64,000 nucleotides of DNA from Crotophaga sulcirostris. Lineage: Eukaryota > Chordata > Aves > Cuculiformes > Crotophagidae. A program made the translations under genes and the position numbers. Where the stretch lies: positions 63,324 through 127,323 of the forward strand of contig VYZB01000379.1 of assembly GCA_013397455.1 (NCBI GenBank), written 5' to 3'. How positions within the stretch are numbered: position 1 is the stretch's first letter; every line of letters starts with the position of its first letter. Below are positions 1-64,000 of the stretch, piece after piece. The notes beneath the pieces were generated by a model. It did not search any database, had not been told where the DNA came from, and saw only the letters and a list, made by a program, of their open reading frames with translations.

Positions 1-186
1 GTTTGGGTTTGGAAGGATGCTCATCTGGGTTATGGAATGGTTTGGGTTTGGAAGGATGCTCGGCTGGGTTATGGAATAGTTTGAGTTTGGAAGGATGCTC
101 AGCTGGGTTATGGAATGGTTTGAGTTTGGAAGGATGCTTGTCTGGACTATAGAATGTTTTGGGCTGAAGGATGTTATCATAGAGTG
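1..186. repeat. 39-bp minisatellite, four full units and one truncated unit
   Basis: Units at 1-39, 40-78, 79-117 and 118-156 differ at a few bases; a 30-bp degenerate unit follows at 157-186. Each unit begins with the CR1 terminal sequence GTTTGGGTTTGGAAGG. A CR1 fragment with the same terminus sits directly to the right. The array may extend left of the window. Confidence 0.85.
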
Positions 187-245
187 GTTTGGGTTGGAAT
201 GGACCTTAAAGATCATCCAACCCCACATACATCCCGCTCCTCTTT
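172..245 (-). mobile_element. CR1 LINE fragment, 3' end
   Basis: Starts with the reversed CR1 3' terminus (CATAGAGTGGTTTGGGTTGG) and ACCTTAAAGATCATCCA. Only the terminal 70 bp or so is recognisable. It flanks the minisatellite. Confidence 0.7.
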
Positions 246-896
246 CCAAAGATGCACTCCGAACTGTACAGATTTCACAAGGTAATGTTTTTGAAGGAAT
301 AACAAAAATGTGCCCAAGTTCACAACCATGCATAATTCTGCGAGAAAACCCAGTCATTTTTGCACACTTGCAGTAAATAAGAATACTCCTATTTTTATAC
401 ATGCCCAAGCACAGGCCATATACAGACAGAAACACCTGAGGTATCAATAGTGACACAGTGTGTGCACAGGCAGACTCGTATTTTGTAACTCATTTTTAGC
501 CTCCCCTAACTTTAAAAACCCAGCACATTGTTTCCAAGAGATGGTAGTGGTGCAAAATGTTACTAAAAGTCGTATTTTGGTCTTTGTTTAAAAAAATTCA
601 TTCATATCTGAATGCCAGTGACTCTTGCAAAGCAGAGTAAATGTTGTTTGAATGGGCAGCAGAGTGTAGGATACTTTTGTCAGTGTATTTCCTTCCTTTC
701 TCTCCTTATGGCTTTCACAACAGACAATGTGTTTCTCCAAATATAAGTATTTAGACCCGAAGGGTGTTGAAGCTACCTCTTGGGTGGTTTTGATGGGCTG
801 TGTTTCAGTCCCTGACCAGAAAGGATGGAACTTGAGAACTTCACTGCATCATATACATATAATGTAAAGCCAAAGATAAGGTGTGAATTTGCACAT

Positions 897-980
897 GAGG
901 TGTCCCTGCCCATGGCAGGGGGGTTGGAACTGGATGATCTTTAAGGTCCCTTTGGACCCAAACCATTCTAGGATTCTATA
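897..980 (+). mobile_element. CR1 LINE fragment, 3' end
   Basis: TGTCCCTGCCCATGGCAGG through ACCCAAACCATTCTAGGATT, the last 80 bp or so of a CR1. Confidence 0.8.
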
Positions 981-1841
981 AATTTCAAAGCCCTGTTGCC
1001 ATTGTGTGATCTGAAATGGGTCAGTTGAGGTGGCCAATGCATTGGGCTGAATGAGGTTTAGATGGTCAGATTGCAGCCAGCTGCATTCTTTAGGCATTGT
1101 CATCTGTGTCACTGCTGGGTGCAACTGAACTGCTGACCACTCAGGAACCCGAGCCAAGTTAATTCCAATTTTTCCAATAGTTTTGTCCTGGAAGTGAAAA
1201 GAATCAGACTGCTCAAAAACAGAAAAAAAAAAAAGAGAAGTAAAGAAAGAACACTTTTAGTTTGCTGAATGCCAGTGGAGTGTTCTGATTTCTACAAGGT
1301 GCGATCAGCTGTCCCTGAACCTCCCGTCAGGGTTGCACTGCCAGGTTTTACAGCCTGCATGGAAAGGATTGGTCTAAATGTGTGGTACCATCCTCCTCTG
1401 ATCTGCCCACATCCTCCTCCCCCCCCCCCCTTTTTTTTTCCCCACTTCCAATGAGAAAATGCAAATGTGCATTCCCCCTGTCTCTTTATTCACATAAGCC
1501 TGAGCAGAGAGGACACTACATCTGGAATAAAACAGGGCTGACCCAGAGCTGGCAACATCAGTTGGGTTTTTTAACCCCTTTCTTGACTAGAGGTGTTTTA
1601 AAAGGACAATTTGTTTTCAAAGTAGTGATAGTACTGAATGCTGCATGGTGCAGGAGGCTTCCAAACTGTTGCACAGTGGGTGAATATTGTCTCGGGAAAA
1701 AAAAAGCATCCTTAGTCTGAGGGAGAGTGTAAAATATGTGCTCCTGTGGACACCAGGAGAGAAAAAAAAAAGGAGGTAAATGGGAGATCTTTAGTAGTAA
1801 GTAGATGTCAAACAGCCATGTGTGCTCAGGGGATTTGTAAT

Positions 1842-1985
1842 TATAGAATCATAGAGTGGTTTGGATTGGAAGAGACCTTAAAGATCAGCCAGTCTAGCCC
1901 CCCTGCCATGGGCAGGGACATCTTCCTCTGAATGAGGTTGCTTGAAGCCTCATCCAACCTGGTCTGGAACACCTCCAGGGATAGA
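1842..1985 (-). mobile_element. CR1 LINE fragment, 3' end
   Basis: Reversed CR1 terminus (TAGAATCATAGAGTGGTTTG) continuing to the CACCTCCAGGGAT block; truncated there. Confidence 0.85.
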
Positions 1986-2776
1986 ATCTATAGCAGTTAC
2001 AATCACTAGTGATTTCTTCAGCTGGCTGCCTGGTTGCTGTGGAGATTGATGTTACATTTAAATTATAAAGGTATGTGATCTCCCTAGTGGATCTTTTGAA
2101 TGGTAAGGAGGGAGAAAAAGACCTTTTCTTGGGACTTTGCGGAGGGGAACCAGGTAGGGAATAAGAGGCAGACAGCAAGAAAACAAAACTGTTCCAGGAA
2201 GATATGGCAGGTTGGGCATTGGAGATTGCCAAGGAAGCATATATGGAATAATGTGGGGCTTTTGAGAGATTGGGGTGGGTCACCAGGAGCTGCCATCACT
2301 TGTCCGTGTTCTGTTTGTGCCATGATTTTTCCCAGTTCAGCTCACTGATGCAGTTTTTGTGCTAACATCATGCCCTTCTCCCTAGTCAGACTTTAATTTC
2401 AGGATATGGGGCCTGAGGAAAAAGAAGGTGGAAGGTAAAGCAAAATAGAGACAGAGGAGTATGTGGATGAGATATGTCCTGAGGCTCAACAGGATGTGAA
2501 ATTTTCAGATTCAGCAGTAAGAGAGGAGTGAGCCTCTGTTTCTTGGTGATGTACACTTAACAGCATCCAAATAGAAAATGATACGGAGAATTCAGCTTCA
2601 AGTGATCATTTATGGTGTGAAGACAGCAGAAAGATTTGTGGCTGCAAAATCTGGTTCAACCAGCTCCGTTAGTTGAGTTGCTGAGTTCAGAGTATTATGA
2701 AATATATTTCTTTGGCTGCCACATGAATGATCATTTTTCTTCATCCTGTTCCTATATCTGTGTATCTGTGTTTCAG

Positions 2777-2887
2777 GATCCTTTCATAGCATTTCATCTT
2801 GACAAGGCACTGGTAAGAAAATACATGAGCCCACTTTTAATTGGGGAACTGGCACCAGATCAACCCAGCTTTGAGCCCAGCAAGAAC
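2777..2887 (+). CDS. FADS1: Gene A exon 2 (end of cytochrome b5 domain)
   Basis: 111 bp, phase 0, acceptor TTTCAG and donor GTAAGT. It encodes [10 protein letters not shown] followed by [18 protein letters not shown]. The AFH histidine is, from family knowledge, the probable second heme ligand of the fused b5 domain. DPF rather than DAF links this copy to mammalian FADS1. Confidence 0.9.
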
Positions 2888-5800
2888 GTAAGTATCTTAA
2901 AAATTGGATTTTGTGTAGAAATTGTGCTGTTTAGCTTCTCTTAGTGGCAACAAGAATTCCTTGTACCGAAAATGGTAGTATCTCCAGGAATTGCTATGGT
3001 GGTCTGAAGCTTCCCTTCCTTTCTAGTGGAAGATGTCCCTGCCCATGGCAGGGAGGTTGGAACTGGATGATCTTTAAGGTCTCTTCCAACCCAAACCATT
3101 CTGCTTCCCTTTCACGTTATGTCATTATTAGTACTCTTAATAAAGATTTGTCTCCAGATGACCCTCAGCTTTTCCCCATTGCCACAGTAGCACCTTGAGA
3201 GGGGAAAATGAGCTCCTCTTTGGGTTCCTGAGGCAGTTTTAGACCAGCAGATACTCTTGGGTCTCCCTGCAGAAAAAACTGGTAGAAGATTTCCGTGAAC
3301 TCCGTGCAACCGTTGAGAAGATGGGGCTTCTCAACCCCAACCGTGCCTTTTTCATCCTGTATCTCTGCCACATCTTGGTGTTGGATGTTGCAGCTTGGCT
3401 CACCATCTGGTATTTTGGAGCATCCACAGTGTCTTTCCTCTTCTCTGCAGTGCTCCTTGGCACAGTCCAGGTAAGCAGCTAGGCAAAAAAGCTCCCCAGA
3501 AACACCAAAAGCCAACATTTTGAGGCTTAAGTGCTCGTTGCCATAACCACAGGAGAAATCTGATCTTCATAGACTTCCCAAAATTCTGCTTCTCCCTGGC
3601 TTCCACCAAAATTACAGGGCCACAACATGCTGCTTCGGTAGAGCAGGCTTTGCCCTGCTTTTTCCTTCCCATAGTCCATCAAAGCCCTCCTTATTCCCAT
3701 CCTCCTTCACACAATGAAAGCCATGCTGCCCTTCTGAGGTCCCTTTTGCCAGAGCTCCAAGGCGCTGTGTGGTGGCCAAGCCACCGTGTTCCCATGGGAA
3801 CTTGCAGAGTTAGAGGAGAGGGCAGAGCAGCTCTCAAAGCCCCAGCTATTTCTCCTGTGGCCAGCTGATCCTCTTGGAATTACAAGTACTCGGAGGAGGC
3901 AGCAGCAAGCTGCTCCTTAAAGGAGACTTTGTTGCCGATTCCAGTGCAGTTTTGTAAGAGAATAAATGCTGTTTCTGAGCTCCATGGCTTTTTTTTTTTC
4001 CTGATTTTTTTCTCCTTCCTCATGAAAACAACTTTCTGGGACTTAAAGCCATCAGGCAAAGTCTGGACTGCACTGGTATATAGTAAAAGACAAGTGGTTG
4101 GTTTGGGTTTTGGTAGTGTAAATGCTCTTGCTATCAGGAGTTATGTTGTGAGAAGCGTGGGAATGGGAGAAGAAAAGGCACTTTCCAGGTTCAGACCCTC
4201 TTTTTTCCCTAAAAGCACTGTTAATTTGTTTAATTTCAGGCCCAGGCTGGCTGGCTCCAGCATGATTTTGGACACCTTTCAGTCTTCAGCAAGTCCAGAT
4301 GGAACCACTGGGTGCACAAGTTTGTGATTGGCCATCTGAAGGTGGGCATTCAGTGCTGAGAGGGGCTGCTAGAGCCTTGCCCAGAATGCTCTGCAGGCAA
4401 AACCCATCTCAGTATAAGAAAAAAGCAAATGCAAGGAACTACTGGGGAGAGAGGACTAAGGGCAGAAGATACAACTTCTTTACAACACTCTCTTCTCACC
4501 CCTTCCTGCAGGGAGCGCCAGCCAGTTGGTGGAATCACCTTCACTTCCAACACCATGCTAAGCCCAACTGCTTCCGAAAGGACCCTGACGTTAACATGCA
4601 CCCCTTGTTTTTTGCTTTGGGAAAAACACTCTCTGTAGAGGTGAGACCTGGTGAAGGCTGGGAGGTTACAGCGTTAGGGTTCAGATCTGGGAAGCTGCAG
4701 AGAGCTTGGAGACACTGGTTGCTTTGGTCAATGAGCTGTCTCAGTATTTTAGGAATTTGGAGAAGGTGCATCTTGGCATTAATAACCTTTGAAAAACAAG
4801 AAGGAACAAGGTCCTGATGCATTACCAGCTTCCATATATTTAACTCTGCAACTAAGGGAGGAGAATCTGTTCACCCCTGTTCCTGTGGACACAGTTTAAT
4901 GCCTAGATGCTCATTTCTCTGCTTTGGAGATTAATTGCAAGTAGGTGGGGGTTCTACACACGCAGAGGTTTTTCTTTCTTTCCAAAGCTCTATGTGGAAG
5001 CTCTGCATCGGCAGGAAACTGTTCTCAGTGCCTCCTGTGGTTTTTTGGTTTTAAGTGTTGTTGGGCGACTGTGCCCTCTGTAGGGAAAGAGCTTCCAGTG
5101 CACGTTTGCTGTTTATGGTGCAAGGGACTACTCTTCTACAGCCAAGGCAGGGATGAAAACGTGTCGTAGCAGTCATAGATTGAAGTTCCAGGGAATGATG
5201 AAGCCAATGGCATGGAGGATGCTGGCATGGTTGACCTTTCAAAGGTTAGGAGGTATCTAAGCATGCATTTCTTTGAGAGTGTAGGTAGGAGTGTATGCAC
5301 AGATGTTTTTAGCTGCCTTCACAGCCTGAGTGATTTGCTTATTTCAACAGCTTGGTGCACAAAAGAAGAAATTCATGCCTTATAACCACCAGCACAAGTA
5401 CTTCTTCATCAGTGAGTAACCCCACCCTTTTGCTGTTCTATGGGCAGCATTTGCTCAACCCCTTCCTTTTCCAGTTCATCTCAATGGGATGAAAGGACAC
5501 AGTTAATGTCTCTGTAATCTATTTCTCCACACTAGTCGGTCCTCCAGCTCTGGTGCCTCTTTACTTCCAGTGGTACATATTCTACTTTGTGGTACAGCGG
5601 AAGCAGTGGGTGGTAAGTCAGCTCCACTTTCCCAGTGGTGACTTCTCTTTCTTTTATGGACACATTTCAGTGCAAGAAATTACTGGCAGGAACTCTGAGC
5701 TGTGTATCTCTCTAGCAAGGGGTGTGGGTGTACGATCTGGAGTGTTTGCTGGGGGAACAAAGGTGTCCACACAGCCCCTCTCCTTTGTATAAAAAAACAT

Positions 5801-8800
5801 TCAGGGAGAAAGTAGCAGAAATCATAGGGTTTGGAGGAAGATTCAGTGCAAGATGATGTATTAAAACCAGAGCAGCTTTGAGGTAGCCTAAAACCAAATC
5901 CTCACAGTTCAGTGTGAAGAGTATGTGTAGTAGACTTTTGGAGTCATTAGGAATGTAGTTTATTAGGGGAAGATCTAGGACCTTGAGAAATAGCATGTTT
6001 TTTAGAGATTTTAGGAAAAACACATAAAAAAGATGACTCTTGTCTGAGATGTGAGGGTTAGAGATAAGAAATCTTGGCTGTTTTATTCTTGCCTGGGAAG
6101 TGGGACAATCAGGAGAAAATGAACATGAGGGAAATAAGAGACTGCAAGAAATGCAAAGAGGAACAAAAAAGGATGGGATAGAAGCAAACCAGAGCTCTTT
6201 ATTCTTTTAATTGCCTAGTTTTTTTGTTTCCTCACTGCTTTGTTTCTCTTTAGATCCAGAGGAAAATGCGATGGTTTAGAGCATATCCTCTCCAGTGTTT
6301 GCTCTCTGCTGGGCTCCTAAGGCCAGAATAATTCCCATGCACAGGAATGACTGGGGAGTGGCTGTGTGTCACACTGCTTTGTGATGGGGCCAGGGAGAAA
6401 AAATATCTGTCAGTAGAAGTTATTATGGGATATTTTAAAGAGAGTGCCGGATAGAATGGTTGTTAAATTCAGAACCCAGTGATTTTTCCTCTTAATGAGG
6501 TTTTTATCTGTTCCCTGTACTACAGGACCTGGCCTGGATGCTGACCTTCTACATCCGATTCTTCCTCACCTATTTGCCCTTGCTGGGAGTGAAGGGTGTC
6601 CTGGGGCTCCATCTGTTAGTCAGGTATCACTCAATTTATAATTTATCTATTTTCTTTACTGAGTTTCTATCAATACTTCATGTCAGCTCTTCTTCAGCCT
6701 CCTGGTTATCTTTCTCATCTGCTCCCTATTCTTCTCTCTACTTATGCCTTTCAGCAAGGCAGAGGTTGGTGTCTGTCAGATGTGTGTCTTGAGAAGGTAG
6801 AAAGTGCCTGTGTGGAAAATAAAAGGTGTGTGTGGGACTGATCTGCTGAGCAGCTGTTTGGTGTCCCTGATGTTTATTTTATCCAGCAATGCCTGGCTTC
6901 TATGTACACAAGTGTTTTGTTATGGTATCAATGAGATGGTTTTGTGTGTGTTTGTATGCACAGGTTTATAGAAAGTAACTGGTTTGTCTGGGTTACACAA
7001 ATGAATCACATCCCGATGCACATTGATTATGATAAGAACGTGGACTGGTTCTCTACCCAGGTAAGACCTTCTTTCCAGAAACCTGTGGCTTTGAAAGTGA
7101 GAAGTCATAGTTCTGGGTACATAAAACTGATCACAGAAGGGATGGGAACTAAAAGAGGGAAACATAAGGACTTTGTCCTCGCTGTGCGATGTGAGTGGTT
7201 ATAGAAAATAATTAGAGATGCTAAAATGCTCTTCACATAGAGCTTTTTGTGCATGAAGGATGCAGATCTCTTTTGTGTGCTTGGTCTTATTTTGGTTCTG
7301 AAGCTATTACACAGTTTTTTTGAGTGAGAGAGGTGAATTTTATGGTTGTTATGGCTTATCTCACTGGGGAAATCAAGTCTCTTCTCCTAAATTACGTCCC
7401 TAACAACTGAGTATCCTAGTATGGCCATCTCATGGTGGCTGGAGATAGCTCTTTGAGTTGCTGTGTTCAGCCAGAAGGCCTGTGATGATAAGGAACTTGT
7501 ACCATCTTACTGTTGTGTTTGACACATGTAAAAGAAAGGGCATTCTGAAAATAATGCTTAAATGTTACTGCTTTTTCTCTCAGCTCCAGGCAACCTGTAA
7601 TGTTCATCAGTCCTTTTTCAATGACTGGTTTAGCGGACACCTAAACTTCCAAATCGAGCACCAGTGAGTTGAAGCATGGGTTGGGGGTGTAAGGGGATTT
7701 CAAGGAGTGCCACTTATGCTAGGGCTGAAGAGCCCACAAAGGTCCCTGTCTCTCTATCAGCTAACACAGGAACAAAAGATAACATCGGTAAATTTTGTGC
7801 TCTTTATATGGGGATGGAATGGGAACTCCCAAGTGATGGCTCAGAAGCTTTTGATTGAGCACCAACCCCACTTCAGATATGAGCAGTATGGTGGCACAGG
7901 AGGGAGAACTCACAGCCCCCTGGTTAGTACAGATACTGACTGAAGTGACACAAGAGGGACCACTACAGAGAATAAGGGCAGTGGAAACAAGGGGAGGTGG
8001 AGGCTCTCCCAGGTTTAGGCACAAAAGAGGAACAGGAATTCTCTGGGGTGATGACAGATGTCATTGATTCACCATGTTCTTTTCCCACAGCCTTTTCCCT
8101 ACAATGCCTCGACATAACTACTGGAAGGTGGCTCCTTTGGTGAAGTCCCTGTGTGCCAAACATGGTATTGATTACCAGTGCAAGCCGTTGTTCACTGCCT
8201 TTGCTGACATAGTGCAGTAAGTATCAACCCGCTGCATTCCCTAGGGGAAGGGTTTTCCAGTATTATGGAGTGAACAGGTGAGGGACATGGGAAGGGGAAA
8301 GGCGGCCAGCTTGGAGCACAGAAGTTCCGTGAAGAGCTGTAGGTAGTACCCATGAGTATGAAAGGGACTAGAAAACCATTCAGCAGTGTCGCTGCCTTCA
8401 GTAGCAGCAGGTAGAAGGTGTCAGTAGGAGTGACCTAATGGAGAGCTCCTTTTCTTCAGCTCTGAAGAGTCAGAGGTCGGTAGGATGCCAGATCTGGTGC
8501 CTCTGTCTCTGTGTACGCTCCAGGGAAACAGGTGTTTCCATAAAGATGAATTTGAACTGTCATTCATTCTTTCTTTTTTTTTTTCCTTTCTTCCCCTCCT
8601 TGCTCCCCACATATTTCTTATTCTGTTTTAAAGTGACATGGCTTTCTTTTGCCATGCTTGCTCCTTTGTTTTCATTCTAGCTAAGTTGTTTGCTTTGGTG
8701 TTTCACTCATTGCGGTAATCCCAGTGATTTGGGTCTTCATCTTTCCAGTGAGCTGTAGTCTACATTGCCTTGCCTCTGAAGCTCTCTGAGCAACCTGGTC

Positions 8801-9038
8801 TAGTTGAAGATGTCCCTGCTCACTGCAGGGAGTTGGACCAGATGACCTCTAAAGATCCCTTCCAACCCAAACTATTCTATAATCTCCTTTGCTAAATCTG
8901 TAGATGGGAATTCTTCCCACAAGGCTTTGTTCTGTGGATACTGTATTCCATTATGTTGTTTCTAAACAAATGTTCTCTCTTGGCAGCTCTTTGAAAGATT
9001 CTGGAGAGCTCTGGCTTGATGCCTATTTACATAAATAA
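2777..9038 (+). CDS. FADS1: Gene A: fatty acid desaturase 1 (delta-5, acyl-CoA (8-3)-desaturase), exons 2-12; exon 1 lies upstream of the window
   Basis: Exons read 2777-2887, 3273-3470, 4240-4341, 4512-4640, 5351-5411, 5536-5612, 6526-6623, 6964-7060, 7584-7663, 8091-8216 and 8987-9038, all with GT-AG introns, giving 376 residues before a TAA stop. Three histidine boxes are intact: HDFGH (4261-4275), HFQHH (4542-4556) and QIEHH (from 7650, split into the next exon). The product would be an ER membrane enzyme that inserts the delta-5 double bond, making arachidonate and EPA from DGLA and ETA. FADS1 rather than FADS2 is indicated by [28 protein letters not shown] and PLYFQWYI; vertebrate FADS2 has FRALR and PMYFQYQI at these places. 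The b5 heme-binding HPGG would be on the missing exon 1, which I searched for in 1..2776 and did not find. It is first in a same-strand array with genes B and C. No frameshift or in-frame stop is seen. Confidence 0.9.
3025..3103 (+). mobile_element. CR1 LINE fragment in gene A intron 2
   Basis: GATGTCCCTGCCCATGGCAG to TTCCAACCCAAACCATTCTG. A short 3'-end fragment inside a 385-bp intron, about 170 bp before exon 3. Confidence 0.8.
3273..3470 (+). CDS. FADS1: Gene A exon 3 (first membrane segments)
   Basis: 198 bp, the usual family size. It starts with the cytosolic linker [17 protein letters not shown] and continues into two hydrophobic stretches (around [13 protein letters not shown] and [10 protein letters not shown]) that would form the first transmembrane hairpin. 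Confidence 0.9.
4240..4341 (+). CDS. FADS1: Gene A exon 4 (histidine box 1)
   Basis: 102 bp. [16 protein letters not shown] carries histidine box 1, HDFGH, at 4261-4275. The exon ends in the conserved FVIGHLK, with the less common donor GTGGGC. Confidence 0.9.
4512..4640 (+). CDS. FADS1: Gene A exon 5 (histidine box 2)
   Basis: 129 bp. [19 protein letters not shown] carries histidine box 2, HFQHH, at 4542-4556. It ends at [10 protein letters not shown], as in mammalian FADS1. Confidence 0.9.
5351..5411 (+). CDS. FADS1: Gene A exon 6
   Basis: 61 bp, ending one base into an Ile codon. It encodes [20 protein letters not shown]. Gene B has one codon fewer in the matching exon. Confidence 0.88.
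5536..5612 (+). CDS. FADS1: Gene A exon 7 (substrate-specificity segment)
   Basis: 77 bp. [17 protein letters not shown] matches the FADS1 form of the segment that distinguishes delta-5 from delta-6 enzymes (FQWY here, FQYQ in mammalian FADS2). Acceptor ACTAG, donor GTAAGT. Confidence 0.88.
6526..6623 (+). CDS. FADS1: Gene A exon 8 (membrane segment)
   Basis: 98 bp. It encodes [20 protein letters not shown] and a further hydrophobic run ending LLVR, the second transmembrane region. The reading frame stays open past the donor (GTATCA) by chance; the normal junction restores RFIESNWF. Confidence 0.88.
6964..7060 (+). CDS. FADS1: Gene A exon 9
   Basis: 97 bp. It encodes [20 protein letters not shown] and [12 protein letters not shown], the strongly conserved loop before histidine box 3. 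MNHIPMHID is the FADS1 form. Confidence 0.9.
7584..7663 (+). CDS. FADS1: Gene A exon 10 (histidine box 3)
   Basis: 80 bp. It encodes [20 protein letters not shown] then NFQIEH, with the last His codon split across the intron. QIEHH, with Q in place of H in the first position, is diagnostic of front-end desaturases. Confidence 0.9.
8091..8216 (+). CDS. FADS1: Gene A exon 11
   Basis: 126 bp. It encodes [20 protein letters not shown] and CAKHGIDY, ending at DIV plus two bases of a His codon. The apparent CAG TAA here is the splice donor (GTAAGT), not a stop. Confidence 0.9.
8788..8884 (+). mobile_element. CR1 LINE fragment in gene A intron 11
   Basis: GATGTCCCTGCTCACTGCAG to TTCCAACCCAAACTATTCTA; 3'-end fragment about 100 bp before exon 12. 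Confidence 0.8.
8987..9038 (+). CDS. FADS1: Gene A exon 12 (C-terminus and stop)
   Basis: 52 bp. It encodes [16 protein letters not shown] and a TAA stop at 9036-9038, nearly identical to the C-terminus of mammalian FADS enzymes. The terminal lysine fits the dilysine-like ER tail of the family. Confidence 0.9.
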
Positions 9039-10600
9039 GAAGCAGTGGCTCTTTACAGAGGAATTCCCCACCCTTGTTGCCTCCTGTGGTGGTCACCATG
9101 AAGATACTGCACAGAAGAGAGAGAGCTGGCTAAGCCAGAGGTGGGGAGGTGGTGCAGCTTAATTCCATTGATGAATGTAATTAATATGATTTTTAAAAAA
9201 GATGTGTTCTTATTTCTACTTGTGCTTCTTTCATTCCACTTATCTGGTGCTGAATTTTGGGGAAAAGCTGAATGGAGGAGGTTACATTCCACTAAGCGGG
9301 AGGCAGCTTTGGGACCGGGAACAGATTCCTTTGTCTGCTGATACTTCATTTGCTGAGTATGTAGGAAGGACGTCTCTTATCTAATATAGGCTTTTGTGAG
9401 GTGGTTCTCATTATGAATGTAGCAAGAAAGCTGAAACAATATGAACTCAAAGAACGTGGGGGTTACTGAAATGTGGAAGCGATAAGGAATTGTATAGGTG
9501 CAGTATTTTCAAATACCTGCGTGTATTATAATTAACAGTGGTGATAGAAGTGCCCAGATGAGGGTGCAGGGGGCAGCATGCGAGAGCCCAGAGCAATTTG
9601 TATGAATGTGAGTGAGATGGAGAAGGTGCAGGCAGCAGTTCTGGAGGAATAAGCATGAAGAAAAAGATCTAATTAGAGCCCTAATGGAGGAGAGAAATGG
9701 GAAAGTAGAGGTTATCCATTTTCCATGTAGATGTGAGAGCTCGGCGTGCCATATTCTATGGGAATGCTCCCCTCCATCTCTTCTGTGGTGAAGGCCTCTG
9801 GGTTATACTGACCATTTGACACCTCCCATGGAGTCTCCACAAGTGCCATACTTCTATTATTGAACCCATTACTGAAAGTCAGAAGGGACAAAAACTCAGG
9901 ATCCCTGCAAAGATGACTGAGGAAGCAAAAGGGTCATCGGTATGTGGCCACCTGAAGCTTCTCTCTTGGAGTGTTTTGTTAAGCAGAGAGAACTGGTGAC
10001 TTCTGGCCCATGGAGTAGGAGGGTGCCTGAGCTGCAGTCAAGTTTAATGAAGATGGAAAAGCATTAAAGGTTGGGCTACTGTTTAAATGCATTTAACTTT
10101 TCAAGCAGCAGAAGTCAACAGGCTGCATACTTGTAGGCATCCATCAGCCAGTACATGGTTGGTCTTCCTTTGTTGGATGATGTGCCTTCAAAACACACCC
10201 CAAGAGGGCGTGTGTGATGTATTGAAATGTGAATCAGCCTTACTGCGTTTCCTGAGGTCTTTTCATCATTCAGTACACCAATATTACAGATGCCAAACCA
10301 GGATGTAGCACCTGGCATAGCACTAAGGAAGACAACTCCGTCACCCTGTTCCCTCAGTGACGGGTGGCTTAGTCTCCAGAAGGGATGGGTTGATTTTGAG
10401 GAAGAGGTGGTGCTTTTTTTCTAATCAACATCCAAAAAGAGGATGGCTTGTGAGGGAATGGAAGAAATGCATCTTCCCAGGCTAAGAGCGTTGTTAAGCA
10501 CAGAATAAAATTGTAATGGAAATAATAAAGTAATCATTAAATCATTGATACCTGTTGAGAAAGACCATAAATAAAATGGGCCTTAGTTACTCTTTTTTTT
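9039..10600 (+). other. Probable 3' untranslated region of gene A
   Basis: No coding exon and no CR1 is visible here. The first canonical AATAAA after the stop is the cluster near 10504, which would give a 3' UTR of about 1.5 kb. The extent is inferred from that signal only. Confidence 0.4.
10504..10575 (+). terminator. Clustered polyadenylation signals, probable 3' end of gene A
   Basis: Three AATAAA hexamers occur at 10504-10509, 10524-10529 and 10570-10575. A T-rich stretch follows at about 10590-10630, as expected downstream of a cleavage site. Another AATAAA lies near 10976. Confidence 0.4.
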
Positions 10601-11217
10601 TCCTGCTCTGTTTCTTTCCCTTTTATTATTAGAACTGTTGATGGAGGAAAGTCTAATAATAAAATACCTTATCTTACCAATTATTGCTGTCATCAGAGTA
10701 AAATATGTCTGTGTAAGAGTCTGAACCCTCTAGAACATTGAATGAATGCTTGTCCACAGCCACGGAGAGAGCTGCCATGAACCTCAGCGTTTGCATTTTA
10801 GAAGAAGGGAACCAGCTTGTGTGAAGTATAGAGTATAAATAATTAACCATAATGAAGCTTCAAACAACCGTACATCAGTTCTTCCTCCAGAATGAGGAGG
10901 AGAGTTTAAAGATAAACTACCCCTGACTTCTGGAAGTTGCTTTACTTTATGGGTAGGAAGGTCTGCATAGTTTATGAAATAAAGAGCTGCTCTGTCACCT
11001 CTCTGATGGAACTTCAGTGGCAGTTCCAAAAGTTCCTTCTGACCTCTGAGTGTTGACCCTAAGCCACAAAGGGACAGAGGATTTGTATTGCTGGTCAGGA
11101 GAGCTATTGAAAATCTTAGCTCTGAAATGGAATTCCCCCAGGTTTCACTCTTTGAAGGTACAGAGACAGCTGGACAAGTGGGGAGGTAGGCAAGAGGAAA
11201 CACTGAAGACAAGGAAC

Positions 11218-11672
11218 CGTAGAATCATTAAGGTTGAAGAAGATCTCTAAGATCATCCAGTCCAACCATCAGCCCATCCCCACCATGCCAACTAAACCAT
11301 GTCCTGAAGTGCCACATCTGCCCATTTTTCGAACCCCTCCAGGGATGGAGACTCCACCACTGCCCTGGGCAGACTCTTCCAATGCTTCACCTCTTCTTTG
11401 GTGAAGAAATTTTCTCTTACATCCAATCTAAGCCTCCCCTGGCCTGACTTAAGGCCATTTCCCCTTATCTTGTTATCTGGGTGAAGAGTCCAGCACCGAC
11501 CTCACTACAACTTCCTTTCAGGTAGCTGTAGAAAGTAATAAGGTATCTCCTCAAGACACCCCTGTGCTCCCTGATAAAGAGTCCCTCCCCAGCTTTCCTG
11601 TAGCCCCCTTTCACTACTGGAAGGCTCTAAGATCTCCCCAGAGCCTTCTCCTCCCTGGACTGAACAATAGAG
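11218..11672 (-). mobile_element. CR1 LINE fragment of a different subfamily
   Basis: Starts GTAGAATCATTAAGGTTGAA and continues TCCAGTCCAACCATCAGCCC, the variant terminus also seen at 34788, 50990, 58384 and 58946. The block reading CCTTCTCCTCCCTGGACTGA marks the inner end. Confidence 0.8.
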
Positions 11673-12477
11673 GAAACCAGTTGTCTGATTGACCAGGAAA
11701 AGCAACGTGGTGAACATGGCAGGTCTGAAAGGTAGGACCGAAAGGGGACCTGAATCAGCATAAGCAGATCTTGTGTGTGCTGAGTTTGCTACTTCTCCAG
11801 GTGCAGGACAGCTCAGGAGGAGAAATAAGGTGTATGACTTCTCCAGTTTCTGTGATTACCCTGGGCTGTTTACAGTCACAGTGACAGATTAACCTGAGAC
11901 TTCTAATATTGAAATTTCACAGCAATGTTCAAATGCAAGTCCAAAACCCATTTCAGATTCTCTGAACGTGTATTGAGATACAACATTTGAAACACCACCT
12001 GTCCCACATCTGCCATTTAGTGGAAGTTCAGCCTTGCAAAGACAGAACCTGAACATTGTGAAACAGCCACAGGATGGCAGTCAGGTGTTAGAAGGGAAGG
12101 AGGACATCCCAACCTCACCGGGAACTGAAGCACGAGTGTTTAAAGGCTCTGGTCTTGCTGTTATCCTAGTTTTCTGTTCACTTAAAGAAAGTAAATATGA
12201 AATTAATGCACAACTCTGAGCAACTTTAGGCTGATGTAAGAATGGAACTCCTAAAACTGATTAACCAAAACATTACATCCCCATTTGACTCTCTGTAAGA
12301 GGGAAGACCGTTAAAATAACGTTTGCCTGTAAACAGGAATATCTTGTTGGGCCTTTTGCCTCTGAGTCTGCATTTTAGTTCAGCCTAAACTCTGGGAAAA
12401 GAAAGATTGGCTAAATATCTAGTACAGATTTAATAAACATAACAATTCTCTCTGAAGATCTCTGTGGTGGATCAGAT

Positions 12478-12995
12478 TATAGAATCATGGAATGGTTTGG
12501 GCCAGAAGAGACCATAAAGATCATCCAGTTCCAACTCCCTGTCATGGGCAGGGACCCCTCCCACTGGATCAGGGGACTCCAAGCCCCATCCAACCTGGTC
12601 TTCAACACCTCCAGGGGTGGTGCAGCCACCACTGCTCTGGGAAATCTGAGCCAGAGCCTCCCCACCCTCATCATGAAGAATGCCTCCCTAATATCTCACC
12701 TCCACCTCCCCTCTTTCAGCTGAAAACCATTCCCCCTCATCCTATCCCTGCACTACCTGATCAAGAGCCCCTCCCCAGCTTTCCTGCAGCCCCTTTCAGT
12801 ACTGGAGGCTGCTCTAAGGTCTCCCCAGAGCCTACTCTTCTCTGGGCTGAACAACCCCAACTCTCTCAGCCTGTCCTTGTACAGGAGGCGCTCCAGCCAT
12901 TGGATCATCTTTGTAGCCTTCTCTGAACTCGCTCCAACAGCTCCATGTCCTTCCTGTGCTGAGTACTCCAGAGCTGAACGCAGAGCTCCAGGTGA
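12478..12995 (-). mobile_element. CR1 LINE fragment, about 520 bp
   Basis: Reversed terminus GAATCATGGAATGGTTTGGG through CTCTCAGCCTGTCCTTGTAC to CCAGAGCTGAACGCAGAG. Open frames on either strand here are CR1 or antisense CR1, not host genes. Confidence 0.88.
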
Positions 12996-14763
12996 GAACT
13001 CCTTCATGAGGTAGGGGAGACATTAATCTTCTGCTGTTGGTAATTGTTCAAAGCCAAGTGACCGCTAAGATGATAGATGTGAAGTGTTTTGTGTTGCATT
13101 CACATAGCCTGTACTTACATGCTCTTTTTCTGCCATTGTTATGGCAGATTAGGCAATGAACGTTTGGATTACGTGATGTAAGGAGAGATTTAATGAATAT
13201 GATAATTGTTAAAAAAAACACCAGCACCGTAGCAAAGCTTATTTAGGGATGAAGACAGCAGTTACACCCAAGCTGAAGCCTGTTAGTCTTCAGCTTCTCG
13301 ATGGGATTTTATTGTTGGTTGAGGATATAGTCCCCAAAGATGTTCAAAGGAGAACAAATTCATCAGGCATTTGCATGGGATCTTAAAAACTGCGGTCTGA
13401 GGTTCATAAGACTTTGAAGATTATCCAGTTAAGTGGAGTATCATTGGACAAAGAGGTTACTCTAGCACAGAATGAATCAGTTTTTTCAGATCAGCGAGGA
13501 GCAGTTTCAAAATGGAGTAGTTGAAATTATAAAAACATTAGTGTGATCTTAAAACAGTTAAGGGCAATGGGGCAAATGGAAGAGGAAAACGCTGTAGGTT
13601 CCTCCTTCCCAACAACCATTCGTTTTGACTTGTTTGGAATTCTTGCCCAATCCACATGTGGTTTTGCTTCCATTATCCTGAATTCCTGAAGAGGTGACCA
13701 ATGTTGCTTGTGGGAATTTCTCTATCTTTAGAAAAGAAGAATTGAAGATCATTTTAGGTCCATAAAGGAGACATAATGGATGCAGCTAAGCCTCTCGGAA
13801 ACAGGATGATTTGTTGTTTCCCAAGAAAGGTTCTTTTATAAGGGATATAAGGAGATTTCTTAACCGGTCAGGTGTAGAAGACATGTATTAATGTAACACT
13901 AATCATGGGTGGGGAAAGAAAGAAGATTACCTTACACTGGAAGAGAGTTCATTGGCATGAATGTGGTTTCTGTGTGATTTACGTCTGCTATGGAGACTCA
14001 TTAAATGTTCAGCAACTGATGAGGAATTTCTACAAGGAAAGTTTTGAAACAGCAATAAAAAGTAATGCACTGATGGGAGCTTACAGGAAAGGCTGATTAT
14101 GACAGTGTCCTTTAGGCAAAACAGTTTGCTTCTGTGAGAAGCAGTTCTGTAGAGTTGGAGGATCAAGTGGCACAATGCTTTTTTTAATCTTATAAATGCA
14201 CCACAATAAATAGAGTATCATCTAATAGTGCAATTTTAAACACTGGATTGCTTGTGTAAGCATAAAAGAGTCAAGCTTATGTGCGTGACACCTCTATTGG
14301 ATGTTGTAGGAATACTGTGGAGACATAGTCATGGCGAAAATTGCCCTTCCATTTTGGTGGCTGAAGGCTTTGTTTCACAGGTTCTGCAATGCAATGGTAG
14401 AAAATGCATGATGATTGACAGTCAGTGACGAAGTCTTTCAGGTCTTTTGAGGTGGGAAAACTGGAAAAGGTGTCTCATATTGAATGCAAAACAACATTTG
14501 CATCCCCCAAGGGAAAAAATTCTGAAGTTAAATCAGAAACTGAGGGGAAGCTGTTAGGTTACTTCCAAAGGTTTCAGGATCTCCCTTGTTTCTTCACACT
14601 GGCTCAAACCACAGAAAAGGGAGCAAGATTTTGCCCTCAGTAACAGACATAGGCTCTGGTAAAAAGCACATAGAGTAGATGAAGTGACCCTGCCTACTTT
14701 ACTTGGAGTGTCCCCTGCAGAATCTTGTCCGCATGGCTCATTAGTGAAATACAAAATTCTATT

Positions 14764-15129
14764 TCACCTGAAGAGAAGGCTGAGGGGGAGACCTTATCAC
14801 TCCCTGCAACTCCCTGAAAGGAGGTTGTAGCGAGATGGGTGCTGGTCTCTTCCCCAAGTAAGAAGTGATGGGACAAGGGGAAATGGCCTCAGGTTGCACC
14901 GGGGAGGTTCTCATTGAATATTAGGAATAATTTCTTTACTGAAAGTGTGGTCACGTATTGGAAGAGGCTGCCCAATGGCAGTGGTGGAGTCACCATCACT
15001 GGAGGTGTTCATAAAGCATGTAAACATGGCACTTGTGGACGTAGTTTAGTAGGCATGGTAGTGTTGGGCTGATGGTTGGACTTGTTGATCTTAGAGGTCT
15101 TTTCCAACCTTGAAGATTCTATGATTCTA
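14764..15129 (+). mobile_element. CR1 LINE fragment
   Basis: Runs from AGGCTGAGGGGGAGACCTTA to TTCCAACCTTGAAGATTCTA and TGATTCT, the variant-subfamily 3' end. Confidence 0.85.
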
Positions 15130-16861
15130 AAAGATAGAATAATGAGAACAAACCCATTTCAACGGGTGTCTTAAACTCATTTCAAAAAGAACCATAGATT
15201 CCTAAACTTTGTGTCATCAGATGCAAGACAAGAGGTATAATATGTGGAATGGAAGAACTGGAGCCATGGTCTACTCAACCACTGCTGAGAAATGTAATCC
15301 ATTTTGCTTTCTGTCCTTTCCTTATTATCTCAGAGATAATTGGGGGAACAGAACAGAAAAAGATGTGGAAGTCATTGTATGTTGTCATGAGCTCCCAGCT
15401 GAATGATGCTTTCTAAAACACCTGAAAAGATGACCTGTATGTGCACAGGCTAAAAGGGAAAGTGATAGAGAAGAGTTCCTACTGTCTGCATAAATATTTC
15501 TGCTGTCAGGTTTTTTTTTTCAGGTGTTCTGTCTGCAATACAAATGCATTGACAAAGAGCTGAAGAGAATATAGGGCACAGATGCTGGAAAAAATTGAAG
15601 CCCTAAGTAGGCTCTTTACTGTAGAAGAATAAAATTTTCAGAGCCCAATAAAAGAAGACACAGTGATTTGATCATAAAATGAGGAATTTCATAGCAGGGA
15701 GGAATTCAGTCTGGGAGTGACAAAGAAAAAAATAGCTGAAAAGCGAATCAATACCAGTTCAAACTATACAAAAGGTGCAAATTCTTAGTACCAAGTTTAA
15801 TTGGCCTCATGTTCAGTAGAGCAGGAGCAGTGATAGATTGTACGCTAAGAGAATAACTTAATTTTCTAGATCATGATTCCTTGTGAACTTTAGCTGTTGT
15901 TTGTTTTGATTCAGAAAGCGACCAGGGCAGTCTTGTGGCCAGTATTATCATAATTAGGTCACCTCCTGCATAATAGACCTTTTGGAATGAACATGGGTGC
16001 TTCTAAAACAATCATTTAGATACATAGCCAGATAGAATTGTACCTTCTTCTGGCAAGAAAATATGCAAATGTCCTAACAAGTGAGTTTGAACTCCTGCCC
16101 AATATCATCTCACAATCGGTTATTAAAAAGGAGCACAATGAAGCAATAAATGCTGCATGTTGCTCAAGTAAAAGAAAAGACAAATGAAGATGTTCCCAAG
16201 GAGCTCAGGTTATGTCTTGGTCATTTTGAGGTTCTCTTTATTTTTTTATTTTGTTTATTTATTATTTTATTTATGGAGGAAGATCAGAAACGTATGACTT
16301 CATTGGAAACTAGAAAGGTACAAATGTTTCTGTTTTAAGCAACTATTCCAAAGTTACCAAAATAGAGGAATAAATAAGGGGAAAGGCCTCCTGGAGTCTA
16401 ATTCAGGTGCCAGAACAGACATTCTGAGTAGCTGGTTCAGGTTAGGGTCTGTATATCACAGACAACTTCTAGTTCTTGGAGAAACTTTTTCTTCTGAGAT
16501 AACAAATTTGTTTAACAAAGATCATCGCTACCCAGAACTGCTGTGAGGCAGAATTGTCAAGACAGGGATGGGCTAGGATAGATTCCTAAACTGTGTCATC
16601 AGATGAAAGACAAGATGTATGATATGTGGAATGGAGGAATTTGAGCCATGGTCTACTCCAACCTGTTGTACCTGTCAATGAGGAACATGTCAGAGAGAAC
16701 CAGGATACTGTCTGGCCCAGGACTAGAAGGACTCGGGACTTTCTGTAGTATAGGAGGAAAGCAGGATTGCTTAGCAATGCCTCAGTCCTCAAAGGCCATC
16801 TCAGGGGATAAATTTCTTATTCATACTTCTGAAGCATGAATGAGACACATGTTAGCTCAGA

Positions 16862-17042
16862 TCATAGAGTCTTAGAATGGTTTGGGTTGGAAGAGACCTT
16901 AAAGATCATCCAGTTCCAACCCTGTGCCCTGGGCAGGGGCACCTTCCACTTGATCAGGTTGCTCAAAGCCTCATTCCACCTGGTCCTGAACACCTCTAGG
17001 TGTGGGGCTGTAAAATTAACTGTACTTGGGAAGTTGACAACC
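16862..17042 (-). mobile_element. CR1 LINE fragment, 3' end
   Basis: Reversed terminus CATAGAGTCTTAGAATGGTT to CACCTCTAGGTGTGGGG, then truncated. Confidence 0.8.
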
Positions 17043-17660
17043 TAACAGATGGGTGCTCTAGTCTCAGAGTTAAAATGAGATCTAGCATGCCTTCTTGAAA
17101 TGAGTTAAGATGCCTTCTTGACTAAAATGAATAGTGACTGAAATTCTTGTCATATGTGTCCCACACATGCATCTAAAAAGCCATACACCTACTCCATGCT
17201 GCCTCAAATTTTAGGGAAATGATGAAGCTTTATTTCCTCCAGAGATGAAGAGGTCTGTGCAGTTATGTTTACTGAATGTGGCGTGCTACCTCAGGAGGCT
17301 ACGTACTTCATGGGAAACCTGGATGGAGAAAGTGGAAGTAGGTCAACATTGGGCAGAAGCTGCTAATTCAGAAGGGAGCACCTGGTGATCTGAAGCATCA
17401 TCACTAGATTGACCTGACAATGTGTGCTGGATAAGAAATTGCCTATGTATGAAAGTTCCTGACACTCAGTCTAGCAGGTAGTGTCACATAGAGGTAGGGT
17501 GCCATATGGTTTTCCAAATTTATAGAGAATTTCACCATAGTTGTTGGAGACATGTCCAGAACTATAAGTAGTTTGACATTACCTCAAAACTGTCTCAGTA
17601 GAGGAAAGCTATAGTCAACAAGAACACAGGAAAAAACATAAACCCCAAACTCTGGAGTCC

Positions 17661-18125
17661 TCAGCACAGAAAGGGCATAGATCTGTTAAAGTGAGTCCAG
17701 AGGAGACCACAAAGATAATCCGAGGGCTGGAGCATCTCCTGTAGAAGGACAGGCTGAGAGAGTTGGGGTTGTTCAGCCTGGAGAAGAGAAGGGGAGACCT
17801 TAGAGCAACCTCCCAGTACTGAAAGGGGCTTCAGGAAAGGGCTCTTGATCAGGGAGGGCAGGGATAGAAAAAGGGGCAACAGTTTTAAGCTGATAGAGGG
17901 GAGATTGAGGTGAGATCTTTAGGAAGAAATTTTTTTCTTGTGAGGGCAGTGAAGCAGTGGCACAGGTTTCCCAGAGAAGCTGTGGCTGCCCTGTCCCTGG
18001 AGGTGTTCAAGGCCAGGTTGTAGCCCACTGATCCAGTGGGAGATGGCCCTGCCCATGGCAGGGGGGCATTGAACTGGATAATCTTTAAGGTTCCTTCCAA
18101 CACAAATCACTCTATAATTCTATGG
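17661..18125 (+). mobile_element. CR1 LINE fragment
   Basis: From GTGAGTCCAGAGGAGACCAC through GTTGTTCAGCCTGGAGAAGA to the 3' end CACTCTATAATTCTATGG. Confidence 0.88.
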
Positions 18126-21100
18126 TAAAGAATTCTAGAAATAAATTATCATTATTTTTATCAGTTAACAAAGAAGAGCATATGTTCTTGTTCTTGGAAT
18201 CAAACACTCACTGGAGCCTTCCTGCAGGCAGCTCTTGACACATGCTGAGCTAAATGTCAGTCCTCTTAAGCACATAAACACACTGCTTCCCTGCATCTGT
18301 AAGCACTTCTGTGCTTCCCTGGTTTTCACAGAGGTGCAGCTGATTTCCCTCATTAGACAATGATAGTTCTTAGCAAAATAAATAAAAGCAAAACAGACAC
18401 AGCAGAAAAATACCAAGGGCTTCCTGTTGCTGCAGCCTAGGTTTCTTGGGTTCTGTATGTGCTGGACCTCTGCCCTTGCACATTTGCCTTATATTGTGGA
18501 ATATCTAGAAAGGGGCACAGAACTCATTCAGTTTTTGTCTGAAGTGATCGGTTGGCTTGTGGCTAAAAGTTGTGGTCTTCCACCAGAGATAAAATAACTG
18601 ACTGGCAAGATTATATATGTGCACCCATATCAGAGCTACATGCCCCAGCTTGGCTACACTGGATTTGATCCTTTACTGCTTTTATCTAAGAGCAAAGTTT
18701 GAAAAATGGAAGAAATTAGTCATTACAGTCAGAGTAAGAACCTCTGACATGAGTATGAAGGAGTCTGAGAGTATAAAATATTTATGGGACTTACCTCCCT
18801 AGCAAGGAGGAGAGAAATAAACTCAGGATTGGATTTTGGGTTGATAAGAAGATATCTCTGAGGCAGACAGGGAATGTGAAGAATAGGGAAAAGGTCATGG
18901 AAGTGCAAGTAGGAATCGCTAAAGTGTCAAAGAAAATTAAACTTTGCAAAAGAGATGAAAACAAGTAGCAAAAGCCTCTTCAACCATATAAATGAAAAAT
19001 ATGGCTGACCTCTTTGTGGAGAGGATGGGATGTAGAAGTTTAAGGCTACGTCTCTGAGTCAAAATTCATATGTTGCCCTGTTAAGAATATAAACTGTAAA
19101 ATGTGTCTGAAGGAGAACAGTGTAGGAGGCAGGTGGTGAAGACCAGAGGATTGAATTGTGATTGAACAGTGCAGGAGGTGGTTTGTTGCAGCATCCTTGC
19201 CTCATACATTGCAGAAGTTGGGAAGTGGCCCAAGACCCATAAGAAGGACAGAAGGAAGGAGACGCTCTGGGTGTAGGCTGTGGAACACTGTGGGTGTTTT
19301 AATCCTTGCTTATGCCATGTTGTTGCTAATTGGTGTTGCACAAGTCATCTGTTAAAAAAAAAACAAAAAAACTTCCAAGCATGGCCAACTCTTGTAGATT
19401 TCTTTTGTGGATGCACAATTTCAGACAGCCAGGGCTTCAGAAATGTGTCTGTCAGTGGGTGCTCTTGCACTTAACACAGAAAATGCTCTAAAAATGCTGA
19501 CAAGTCAGAAAAGAACAGCCACAAATATATAACAGTGGGAAAACAAAATGGGTTTGTTACAGGCATTTAACAATCTTATCTTGAATCATGTTGTCTCTTC
19601 TTTTTCTTTGTAACAATATATAATGGTAGATTTGTGCTTCAGGTAGGATCTTTTTAACAGTTAAATTCAACTGCTCTTTAGCAGTTAAATTTAGAGTTTA
19701 TAATTTCACATCAGCTGAATTTTTATCTTAAAGCCACGGAAACCTCAGGTTCTGAATTCCATGAAGCTGGAGGACGTGAAGAGTTATATCACAGGAGATG
19801 CACAAAATAGAAAATTACATGGTGATTGTTGAAGAGATTATACTGACCCAGCTTAAAAAGAATTTAAGGTGTAATTATGGATAATGTATGTATGAAAATG
19901 TCGCATCAGAATTGCTTTAAAACATATTAAATCATGTCACACTTTACAGCAGCGTTGTGCAGCTTTGCAGCATCTTCTGTGCAGGGGTTTAATAATTTGC
20001 TTGGAAGTACATAACACTTATATCACAGAGTTCAGTGTCTTGATGCAACTTGGTGTTCCATGGGGAGTTTTAGACAAGAAGGTTCACAGTGCTTATTAAA
20101 GAACGTAATGAGGTGTAACATTATAATTAACATCTTGGTTTTTTATTGTTTACTCACGAAATGCAACCCAAAGCAAGCAGTGAAAGCAAAGTTTGCCACC
20201 ACCCAAGAGGTAGAATTTCACAGGTGTTTTTTTTTCTCTTTAGCAAAGGATATAAAGATTACTTTCGCAGAAGAAAAAAGCCCATATGTTTGCTGGCTTC
20301 CTGCTGATGTCTGGATTAAGGAATGAAGCAAAGTTAATCAAGGCTTTGACTGTCTAAGCAAACTAAACCCCCTCAAGGAAGAGAAGAGAAGAGAAGGCTT
20401 CCTTTGCAAACTTGACTCTGTGCCCTACAAAAAAACATGGTTTTGCTTTTGGTTTGTCTTCCCATTTCTGCAAGTACATGATGTTCCTGAAAAGTAGTCC
20501 CATCTGAGACACAGAGTGGTGTCTCATTAATTCACAACATATCAAAAAAAATGAAGATCTGGTCCTTCTCTCCTCCTGAGTGACATTTGGTCTCTTAATG
20601 TTCTTATCAAGCAAGTAACTACTGCATTTATTTTTTTTCCAAAACATTTCTTCAAAACATAATTTTGCGGTCTGGAAAAGTTATTTTCTCTTGAAAAGAC
20701 TGAAGAGATGTTTCAGAATGCAGCCATGTCCTGAGTTATGGATTCCCTATTATGTTTTGTGTCAGAGAGAACATATTTTTAATGATTCCAGTTTCCTTGT
20801 AGTGTTTGGAAACAGACACATCACAGTCACAGGAGTGGGAGTCTTGAATGAGGATCCATGAAATCCGTGAAGGAACACAGGTCCTTTCTACAGAAGTGGA
20901 AGCAGATGCTTGCAGGTCAGCTCCCTGCCAGAGGTCACAGCAGAACATTCACAAGACCTCCTCAAGGGCCAGGTGGTGTTCCAGTAGGACTTCAGACCAG
21001 CCAGGGCAGGGCAGAGAAACTCAGGTCTGACTACATAGGCAAGTGCATCTGTAATTGTAGATGCAGCTGTGATTGCAGATGCCTACTTCCAAGGTCACAA

Positions 21101-21262
21101 ACTGTCTATTGTGTTGACATCTAACCCTGGAGACATGTACAACACGTAGCTGTCCGTGTCATGTCTAAGTTCTCCTGGGTGAGACTGTACAGCTTGTAAA
21201 GCGGATGTTCTTCATCCAGTCCTTGTCCAGGAGTCTCACTTGGCAGGTGTTCTCACGGCACA

Positions 21263-21775
21263 GAGAATCATGGAATGGTTTGGGTTGGAAGGGACCTCAA
21301 AGCCCATCCAGTTCCACCCACCTGCCATGGGCAGGGACACCTGCCACTGGATCAGGGACACCTGCCACTGGATCAGGGGGCTCAAAGCCCCATCCAACCT
21401 GGCCTTGAACACCTCCAGGGATGGGGCAACCACCACTTTTCTAGGCAACCTGGGCCAGTGTCTCACTACCCTCATCGTGAAGAATTTCTTCCTAATGTCT
21501 AAACTAAATCTTCCCCCTCCCAATTTAAAGTCATTCCCCCTCATTCTGTCACTACATGGCCTTGTAAAAAGTCCCAACCCCCTTCAGATATTGGAAGGCT
21601 GCTCTAAGGTCTCCCCAGAGCCTTCTCTTCTGCAGGCTGAACAACTCCAACTCTCTCAGCCTGACCTCATAGCAGAGGTGCTCCAGCTCCCAAATCATCT
21701 TTGTGGCCTCCTCTGGACCCATTCCAACAGTTCCATATCCTTCTTATGTTGGGGATTCCAGAACTGGACATGTGA
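21263..21775 (-). mobile_element. CR1 LINE fragment with internal 21-bp tandem duplication
   Basis: Reversed terminus GAATCATGGAATGGTTTGGG to GGGGATTCCAGAACTGGACA. A 21-bp unit spanning CACCTGCCACTGGATCA is perfectly duplicated at 21334-21375. Confidence 0.88.
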
Positions 21776-22452
21776 CAGTCTCCGTGCAAAATTTAGTTTC
21801 TGTAGAAAATGTAGTCAAAAGAATAATAAGTGGCATCTTGTATGACAAAATCACTCGGATATTAGAGGACTTCTCTGAAAAAACAGATTTTCTTAGAAAC
21901 AAGATGCTTTAGTACTGGATTTTCTTCCGGACCACCCTGTGCTGTGCCAGCTGAACTCCAGTGGACTGTGTAAACTGCAAGCATTCACATGATACTGAAT
22001 AAAGACGTTGATGCACTAACTACCAGTTGAGCAGTCACATACTTTTGGCTTTATGGAAGTCTGGAGAACCATGTCAAGTGCCTGTGCAAGAAGACTCTTA
22101 GTCACAAAAGCAGGGATGTAGAATAGCTGTGAGCACATATTAGCTCCCAGATGCATACAACATGGGTTTTGGCAGGTGTGCGGGCAGTTGTTGCAGAACC
22201 CAGTGTGGTGTAAATTCACTGTATCACATTTCTCAATAGTTTCTCTGGAAGAGCAGGACTGTGACTTTCACTCTGTATCTGGGTTTCTGCATGCAGCTCT
22301 GAAATTTGTTTGATGATATGGATAGTACAGACAGAGACAGCTTCTGCTTTCAAACTTGGAAAGGACTTGTTTGAGGCTTTTAATGCAATGTAATATTGAT
22401 GGGTGTTGTACCCTCTGGATAGGTTCTGATGCTAAATACATTCAGATGTAGA

Positions 22453-22825
22453 CTCATAAAATGGTTTGGGTTGGAAAGGACTTTAAAGCCCATCCAGTTC
22501 CAACCCCCCTGCCATGGGCAAGGACACCTCTCACTGGATCAGGTTGCCCAAAACCCCATCCAACCTGGCCTTGAACACCTCCAGGGATGGGGCAGCCACC
22601 ACTCCTTTGGGCGTCCTGGGCTAGTGCCTCAGCCACTCTCACAGGAAAACATTTGTTCCCGATACCTCATCTCAGTTTCCCCTCTTTCATCTTAAGACTG
22701 TTCACCCTTGCCCTATCCCTGCGCTCCCTGATCAAGGGCCCCTCCCCAGCTTTCCTCTGGGTAGAGACATCCCATGTTCTTTCACTCCAGTACGTCCCTG
22801 GCTCTGTGTTCTCCAGCTCCATGTA
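22453..22825 (-). mobile_element. CR1 LINE fragment
   Basis: Starts CTCATAAAATGGTTTGGGTT and ends past CTGATCAAGGGCCCCTCCCC; a shorter copy of the same subfamily as 21263-21775. Confidence 0.85.
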
Positions 22826-23863
22826 GAACAGAATCTAAACCTACATTTTGATCTATTCCTTTTCAGGTAGCTGCTACATTTACAAGTCTGAACATAAGGC
22901 AATGGGGAGTTTTTTTTGTACATTCAACCAGCTATGAAATAAATTGAAATTTGTTGTGTTTATTTAAAAAAAACATGTATGCAGAAATTTGCAACACTCT
23001 TGCATATTTTATTACCACTGAACACGATTTATGTAAGACTCTACACATATTCCACAATAGGACATGAGCACTTCATTAGTGAGGACACAAGTAAGTTTTA
23101 TTTAGAGCAAGATAAGGGGTTACAAAACGCAGTGTGACAACACAATAGAAATTGTTCCTCACACTCTTTCATCAGTGCCATCTAATGAATACCAATACAT
23201 TTATCTTTTACCTAGGGAGGTTCAACAATTGCCACATGTCAGGAACTTTTAAATGATTGGTTTGTGCTTGACTGATTAGTTTGCAAGATATTACATGATT
23301 TAAAGAATTAGAATTGCCTAATTTACAGTTCTATGCCAGCCACAATGACTGAGGGCAAAGCTCTCTGTTACGTGAGACTTAAGCTGTCTCCATACAACTG
23401 TTTTTGGGATACTGTTAATTCACTGGGAAATGCAAGAAAGACAAAAATCAAGACTTCAGAGTCTCCACTGTATTTGCAGTCTGAAACTTGCACAGTGTTT
23501 GCTAAGACAATTGTAAACTGTGAAGCTTCATGGTCATTTATATGACAACTATCCTGTAAACTCCATTCCAGAGTCCCTTAAGGACAAACTTTTCAAAATA
23601 AAGTTATTCTATAGAATTTATATGGTGTTCTTCTCCTAATGCAGAGACCTAGCACGTTGTCTCTGCTTTGATCAGCTCTCACCTAGGCTTCCTTCTTGCT
23701 CTCTGCTTGGGAGACAGGGAACACAGCCATAATTTCACCACACTCTGCTGTGATACCTTGATCAAGAACATAGTTTGGCTTTCTTATCTTTCTGTCCTTC
23801 CTGAAGTTGCCAACTTCAGCCGAGGTTTTTCAGTTTTTCTCAAAACTGGGAGCTCATCAATTT

Positions 23864-24154
23864 AACTTTATCAGGGAGCGCAGGGATAGGACAAAGGGGA
23901 ATGGTTTTAAGCTGAGAGAGGAGAGATTGAGATGAGATCCTAGGAAGAAATTTTTTTCCTGCGAGGGTGGGGAGGCCCTGGCCCAAGTTGCACAGAGAAG
24001 TGGTGGCTGCCCCATCCCTGGAGCTGTTCAAGGCCAGGTTGGATGGGGCTTTGAGCAACCTGATGCAGTGGAAGGTGTCCCTGCCCATGGCAGGGGGTTG
24101 GAACTGAATGAGCTTTGAGGTCACTTCCAACCCAAACCATTCTGTGATTCTATC
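23864..24154 (+). mobile_element. CR1 LINE fragment, 3' portion
   Basis: From TATCAGGGAGCGCAGGGATA to the 3' end CAAACCATTCTGTGATTCTA. Confidence 0.85.
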
Positions 24155-25743
24155 ACAAACCCCCTTTTCTTTGAATCGCAATATGTGAATTATCGGTGAA
24201 ACTCTGTTGCAAGAGATAGTTGAGACCTAGAACTTGTTGGGTTTCAGGAAGGGACTGGGCATCATTGTAGACAACATTTATAAACTTAATAAATGTATAA
24301 ACACAAATAAAAATTTTGAGGTAAGGTGGAAAACTTATGATTTGGGATTTACCTCAGTATTGCATTATAAAGGGCTAAGATGGAAACCTAATGAGGACCG
24401 ACTGTCCCATATTAGACCTACTATTGTACCTTCCTCAAAAGCAACCAAAGGTAGCAATTTTGGATTAAAAATAAGTAAAAGATTAAGAGAATCCTAAATC
24501 TCAAGGAGGGCAATATTTCATATACATGGACTTAGTTTTTTTCTGAATGACCTGCAAAACGTTCATAAAAAATGTGGCATTGCCCTCCTTTTGTTATTTA
24601 TTACAACTGAGAACTCTTGCCTCTTTACCGCATAGCAGGTCCACTCTGAACATGAGAGGTATTTAGACTTTGGCTCTACAAGACAAATATCTATGTAAGG
24701 TTAATTATGTAAACAGTTCTGTTAAACATAGGTTTAGGAACTCCTAATCTACTATGAAACTTGGTGTTAACAGTTGTTGTTGTCATTTTCAGCTACAAAA
24801 TCTTTTAATGTCAGTTGTTCACTTATGAATTAATTACTCGGACAATGAGATGATTGAATGACTGGAGTATATAGACAGGAAACTCTGAAAACATCTGTGT
24901 GCAAAATATTACCAATGTGCAAGCTAAATTGACTGGAGATAATGCTTTCTTAATAGGTTCTTTACTCTGATCTGGTGGCATTTTGGTCAACAATGCTTTT
25001 AATTTAGAAGGACACATGAATTTAATGTGTCAGGGTCAACACAGAGAGTTTCAAAGACCAAGGACAAGCTGAAGTTTGGGTGGTGATGAGACCGTTAGGA
25101 GATACTTTGTGGAGAGATTGCTGACCTTGAGGCATTCTGTTGTTTTCACTATGTGAGTGTACAAGTTGGCTGCATGCCTTGAAGGCAGGAATTACAGTTG
25201 AATTAGAGATGTTAACAAACACATTTAATAACAGCTTTGGCTCTCCCACACAGGCTCCTCTATACAGCTTTACATTTTTGTGCTGTGTGAGGTGATAAAG
25301 CTCCACTGTGTGGCAAACGAGGGATTTCCTGACATTAAGGACTGAAGAAAGGATTACAGGATGTTGTCAACGCTTCAGTTTTCTAAGAAGGTCTCTGAAT
25401 ATTTGCTGCAGAAGAGCTGCTCACAGCTTTTCTCAGAGTCCTCTTCCGGCTAGTCCCCATATTGAGTCAGCAGTATGGAAGCAAGTTAACAGCTCATCTT
25501 ATCCAGTTCCTAATGCTCTACAAAGTTGCTCACTTAATAGTCCTTTCTGTCATTTTGCCATCTCATTTAATGAAATAACAGATCATTTTCCTAAGCCTTT
25601 CTGGTTTTGCTCTTCTGTATTCAGTGAAGTAGTCAACAGTCCTCATGAGTAATCAGACCTTTCAAAAGCAACTCAGAAAAGACAAGAAGGAACAGGGCTT
25701 TTATTCAAGGGTGTGTCAAAGCGTCTGGTGTGAACATGGAAGA

Positions 25744-25927
25744 GGAGGCGGAGCTATGGAAGGGTGTGTTTGAGCAAGGGGAGCCAACCAGCCCTAGAAG
25801 CATAGGGAGTGGCTTGGGGTGAGAATGTATAATGGGCAGGCTGAGATACTTCACCATCTACCTGGATGCAGTGCTGCAAAGCTCAGACTAGTCAATCTCA
25901 GTGCTGACTGCACACCTACCAGGACGG
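25744..25927 (+). promoter_or_regulatory. Candidate promoter and 5' UTR of gene B
   Basis: A GC-box-like GGAGGCGGAGC lies at 25744-25754 and a TATA-like TATAAT at 25828-25833, about 100 bp before the first ATG of exon 1. The region is not CpG-rich, unlike the gene C promoter. About 1.7 kb upstream (24155-25820) is free of CR1. This is a sequence-pattern call only. Confidence 0.3.
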
Positions 25928-26146
25928 ATGGCTCCTCAGACTGGCTCCACTGAAAAGGAGACACGACCTGCCTCAGCCTTTCCACAGCTTTTCACTTGGG
26001 AAGAGATCAGAATCCACAATGGCCGTGGCCAAAGTAAGGAGCAATGGCTGGTGATTGACAGGAAGGTTTACGATGTCAGTGAGTTTTCCAAACGACACCC
26101 CGGAGGCAGCCGAGTTATTGGCCACTATGCTGGGCAAGATGCTACG
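25928..26146 (+). CDS. Gene B exon 1 (cytochrome b5 domain)
   Basis: 219 bp, 73 codons. It starts [11 protein letters not shown]; the b5 fold begins at [10 protein letters not shown] and continues [20 protein letters not shown], with heme ligand HPGG at 26096-26107. It ends GHYAGQDAT at donor GTAAGA. Base composition is near neutral, unlike the GC-rich equivalent in gene C. Confidence 0.9.
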
Positions 26147-29100
26147 GTAAGATCTAGGAGAACAATGGAGGAAGGTGGTTCCACAGTCAGGATGACATGG
26201 TGGGACTCCAGTGGAGAGTGCTTATGGTAGACGGCATTGTTCTTGATCAGATAATGCAGTGGGCATGTCTATACTGTCTGTAGAACCCTTCTGGTTACCT
26301 TCAAGGTCAGAGCTATCTGCTATGCCAATTGTAAAGGTCTGCCTAGGTTCCTTCCATCCTGCTGTAACACAACAATATCCACACAGGTTGTCTTCCCACT
26401 AGGCATGATCCAGCAAGCTGTCTTCCAGATGTCCCAAAACTCTCTCTATGCAACAGTGAAAGGGAAAAGGGTAGGAAGCAATGTGCTTACTGTGTATTTT
26501 TTGCGTTACAAGCTGCTCTTCTGGTGTAACATGGATGTAATCAGTGAGAAGTAAAAGATAATCAAAGAGCAAAGGAAGGTAGATAATACAGATAAGGAGA
26601 AATTAACATCCAAACATAAAATAATTTTGAGGGCAGTGAAGCAAAAGAAGAGGGTACTCAAGGAGATGACACTATTTTGTACAGGCAAGTGGAGGAGAAG
26701 AGTCTTGAAAAAAAAGGCTGTTTGAAAGAAGAGGGAAAAAGGAAATAAAATAAAGGAAAAATGCCTGAGAAAGCATCAGGATATTAGACTGCAGTATATG
26801 AGGAAAAATTCTACAAATAATCACTATTTGCAAATGTATTTTCCAGAGTTTCCTGCAAAATTCTTTGATTTAAAGGATTTGTGTGAGAAAATTTATCAAT
26901 TATAGATAGAAATAATAAATTCCAAGCAGATCTCACAGAGTAGATATTGAGTTTCTGAACAGTCAGAAATATGTACATTACAAACAGGACCCACCACCCT
27001 CACAGGAAAACGGTTCTTCCTAATTTCCTAATATCTTATGTAAACCTCCCCTCTTTTAGCTTAATTCTATTCTAGTAATCCTCCTATATGTGCTAATTCA
27101 CTTGAATCTTCTCTAAAGAGGATTTAAGTATGCTAAAAGTTTTTTTTTAATGAAAACCATGTCTTTACTTAAAGACAAATGTGCTAATTTTAAGTCAACG
27201 CAGCTCTTTCAGGTGATGGTTTGTGTTGTGCTGTAATGACCTTAATGTATCTGAAGAGACAAATGTTGAGGCTGCCACTCTCAAGAGTGTAAAACCAGCC
27301 ATACCAAGCCAGCCCAGAGGTCCCTGTAGCCTGGTGCCATCTCCTGCAGTTTCTGTTACTGGGCTTTTACAAAAGGACTCAAGGAATACAGAATGCATGG
27401 AATATTTTGTTCACAGGCTGTGCCCTTCCAGGTTCTGCAGCCACCAGTGTAAGAGCTTGCATTTAGATTATTATGCTTTATAGACACCCAGGGAGTTTAA
27501 CCACAGTTAATTTGTCTGGTATGAATGAGTTTAAAAAATTACCTTTGATCTTACTTGTATTTATTATTACAATAACATTACAATGTCTTTTCCCTCATTA
27601 TTATTTTTGTACTTTTTAAACCCACTTCATGATAATTTCATTCTCATGAATAAAATTTCCATAATTCTTCTCAGTGTTGCTTACGGGTTTTTGAAATTCT
27701 TTTAACTTGTTACCTCTTTTCCAAGGCAGTCTTCTAGTATGAAAGCTGCTCCATAACGATATTATTCTTTATTTTTGCTATGTATAGTTGTATTGCATCC
27801 CTTTGAAGACAGAATCACAGAATGGTTTGGGTTGGAAGGGGCCTTAAAGCCCATCCAGTTCCAACCCCCCTGCCATGGGCAGGGACACCTCCCACTGGAT
27901 CAAGGGGCTCCAAGCCCCATCCAACCTGGCCTTGAATATTTCCAGGGATGGGGCAGCAACCACCTCTCTGGGCAACCTGTTCTTGTGCACCACCACCCTC
28001 ACGGTGAAGAAATTCTTCCTAAAGTCCAATCTAAATCTTCCCCCTTCCAGTTTAAAGCTATTACTCCTTGTCCTATCACTACACACCCTTGTAAAAAGTC
28101 CTTCCCCAGCTTTCCTGTAGCCCCCTTTAAGTACTGGAAGGCAACTCTAAAGTATCCTCAGAGCCTTCTCTTCTCCAGGCTGAACAAGCCCAGCTCTCTC
28201 AGCCTGTGCTCATGTGGGAGCTGCTCCAGCCCTTGGATCATCTTGATGTCCTGCTCTGGACTCTCTCCAGCAGTTCCATATCCTTCTTATGTTGGGGATT
28301 CCAGAACTGGACACAGTACTACCTGCAGTAGTCAAGATTGTGGCTACATTGTGGATTTATATTTCATTATAATTGCATTCACCTGCCTTACTCTATATTT
28401 TTAGTCTGCTAATCTTTATCATTCTTTTTGCTTTTAAAATGCTGCCATATTCATATATTCTGAGAAACATAGGCTTTTACAGAAAAGAAGGACTGGGAGG
28501 TGTCTCTAAAGATCATGTGGTGCATGAGTTTGCCTGCAGCCAGGATCCAGGACTTTTTTTCCAAGTATTTTTGACTGCTCTAGAACTCATAACTGTATAT
28601 ACATGGTGAGAATTATCTTCCTCTTAAGCTCATAATTATATACATATGGTGAGAATTGTCTTGCTCTGTGTGGATTACATCAACCGTACATTGATGACAA
28701 ATGTTGTAGGTTAGGTGTGTTGCAAATGACAACCCTTAAGGTTAGTCTCTCATAAGATGCTAATCAGGGCCAGAAAGCAGGAAGGAGAAAGAACAGGTCA
28801 CAGGATTGAAAGGTTTGTGTTTCTATGGTAAGAATCTCTGATAATGATATTGTGGATAGGAAATTCTGCTTAAAAGGATTCAGGTTCCTGTTTCTAGGCT
28901 GCAGGATGGATGCTTACTGCTTGACTCAGTTTTAGAATTCTTGGCAAGAAGGAGCTACATAAAAATGTGTGAAAGGCTGTAGGATGAGGGGCATGAAATC
29001 ATAATGGAAAGATTTCCCCGGTCCTGTGGGTCTGAACTAAGTTAGTGATTTGCCACTGTGACAACAGGCTACCAGATACTTGTAGAAAGCTCATCTGTTC

Positions 29101-32100
29101 AAAGAGTCAACTTGTTCTGACTTCTTCTAGTCTAAATTACTCGAAGATAGACTGTCTCTGAACAAGAGACTCCATATGTATTTTATATATATATATATGT
29201 ACACATATTCTTTCTATTTGAGGGTCTGCAGGAAAGCTGGGGAGGGGCTCTTGATCAGGGAGTGCAGGGACAGGATGAGAGGGAAGAATTTTAAGCTGAA
29301 AGAGGGGAGATTGAGATGAGATCTTAGGAAGAAATATTTTCCTATGAGCGTGGTGAGGCCCTGGCCCAGGTTGCCCAGAGCAGTGGTGGCTGCCCCATCC
29401 CTAGAGGTGTTCAAGATCAGGTTGGATGGGGTTTTCAGTGGATCCAGTGGGAGGTGTCCCTGCCCATGACAGGGGGCTTGGAACTCCATGAGCTTTAAGG
29501 TGCTTTCCAACCCAAACCATTCTGTGAGTCTATGGTTCTATAATACTTTTTTTTTTACCCTAGTGTAATAAAGACAGGATTTAAAAACATCTTTGTTTTC
29601 TCTGAAGGATGGTGAAGAGACACATCATTCATTGACGTGTTTATCTCCTCCTGGGTCACATCCATAGGGCAGGGCTGCCGGCTGGAGCCTTCTAGGGAAG
29701 GAACTATGCTGAAACAAGCAGATGAAAGAGCATGTTTCCCTCTGCAAAGAGTTTTTAATCAGACACTTTCATGTTTATTACCAGCCTCACCCAGATGTTT
29801 TATGACATCTAGTTTCTTGAAACTTTTCCAGCTTCCTTGGGCCAAGCTCCAGCTGATCGTAAAGAACTAGAGCAGCAACCAAAGGGACAAAAATTGAGAA
29901 AGGAAACTGGATTATGTATTATTCCAAAGACCTGGAGAAAGGTGAAGCTCAGCATCTGGTGTTTAGTCACAGGCCCTTTCTTACCCCCTTCTTTTGTGTT
30001 TTTCTCAGGATGCCTTTGAAGCATTTCACAATGATAAATCTCTGGTGAAAAAATACTTGAAATCACTGCTAATTGGGGAGTTGGCACCAGATCAACCCAG
30101 CTTTGAGACTAATAAAAAAGTAAGTGTCCTAGGATCCAACTGTGGAAATGACTTGAGGTTGAGTATGGGAGGAGAAGAAAAATATGAGAACTGGCAGAAA
30201 TAATTTGTGAAGCAGCATGCCTGACACCGTGCCATAGGCTGGGTGATGGGGAGGGAGCTGGCAGTAGTCATGCATGAAAACATGCACTGTCCCAGAAATT
30301 CTAAATCCACCCTTGGGGGTGAGGAATGAACCCCAGAGCCCCAAATTCTGCCCAGGTCTTCCCACCACAGTGTCTCAGTTAGAGAACCTGTCAGCAACTT
30401 GCTTTCCAGTGTCAAAGCAAAACCAATATCTGTTGATCTCATGCTCATTTCTGCACAGAGGCCCCTCTGATGGAATATCTTGGACTTCCATGGTTGCTTT
30501 GGGATTCCTTGGTCTGCTATGTTCCATTTTCAAAGTAGACCGTGCATTAATATTCATTTTACCCACAGAAATCACTTTTGGAAGATTTTCGTGAGCTGCG
30601 CTGCACTGTTGAGAAGATGGGGCTACTGAGACCAAATTACACCTTTTTCTTCCTGATTTTCATTCACCTCCTGGTGCTGGATGTTGCATCCTGGCTCGTG
30701 GTCTGGTACTTTGGGATATCCTTAGTACCTTTCGTCATTGGGATGGTGCTCTTCACCACAGCTCAGGTAAATCGACAGCTGTTTGCCATTGCAGACCTGT
30801 TTGGTTCTTCCAGATGGAGAGGATTAAACAATTGTTCATACCCCAGTCATTCCTTTACTGCCTCTTCCTATTATCTGGCTGAAGACAACAAGCACATTCT
30901 ACATCACAATTTTTTTGCCTCCAGCGAATCTCGTTTTGCTGACAAGGTGCTCACTAGAGTTGGTGAGCTGTTGCAGAGCAGGTAGTTTCACAAGATGGGA
31001 TGAGCTGATCTAACCACTTACGCCAGCAAAAGAGGGAATATTTCAATTTCAACTCCACTTTTGGCTCTGTGTTCCTGTCTGATGGCTCTGGTGCTTGTTG
31101 GGTCCTTTATGAGCCAATTACACTCAAAAGCCCCAAACAGTTTTCTGCTGGATTAATAAACTGAATCATGGAAGGGCATGATACATGTCAGAGCTGGTAT
31201 AGGAAAGGTGGGAACAGGAATTTGTTGTCCTTAGGCGGGAGAAGGTGGAGGGCAAGGAGAGGAAGAAAGCAAGATTTTCTGAGTAGCACTGAAATATTAG
31301 GTTTGCTCAGACATCCACAGAACAAGTGCAAAGTAACTCATTTTTTTAAATAACCTGCTCTATTGCCTAATATCTGCTAAGGCAGATATTCCTCAAAGAG
31401 CGTTCTTGTATTTTAATGAGAATATGAAATGCAACAAAGCTGTGGATTTGTAAATTCTTACACTTTCTAGCTGGTTCTTTGGAAATTAAATGTTTGCAAT
31501 GGGAGCAGTGAAATGAATTGTAGTGATGCTTTGCTGCTTTCCCTTTAGCTGCTACAATAAAATTAATATCTGGCACTGAGCAGCTTTAGTGGACAGTGGC
31601 CTGGAAGGAAGTTCTTAGCATTGAGCATGTAGGACAGTAGGCTACAGAGAGACCTTATAGCAGCTGTCCAGGACTTAAAGGGGGCTCCAGGAAAGCTGAG
31701 GAAGGGCTCTTGATCAGGGATAGCAGGGACAGGACAAGGTGGAAGAGTTTTAAGCTGAAAGAGGGGAGATTTTAGGAAGAAATTTTTTCCTGTGAGGGTG
31801 AGGAGCACAGGTTGCCCAAGGAAGCCATGGATGCCCCATCCCTGGAGGTGTTCAAGGTCAGGTTGGATGGGGATTGGAGCCCCCTGATCCAGTGGGAGGT
31901 GTCCCTGCCCATGGCAGGGGGTGGAACTGGATGGACTTTAAGGTCCCTTCCAACCCAAATTGTTCTATTATTCTATGACAGCAGGTAGTGTTTGTTCGCC
32001 AAACCAGAAGGAAGATGCACTCACACTATGAAGTTACAGAGACTCCAGAGGGAAATTAATACAGCGCTACTGTATCCTCAGTGATCCTTTTGTCCCCCAG

Positions 32101-35100
32101 ATCCAGATGGGCTGGTTCCAACATGATCTGGGGCACTGCTCTGTCCTCAGGACGCCTAAATGGAATCGACTTCTGCAGATTGTCATGATAAACATTCTGA
32201 AGGTAATTGACTCTTGGTGGGAATATTCTCTGGGGCTAATCTGGACTAAGCAATAAATGGGAGTGTCCCTACATTCGGGCAATATCGTCTGTGAGGGAAG
32301 TTTAGTGAAGCTGTCAATAACAGGTAGATAAACAGTGATGCAATTGTTAATATTGTTCCAGTTTGAATTCCTGGTCTTCAACTTTTCCTGCAGGGGTTGT
32401 CAGCCAGCTGGTGGAATCACCTGCACAACCAACACCATGCCAAACCCAACTGCTTCCGCAAAGACCCTGACCTCAACATGCACCCTCTCCTGTTCAGCTT
32501 GGGAAAGACCCTCTCCATGGAGGTGAGGATGGGGATGTCTGGAGACATAAAGATTTTAAAGATGGAAAGCTATAGAGTGAGGTATAATAATAATCCAGGT
32601 TGTGCATTTCTGCATAAACTCATGATAGAATGAAAGAATCGTAGAATGGTTTGGGTTGGAAAGGACCTTAAAGATCACCCAGTTGCACCCGCCCTGTCAT
32701 AGGTAGGGACACTTCCCACTGGATCAGGGGGCTCAAAGCCCCATCCAACTTAGCCTTTAACACCTCTAGGCATGAGGCAGCCACCACTTCTCTGGGCAAT
32801 CTGGGTCAGGGCCTCCTCACCCTCACAGGAAAAAAAAATTCTTCCTAATATCTAATCTAATTTCCAAAGCGTTCCATGGTGAGACTCTCAAGGACTGACT
32901 GCTTATGATGATGCTTAGGGCACCAGCTCCTGAGAAGCAAAGTGTTATAATCAGTGCTTAAATTCTCTGTGTCACTAGAAGAGTAGGGTAAGTGCCTTGA
33001 AGATGGTCCAAAGAACAAGTCAAGTGGACTGATTAATGCGTCAGTGTTAGATGTCATTAGTGATCCTGTAGATAATGAGTCACCTCTTCTCTCTGGTTCC
33101 TTTTGACTGTGGGAGCTGTTTTGCACCTAAACCCTTCAGGACCAGTATAGTAGCTACGCACAAAATACAACTGTAGCAAGTTATTTCTCAATCACAGATT
33201 TTATGACTTTCATAAAAATAAAAACTATGTACAGATGCTCCCTGTATCTTTAGGATTTCTGATATAATCAGGATAGGAAAAATCTCTTATGCCTTTTCTT
33301 TCCCTGGCAATTCTGTTTACTCATGGGGTGATGAAATGGCCTCTTTGCCAGATAATCGGCCTCTTAAAATAATGTCTCTCTCTCCTTTAGCTGACAATAT
33401 GCAAAGAAATTACAAGTCTCCAAGGCAGGTGGAAAATTCCAGTTCTGCAGTCTCAGAAAAACTCCTGTAAAGACGATTTATAAAAAATACTTATTCACAG
33501 AAAATTATTAACTGGGAAGGGGTTTGCCAGTGATCTTCATGGTTGCACGTTATTTTTATTATTTTATCCTTTGAAGAATCATAAGCACAACATTTGCAGA
33601 TAATGTTAAGAATCCTTTTGTGCTAACAGTGAAGAAAATACGTTATGAGGAAATAAATTTCCTAGTTCTTTTTGTAAATAGTTCATCTCTTTGCTGTTTC
33701 ATGTACTTGAAGGCAAAATATTCAACAAAACAAAAAGGCCGACATCTGTATAGAGAATTTACTACTTTGATCTTGCAGTCATTTTAGGATAGCACCCAAA
33801 TGCTTGTGTAATTTCTGGCCACTATCTCTTCTATTGCTCAAAAATTTTGGATGTCTGCATCCTATCTCATCTGATATAGAAACTGAGATGTAGCTTTCAC
33901 AGCAAACACATCCTGCATTCATCACCCATTAAGTTTTTTGTCTTAGATCTCATATTAATAGCCTGTTCCTCCCTGAGAGGTTGGAATAGAGCCTTTATGA
34001 GGTAGTTCTCAATGTGATCATTAGACAAGAATAAGGAACACCTTTTTAAGGTTCTCAGGTCTCTAACTGGCTCATTGCAATGTCCTTTAATCTTTCAGCT
34101 GGGAAAACAGAAGAAGAAGTTCATGCCTTACAACTATCAGCACAAGTATTTCATTTGTGAGTATCCCTGCTTCCTTACAGTGCTGTAGGAACTTCAGCTA
34201 AAAATCACAATTATTTCTCCCCCACCAAATAATGGTTTAAAAGAAACTCCAATTGAAATTGCAGCTTCAGGAAACTTCCTTCACGTTAAAGAAGTTTCAC
34301 ATGAGGAGGAATTGCTCCGTATGTCTTTGTTAGGATCCTGTGATGTTAGGAATTAGATATGAGTGAATAGAGCGTGAGAATGAATGGGGTGGGAAAAGAA
34401 TGAAGAAGTGGTGAGATGAAAAGAGAAAGTGATTGTGCAGATGCATGAAAGTTAGTGAAAATGGAAGACAGCAATTTTTCTTCCATTGGAAAGAAGCAGC
34501 TTTCTTCTTGCAGAAGAATATTCTGTAAGTTTTATGATACAATGAACTTATAAATGTCTCTCTCTTCATTCTTTCCTTCAGTATTGGCTCCACTTGCACT
34601 TGTACCCTTCTTCCAGTTTTCTGTCTTCTACTTTGCAATAAAGAGGAAAAAGTGGTTGGTAAGCACTGCTTGCATTGTCTAGAAGACTTTCCAAAAATAT
34701 CACTGCTCTGCAGCTTTATTAACCTCCACCTCAGTTATTTGTGGGTCTTAAGATAGAAAAAGCTTACTCAAGGCTTGCTGTAGCAGGAATCATAGAATCA
34801 TTAAGGTTGGGAAAGACCTTTACGCTCATCCAGTCCAACCATCAGCCCAGCACCACCATGCTGACTAAACTGTGTCACAAAGTGCCACGTCTACACATTT
34901 TTAAACACCTCCAGGGATGGAGACTCCACCATTTCTTTGGGCAGCCTGTTCAAGTGTTTGACCGTTCTTTTGGTAAAGACATTTTCTAATATCCAATCTA
35001 ACTCTCCCCTAGGGCAACTTCAGACCGTTTCCTCTCATCCTATCACTTGTTACTTGGGAGAAGAGTCCGTGCAGTCAACAGATCCAGGGAGATATTTTTA

Positions 35101-37306
35101 ATGAGAGGTTTTTTAGCCTCTCAGCAGTTGAATAAAATTAAACAGAAAATTATTAGACCTAGACAGTGTGTGATTAGAGGGCTGTTTCTAGGTCTTCAGT
35201 TACTGGTAGGAAAGTTGGTGCTATGGGAATATTTCAGGAATACACTCAACTTGAGGCAGAATGATAGTGTAAGTTTTTGTAAGTAAGTGTAACTCCTTTT
35301 ATGCTGCGCTTTGGATAAAGAGGAGAGGAGGGGGTTTACCAGCAAAGGCTTATTCTAAATATTTATTTATTTATTTATTGTTTCTTGGGTTTGTTTTTTT
35401 ACAGGACCTGATATTGACTGTGTCTTACAACATCAGAGTCTGTCTCATGTATGTTCCTTTAATGGGATTTAGCAACTTCATGGTGTACTACTGGCTGTCC
35501 AGGTAACACTCAGCATACCCAGACTGGCCAGGACAAGTATTTGTAAACAATAGTGAGCTTCAACGGGAATAAATGAAAATTGGCTCTAATCGCTACAATT
35601 TTCTCATAAATATGCAGTCAGTCAAGAAGGAACAGCATAATTTGGCAGGGGGGATGGGGATGGTGGCTGCTCAGGGTCATCTGCAACTACAAATTTAGTG
35701 GTTCTCAAAAGAAACTCCAAAAGTCAGGAGGCAAAAGAATGGAATAGAAACCCCTGAATTATGTAAAGGTGCTCTTTTGCTTACGATGAGACTTGGGAAA
35801 ATGTTTTAATGATAAATCTGGATGGGTTTAGAGATATGACAAGTGTTTCTGTGCTTATCTGCCCAGGTTCCTAGAGAGTACCTGGTTTATTTGGGTTTCA
35901 CAAATGAATCACATTCCAATGGACATTGATTATGACAAGAATGAAGACTGGGTCTCCACTCAGGTGAGAATATCCTTTCTTCTGAAAGAGTGGGTCTACA
36001 GTTCTGAATTACAGGGCAAAGACAATGTTATTCTCTTAGCTTCAATGCTCTGTTAATGAGGTTTGTCCTCGCTTTTTTAATAGGAAAGCATTTCTGTAGC
36101 AGTCAAAACATTTAAAACTTTAGCTGAACAATGGGACATGTAGATTGAAAAATAATCCTATTTTTCCACCAAAAGTTTTTAATATATTTTTCACAACACT
36201 TTTCCCTTCCTATTACAAAAAAGTAGGAATGGTAAGACAGTCAATTTCCTTCTTAGACCAACTAAAGAGAAGCAAATTGAAACTGGATACCTTTATATTT
36301 TTACCCTACGGGTTACAGGTTTACAAGATAAATCTGTCAAAATTTAAGTATGAAAAAAATGAATATGTAAATACAACCATACTCATATCTGTACTGCCTC
36401 CAGCAGTATAAACCCACATAGTGGTTTCTAAGTATTTTTTCCTACATAAAGGGAAAAAGATCCAGTGTGATGTTCATCTGTATATTGGCCTTTCTTCCTC
36501 CCAGGTCCATGCAACATGCAATGTGAACCAGTCTTTGTTCAATGACTGGTTTACTGGGCACTTGAACTTCCAAATCGAGCATCAGTGAGTATGATTATGG
36601 GGAGAGGAGTGGGAATAATATGGGGCACTTAAAAGTGAGAAAGGTCACATGGTCTCACATTAAACCATCTCAGCAGACCCTTTGCTCTCTTTCTGAGGGA
36701 GGGCAGGGAAATATTTTGGACAAAAGGAGCAAAGAGTGGTGCAAGCAAAGTCTTACAAGAACTCTCTCTCATTCAATCTTGCAGCCTTTTCCCCACAATG
36801 CCTCGACACAACTACTGGAAAGCAGCTCCTCTGGTGAAATCCCTTTGTGATAAGCATGGCATTGAGTACAAGAGCAAGACTTTGTTGACAGCTTTTGTAG
36901 ATATTTTGCAGTACGTATCAACTAACAACACAGGTTTGCAGTGTAATAACATTCAATGGAGGGTCATGGGCAACCATTTTCAAATCAACACCCATGGAGA
37001 CATCAACCCTAAAGTTTATCAAGTTTTTCTAAAGGCACTTTTAGTTTGCGAAATTTTCAGAATTTCAAAGATTTTTCTCTTCCTTTAATCCTCTCAGCCC
37101 ATTCCCTGCAGTCAGTCTTTGCTATGAGATGTCCATGCAGTTTTCAATCCGTTTTTCCATTTACTTCTTTTTAAATCTAAACTACAGTTTGCTTCCCATG
37201 AATCTGAATATTGTCTCCCCATAAGCGATTTTTTTTTACTTTCTATTCTTGCAGTTCACTGAAGGATTCTGGGGAGCACTGGCTTGAAGAATATCTGCAC
37301 GGGTAG
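25928..37306 (+). CDS. Gene B: complete FADS1-like front-end fatty acid desaturase (acyl-CoA (8-3)-desaturase-like), divergent paralog
   Basis: Exons: 25928-26146, 30009-30119, 30569-30766, 32101-32202, 32394-32522, 34099-34156, 34582-34658, 35405-35502, 35867-35963, 36505-36584, 36785-36910, 37255-37306. Joined they give 448 codons and a TAG stop, with all introns GT-AG. The b5 domain has HPGG at residues 57-60; histidine boxes are HDLGH (184-188), HNQHH (221-225) and QIEHH (386-390), so heme and di-iron ligands are complete. The start is the first in-frame ATG (GG before, G at +4). Exon identity with gene A is uneven by my count: about 84% in exon 5, 78-79% in exons 9 and 11, but only 44% in exon 4 and 33% in exon 8. 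It lacks one codon near the exon 6/7 junction and has FQFS where FADS1 has FQWY. Lack of decay indicates a protein under selection. The substrate cannot be read from sequence. Chicken annotation, from memory, has FADS1-like neighbours (FADS1L1, FADS1L2) that may correspond. Confidence 0.88.
26994..27085 (-). mobile_element. Degraded CR1 fragment in gene B intron 1
   Basis: CACCCTCACAGGAAAACGGT with CCTCCCCTCTTTTAGCTTAA, an internal CR1 piece without either end. Similarity is weaker than in the other copies. Confidence 0.5.
27811..28325 (-). mobile_element. CR1 LINE fragment in gene B intron 1
   Basis: AGAATCACAGAATGGTTTGG through CTGAACAAGCCCAGCTCTCT to GATTCCAGAACTGGACACAG; well preserved, about 515 bp. 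Confidence 0.88.
29222..29543 (+). mobile_element. CR1 LINE fragment in gene B intron 1
   Basis: From GCAGGAAAGCTGGGGAGGGG to the 3' end CAAACCATTCTGTGAGTCTA. An AT dinucleotide run lies just upstream at about 29181-29199. Confidence 0.86.
30009..30119 (+). CDS. Gene B exon 2
   Basis: 111 bp. [18 protein letters not shown] followed by [25 protein letters not shown] and KYLK are shared with gene C but not gene A. The exon ends in an A-rich run at donor GTAAGT. Confidence 0.9.
30569..30766 (+). CDS. Gene B exon 3 (first membrane segments)
   Basis: 198 bp. [19 protein letters not shown], then two hydrophobic runs ([18 protein letters not shown] and [10 protein letters not shown]). The frame stays open through the donor GTAAAT to a stop at 30983-30985. 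Confidence 0.9.
31630..31978 (+). mobile_element. CR1 LINE fragment in gene B intron 3
   Basis: From GAGACCTTATAGCAGCTGTC to CCAAATTGTTCTATTATTCT; lies about 120 bp before exon 4. Confidence 0.83.
32101..32202 (+). CDS. Gene B exon 4 (histidine box 1, divergent)
   Basis: 102 bp. [16 protein letters not shown] keeps box 1 (HDLGH, 32122-32136). The second half, ending VMINILK, has lost the family FVIGHLK motif. Only 15 of 34 residues match gene A. Confidence 0.88.
32394..32522 (+). CDS. Gene B exon 5 (histidine box 2)
   Basis: 129 bp. [19 protein letters not shown] keeps box 2 but as HNQHH (32424-32438) instead of HFQHH. The remainder ([20 protein letters not shown]) is close to gene A: 36 of 43 residues match. 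Confidence 0.9.
32625..32860 (-). mobile_element. CR1 LINE fragment in gene B intron 5
   Basis: GAATCGTAGAATGGTTTGGG to TTCTTCCTAATATCTAATCT; about 100 bp after exon 5. Confidence 0.85.
34099..34156 (+). CDS. Gene B exon 6 (one codon short)
   Basis: 58 bp against 61 in gene A. It encodes [19 protein letters not shown] and one base of the next codon. The donor GTGAGT is strong and no alternative donor nearby restores the missing codon. Confidence 0.87.
34582..34658 (+). CDS. Gene B exon 7 (substrate-specificity segment, divergent)
   Basis: 77 bp. [17 protein letters not shown] replaces the [17 protein letters not shown] of gene A. The WY pair that follows FQ in FADS1 is FS here. Splice sites are TTCAG and GTAAGC. 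Confidence 0.86.
34788..35075 (-). mobile_element. CR1 LINE fragment (variant subfamily) in gene B intron 7
   Basis: ATCATAGAATCATTAAGGTT and CCAGTCCAACCATCAGCCCA through CTTGTTACTTGGGAGAAGAG. Confidence 0.83.
35405..35502 (+). CDS. Gene B exon 8 (most diverged exon)
   Basis: 98 bp. [20 protein letters not shown] and a hydrophobic tail ending YYWLSR. Only 11 of 33 residues match gene A, though the length is unchanged and the segment is still hydrophobic with no stop. Confidence 0.86.
35867..35963 (+). CDS. Gene B exon 9
   Basis: 97 bp. [20 protein letters not shown] then [12 protein letters not shown]; 25 of 32 residues match gene A. Strong conservation directly beside the highly diverged exon 8. 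Confidence 0.9.
36505..36584 (+). CDS. Gene B exon 10 (histidine box 3)
   Basis: 80 bp. [20 protein letters not shown] then NFQIEH, with the last histidine codon completed in exon 11. Front-end desaturase QIEHH is intact. Confidence 0.9.
36785..36910 (+). CDS. Gene B exon 11
   Basis: 126 bp. [28 protein letters not shown] and onward to FVDIL; 33 of 42 residues match gene A. Donor GTACGT. Confidence 0.9.
37255..37306 (+). CDS. Gene B exon 12 (C-terminus and stop)
   Basis: 52 bp. [16 protein letters not shown] and TAG at 37304-37306. The family terminal lysine or glutamine is glycine here, so the dilysine-like ER tail seen in gene A is absent. Confidence 0.9.
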
Positions 37307-37911
37307 AAACTGGTACATCTCAAAAGGAAACTTTCCACTAGACAACTGCTGCAAAGAGTCAGCAGAGACTAACAGTGTGTGTGTGTGCTTTCTGGCATAG
37401 AAACTAGGGAGCTGGGCAAAGCTAATTTCAGTAAGAATGGATGGGAAAGTGGGTTAAAGATACATTTTTAACTTGTTCCAAACCATGAAATTATATTTTT
37501 CCTGCTCTTAAACTCAGCATTTAAAGCCATGATGAACTGAGCCTCTAAACTCGGGAGAAGTAGCTCTTGAATCAGCTTGATCAGGTTACTTCATTAGAGG
37601 TGCTAGTCCTTTGCTTGTGGAAAAAGCTTGAAAGAAAATCAAAACGAGGAAGCTAGGAGTGTGCCTATAGTGGAGTATCTTCACTGGAAATATTTAAAAC
37701 CTTATGGAAAAGGGAAACTGTAAAGGAGGAGAAATGAACATCGACTAACAGACAAAAGAAATAGAGGATGTATGAAAGAACAAGAGTATGCGTAGGTATC
37801 AATTAATAGCAGAGGAAAAAAGAAGAGGAAAAAAAACTGAGTGGTGATAATATGGTTATTTGGAAAAGCTAGAATACAGGAAAAAAAAGACATTGTAAGA
37901 ATACAAATAAA
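37307..37911 (+). terminator. Probable 3' UTR of gene B with polyadenylation signal
   Basis: No coding exon follows the stop. The first AATAAA is at 37906-37911, about 600 bp downstream; a second is at 38589-38594. A short GT repeat lies at about 37376-37388. Confidence 0.4.
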
Positions 37912-40387
37912 GCTCCTCTTCATGACTCAAAATGACCCCTCATGATTGAAAGTCAATACCTGTTCTAGAAAGAATGCATGGCCTCTGATTTATCGTGCTT
38001 ATTTTGTAAAGGAATGGTGATGCAATTGATTACATTTTCTACTATCATTTTTATCTAATATACTTCATCATGAGACAGCTGAGCCATACTGGCAAAACCT
38101 GTATTGTACTGTGTTCACCTAACTGACCTAAACCCACGAAGGCAGTCTGTAACGGCAAACAAGTAGGCAATTCGCCCATCAGAGCAAAGACTAGGTGGAA
38201 GAAATGTGGTTCTTCTCCTCTACCATTCGTATCCACAACTCTAAGTCCCAGCTTTCAGTGGACAATCCATTCAACAGAAGAAAATGTGAAAGACCTTGAA
38301 ATGAGATACTACCATGAACAACATGACCAATCCATTAATGAGCAACTTACATGTATTACAAGCTACAGACAGCAGTCACCTTCTAGGTAGCAAATAATAT
38401 CAAGCCCAATGCACAGAACAGGAGGAGTTTGGATTTTTTTAAAGAACATCTCAATTTATTCTTTTTACTAATATTTGTGTGTGTGTGTATGACATTGTTC
38501 TGATTATTTCCTAATAATAGCTGACAGAGGTCACTGACAATGATCCTGGTTTAAAAAGTAGTACCTAAAAATGCTTACTGATATCTACAATAAAGTCTGA
38601 TGAAACAGGTGACTATATTCCAGTTTACCACCTAAAATGCCATTTCTTCTGGTGTTGCTTACAGCTGGCTCGGTAGGTGTGTTCTGCTATTACTCTAAAG
38701 CTCTTTAAATGCTGAGTTGTGCTCCTGTGCATGCACAGAACTGCCTCAATCCGAGCAATTTTCATCTTATCACCCACCTAAGGGTGGGGCATATTCGGTT
38801 TTCCTGTCTGCCCTATCCCCTGAGGGACCTGATCCCATAGGCTTGCCTGGAACACGCTTTACATACTGGCAGGGCTTTGCTTTCCATAGAACAAGTGTCC
38901 TTCTTGGCTAGATTTTTTTCTGCAGCAAACTCCTTGTGTTGAGAGCAAGCTCCAAGTGCTGTTTGCTGGTTTGGACAGAATTTGGGAAGAGGTAAAAAGG
39001 AGTGTCCAGAGTTTGAAGGTAGGTAACTTCTAAGTAGAAGCACGATGTGCTTTTTGCCCAGGCGATGTTAAGGCAGCAGTCTAGGAGCACATCCTGACTT
39101 CTGTGGTAAGAGATGAAATTTAGCTGTGTGTAATCACATAACAGGAAAAGTGTCAAGGACATTTTTCCCTGTCTCAAATAAGACGTTCTTTTGCCTGTGA
39201 TTGACAGTGTGACCATCCCTCTAAAATGTGTCCTCTCCACTGAACCAAGGGACCTGGTTTCATGAAAAATCTCAACTCCTTTTTGTTGCTTTAATCCTTT
39301 TAATTCTCTGTATCATGGCTATGAGTTCTTCATTTTAGCTGCATATTTGGTGACTAAAAGCAATATGTTTTATTTTTAACTAACATCTCCTTTACCAGTA
39401 TGGACTGTTAAATTACACCCTTGCTACACTTACCAATTAAAAATCTGAATATCCCTAGACAGCTTCATTGTAGTTGTAAACACAACCTGTGTAAGTTATC
39501 TTGCCACCTTTACCTCTTGACAATAACACCTTGTGAAAAGATTTACTGCTGGGCTGCTATCTGCAGTTTTATTACTCCTGGTGTTTTGCCAGTTTTTCTC
39601 CCCACTGTAAATTGATTTGATACAAATAGGCATGGGATATCAACTATAATGCCTGGATTTAGGCAGCTGGACTGTTTCTGTGGGAGCTGCCCTTCTCTGT
39701 TAAAGTCCATAATTTTTTCTTACCACAAGCACACCCAGAGTCTTACATGCAGCAGAGGAGAAGAGATCCTACCTAATCTCTTGCAGATCTATTGAAATTA
39801 TGAAAAAAGTAACAGAGATAATGGCAATGAATCTAAGTAGTTGGCTATTCCAGGGAGCTGTACAAGAGCCCTTTTCCTTATCCTTACATTACGATGCCTT
39901 TCAGGCCTTGATGAGCATTGATTACTCTTTTTACGTTGCCCTCTCCATTCAAATCAAGTAGCTCTTCTTCACTCATGTGCTTGTTGCAATCTATGGAATA
40001 TAATTTCCTTTGCTTTTTCTTCTTTTTAGAACAGCAGTTCTTGTTGTGCAGAAGACTCCTGGAAAAGGAATATTCTTTTGGTAAGCAAGTTTTTAAATAA
40101 GACCTCAGATATTAAAAGCAAGATTGAGGCATTCCTGCCATGTTTATATTCAATATTTTATTGTCCTCCATGAGTGTGTTGTCACTGTTTAGTTACATGA
40201 GCCAGGGTGTGCCTTACGTTCTTCTTGCTCTAGTGTCTGAATCTGCTGACAGCAATATAATTCCTCTTGTCTCTAACAAAAAAAGCTTCTTAACATGTTT
40301 TCTGCTGATAGAGTTACCCTGGGGACAAGGCAAGGTTGCGTGGATTTCAAATAAAATCTATGGCAAGGCAATCAGGGGTTTTCTATG

Positions 40388-40548
40388 ATCATAGAATCAT
40401 AGAATGAATTAGGTTAGAAGGGACCTTTAAAGATGATCTAGTACAACCCCCTCTGACATGAACAGGGACATTTTTCACTAGACCAGGTTGCTCAGCCTGA
40501 CCTTGCGCACTTCCAATGATGAGGCATCCACAAGACTGTTCCTCCTTT
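40388..40548 (-). mobile_element. CR1 LINE fragment, 3' end, diverged
   Basis: GATCATAGAATCATAGAATG, then a diverged body ending near GATGAGGCATCCACAAG. Lies about 560 bp left of the fossil desaturase exon. Confidence 0.72.
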
Positions 40549-41108
40549 TTCTGCCCAAACTACAGAATCAGGTTTGTCAGTATGAGGGTTTTTAAGGTAA
40601 GAGCTCTATAGATGAGAAGCAAAATTAAGCAGTGACTAGAAGCTTCTGCAACTCCACAACACCAGTATCTGATCATCCCACAGGCATTTTTTATAAATTG
40701 ATCTTCATAATCCTTTTGGGAGCTGGGAAAACGGTATATCCGTTATAGTGAGAGAAGTCTCAACATCTGCATCTAAATAGTTTGAGAGTGCAATGAGCCC
40801 TCTATTTTTATAAGAAGACTGTGGTGGAGAATGTAACTAAGTTCTAGTTTCTTGCATCGCTGGACCCTTTGTGAAAGCAAATGCCTGTATAGATGTGTCT
40901 GTTAATATGAACAGGAGCGATTCTGGTGTAAAAAAGATGAAAAAGAAGCATAAAATGGCAAGTTAGAAACAGGTTGGAGACCTTTGAAGATGAATGTTTG
41001 CACTTATAAGACAAATGGGCTCATTCCCTTCTTGTCTGGCTCTGTTGTCTTGTGTCCCAGACTACCATGGGGGACTTCTATCATCTGCTTTCTCTGTAGG
41101 CATTCCAG

Positions 41109-41206
41109 CATCCTTTCACAACATTTCACTGTGATATTAATGCTGATGAAACTTGGCGCTAACTGGTGAACCGGCACTTGGTAAGCCCAGCACTGAGCCC
41201 CTGAAA
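41109..41206 (+). pseudogene. Fossil FADS1-type exon 2 (remnant of a lost array copy)
   Basis: The first 20 bases match gene A exon 2 at 17 positions, and 41160-41200 matches it at 31 of 41. The start reads HPFTTFHCDIN, against [11 protein letters not shown] in gene A. After a shift from frame 0 to frame 2 the rest reads LTGEPALGKPSTEPLK, against [16 protein letters not shown]. The fossil is 98 bp where live copies have 111, so a net 13 nt is lost between the two blocks. The base just before is a retained TTCCAG acceptor with a pyrimidine-rich tract, so this looks like a decayed genomic duplicate rather than a processed copy. The donor is destroyed (GTTCTG). No convincing exon 1 or exons 4-12 were found nearby. 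Confidence 0.75.
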
Positions 41207-41242
41207 GTTCTGTATTTGTCTTAATGAGTGTTTGCATGGTGG

Positions 41243-41325
41243 GACTGCCAGAGGAAGATGGGAATACCTCCTTCTATTTACTGACAACTAGATCTTCCTG
41301 TTTACATTGCCCTGTAGCTTGGACT
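41243..41325 (+). pseudogene. Possible remnant of FADS1-type exon 3 next to the fossil exon 2
   Basis: Short blocks resemble exon 3 in the right order: GAGGAAGATGGG against GAGAAGATGGGG, CTTCCTG followed by TTACATTGCCCT against TTTCATTCACCT, and GTAGCTTGG against GCAGCTTGG. Spacing is roughly kept, but identity is low and there is almost no intron after exon 2. It may be coincidence. Confidence 0.25.
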
Positions 41326-41570
41326 AACTCTCCACTGAACTCATCTCCAAGCTGAACGTGTCCTTTGGGTCTTTGTCCGATGGCTTAGTGTCATCCCTAC
41401 TTGTAACTGGAAGCAAAACCTGCCTGCTTCAGGTGCTGTCTAGTTCATGGACCTTCTAAAGCCCAGTGGTAGCGGTGGCAATGAGCTCTCCCCGGTGGCA
41501 AATAAATCAAAATGAATGACGCGGCTGACACGACCCTGCTGCCTGTAGTCCTCCTGCTCTCCATCAGGTG

Positions 41571-41858
41571 AGTGTTGGTCTCTTCTCCCAAGTGACAGGT
41601 GATAGGATGAGAGGAAATGGCTGCAAGTTGTGCCAGTGGAGGTTCAGACTAGACATCAGGAAAAATTTCTTTACTGAAAGGGTGGTCAGGCACTGGCAGA
41701 GGTTGCCCAGGGAGGTGGTGGAGTCCCCATCCCTGGAGGGGTTTAAAAGACGAGTAGATGAGTTTCTCAGGGACATGGTTTAGTAAGTGGGCAGGTACCA
41801 CTGGACTCGATGATCTCAGAGGTCCTTTACAACCAGATGATTCTATGATTCTTTGATT
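41571..41858 (+). mobile_element. CR1 LINE fragment
   Basis: From AGTGTTGGTCTCTTCTCCCA through GAGGTTGCCCAGGGAGGTGG to the 3' end GATTCTATGATTCTTTGATT. Confidence 0.85.
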
Positions 41859-41960
41859 CATCGAGTCCAACTCCCTGCTCCTTACAGGAATACCTAAAAC
41901 TAAACTGTATAATTAAAGGCATTGTCCAGATGCTCCCTGAACTCTGATAGGCTTGGTGTC
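41859..41960 (-). mobile_element. Second CR1-like fragment in inverted orientation
   Basis: CATCGAGTCCAACTCCCTGC follows directly on the 3' end of the + strand copy, so the two 3' ends abut. Body diverged; the call rests mainly on the terminus. Confidence 0.5.
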
Positions 41961-42532
41961 ATGACCTCTTTGGTTGTTGAAGTGCTAGAAGAGGTGGAAG
42001 ATGTTGGCATGATTTCCAGCTGGCTAGTTCAGAGGTATAACCTCTCTCAAGGAAAAAAAAATAGAAAAGGATTAAGAAAAATAATACAAGCTTGCCTCCT
42101 TGTGGTGCTGTCCCGCTGTTACACCTAGAAATGAACCCTTTTTCCTTTTCCTCCCTGAATTTTTTTTTCCTCCCTGTTTGCTGCTGAGACTGGAACAGCT
42201 GCATTGATACCAGATGGTTTAGAGCATCCCTGATCTTTCAGCACCTCAGCTGTGATTTTAGAGCCTCTTAGTGCCAGACAATTTTGTTCAGGGAGAACAA
42301 AGGATGCAGTTCTGCCTGATAATACCTGGTACTACAATGTGGTGCTCCTGCATTGAAGTCCTGAGTGCATAACACAGAAATATTATCCAAAGAAGTGCAA
42401 TAACAATATAAAAATAACTTAACAACTTAATAGTGTTCTCTTGGATTACTACTACTATCATCTGTATTAAGTGGGTTTGAATATTAGAAGGTGGTGGGAT
42501 TGTAACAATTCATTTATAGCGCACAGTTATGC

Positions 42533-43145
42533 AGCCATAGAAAGATTTGGGTTGGAAGGGACCTTTAGACATCATCCAGTTCCACTCTCCTGCCGTGGGC
42601 AGTGGCACCTCCCACTGGACCAGGGGGCTCCAAGCCCCACCCAAACTGGCCTTGAACGCCTCCAGGGATGGGGCAGCCACAACTTCTCTGGGCAACCGGT
42701 GCCCACATTGCCTCACCACTCTCACAGGAAAACATTTCTTCCTAATATCTAATCTAAATCTCCTTTCTTTCAGTTAAAAACTATTCCCCCTTATCCTATC
42801 CCTGCACTCCCTGATCAAGGGCCCCTCCACAGCTTTCCTGGAGCTCCTTTCAGTACTGGGAGGCTGCTCTAAGGTCTCCCCAGAGCCTTCTCGTCTCCAG
42901 GCTGAACAACCCCAACTCTCTCAGCCTGTCCTCGCACAGGAGGTGCTCCAGCCCTCGGATCATCTCCAGCCCTTGGATCATCTCCGTGGCCTCCTCTGGA
43001 CTCGCTCCAACAGCTCAATGTCCTTCCTGTGCTCAGGACTCCAGAGCTGAATGCAGGACTCCAGGTGAGGTCTCACCAGAGCACAGCAGAGGGGGAGAAT
43101 CCCCTCCCTCGCCCTGCTGGTCCCACTGCTTTGCATGCAGCTGAA
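42533..43145 (-). mobile_element. CR1 LINE fragment, about 610 bp
   Basis: AAAGATTTGGGTTGGAAGGG through CTCTCAGCCTGTCCTCGCAC to CCCTGCTGGTCCCACTGCTT. Contains a small local duplication of the CAGCCCTCGGATCATCT / CAGCCCTTGGATCATCT block near 42948-42984. Confidence 0.88.
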
Positions 43146-43767
43146 TGTGTAGGGGCAGTTTATGGAGAGAAGGGATGTGGTGTCACAGCCTAGGATTAAT
43201 CTCACATCTCCTTTTCTTGCTCCATGTAATATCCTGTGGCACATGAGTACTGGTTAGGACTGACTCCAACAGCCTGGGCTAATGAAGCTCATTCCTTTGC
43301 TTCAATCTGCAAAAGCCCTTGTACACCTCCTACAAAAGGAAACTAAATGATATTATGGCCCTGACAGAATCCCTTTAGTTTAAATTTCATTTAATTACAT
43401 TGCTCTTAGCCTTTTTTTCCAAGACACCGGGAGCTCCTCCCATATAGAAGGTCGTATTTCAAGATCCAGATCTCTCAGGTGTAATCCTGGCTGCTGTCAA
43501 CCTTTAAGTTTCATGTCCAAAAGGTGGCACTTGCAGCACTGAACCAGTGAATATACTCTGGAGTGGTTTGTGTGTCTGGCACCACTGCCTCCTTAGATTT
43601 ATAATCTGTTAGGATTCAGTAGAAGCAACTAGTGGCTGCCCAGGGCTAAGATTAAGCAATTAGTACTCCACTTGAATTTTCAGAAGTGTCCCACAGGCAT
43701 CATCCTAGGCCTCTGTTTGTCTCATCAAGGATTAGGAGCAACTAAAAGGAGTAAAATGCAATAGCAA

Positions 43768-44440
43768 AAGCTGGACATGAGCTGGCAAAGCGTACTTGCA
43801 GCCCAAAAAGCCGAATTCTTCCTGGGCTGCATCAAAAGAAGTGGGACCAGCAGGGTGAGAGAAGGGATTCTGCTCCTCTGCTCTGCTCTTGTGAGGCCTC
43901 ACCTGGAGTCCTGCATTCAGTTCTGGAATCCTGAGCACAGGAAGGACCTGGAGCTGTTGGAGTGAGTCCAGAGGAGGCCACGGAGATGATCCAAGGGCTG
44001 GAGATGATCCGAGGGCTGGAGCACATCCCATAGAAGAACACACTGAGAGAGTTGGGCTTGCTCAGCCTAGAGGAGAGAAGGCGCTGGGGAGACCTTAGAG
44101 CAGCCTCCAGTACTGAAAGGGGCTTCAGGAAAGCTGGGCAGGGGCTCTTGATCAGGTAGTGCAGGGAGAGGATGAGGGGGGAATGGTTTTAAACTAAGAG
44201 AGGGGAGATTTAGACTGCATATAAGGAAGAAAATTTTACAGTGAAGGTGCTGAAACACTGGCACGGGTCCCCCAGGGAGGTGGTGGAGGCCCCATCCCTG
44301 GAAACCTTCAAGGCCAGGTTGGATGGGGCTCTGAGCAACCTGATCTGGTTAAAGATGTCCCTGGTCCTGCAGGGGGGTTGGACTGGATGACCTTTAAAGA
44401 TCCCTTCCAACCCAAAGCATTCTATGATTCTATGGTTTTA
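43768..44440 (+). mobile_element. CR1 LINE fragment, about 670 bp, among the longest
   Basis: From AGCTGGACATGAGCTGGCAA to the 3' end CATTCTATGATTCTATGG. Retains the CCTGGAGTCCTGCATTCAGT block that shorter copies lack. Confidence 0.88.
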
Positions 44441-45681
44441 TGATATCCACTGATATTCATCATGCCGGGCTGGCACAAAACACTTGGGAAATGTGTTTTT
44501 AAAATGCAATCAATTTCCTCCCAAGGTAAATCATAGTCCATCTAAAGAAAATACCAAACTGGAACCAGGTTTCTATGGGCACAGAGGAAAAATCATCCTG
44601 TTTGGTTAACCTGAGTAACAGTAATCCACAAATGAAAAAAAAAAAAAAGATCTAGGGTGTCAGCTAGTTTCAGCTAGGAGAGAGAGCTCTTGATCCATCA
44701 GTTTGAGGCTGCAGAACTCATGAGCCTGAAGCTCAGTTTATACACTCTGTATAAACTTCATTCATGTTATGTAGGAGGAAACAATCAGATAGCCCATTAG
44801 GCTTGGCAGACAACAGAAAAGGCATTTACAGGGTTATTTACAGGGAAGCTCACGATATTTCTTCTCTCCACGTGGCAGTTGTCCAGGGAATCTCAGGAAC
44901 TAGGAGCTGGAATACTTCAGATGAGAAGTAAATTCACCTTAAGTCCACATTTGTCACCCACTCTTTTTTCTTATCAGGCTTCATAATATTCCCAGTTCCC
45001 TTTTTGAGTTTGGTAATATTTTTCCCTATCTCCGTGACTGCTTTGCCTGCCTCAGTTGTCACATTTGTTTATCTTTTAAGGATGCTTTTTTGGCTTTTTC
45101 TCTTTTTACCTTCTGTGTTCCTTAAGTGGTTTTAAATTATGTATACTCTGAACAAACTCCTAAGAGTTTTTCTTAGTTATCCTTTGCTGACTTGTAATTT
45201 GTAAAAGCCAAAGTAAAAATCAAATAGTAAAAGATAAACTCCTGTGGTTTTGCCAATTTCTCTTTCGGTAACATGGGTCAACTTTAAATAAGGAGCATAA
45301 AATCACCTTCTAACAAAAATAAGCAAGCATGAAATAATCTGCTGAGCATAAACAATAAATGAGGACAGGTTCTTAGGCTTTGAATGACTCAGTATCTACA
45401 TCAAATAATTAGATTTGTGACATAACTGGTCTGATGACATTAGAAAAGGAAAATAAAATCCTGTGCAGATGATCCATGGAAGTTATGCAGGGATTATGCA
45501 AGTGAATCTAAAGGTATTTGTCATAACTTATGAATATTTTTTCTAATGACTGTTTGAGATGTGTCAAACTTTCCACCCCATGTTCCTTAAGTTAAGCATA
45601 AACTGTGCATAGAATAGCTTACATTTAAGCTTTGTCATGAAGAATTTGGCAGCACATCCATTAAATTAAAAATTGGAAGAT

Positions 45682-46005
45682 TATAGAATCATAGAATGGT
45701 TTGGGTTGGAAGGGACCCAGGGCCATGGGCAGGGACACCTCCCACCAGACCAGGCTGCTCAAGACCCCATCCAACCTGGCCTTGAACACCTCCAGGGACG
45801 GGGCATTCATGGCTTCCCTGGGCAACCTGTGCCAGGGCCTCAGCACCCTCATCATGAAGAATTTCTTCCTAATGTCTAATCTAAATATTCTTCCTTCCAG
45901 TTTAAAGCTATCCCCCTTTGCCCTTGTAAAAAGCCCCTCCCAGCTTTCTTTTAGGTGCCCTTCAGGTACTGGAAGGCTACTATGAGGTCTCCTCGGACCC
46001 TTCTC
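45682..46005 (-). mobile_element. CR1 LINE fragment
   Basis: TAGAATCATAGAATGGTTTG through CAGTTTAAAGCTATCCCCCT; missing the usual AAGATCATCCAGTTCC block after the terminus. Confidence 0.86.
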
Positions 46006-46483
46006 TAGGAGGTGAAGATATGAGGTGTTCAATTACATTTATAGATAAAATGAATAATTTTAACCTTATAGATTCTTTAAACATTGATTTTGGAGATGAC
46101 AAAAGTTCTGTTTGAAAAAAAACAAACTTCAATTATAAGTAAGCAGGACAGAAAAATTTGGGCTTACCTGAACAATGTACAATTGCCTGTTTTGTCTCTG
46201 AGCATGAACAACCATGACCATTTTCTGCCCTTAGATGAAGATGTTTCTAATAGAAGAACCTCTTAGAGGAGGTAACACAATGCAACAGTCACTTATTTAT
46301 GCTGAACTACTTAATACCACTTATACTGGTTTATTGAATTATATTATCTGTTCTTTGTATACTGTACCACTACACTCGTCCTCTAAAGGTATTATAATTA
46401 TATAATAACTATTTTTATGGTCCTTTATCAATGTGTAAGAAGTTCTCAATGGTTATTGATTATTGTTATACATACATACATGT

Positions 46484-46757
46484 TGTTACTTCTCTCAAGT
46501 AATAAGTGATAGGAGGAGAGGAAATGGCCTCAAGTTGCACCAGGTTTAGACTGGATATTAAAAAAAATTCTTTACCAAATGAGTGATAAAGCTTTGGAGC
46601 AGGCTGCCCCAGGCAGTGGCGGAGTCTCCTTCCCTGGAGATGTTCAAAAAATGTGTAGCACTTTGGGACACGGTTTAGTAGGCACAGTGGTATTGGGCTG
46701 AGGGTTAGACTGGATGGTCTTAGAAGTCTTTTCCAACCTTAATGATTCTATGATTTG
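46484..46757 (+). mobile_element. CR1 LINE fragment (variant subfamily)
   Basis: From TTACTTCTCTCAAGTAATAA to the 3' end CCTTAATGATTCTATGATTT. A perfect hairpin follows at 46765-46797. Confidence 0.83.
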
Positions 46758-46764
46758 ATATTAA

Positions 46765-46797
46765 AAGGCACAGACAAGGGTGACTTGTCTGTGCCTT
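46765..46797. repeat. Perfect inverted repeat, 14-bp arms with 5-nt loop
   Basis: Left arm AAGGCACAGACAAG (46765-46778), loop GGTGA, right arm CTTGTCTGTGCCTT (46784-46797). It begins eight bases after a CR1 3' end. Confidence 0.85.
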
Positions 46798-47443
46798 ATA
46801 TAGCATTGATTATTTGTATTGTAGCCTTGTTTTACAACACTGAAATTGCAGTTAATAAATCCAGATAATTGCCAAATTTTGTTTGGCAAGCAAGCAAGAC
46901 TTGTGTGGTCTGGCTAACAGAACTGGTATTAGCTTTCTGTTTCTGCTTCTTTCACTTTAGTGGGGTAACAGAAGGGAGAAGATCCTAAAAGAAAGGATGA
47001 GTTGTGGTGAAATATGGATCCAGCCAGTTCAGGTGAAATAAGGCAATTAGGTAACCTAGGCACAAGTTGTGCAAGGAACCAGCTCAACTACAAAATATAG
47101 ATCCTCCCTTTTAATCTTGATAATGGATCCTAACTGACAGAATGAATTATATGGCACTGCTCTGCTCCCCCTCCTTTCAGTCAAATAAAAGGGACCAAAT
47201 TGTTCTCACAGAGTGAGTGTGTGCCTAGGGTTTTGTAAGACAATTCTGAGCGTGCAATGCACCGATTCTCAGTTGAGATTGGTTGAATAACTTGACTGGG
47301 ATTTTAATATTCTACCTTCTTCAGGGAGAATAAAGAAGAATAATATAGACTCACTACTAAAGGTGAGGGATGACAAATGCACATTCATGATTGTAAGAGA
47401 GTAATTCTGCAAAAGGTTATTTTAATTGTTTGATTTTCCATTT

Positions 47444-47890
47444 CATAGAATCATAGAATGGTTTGGGTTGGAAGGGACCTTAAAGATTATCCAGCTCCAA
47501 CCCCCCTGCCATGGGAAGGGACACCTTCCAATAAATCAGGTTGCTCACAGTCCCATCCAACCCAGTCTTGAACACCTCCAGGGATGGGGCAGCCACCACT
47601 TCCCTGGGCAACCTGGGCCAGGGCCTCCCCACCCTCACAGGAAAATATTTCTTTGGAATATCTAATTTCAACCTCTCCTCTTTCATCTTAAAACTGTTCC
47701 CTCTCATCCTCTCCCTGCACTCCCTGATCAAGAGCCCCTTTCAGTACTGGAGGCTGCTCTAAGGTCTCCCCATAGCCTTCTCTTCTCCAGGCTGAACAGC
47801 CTTAACACTCCCAGCCTGTCCTCGTACAGGAGGTGCTCCAGCCCTCGGATCATCTTCATGCCTCTCCTCTGGACTCACTCCAACAGATGC
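47444..47890 (-). mobile_element. CR1 LINE fragment
   Basis: CATAGAATCATAGAATGGTT through CTTCTCTTCTCCAGGCTGAA to CTCCTCTGGACTCACTCCAA. Confidence 0.88.
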
Positions 47891-48211
47891 AACAGATATT
47901 TCAATTGCTTCCTCAGACTTTTCCTGAAATTTCTTTCTATTGCTCAAAAAAAAAAAGGAGAAAAAACAGTGATAAGAGTTGAAAGTACGACTCCTTAAAG
48001 GGCGCTGTTATTTCACTTATGGAGGAGAAAGTGAAGAGGTAAGTTGGTCACTGTCTATAACAAATGGAAGGAACACAAAGAAAATCTGAGTAGATCTCAA
48101 GTGCTTTCATTTTCTTCAAGCCTTAAACTTGTGCTGCCTCCAGCAATGACTCTTCAGAAAAAGAGCTTTTTCAGCCCTAATATTAAAGGACTCATTAAAT
48201 AGGATTCATCT

Positions 48212-48235
48212 TGCTTAGCTTTATGAAGCTAAGCA
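48212..48235. repeat. Inverted repeat, 10-bp arms with 4-nt loop
   Basis: TGCTTAGCTT, loop TATG, AAGCTAAGCA. A short perfect hairpin in AT-rich intergenic sequence; no function is indicated. Confidence 0.7.
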
Positions 48236-48827
48236 TCTAGTCTAAGCTAGTCCCTAGGTTCTCTTGTCAGTGAAGCAAGATAAGCATTTCTAGATGTAAT
48301 TTATATTGTCCATTTTCTCAAATGATTGTAGGGAAAGTATAAATAAATCCTTTGGGTTTTGCATTTTTAGACAGCTAAAGCTACGTGAGGGAATTCATTC
48401 ATTGTATCTGAACTATCCTGATATTTGCATCATCCTTTCTAAGACAGAGTTGTTCATTCTATAACATCAACTTTACCATGAAATGTGCTCAATTTGCTTT
48501 AGAAAAGTCCTTGTATCCAAGCTAAAATGCATTTATTCTGTCTCAGTCACAGTTGTTGAAGTAGATGCCAGAATCCTGGTGTGAAATGCCATACACAATG
48601 TAAACACAGTCGCACATCCAAATGCATAATCCTTAAATCTGTATATGGTAAAAATAGGATAGTTTGTTAAAGGAAATAATCCACTTGAAATAACTTGAAA
48701 TATAGTGAAAATATTAATGAGTTAAACCCACTTGTGTCTACTACTATATTTAAGTCTTCCTTTTTTGGTTATAATTTTATAGCCACATTTTTCCATCTTT
48801 CACTTTAATTTTCAGGTCATTCCTATG

Positions 48828-49121
48828 GGGAATTCCTCAGGGAATGCAGGGATAGGATGAGGGAGAACGGTTTTAAGATCAAGGAGGGGAGATTGAGATG
48901 AGATCTTAGGAAGAAATGTTTTCCTGGGAGGATGGGGAGGCCCTGTTCCAGATTGCCCAGAGCAGTGGTGGCTGCCCCATCCCTGGAGATGTTCAAGGCC
49001 AGGTTGGATCGGATTTGGAGCCCCCTGATCCAGTGGGAGGTGTCCCTGCCCATGGCAGAGGGGTTGGGACTGGATGGGTTTTGAGGTTCCTTTCAACCCA
49101 AACCATTCCATGATTCTATGA
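48828..49121 (+). mobile_element. CR1 LINE fragment, 3' portion
   Basis: From AATTCCTCAGGGAATGCAGG to the 3' end AAACCATTCCATGATTCTAT. Confidence 0.86.
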
Positions 49122-49865
49122 AATTTTCACATGACTTTTCCAGTATTTTTCTCCAAATAAAAAAATCAAGAACCAATATGACAGCAATTTATATACATAT
49201 ATAAATTTTGTAGAACAACATGATTTTCATCTGTTCTTTGTAAGAGCCCTGTAGGTGCAAAGAAACGCTACATTTACTCTCACTGATGGAGTGCTTGAAG
49301 AGGGGAAGTACCTTTCATGAGATCTAGTGAAAGAAGCACATTATGCCCATATTGTTATAGAATTGACTTCCCAAGAAGATAATTTATAGTGTTGTGCAAG
49401 GTGTTTTCACCTACTATTTGGTGTGACTTGCCTGTACCTGTCGGCATTCCTCAGATAGGAAGGGTGGGTGGATCTTTGCCTTATACAAAGCGTAATAACC
49501 AGTTTTCTCCAAATGGTAACCCAGACAAAGCTTTTTACAAAAGGTATCTGTGAGACAATGCAGAAAGTGGACACAGTCCATAAGCTCCATGTGCAGGAAA
49601 TCATTACTACTCTTGAAATTCACAGTTCCTGTCCTGTATAGGAAAAAAGAGGGTCCACCTGCATATACTTAAAGAATATCTCTCTCTTCATATTTCTTTC
49701 CAGGGGAATATGTGCAGTCACCGTGGACACTGTCACAAGTCTCTCTCAAGATTTGCTTTAAGGACGTGAGTGATTTCAGGTTTTTCTGCACTTCCCTATC
49801 CTTGCTTCTGGTGTGATGGCAGCATAATTACTACCCTTACAAAGTTGGGTGGTAATGCTGGCTCA

Positions 49866-50476
49866 CATTGATGATGAGCCAGCAATCTGCCCTCTTGGCC
49901 AAGAAGGCCAAGAAGAGTGTAGCAAGCAGGTCAAGGGAGGTTTTCCTCCCCCTCTACTCTGCCCTAGTGAGGCCCTATCTGGGTCCAGTTCTGGACTCCC
50001 CAGCTCCAGAAAGACAAGGAACTACTGGAGAGATTCCAGCAAAGGCCACGGAAATGATGAGGGGACTGCAGCATTTCTCTTATGAGGAAAGGCTGAGAGA
50101 CCTGACTCCGTTTAGGCTGGAGAAGAGAAAACCGAGAAGGTATCTCGTCAATGCTTATAAATATCTAAGTGGCAAGTGTCAAGAGGATGGGGCCAGACTC
50201 TTCTCAGTGGTGCCCAGTGACAGGACAAGGTGCAACAGGCACAAACTGGAGCATGGGAAATGCCACCTCAACATGGGGAAAAACTTCTTTACTGTGAGGG
50301 TGACAGAGCACTGGAACAGGCTGCCCAGGGAGGGTGTGGAATTGCCTTCTCTGGAGATATTCAAACCCCACCTAGATGCGCTCCTATGAAACTTGTTGCA
50401 GGTGACCCTGCTTTAGCAGAGAGGTTGGACTGGATGATCTCCAGAGGTCCCTTCCAACCCCAACCATTCTGTGAAG
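49866..50476 (+). mobile_element. CR1 LINE fragment of a divergent subfamily, about 610 bp
   Basis: From TTGATGATGAGCCAGCAATC through GGAGAAGAGAAAACCGAGAA to the 3' end CCCAACCATTCTGTGAAG. A long open frame in 49868-50389 is CR1-derived, not a host gene. Confidence 0.83.
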
Positions 50477-50989
50477 TCTCTCTGCTGACCTTCCATCACC
50501 AGTGAGAACCATGTCTCACTTCCTATACGATATCATTTGATTTTGTTCCTTTCCTTTAATAGTTTCAAAATCTTTTGTTAAAACATGTTTAGAGTTGCTA
50601 GGTTGTTTCTTTGGCCGTTTCCAAATACTGTTTTCATCAGAGCATCACTTTCTGAAGTTTAGGAAAGGAAGTAGTAATGGTTATGACATATTTCTGAAAA
50701 ACAAGGACTAAGAAATTAAGACGTATGTAATATTAATCCCTCTCTCCCTCAAAGACTGGCAATGAGAAGTGGAAATCAGTCGAGAATATTCCAGGTACAC
50801 CAACACATACGCAATTAATGAACTGGATGTTGAAAGGTGAGTTTAGTGATGCTCTGATACAGGATCACCTGGAAGAGCTAACACTTTCTATGGGATTTCA
50901 GCCTCTCTCTGACCTTTTTGTGTACAGAAGACAGTGTTACATGTACTCTTTCAAACACTCAGCCATAATTCATATTTGTGCTGGTTTGC

Positions 50990-51175
50990 ATAGAATCATA
51001 GAAAGATAGAATCATTGAGGTTAGAAAAGACCTCTAAGCTTATCCAGTCCAACTGTCAGCCCAACACCACCGTGCCTACTAAACCATGTCCTGAACGGAT
51101 GTCTATGTGTTTTTTGAACACCTCTAGGGAAGAAGACTTCACCACTTCCCTGGGCTGCCTGTTCCGATGCTATAT
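50990..51175 (-). mobile_element. CR1 LINE fragment (variant subfamily)
   Basis: TAGAATCATAGAAAGATAGA with TCCAGTCCAACTGTCAGCCC, truncated near CCCTGGGCTGCCTGTTC. Confidence 0.8.
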
Positions 51176-52879
51176 TATTAATTAACAGGAAACAGTGATT
51201 CTCTTACTCTGGAAATGACCCAGAGTAAAGAAGTTGCTGTTTGATCTGGGTGTTTGATGGTAGTGAGATGAAAGTGTAGTGCCAGAATCCTAACTAAGAG
51301 AGGAAAAGTGTCCAGATTTTAAGACAGTGTAGTAAACTCCATGGGGTAAGCTATGACCACATAAAATGGAATCACCAGCTCCAAGCAGATATCTCATAGC
51401 CCTGGCCAGGGAGAGTCTAACTCTTAACATAGGCAGTTAATTGGCATTAGACACTTAAAGTTAGAAATGATAAGTCTAGATTTAAATATTTGGCCTTCTA
51501 TTCACTGCAATTCTAAAATAAAGTAAGAGTGTCTATGTATGCAGGGGGGAGAGGGGAGAAGAGAGGGACTGGTAGATTAGGGCATCATTTAAATAATATG
51601 AAGGTCTGGGCATAAGGTTTACTCTGTTTTCAATTCTTCACGTGACTGAGTTTGAAATACTTTAACTGCTGATTTTCAGGTGTTTGGGTTTGTAGAAAAG
51701 CTGCTCTCTAAATGGAACAAGATAACAAGAGGGAAAGTTATGTAAACTGATGAAGCTTTCAGTTGCTGAATTTCCTACTTGCTGTTCTAATAGGATAGTG
51801 ATGCTTCCTGTGGGAGTAAGTGATCGTGCACTTTTTAACGTGTAGGTTTTATTAGAGGTGGTATGCAATTCTTTATAGTGCCTTCCCTTTCCATCTTCTT
51901 TTGTAAGAGCAAGGTAATTGCTGTCATGCATTGTAAAGTTCATAAGTTCCCCATTAACATCATGCAGCAACTTGAAGTACACAAGTACAAAGGTCTCCAT
52001 AACTTTTGTATCCAGCATCTTTCTCAGCTTATCTTCCATTTATCCTATTAACAGTAAAAGAAGTTATTCCACGTTAACACACCCCAGGAAGCGGAATGTT
52101 CGATGAATGACTATTTTCTTTGCTGTGTTGCCTAAGCTGGAGACAATCTTGAAAAATTAAGTCAATTTGGCTACCGAATGATCTATTCTTCCCCACTTGC
52201 AACACAGAATAGTAGTTCCCACAAACAATTGTGCCACAAAAAATATACATTCTCTGTATATTTTGTTCTTATCTTCCTTATTCTTGTGGCATAGTATTCA
52301 CGCCTTGGCTCAAATGACTTTCAAATATATTTTGATTTTCCATGGCTCTGGGAAGACTCTCCATCATCTTGACACTCTTGCCTGCCCTGTTCAGACATGC
52401 AGAGCCACATACTTAGTGCCTCTTCAGCGCTGGATTTGTGACAGGGAGCTGGTGGTCTGATCTAGATAGAAGTATGGTGATTTTCTGCTTTGAAAAACAA
52501 GTTGGAATGAAGTAAATAAGAACAACGCAAGGTTTCTTAAGGGTTTAAGTTGTTAAAAGTCACGAAAAGTCGTGGGAGAATGCTCCCGTTTCCATAATTT
52601 CTTCAAGGGGTTAAGGCATCCACCCATGACTGTGTATGCAGCTATTTCCAAAACATGGCATAATCAGCTGTACTAGCCAAAAAGGGTGTAACATGGTATG
52701 ATAGAAAAGAGATTATATCACTCTTTCTATTCAGCAAGTCTGTGCTGCAGATGTTGAGTCATACACTGCTGCTTTTTTGGGGGCAGTAGATAAGATCTGT
52801 TGTTATGAAAGAGGACGTTACACCATATGAAGGTGGAAGGATACAATTCTGTCAATGATGGGGACAGAATTTTTTGCAA

Positions 52880-53146
52880 GGCCTGTTGTGACAGGACAAG
52901 GAGTAATGGTTTTAAACTAAGAGAGGGAAGATTTAGACTGGATATAAGGAAGAAATTTGTTACAATGAGGGTGGTGAAACACTGGAACAGGTTGCCCAGG
53001 TAATGGAGGCCCCATCCCTGGAAACATTCAGGGCCATTTGGATGGGGCTCCAAGCAACGTGATCTGGTTTAAGATGTCCCTGTTCCTGCATGGGGGGTTG
53101 GACCTGCAAAGGTCTCTTCCAACCCAAAGCTTCCTATGATTCTATG
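52880..53146 (+). mobile_element. CR1 LINE fragment, 3' portion
   Basis: From TGTGACAGGACAAGGAGTAA to the 3' end CTTCCTATGATTCTATG. Confidence 0.83.
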
Positions 53147-53481
53147 TCACCCTTCCATTCGCACCGTAAAACCCTCCAGCTGTGTTTCAGCATAGGTACC
53201 CCTGCAAACATCACACCACAACTCTTTACGTGACTGTTGTGAGTGGTGAGCAGCAGCAAGTTACTAGGCATGAGCATAAGAAATCTTTCAGTCAGAATAC
53301 AGTGAGTTTTTCCCTCTGGACTTCCAGCTTTTCTTTATCTCTTTACTGACCTCCACAGGGATAGGTTATTTAATCTTCCAGAAATTTCTGTGGAGGAGCA
53401 CCAACAGAAAGACCTTTGCTGTGTCATTACCGAGAGGACCTCTCAACACAGTGCTACTTAATTAGTGGAACACACCTAAAT

Positions 53482-53902
53482 GAGGGCTGGAGCACCTTTC
53501 CTTCAAGGACAGGCTGAGAGAGTTGGGGTTGTTCAGTCTGGAGCAGAGAAGGTTCTGGAAAGACCTTATAGCAGCCTTCCAGTAGTTAAAGGGGGCCAAG
53601 AGGAAAGATGGAGAAGGGCTCTTTATCAGGAAGTGCAGGGATAGGATGAAGTGGAATGGTTTTAAACTAAGAGAGGGGAGATTTAGGAAGGAAGAAATTT
53701 TTTAAAAGCAGAGTGGTGAAACACTGAAACAGGTTCCCCAGGGAGGTGGTGGAGGCCCCACCCCTGGAAATTCAATGTCAGGTTGGATGGGGCTCTGAGC
53801 AACCTGATCTTGTTAAATATGTCCCTGCTCACTGCAGGGGTGTTGGAACTGGATGATCTTTAAGGCCCCTTCCAACTCAAACTATTCTATAATTCTATAA
53901 AT
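53482..53902 (+). mobile_element. CR1 LINE fragment
   Basis: From GAGGGCTGGAGCACCTTTCC through GTTGTTCAGTCTGGAGCAGA to the 3' end AAACTATTCTATAATTCTAT. Confidence 0.86.
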
Positions 53903-54429
53903 AATGGGAAACATCTGGAAAGAATATAGTGAGCATCAGCTCTGTGCCATATCAGCTTCCCCACTGAAACACTGTTCATCAGAGCTGTGCTCACCTGCAT
54001 CTTTTCTAGACCGGTGTTCAGGATCATGAACAAAGTGCAGGGAAGAATTTCTAATGATTTACTAAAGGCCCTTGCCAGCAGTGTTATTGCTCCAACAATG
54101 TGACTCTGCTGTGTGCCTCTAGAGAAAGCATTTGGATTAAGCATCATGCCACTGGTCATCTCTTCCTTAAAACATGATCTTAAATTCATAGCAGAAAAGG
54201 GAGAGTCCATGGTCATCAAGTAGTCCTAGGAAACAACAACAGTTGCAATGTTTTGAACTGGAGGGGAATATGGATCAGCATGCTAGGATTCAGTTTTTAT
54301 GCATATGGTGAGCCACCTCTAAGGATCTTTGCAGTGTTCATGAAAGCTATAAAGAGTTGAAGAGTTGTTCCGTTACACTTTTACATGTGTCCATTGCTAT
54401 TTACATTTGTCAGTTTGATCAATGACCAA

Positions 54430-54650
54430 GGAAAATGATGGGGCATTCACAATTTCCCTGGGCAACCAGTTCCACGATCTCACTATCCTTATTGTTAAAA
54501 AAAAAAATCTTCCTTATGTTCAATCTAAATCCATTCCCTTTCAGTTTAAAACTGTTGACCCTTTTCCTGCCACTAGCAGGCCTTGCATCTTCCTTACAAG
54601 CCCCCTTTACAGACTGAAAGGCCATGGCCACCATCCTGGTGCACAACCTT
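54430..54650 (-). mobile_element. CR1 LINE internal fragment
   Basis: TTTCCCTGGGCAACCAGTTC with TTCCTTATGTTCAATCTAAA; lacks the 3' terminus and is diverged. Confidence 0.65.
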
Positions 54651-55624
54651 GGGTTCATAACACGGTAAAATAAAGTCAGCAGAGGAGCAGGAAGATTAAA
54701 GCATGTTTTGGGTCTAAGCAGTTAGCATGAAGCTGTATAGGTATGTGCTCTAGGAGACCCCAAATCCTTTCAGACCCATGGAAAGTGTCTTATCCATAGC
54801 ACCATTCTGGCTGAACAGTCCCACATCCAAAGTCCTCAGTAAAACATCAGGACCTTTTCAAGTCCCTTGCACGGCAGTCTTTTCTGCTCGTTGTTGTAAA
54901 CTCCAGGAAGTAGCACTGATCCTACTTCTCAGTCCTCTAATGTATTGCAACACATGAGCAAGAAGAATCAGAAAAGAAAAAGAAGGAACAGGAGTTACAG
55001 GTTGCAAATAATTACTTATGGATACAACTTGTGTTCTCCTCCTACATATTGCATTTTCAGAAATCATGCTTTTATTTATTAATTTATTTATATTTTGTTA
55101 TGGCTTACTCAGCTTAATTAGCACTTCTGTTTGGGTTTGTGTGCGTGTGCTCTTTTCAGAGATGCATCTTTATGGAGATTTTGGGGCTGGCTGCTCTGAT
55201 TATATCCTTCAGTTACTGGCATTGTTGAAATTCATAGCATCATCCATTACTGAAATTGTTACTGCTGCCCACGCAACTGTAATGAAAAAGGAACTCATTA
55301 TAAAGATTTTACTGGCCTACAGTAACAAAGGAAGCAGCCCAAGCAATCCACTACGTTGTTTTTCTACAAGTCCAAAAGAGCAAACAGGGAAGGCACATAG
55401 AGTCTGATATGCTTCTTATCAGGCAAATCAATACCCTGACTCCTTTCTTGCTATTCACCACAACTCAAAATATTTTTCAGAAGGAAATTGTTGCAAATAC
55501 ACTGGCAATTGTCCCTCCTGCTGGGATAAAAGAACAGGCCTCTGCCACAAAATATTATATTAGCAGACAGGGACACACTGAGTGTAAAGCATAGCAGGAA
55601 TGCAAGCATCACACAGCTTTAATC

Positions 55625-55672
55625 ATAAAATTATAGAATGGTTTGGGTTGGAAGGGACCTTAAAGGTTGTAG
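55625..55672 (-). mobile_element. Very short CR1 3'-end fragment
   Basis: TTATAGAATGGTTTGGGTTG and GAAGGGACCTTAAAGG only; no CR1 body follows. Confidence 0.7.
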
Positions 55673-58383
55673 GTCACATCCAACTCATTTCTTCTCTTTT
55701 CCAGTCTATGCTATCTTATCCTGTCACCAGGGAGAGGAAGCTCTTGCTTGTATGCATAGGAAGGTGCTTGACCTCCCCATGTCTTTGGTGTCATTCCTCT
55801 TGCTAATGTTTCTCTGGTGTTCAAGAATCTGCCACATCCGTGGCATGCAGAAAGGGAACTAATACAGTTCTTTTGAGAGTCAGCAAATATATTAACCACG
55901 TACGGGCTGCAACAGCTCAGTTTGGAAAAATTAATGTTGAGATTTTAACCTGCATACAAGATCCATTTAGCCCTACCCCAAAACCTTTTGGTTTTCATTT
56001 ACGCTTGATGACATACGTATTAACACAAGAGTTCCAGAAAGGACCATAATGCAGATTTGGTCCATTTCACCCTGATGCAAGGAAAGGAAGAATAGAGCAT
56101 AAAAGCATGGGACATGTAAGAGAACAAGTGGATATCAGATAAACATCAAATTATGACTTGATGTCTATCTTCTTATCAGCTGAGATCTTTTATTGTGAAA
56201 AGCCAGATCGCAAAACATCAAAGCAGAGACCTGCAATACTGGAAATGCCTAAGTTTAGCTTAATGGAGGTTCCAGTAAAAAACTGAGTAGCTGGTAACTT
56301 GATGTAATAGCTATAGTTCAAATTAATAAACCCTTTGTTACCAAATGTATTGTTCTATTGTAAACACTGGCTGATACAGTCACAACTATCATTATCATCA
56401 GCTTTTCTATTAGAGTGCTGTCTACAGGTTGATACAATCGTACTGCCATCAGTGCCACACAATACATGTAACAGTTCCTTCTCTGAATGGCTTCTATAGC
56501 TCATTCCTGAGTAATTAAAGCTTCAGTTATCCAAGGGTTTGACATACAACCATGAAAGGACTTAAATAGCTGGCCTACCAGTTTAGGTGATTGAAAGCAG
56601 TTCTTAAATCAAAAGCTCTGGCTAAGCAGTTGCTTGTCTCCCCAAACTGTCACATTCTCTGTGCTGTGAAATACCTCTCAATAAAGCTCCCAAATACCAA
56701 TTTCTAATTCATGCACAGATGTTGTTCTGCGTTGTTTTTAAATTTAACTGTGGCAGCCTAAGGGCACACACCTGTCTCACCCAGTCAAGAAGTTTACTAG
56801 TGGCAGCTGAGCTGTTGGGTGCTTAGGATAATAAAAACCTTGGGAAAAAAAACTGCATTTCTTACTAGTCTGGTGGCAGCTGTAGCTTTACATCACAGAT
56901 GACAGAAAAAGAAGTTGATTTTATCTTTTATTCGGTGATCTGTGATTCACTGAAAAGGTAAAATATCGAGGGATTTGAATTTATTTATCTTGTGCGTTGC
57001 TAGATTGCCTTGGCCACCTGAGGATCCTCAAGTGGAGAACAAGATGAAAAGAAATATCACAGTGATGTTGTTTAAGTTATCAAACTTTGTGCAGGGTTTC
57101 AGGGTCACAAAAAGCAGCTAAAGGAGGTATGAACACAGGACGAGAGAGGCTGAATTCTTCCTCTGAATATTCAGTGTAGGAGGGGAGCTAAAAGGAATAA
57201 GTTCTGTGATGCTCCCAAAGGTGTGGACCGATGTGTTGGAGATGGCTTATCTCAAATATTGTGAAAACATGTTCTGTTAAGAAGTACCAGACATGAGCCT
57301 AAGGGATGCAAAAGCTCAGGAAGGAGAAGGAAAAAAATGTTTTCTGAATGACAGGGGAAAAGCAAAGAAACAGGTCGATTATAATGACTATTAAACTTCT
57401 ATTTAAGGCATCTTATTTCAGTGGGAGCTGGGCTGAGAAGTCAACTTCAGTCTTCTCACACCTTCTTATAAAGGGGGAGAGCCATAAACGCTGTTTAAAT
57501 AACTAAACTGTAATAGCTACGTGAGATTTCTCCTTGTTCTTTGGATCAGCATTTTTAACTTAAAATACACACTGCAGAACTATTATCAAGTGAGAACTGT
57601 ACTGTCTCAAGCAGCCTTAAAAGCAAATGAGCACTGAGGAAAAAAAATGCAAGTGGATGTGCGATAAATGTTATATATTTACAGGAATTAATTCAAATTA
57701 AATGCTGCAAATCATTAAGAGATAGTAACTCAGGCAAATTAATTTTATCTTTGAACACATGCTTTGCAAACTCTCACTTAATTGTGTGTTGCTCCATCTG
57801 GGTTGATGCTGATGTGGGCTTTAACATGTGTTTGTATATGGAATAAATAAACCATTGACTTAGTCATGGTTTTATATTTTCCATCATTTATGGTCTGTTT
57901 TGAAAAAAGAAAATTATGTGAATGCTGTGACTGCTTTAGAAAGATAGCAAAAGCAGAACCAAATGTTGTATTGCAATTAATACTAGTTTCCTGGAGTCCC
58001 CAAGTCAAGAGTTTATTTAATAATTTTACAAACAAGAAGGAGGCAGGGAGAGTGGAATTAAAAACAATTTCACAACCTACCATCTGGACCTGGTATAACA
58101 TTTGATGTGTGCCAAGGTTTACTCAAAGTAACAGAAGCATCAAGTGCAGAGCTCCAAGAAAATTATTACTGTAAAAGGCACTGTGAAATCCTCCTCCTCC
58201 CTGCTCCATTCTTGCTATGAATGCTGGAGAACTGGAAATACAGAAATATGTGGTTTCATCAGGTTCTAAATATAATACTGAGTTCTTAAGAAATTGGCTT
58301 GCCTTTTTTTTTCAAATCAGGCATAAGAACGTGCATAATCCATGTTTCTTCCAAAGGGGTTTGTGGACTGTAACATCTAAACT

Positions 58384-58725
58384 AGAATCATAGAGATCAG
58401 AAAAGACCTCTAAGCTCATCCAGGCCAACCACCAGCCCAACCCCACCATGCCAACTAAACCATGGCCCAAAGTGCCATGGCCACATGTTTTTTGAACGCC
58501 TCCAGGGAAGGAGACTTAACCACTGCCCTGTGCTTCACCACTCTTTGGATATTAGAAAAAATTTCTTTACCAAATCTAAATCTCCCCTGGTGCAACTTGA
58601 AGCCGTTTTCTCTCATCCTTGTTGCCTGGGAGAAGAGACCAGCACCCACCTCACTACAACCTTTCTTCAGGCAGTAGTAGAGACCGATGAGGTCTCCCTT
58701 TTTCCAGGCTAAACAATCCCAACTA
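58384..58725 (-). mobile_element. CR1 LINE fragment (variant subfamily)
   Basis: TAGAATCATAGAGATCAGAA with CCCCACCATGCCAACTAAAC, through CTTGTTGCCTGGGAGAAGAG to CTTTTTCCAGGCTAAAC. Confidence 0.83.
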
Positions 58726-58945
58726 GGTTGCAGGGTTAGTCTTTTGTGGCTAACATCAGGTTTATCAAAAACATATCTTAAGTGGACTTTTCCCTGACAG
58801 CCAGAGCCCAGTGAGCCACTCTTGGGAACAGAATGAACTTGCTGACAAAACCCTAAGCAGTCTTTAACATTGACCTTTTAGTGTTGTTGCTCCTGCTTTG
58901 TCTGCTAGGATTGCACTGAGGGTACCAGAGTTGGGGCAGAGAAGG

Positions 58946-59190
58946 AATCATAGAATCATTAAGATTGGAAAAAACCTTTAAAATAATCCAGTCCAACCAT
59001 CAGCCCAACACCACCGGGCCAACTAAACCATGTCACAAAAGGTCACGACTACGTTTGGTTTGAACCCCTCCAGGGATGGAGGCTCCACCACTGCCCTGGG
59101 CAGCCTCTGCCAGTGCTTCACCACTCTTTCAGTAAAGAAATTTCTCCTAATATCCAATCTAAACCTTACCTGGGGCAACTTAAGCAGTTT
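58946..59190 (-). mobile_element. CR1 LINE fragment (variant subfamily) abutting the gene C promoter
   Basis: AATCATAGAATCATTAAGAT through CTAATATCCAATCTAAACCT. It ends about 90 bp before the Sp1-like box of gene C. Confidence 0.85.
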
Positions 59191-59269
59191 TGGGGGTCGA
59201 GAGGCAATGTCCAGAGCAGCTAGAGCCTGTACAGGAGCTCTACCTGCATCCCTGCCCACAATCAGGGAT

Positions 59270-59640
59270 GGGGAAAGGAGGAGGGCGGGGGTGCAGGGAG
59301 GATCGGGGCGTGTCCCAGCCTTATATTCCATGGCTGGAGTGGGACGCTGGGACGCAGGAGGGAGGGATGGCAGCCCTGCAGGGTGCTGGGGAGGTGGGTG
59401 AAGAGCAGGATGGGGACCCAGCGGGCAGCCCGGAACCGCGGCGCTTCACCTGGGAGGAGATCGGGGAGCGGAACGGCCGGGGCCCGCGGTCGCAGGAGCG
59501 CTGGCTGGTGATCGAGAGGAAGGTGTACGACATCAGCCACTTCTGCCGGAGGCACCCGGGAGGCTCCCGCGTCATCAGCCACTACGCCGGGCAGGACGCC
59601 ACGGTGAGCAGCGTGGCTGGAGGGGGGCGAGGATGCTCTC
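59270..59640 (+). promoter_or_regulatory. CpG-island-like promoter region of gene C
   Basis: The stretch is strikingly GC- and CpG-rich compared with the rest of the window. A consensus Sp1 box GGGCGGGG lies at 59283-59290 and a TATA-like TTATATT at 59321-59327, about 40 bp before the preferred ATG. A CR1 fragment ends just upstream at about 59190. Confidence 0.5.
59367..59603 (+). CDS. Gene C exon 1 (cytochrome b5 domain)
   Basis: 237 bp, 79 codons, very GC-rich, with most third positions G or C. Starts [14 protein letters not shown]; heme motif HPGG at 59553-59564; ends SHYAGQDAT at donor GTGAGC. Confidence 0.88.
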
Positions 59641-62600
59641 GGTACCCGTTCCCATGGGGATGCAGGGCGAGGAGCAGACCGGTACCCCGCCAGCATCTCG
59701 CAGAGAGAGCATGGGAGGCGAGCTGGGGTGGGGTCCGGGGTGCGGAGCAGCTTGGAGAGGATGTAGAGTGGCTGCTCGGCACAAGCTTTGCAACCTCAAT
59801 GTGGTGGAAACGGGCAAATGAGAAGGTTTAGCCCATGGGGCAACCAGACTGTGTTTATCCATAAAATCATGGAATGGATTGGGTTGGAAGGGACCTCAAA
59901 GCCCATCCAGTCATGGGCAGGGACACTTCCCACTGGATCAGGGTGCTCAAGACCCCATCCAACCTGGCCTTGAACACCTCCAGGGATGGGGCAGCCACCA
60001 CTTCTCTGGGCAGTCTGGGCCAGGGCCTCCCCCCCTCAATGCAAAGAATTTCTTATTGATGCCTAATCTAAATCTTCCCTCTTCCAATTTAAAGCCATTC
60101 CCCCTTGTCCTATCACTTCTTGCCCTTGTAAAAAGTCCCTTCCTGGGTTTCTTGTAGCCCCTCAGGTACTGGGAGACTGCACTAAGTTTCCCCCAGTGCC
60201 TTCTCTTCTCCAGGCTGAACAAACCCAACTCTTTCAGCCTGTCCTCGTAGCAGAGGTGCTCCAGCCCTCAGATCATCTTTGTGGCCTCCTCTGGACCCAT
60301 TCCAACAGTTTCGTATCCTCCTTATGTTGGGGATTCCAGATCTGGACACAATAATCCAGGTGGGGTCTCTCCAAAGTGGAGCAGAGTGGCTCAAATTCCT
60401 CCCTCCCCTCTGGTCTCCCTGCTTTGGATGCAGCCCAGGACAAGATTGGCTTTCTGGGCTGGCAGCACACGTTGCTGGCTTATCTTGAGCTTCTCACCCA
60501 CCAGCACCCCAAGTCCTTCTTGGCAGAGCAGCTCTCAATCACATCGTAAAGTCAGTACTTAAAGGAAACCTACAGGAAAACTGGGGAGGGGCTCTTTATC
60601 AAGGAGTGTATGGATAGGACTAGAAGAGCACTTCAGCTCTTCTCAGGTGGGAGCAATTTTCTCAGGAAAGCACGTTGATACTTTCTTAACGGGGCAGAAA
60701 AGAAAGGGAAGGCAACAGAAGCTTTGTAGGTACCTTAAACAGCTATTTGTGAGATGACAGTACAGCATAGATTATAAAGGTCTTTAGCTCAGTCTGGATT
60801 CCAGAATGAAGTGAGAATCAATAACTGACAGGCTGAGAGAGTTGGGGTTGTTCAGTGTGGAGAAGAGAAGGCTCTGGGGAGACCTCAGAGCAACCTCCAG
60901 TACTGAAAGGGGCTCCAGGAAAGCTGGGGAGGGGCTCTTGATCAGGAAGTGCAGGGACAGGACGAGGAGGAATGGTTTTAAATTGAAAGAGGGGAGACTG
61001 AGATGAGATCTTAGGGAGAAATGTTTTCCTGTGAGAGTGGAGAGGCCCTGGCCCAGGCTGCCCAGAGCAGTGGTGGCTGCCCCATCGCTGGAGGTGTTTA
61101 AGGCCAGGCTGGATGGGGCTTGGAGCCCCCTGATCCAGTGGGAGGTGTCCCTGCCCATGGCAGGGAGGGTGGAACTGGATGATATCTAAGGTCCTTTCCA
61201 GCCCAAACCATTCTTTGATTCTATGATTTTCTCTCTGGACAAATTGCACAGCAAAGAAGATTCTGGTCTGCTGATAAGAAAGGTCTTTTGGGCACCTGGA
61301 TGTCCAGGAAGATGGAAAATTGACTAATATATCTAATATGTGGGGTTGAGAAGAGGGGGGAGAAAAGCAAGGGAGCTAGACTCTGATTCAGGTGTATGAT
61401 GGGAATTCATGGAGCTTGCATAACTTTAGTAACTGTTGTAGTAGTGGAAGTCAGACCTCTTCCATTTGCCAGCTGAAATATTTCGTTTAAGAGCGTAGGA
61501 CAAAATAATGAAGAATGTCAACAAAAGCTTGAGGAGGTAGAAATGTAAACCCACCATCTTTGCTACTGTGGTGCCTTCAGAGTGAATGTCTTGTTGTGTG
61601 CGACAGATTGAGGTTAGTAACATAGAATTTATTTTTCTTACTTCTCCCTTTGCTCTTATGATTTTGCAGGATGCCTTTGAAGCGTTCCATGTAGACAAGG
61701 AGATGGTGAGCAAGTACTTGAAACCACTGCAGATTGGGGAGCTGGCACCAGATCAGCCCAGTATTGAGCCCACTAAAAATGTAAGTCTATCCTCTTAAAT
61801 CAGATCAAAGATAGATGAAAGGGAAATATCCTTGAGTTTAGACGTTGTTCTTCTGTATTAAGGTAGCTCCTGGAACAGTGAGATCCAGGTTCTTCACATT
61901 TTTTTCTGCTGCTACTTAGAAACAATACATGAATGTTAGTCTAAACCCACATTATGTGGATGAAAATGAGACTCCTGAAGATGAATTCTTATCACAGCAA
62001 CACTGCATAAATAGAAGAGCCTTGCTTTGCTCTGGTGAATTTCACATCTATCACGTTTTCTTCTTTCTCTTGCTTTATGAAAGAGTGAACCAAAACCACT
62101 GCATGTAGAGTCTTCTGGCCTTGAATTAAGTTTCACAGCCTGCATTGGCATTGCCCTTTTGGACAGCCTTCTTATAGCAGCCTCAAGGTCATTCACAGAG
62201 TGATCGTTCGGTGTTGATGGTTACTCTTCATGTTGAAGGGGTGCAAGATGGCCCCTTGTAACTCAGACATTGGAAACACAATTTGGAGTAGGCTGGCTGT
62301 TCCAGAATGGCATGGCCATACTTCCCATGGAGATCGGAACCGAATGAACCCTCTTACTCATATGTGGCCATGCCTTGCCTATTTCTCAATTCCATAGCTG
62401 GCCTACACCAGAGTCTGCACGTACCTTGCTCCATGCAAACTCCAGTTTCCTCCAAGTGATTGTGAAAGTAGGCTGGCAAACTCCTTTGTGCATTGGGTTG
62501 CATGGAGACAGGAATCGGGCTTGGAGAAGCATCTGCAGAGCTGGTAAAGACAAAAGTGGGTTGGTTTAGCAACTAGACCAGCACCTTGTGCTGTGTTCGT

Positions 62601-64000
62601 TTCTTCTATCCTCCTTCCTCAGTGTTCACCAGCCTGAGGTTGGATGGGTTGTAGGTACCATTTTTCATACAGGCATTTAACCCTTCCCTGTTGCTCTTGG
62701 GAAAGGTAAAGTGAAGACATGTATTTATCTATTGGAACTGGTGGCAGAAGAGGAATAACTTCATCCAAAAGACCTACCACATGATCTTATGCTGTGTTCA
62801 TGCACATAGAATACAACTTCCATCTAAGCCCTTTGCTTTGTGCCAAGAAGATGATGGAACAAGCACCAAAGATATAGTCCTAGGGTTTGGGCATACAGAC
62901 ACTGGGCTCTGTGATGTCTTTGCTGATAAGAAGCAAGCAGTAGCCACAGAAAAGCTGTAGGGGAACAAAGATGAAGTTTACTAGTGTGCAAGCCCAGCTT
63001 TTGCCCATTTGGCCAGATCCTTTGCTCTTTCTTTACTCCATTAAAATGGTCCTTGTGTTTTGAGGCTGTAATGCTATGTTCCAGAAAGAGAAACATGTAA
63101 CACTGGTGCTTCCCACAGAAAATGCTGGTGGAAGACTTCCGTGAATTGCGAGCTACTGTTGAGAAAATGGGACTTCTGAAGCCAAATCAACTCTTCTTCT
63201 TCCTGCACCTCGCTCACATTCTCCTGTTGGATATCTCTGCTTGGCTCATTCTCTTCTACTTTGGGACATCCTTAATGCCCTTTATTGTCTCTCTGTTGGT
63301 GCTGACCATTTCCCAGGTAAGCAACTAAGTCGACAGCATGTGGACTTGCATCAACTTTCATACACATAATACTATTGCAGTTTTCTAGTCCTCCATTTCC
63401 TTACTTGGCATAGTCCTTTGTCATAACATCAGGGAGGTTTAGAATGGAGATTAGGAAAAATTTCTTTACTGAAAGAGTGATGAAACATTGGAACTGGTTG
63501 GCCAGGGAACTGGCGGAGTCACCACTCCTGGAGGCATTAAATGTGTAGATGTGGCTCTTCAGGACAGAATTTAGTAGGCACAGTGGTGTTGGACTGATGA
63601 TTGGACCGTACGAGCTCAGAGGTCTTTTCCAACCTTAAATGATTCTATGAGTCTAAGATACTAAGAAGATAATCACTATATGGCATGTGTTTACAGAACG
63701 TGTAAAGAAGAAATTCTGCATGTGGGGAGCTCCTACTACATCTAGTCTGGGATTCTTTCAGCAAGATGTGTTCTGGGGCAAGACATAAGAGTATCAGGAT
63801 TTCATAGTTCCTTTCCAGTTGTCACTTTGGAGCAGCGTCTGTGAAATAAATCTTGATATTTCAAAGCAAAGGAAGGGTGTGATACTGTCCTGGTCTCAGT
63901 TTCTGTTTCTCTCCTCTCCCAGTGTTTTCTATTTCCTCTTCCAGGTCCAGGCTTCGTGGTTACAACATGATTTGGGACATCTTTCAGTATTCAAGAAGAT
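59367..64000 (+). CDS. Gene C: FADS1-like front-end fatty acid desaturase (acyl-CoA (8-3)-desaturase-like), exons 1-4, truncated by the window end
   Basis: Exons 59367-59603, 61670-61780, 63119-63316 and 63945-64000 (cut by the window edge) give the first 200 residues, with GT-AG introns. The b5 domain runs from [10 protein letters not shown] to HYAGQDAT with heme motif HPGG at residues 63-66; exon 2 gives the AFH histidine; exon 4 carries histidine box 1, HDLGH (63966-63980). [14 protein letters not shown] and GELAPDQPS place it with FADS1 rather than FADS2. DAFEAFH and KYLK are shared with gene B and differ from gene A, suggesting B and C are closer to each other. The chosen ATG has G at -3 and +4; an in-frame ATG at 59268 could add 33 residues. 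Boxes 2 and 3 lie outside the window, so completeness cannot be judged. Confidence 0.87.
59861..60542 (-). mobile_element. CR1 LINE fragment in gene C intron 1, longest in the window
   Basis: AAAATCATGGAATGGATTGG through GTGGCCTCCTCTGGACCCAT to AGCACCCCAAGTCCTTCTTG. About 680 bp, retaining a region lost from most copies. Confidence 0.88.
60569..60621 (+). mobile_element. Small CR1 internal fragment
   Basis: CTACAGGAAAACTGGGGAGG to AGTGTATGGATAGGAC, bounded by unrelated sequence on both sides. Confidence 0.6.
60822..61226 (+). mobile_element. CR1 LINE fragment in gene C intron 1
   Basis: From GACAGGCTGAGAGAGTTGGG to the 3' end CATTCTTTGATTCTATGATT. Confidence 0.87.
61670..61780 (+). CDS. Gene C exon 2
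   Basis: 111 bp. [20 protein letters not shown] then [17 protein letters not shown]. Acceptor TTGCAG, donor GTAAGT. Confidence 0.9.
63119..63316 (+). CDS. Gene C exon 3 (first membrane segments)
   Basis: 198 bp. [19 protein letters not shown], then hydrophobic runs around [13 protein letters not shown] and [11 protein letters not shown]. Donor GTAAGC. Confidence 0.9.
63432..63655 (+). mobile_element. CR1 LINE fragment in gene C intron 3
   Basis: From GAGGTTTAGAATGGAGATTA to the 3' end AATGATTCTATGAGTCTA; variant subfamily. Confidence 0.83.
63945..64000 (+). CDS. Gene C exon 4, partial (histidine box 1)
   Basis: The first 56 of an expected 102 bp. [18 protein letters not shown] carries histidine box 1 (HDLGH, 63966-63980). 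The window ends inside the exon. Confidence 0.88.

Follow-up and report, generated by a model that had tools for sequence, protein, structure and literature searches.

Gene B and the organization of the FADS cluster

This locus raises the question of whether gene B, one of three FADS1-type genes on a single contig of Crotophaga sulcirostris, encodes a desaturase with a changed substrate channel around a retained catalytic core, or is a copy in decay. The window, which is the whole stretch of 64,000 nucleotides that was analysed, corresponds to C846:63324-127323 in a genome of 1.06 Gb. The bird FADS cluster is ordered as FADS2 on the minus strand, followed by gene A (the conserved FADS1 copy), gene B, and gene C, all three on the plus strand. 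The features are as follows, in window coordinates except for FADS2.

Contig 51506-34010, minus strand: FADS2
2777..9038, plus strand: gene A, conserved FADS1 copy by sequence and tree, exons 2-12
25928..26146, plus strand: gene B exon 1, cytochrome b5 domain (Pfam Cyt-b5 PF00173, E 1.9e-24), HPGG at 26096-26107
30009..30119, plus strand: gene B exon 2, AG/GT borders
30569..30766, plus strand: gene B exon 3
32101..32202, plus strand: gene B exon 4, box 1 HDLGH at 32122-32136, NILK (for GHLK) at 32191-32202
32394..32522, plus strand: gene B exon 5, box 2 HNQHH at 32424-32438
34099..34156, plus strand: gene B exon 6 (58 nt), shorter by one codon than its counterparts in gene A, gene C, and FADS2
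34582..34658, plus strand: gene B exon 7, FQFS at 34611-34622, where FQWY is expected
35405..35502, plus strand: gene B exon 8, close to the B-clade pattern (approximately YNIRVCLMY.PLMGF..FM.YYWL.R)
35867..35963, plus strand: gene B exon 9
36505..36584, plus strand: gene B exon 10, box 3 QIEHH starting at 36571 and finishing across the exon 10/11 junction
36785..36910, plus strand: gene B exon 11
37255..37306, plus strand: gene B exon 12, stop codon included
59367..64000, plus strand: gene C, the third gene of FADS1 type, exons 1-4, with exon 4 truncated at the window edge

Gene A exon 1 lies outside the window, and a run of 11,665 N adjoining the left edge (C846:51659-63323) covers the expected place of this exon as well as the FADS2-FADS1 interval. 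Gene C runs on in the contig to window coordinate 72644. The top protein matches were from birds, gene A being 98% identical to Cuculus canorus. When a B orthologue was used as a query against the genome, all 33 exon-level matches listed as best candidates were on C846. A genome search with PF00487 gave two matches, both elsewhere (L001, C1037:540454-541086, and L002, C1250:185511-186140), each within one open frame, 274 and 270 residues long respectively. A tandem repeat with a period of 39 and 4.2 copies occupies positions 1-163 of the window.

Gene B (25928-37306, plus strand) is complete, with 12 exons encoding 448 amino acids, AG/GT borders, and no internal stop. It carries an FA_desaturase domain (PF00487, E 9e-34) with the boxes HDLGH, HNQHH, and QIEHH, and the combination of a Cyt-b5 domain bearing HPGG with three histidine boxes identifies it, as far as sequence can tell, as a front-end (cytochrome b5 fusion) desaturase. 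The two-domain plan, exon structure, histidine boxes, and HPGG are those of FADS1, the delta-5 or acyl-CoA (8-3)-desaturase. Unlike FADS1, gene B has HNQHH as its second box, no GHLK, FQFS, no proline 277, an exon 8 pattern of its own, and one residue less ahead of the four-residue window in which FQFS stands. Upstream, at 25736-25990, a stretch resembling MEEEGA.EGC was noticed by eye only and is apparently out of frame; several predicted B proteins start with a similar sequence spliced into exon 1.

Divergence between genes A and B

The initial annotation located the differences between genes A and B in particular exons, and the values that it quoted were exact. Amino acid identity is 44% (15/34) in exon 4 and 33% (11/33) in exon 8, and reaches 84% (36/43) in exon 5, 78% (25/32) in exon 9, and 79% (33/42) in exon 11; pooled over exons 2-12 it is 67% (251/375). 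The span marked as remodelled, 32101-35502, is exactly the stretch bounded by the first base of exon 4 and the last base of exon 8, and the motif changes (NILK for GHLK, HNQHH for HFQHH, and FQFS for FQWY) were found as described. So was the retained catalytic core, with all catalytic histidines present in gene B. Two statements needed qualification: HPGG is kept in gene B but has no counterpart for comparison in gene A, whose exon 1 is missing from the window, and only 10 of the 11 comparable exons agree in size, since exon 6 measures 58 nt in gene B and 61 nt in gene A, gene C, and FADS2.

In exon 4 of this genome, gene A is 88% identical to FADS2 and 44% to gene B, while in exon 8 the corresponding values are 52% and 33%. 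Exon 5 goes in the opposite direction, with 71% identity between A and FADS2 and 84% between A and B. The dN/dS ratio between A and B was 0.50 in exon 4, 0.58 in exon 8, and 0.16 overall, values that are weak evidence because dS between the paralogues is about 1.3 or saturated.

Phylogeny and origin of gene B

Two trees were built with 81 and then 67 database rows, picked for completeness and taxon spread among those returned, the second tree being rooted on 14 FADS2 rows. Gene B fell outside the 14-row FADS2 group. It was also not in the clade of the conserved bird FADS1 copy, where gene A is grouped (4 rows, support 100/98), and belonged instead to a clade of its own, which in the rooted tree holds 21 rows (100/100) from birds, Alligator, and two squamate groups. 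The B and C clades together (36 rows, 100/99) lie within a sauropsid FADS1 group of 44 rows (99/99), and mammals, amphibians, coelacanth, sharks, and lamprey form earlier branches of the FADS1 side. Since B and C are nested in sauropsid FADS1 in the rooted tree, mammalian FADS1 has three co-orthologues in this genome, genes A, B, and C, and gene B descends from FADS1 after the FADS1/FADS2 split, making it FADS1 in the wide sense. Its clade spans birds, Alligator, and squamates, so the duplication predates the bird-squamate split; branching order among the sauropsid lines was only partly resolved. Two B rows were observed for each Alligator species and two B groups for squamates. The first tree included 7 turtle rows, none of which belonged to the B clade, and of 5 turtle rows recognised by name among the best 120 matches to B, the 4 that were placed were all outside B, making loss of the gene in turtles possible.

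Gene B is therefore an extra Fads1-type gene of the sauropsid Fads1-like expansion, which Castro et al. (2012, PMC3285190) described for chicken and anole "with yet unknown functional consequences". Chicken has three Fads1-type genes and Fads2 according to that report, and anole has five and Fads2; the number in the present bird, three FADS1-type genes and FADS2, is the same as in chicken. The accessible text of Castro et al. gives the copies no function or channel analysis.

Orthologues and the possibility of decay

Seven full-length bird clusters were 81-90% identical to gene B, and their members sum to 332 (203+6+87+2+26+4+4), which is a number of sequences, not species. Predicted bird B proteins often skip or misread parts of exons 6-8, the most divergent stretch, and the following predictions are broken there.

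P0007, P0010, P0011, P0013, P0016-P0024, P0026, P0028, P0029
P0032, P0035, P0038, P0059, P0070, P0079, P0080, P0105

These models read through introns or skip the divergent exons, and homology-based annotation may be blind to exons 6-8 of gene B. One of them, P0018, is labelled as an isoform by its source. Broken predictions were excluded from the trees and site counts. Two birds with broken models, Callipepla and Strigops, were counted in the within-B exon comparison and lower its values for exons 6-8.

The missing or scrambled parts in many predicted B proteins could be taken to mean that gene B is losing function, as a relaxed, weakly active or inactive copy heading to decay, and gene B does evolve faster than gene A, the copies of the window being 88-90% identical to three passerine orthologues for B and 95% identical to Hirundo for A. 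However, the breaks are of the intron read-through or exon-skipping kind and full-length models exist in other birds. The B clade predates the bird-squamate split, and its catalytic histidines are intact in 34/34 rows, a count that says nothing about the frequency of decay since these rows were chosen as full-length. Exons 5 and 10 of bird B evolve at 0.30-0.55 of the mean protein rate. We consider loss of function very improbable and rejected decay of gene B on the intact 12-exon gene, the conserved histidines, and the ancient clade. The initial view that gene B has changed rather than decayed therefore stands, and the conserved core exons, the full-length bird orthologues, and a clade of birds, Alligator, and squamates all support it.

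Clade-wide states of motifs and exon 6

Site states were counted in 34 B rows (8 bird, 4 Alligator, and 22 squamate), 18 FADS1 rows, 16 C rows, and 14 FADS2 rows. The catalytic histidines and the HPGG proline are kept in all 34 B rows, which were picked as full-length, and proline 277 is missing from all of them. From the tyrosine of KYF to the glutamine of FQ, the protein has 15 residues in 32 of the B rows and 14 in the other 2, compared with 16 in every FADS1 row (18/18), every FADS2 row (14/14), and all 5 bird C rows; the 11 other C-clade rows have 16 (6 rows), 15 (4 rows), or 14 (1 row). Although the exact site of the residue lost before FQ is ambiguous in the alignment, the shortening of exon 6 is a clade-wide feature of B.

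GHLK was found in none of the 34 B rows and in 17/18 FADS1 rows. NILK was seen only in gene B of this bird, other B rows having many different endings. The tyrosine of FQWY is similarly absent from all 34 B rows and present in all 18 FADS1 rows, so that both losses are traits of the clade and are not specific to this bird. At the last residue of the four-residue window, serine occurs in 8/8 bird B rows and 8/9 rows of one squamate group, Alligator B has isoleucine, threonine, or alanine, and the second squamate group has mostly isoleucine. The third and fourth positions thus differ among B groups, and there is no single fixed motif. Of the 8 bird B rows, 6 have HNQHH and the two parrots HHQHH; HNQHH is also present in 4/4 Alligator rows and in 13/13 rows of one squamate group, while the other squamate group has phenylalanine at the variable site in 8 of 9 rows. 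Gene B is, in short, an intact and ancient FADS1 copy with changes common to crocodilians and lizards, most of them in segments expected to border the fatty-acid channel.

Exon rates and concentration of substitutions

Rates were expressed relative to the protein mean, using 16 vertebrate FADS1 rows and bird B rows without and with the parrots (6 and 8 rows). Vertebrate FADS1 gave 0.42 for exon 4, 0.57 for exon 7, and 1.77 for exon 8, and bird B gave 1.56/1.44, 1.12/1.55, and 1.62/1.74 (6/8 rows), respectively. Because exon 8 is fast in FADS1 and B alike, the rate shift sits in exons 4 and 7, and exon 8 is more informative in its residues than in its rate. Bird-only FADS1 (5 rows) gave 0.44, 0.22, and 1.06 for the same exons; this set also gave 2.88 for exon 9 and 6.88 for exon 12, probably from faulty models, and the 16-row vertebrate set was used instead.

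Exons 4 and 8 have diverged in different ways. The exon 8 of six non-parrot B birds is 70% identical to Alligator B and 62% and 70% identical to the two squamate groups, compared with 33% to sauropsid FADS1, and mutual identity of exon 8 among vertebrate FADS1 rows is 66%. A pattern near that given for exon 8 above is found from lizards to birds, which makes this exon a stable signature of the B clade. For exon 4, B birds are 53% identical to Alligator, 58 and 51% to the squamate groups, and 54% to FADS1. Within B, the second half of exon 4 has 71-73% identity in birds, 50% in Alligator, and 55-62% in squamates, and is thus loose and not rebuilt to a pattern.

We then scored 248 FADS1-conserved sites in exons 2-12 by majority state. 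Bird B differs at 24 of 59 sites in exons 4, 7, and 8 and at 16 of the other 189 sites (odds ratio 7.4; p 6e-8 by Fisher's test), and the whole B clade at 23/59 and 12/189 (odds ratio 9.4). The FADS2 control showed no skew (10/59 and 34/189, odds ratio 0.93). A milder skew was seen in bird C (16/59 and 16/189, odds ratio 4.0, p 6e-4) and in other C rows (12/59 and 10/189, odds ratio 4.6, p 1e-3), and the skew is consequently not unique to B. These tests treat sites as independent, and their p-values are descriptive because the exons were picked after the finding and a first look at the data and because the sites share a tree. A stricter test requiring 90% fixation in both clades left 10 sites and gave p 0.024 for exons 7 and 8. 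Among 34 changes fixed in bird B (at least 6/8 rows), 27 depart from a state common to FADS1 and FADS2, and the new residue is the majority residue of bird C in 2 cases and of FADS2 in 1; gene B, in other words, does not take FADS2 states.

Predicted effect on the substrate channel

The FQWY/FQFS column aligns with the four-residue window of fish Fads2, which is used to recognise delta-4 Fads2 and is reported to set regioselectivity (PMC5478668, citing Lim et al. 2014). Teleost delta-4 enzymes with YXXN offer a parallel, as their regiospecificity is tied to the same window in the accessible part of that source, although they belong to a different gene and FQFS is not YXXN. Rat FADS2 Leu323 has been modelled near the substrate site (PMC7072455, accessible text). 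With rat FADS2 numbering verified against three mammalian FADS2 rows of 444 residues, the Leu323 column falls in exon 8 and has tyrosine or phenylalanine in 34/34 B rows; FADS1 has phenylalanine in 12/18, histidine in 5/18, and leucine in 1/18. In a structural model of a B orthologue, exon 7 is predicted to lie mostly within a long helix (264-293), followed by the helices of exon 8 from position 297 on, and by inference these helices are membrane helices that border the pocket. The four-residue window and the Leu323 column make the proposed remodelling of the channel plausible; the two low-identity exons, 4 and 8, differ in kind.

The reading that we lean towards, with modest confidence, is that gene B encodes an active front-end desaturase of altered chain-length or positional specificity. 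Selection would have maintained it as an acyl desaturase within a FADS1-like clade of ancient sauropsid origin. As in FADS1, its cytochrome b5 domain would pass electrons to a di-iron center that the three histidine boxes hold in place. The altered part would be the pocket in which the acyl chain is positioned: ahead of the regioselectivity window the helix has lost one residue, Leu/Phe-Ser stands where FQWY has the bulky Trp-Tyr, the conserved proline 277 is gone, and exon 8 has its clade-specific form. The outcome would most likely be an acyl chain length or double-bond register unlike that of the FADS1 delta-5 reaction. A change of substrate or regiospecificity, as put forward in the initial annotation, is thus the best reading of the sequence, and the change is an ancient trait of the clade, not an innovation of this bird.

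Alternatively, gene B could still be a delta-5 enzyme whose channel-side exons drifted under looser constraint while the copy was kept for another tissue or regulation (subfunctionalisation). Bird B keeps FADS1 states at other reported determinants (leucine at the Arg216 and Gln245 columns, histidine at 236), which is consistent with unchanged delta-5 chemistry, and exon 5 is 84% identical to that of gene A. The variability of the second half of exon 4 and of exon 7 inside B is something that relaxed constraint would also give. Drift of this kind fits less well with the 27 of 34 fixed bird-B changes that leave the common FADS1/FADS2 state, and the exon 8 pattern, the absence of proline 277, and the shorter run of residues ahead of the four-residue window are all clade-wide. 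We regard a conserved delta-5 activity as somewhat unlikely.

It is also conceivable, but quite unlikely in our estimate, that gene B acts on another lipid class, such as a sphingoid base or a complex-lipid acyl group. The family has a precedent in mammalian FADS3, described as a delta-14Z sphingoid base desaturase (PMC7029104, accessible text), and the changes in B diverge from both acyl-CoA enzymes; against this, the sequence gives no pointer to any particular class.

Bird FADS1-like genes and gene C

In willow warbler, FADS2, FADS1L1, and FADS1L2 are in tandem on chromosome 5, with nonsynonymous differences in a region differing between migratory phenotypes (PMC9883250, accessible text). 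FADS1L1 and FADS1L2 of bird annotations resemble gene B in standing in tandem beside FADS2; gene B may be either of them or neither. Genes so named appear in work on bird migration, on hen follicles, and on chicken fat cells, and the names imply a delta-5 activity for which our literature search found no test. That search returned no assay of a FADS1L1/FADS1L2-type gene or other bird or reptile Fads1 paralogue, nor was one present in the accessible text of PMC9883250, PMC8019497, PMC10815237, PMC6194568, and PMC6121796. No product, expression, or solved structure of gene B was found, and as far as the search showed the gene is uncharacterised. Gene B may make a product other than its database name implies, and if the product does differ, bird and reptile omega-3 and omega-6 pathways drawn from gene names would need revision. 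The shortening before the four-residue window, FQ(L/F)S, proline 277, and the exon 8 pattern make a short testable list.

The four-residue windows of the four genes in this genome are FQIQ in FADS2, FQWY in A, FQFS in B, and FHCH in C. A broader and more tentative reading is that B and, differently, C are desaturases restricted to sauropsids, whose regiochemistry or substrates have no known counterpart in mammals. With four genes and four different windows, birds would then make unsaturated lipids that are hidden by the name "(8-3)-desaturase-like". Gene C may differ in function as strongly as B does; it is intact, with HSQHH as box 2, FHCH in the four-residue window, and CHLI where GHLK stands.
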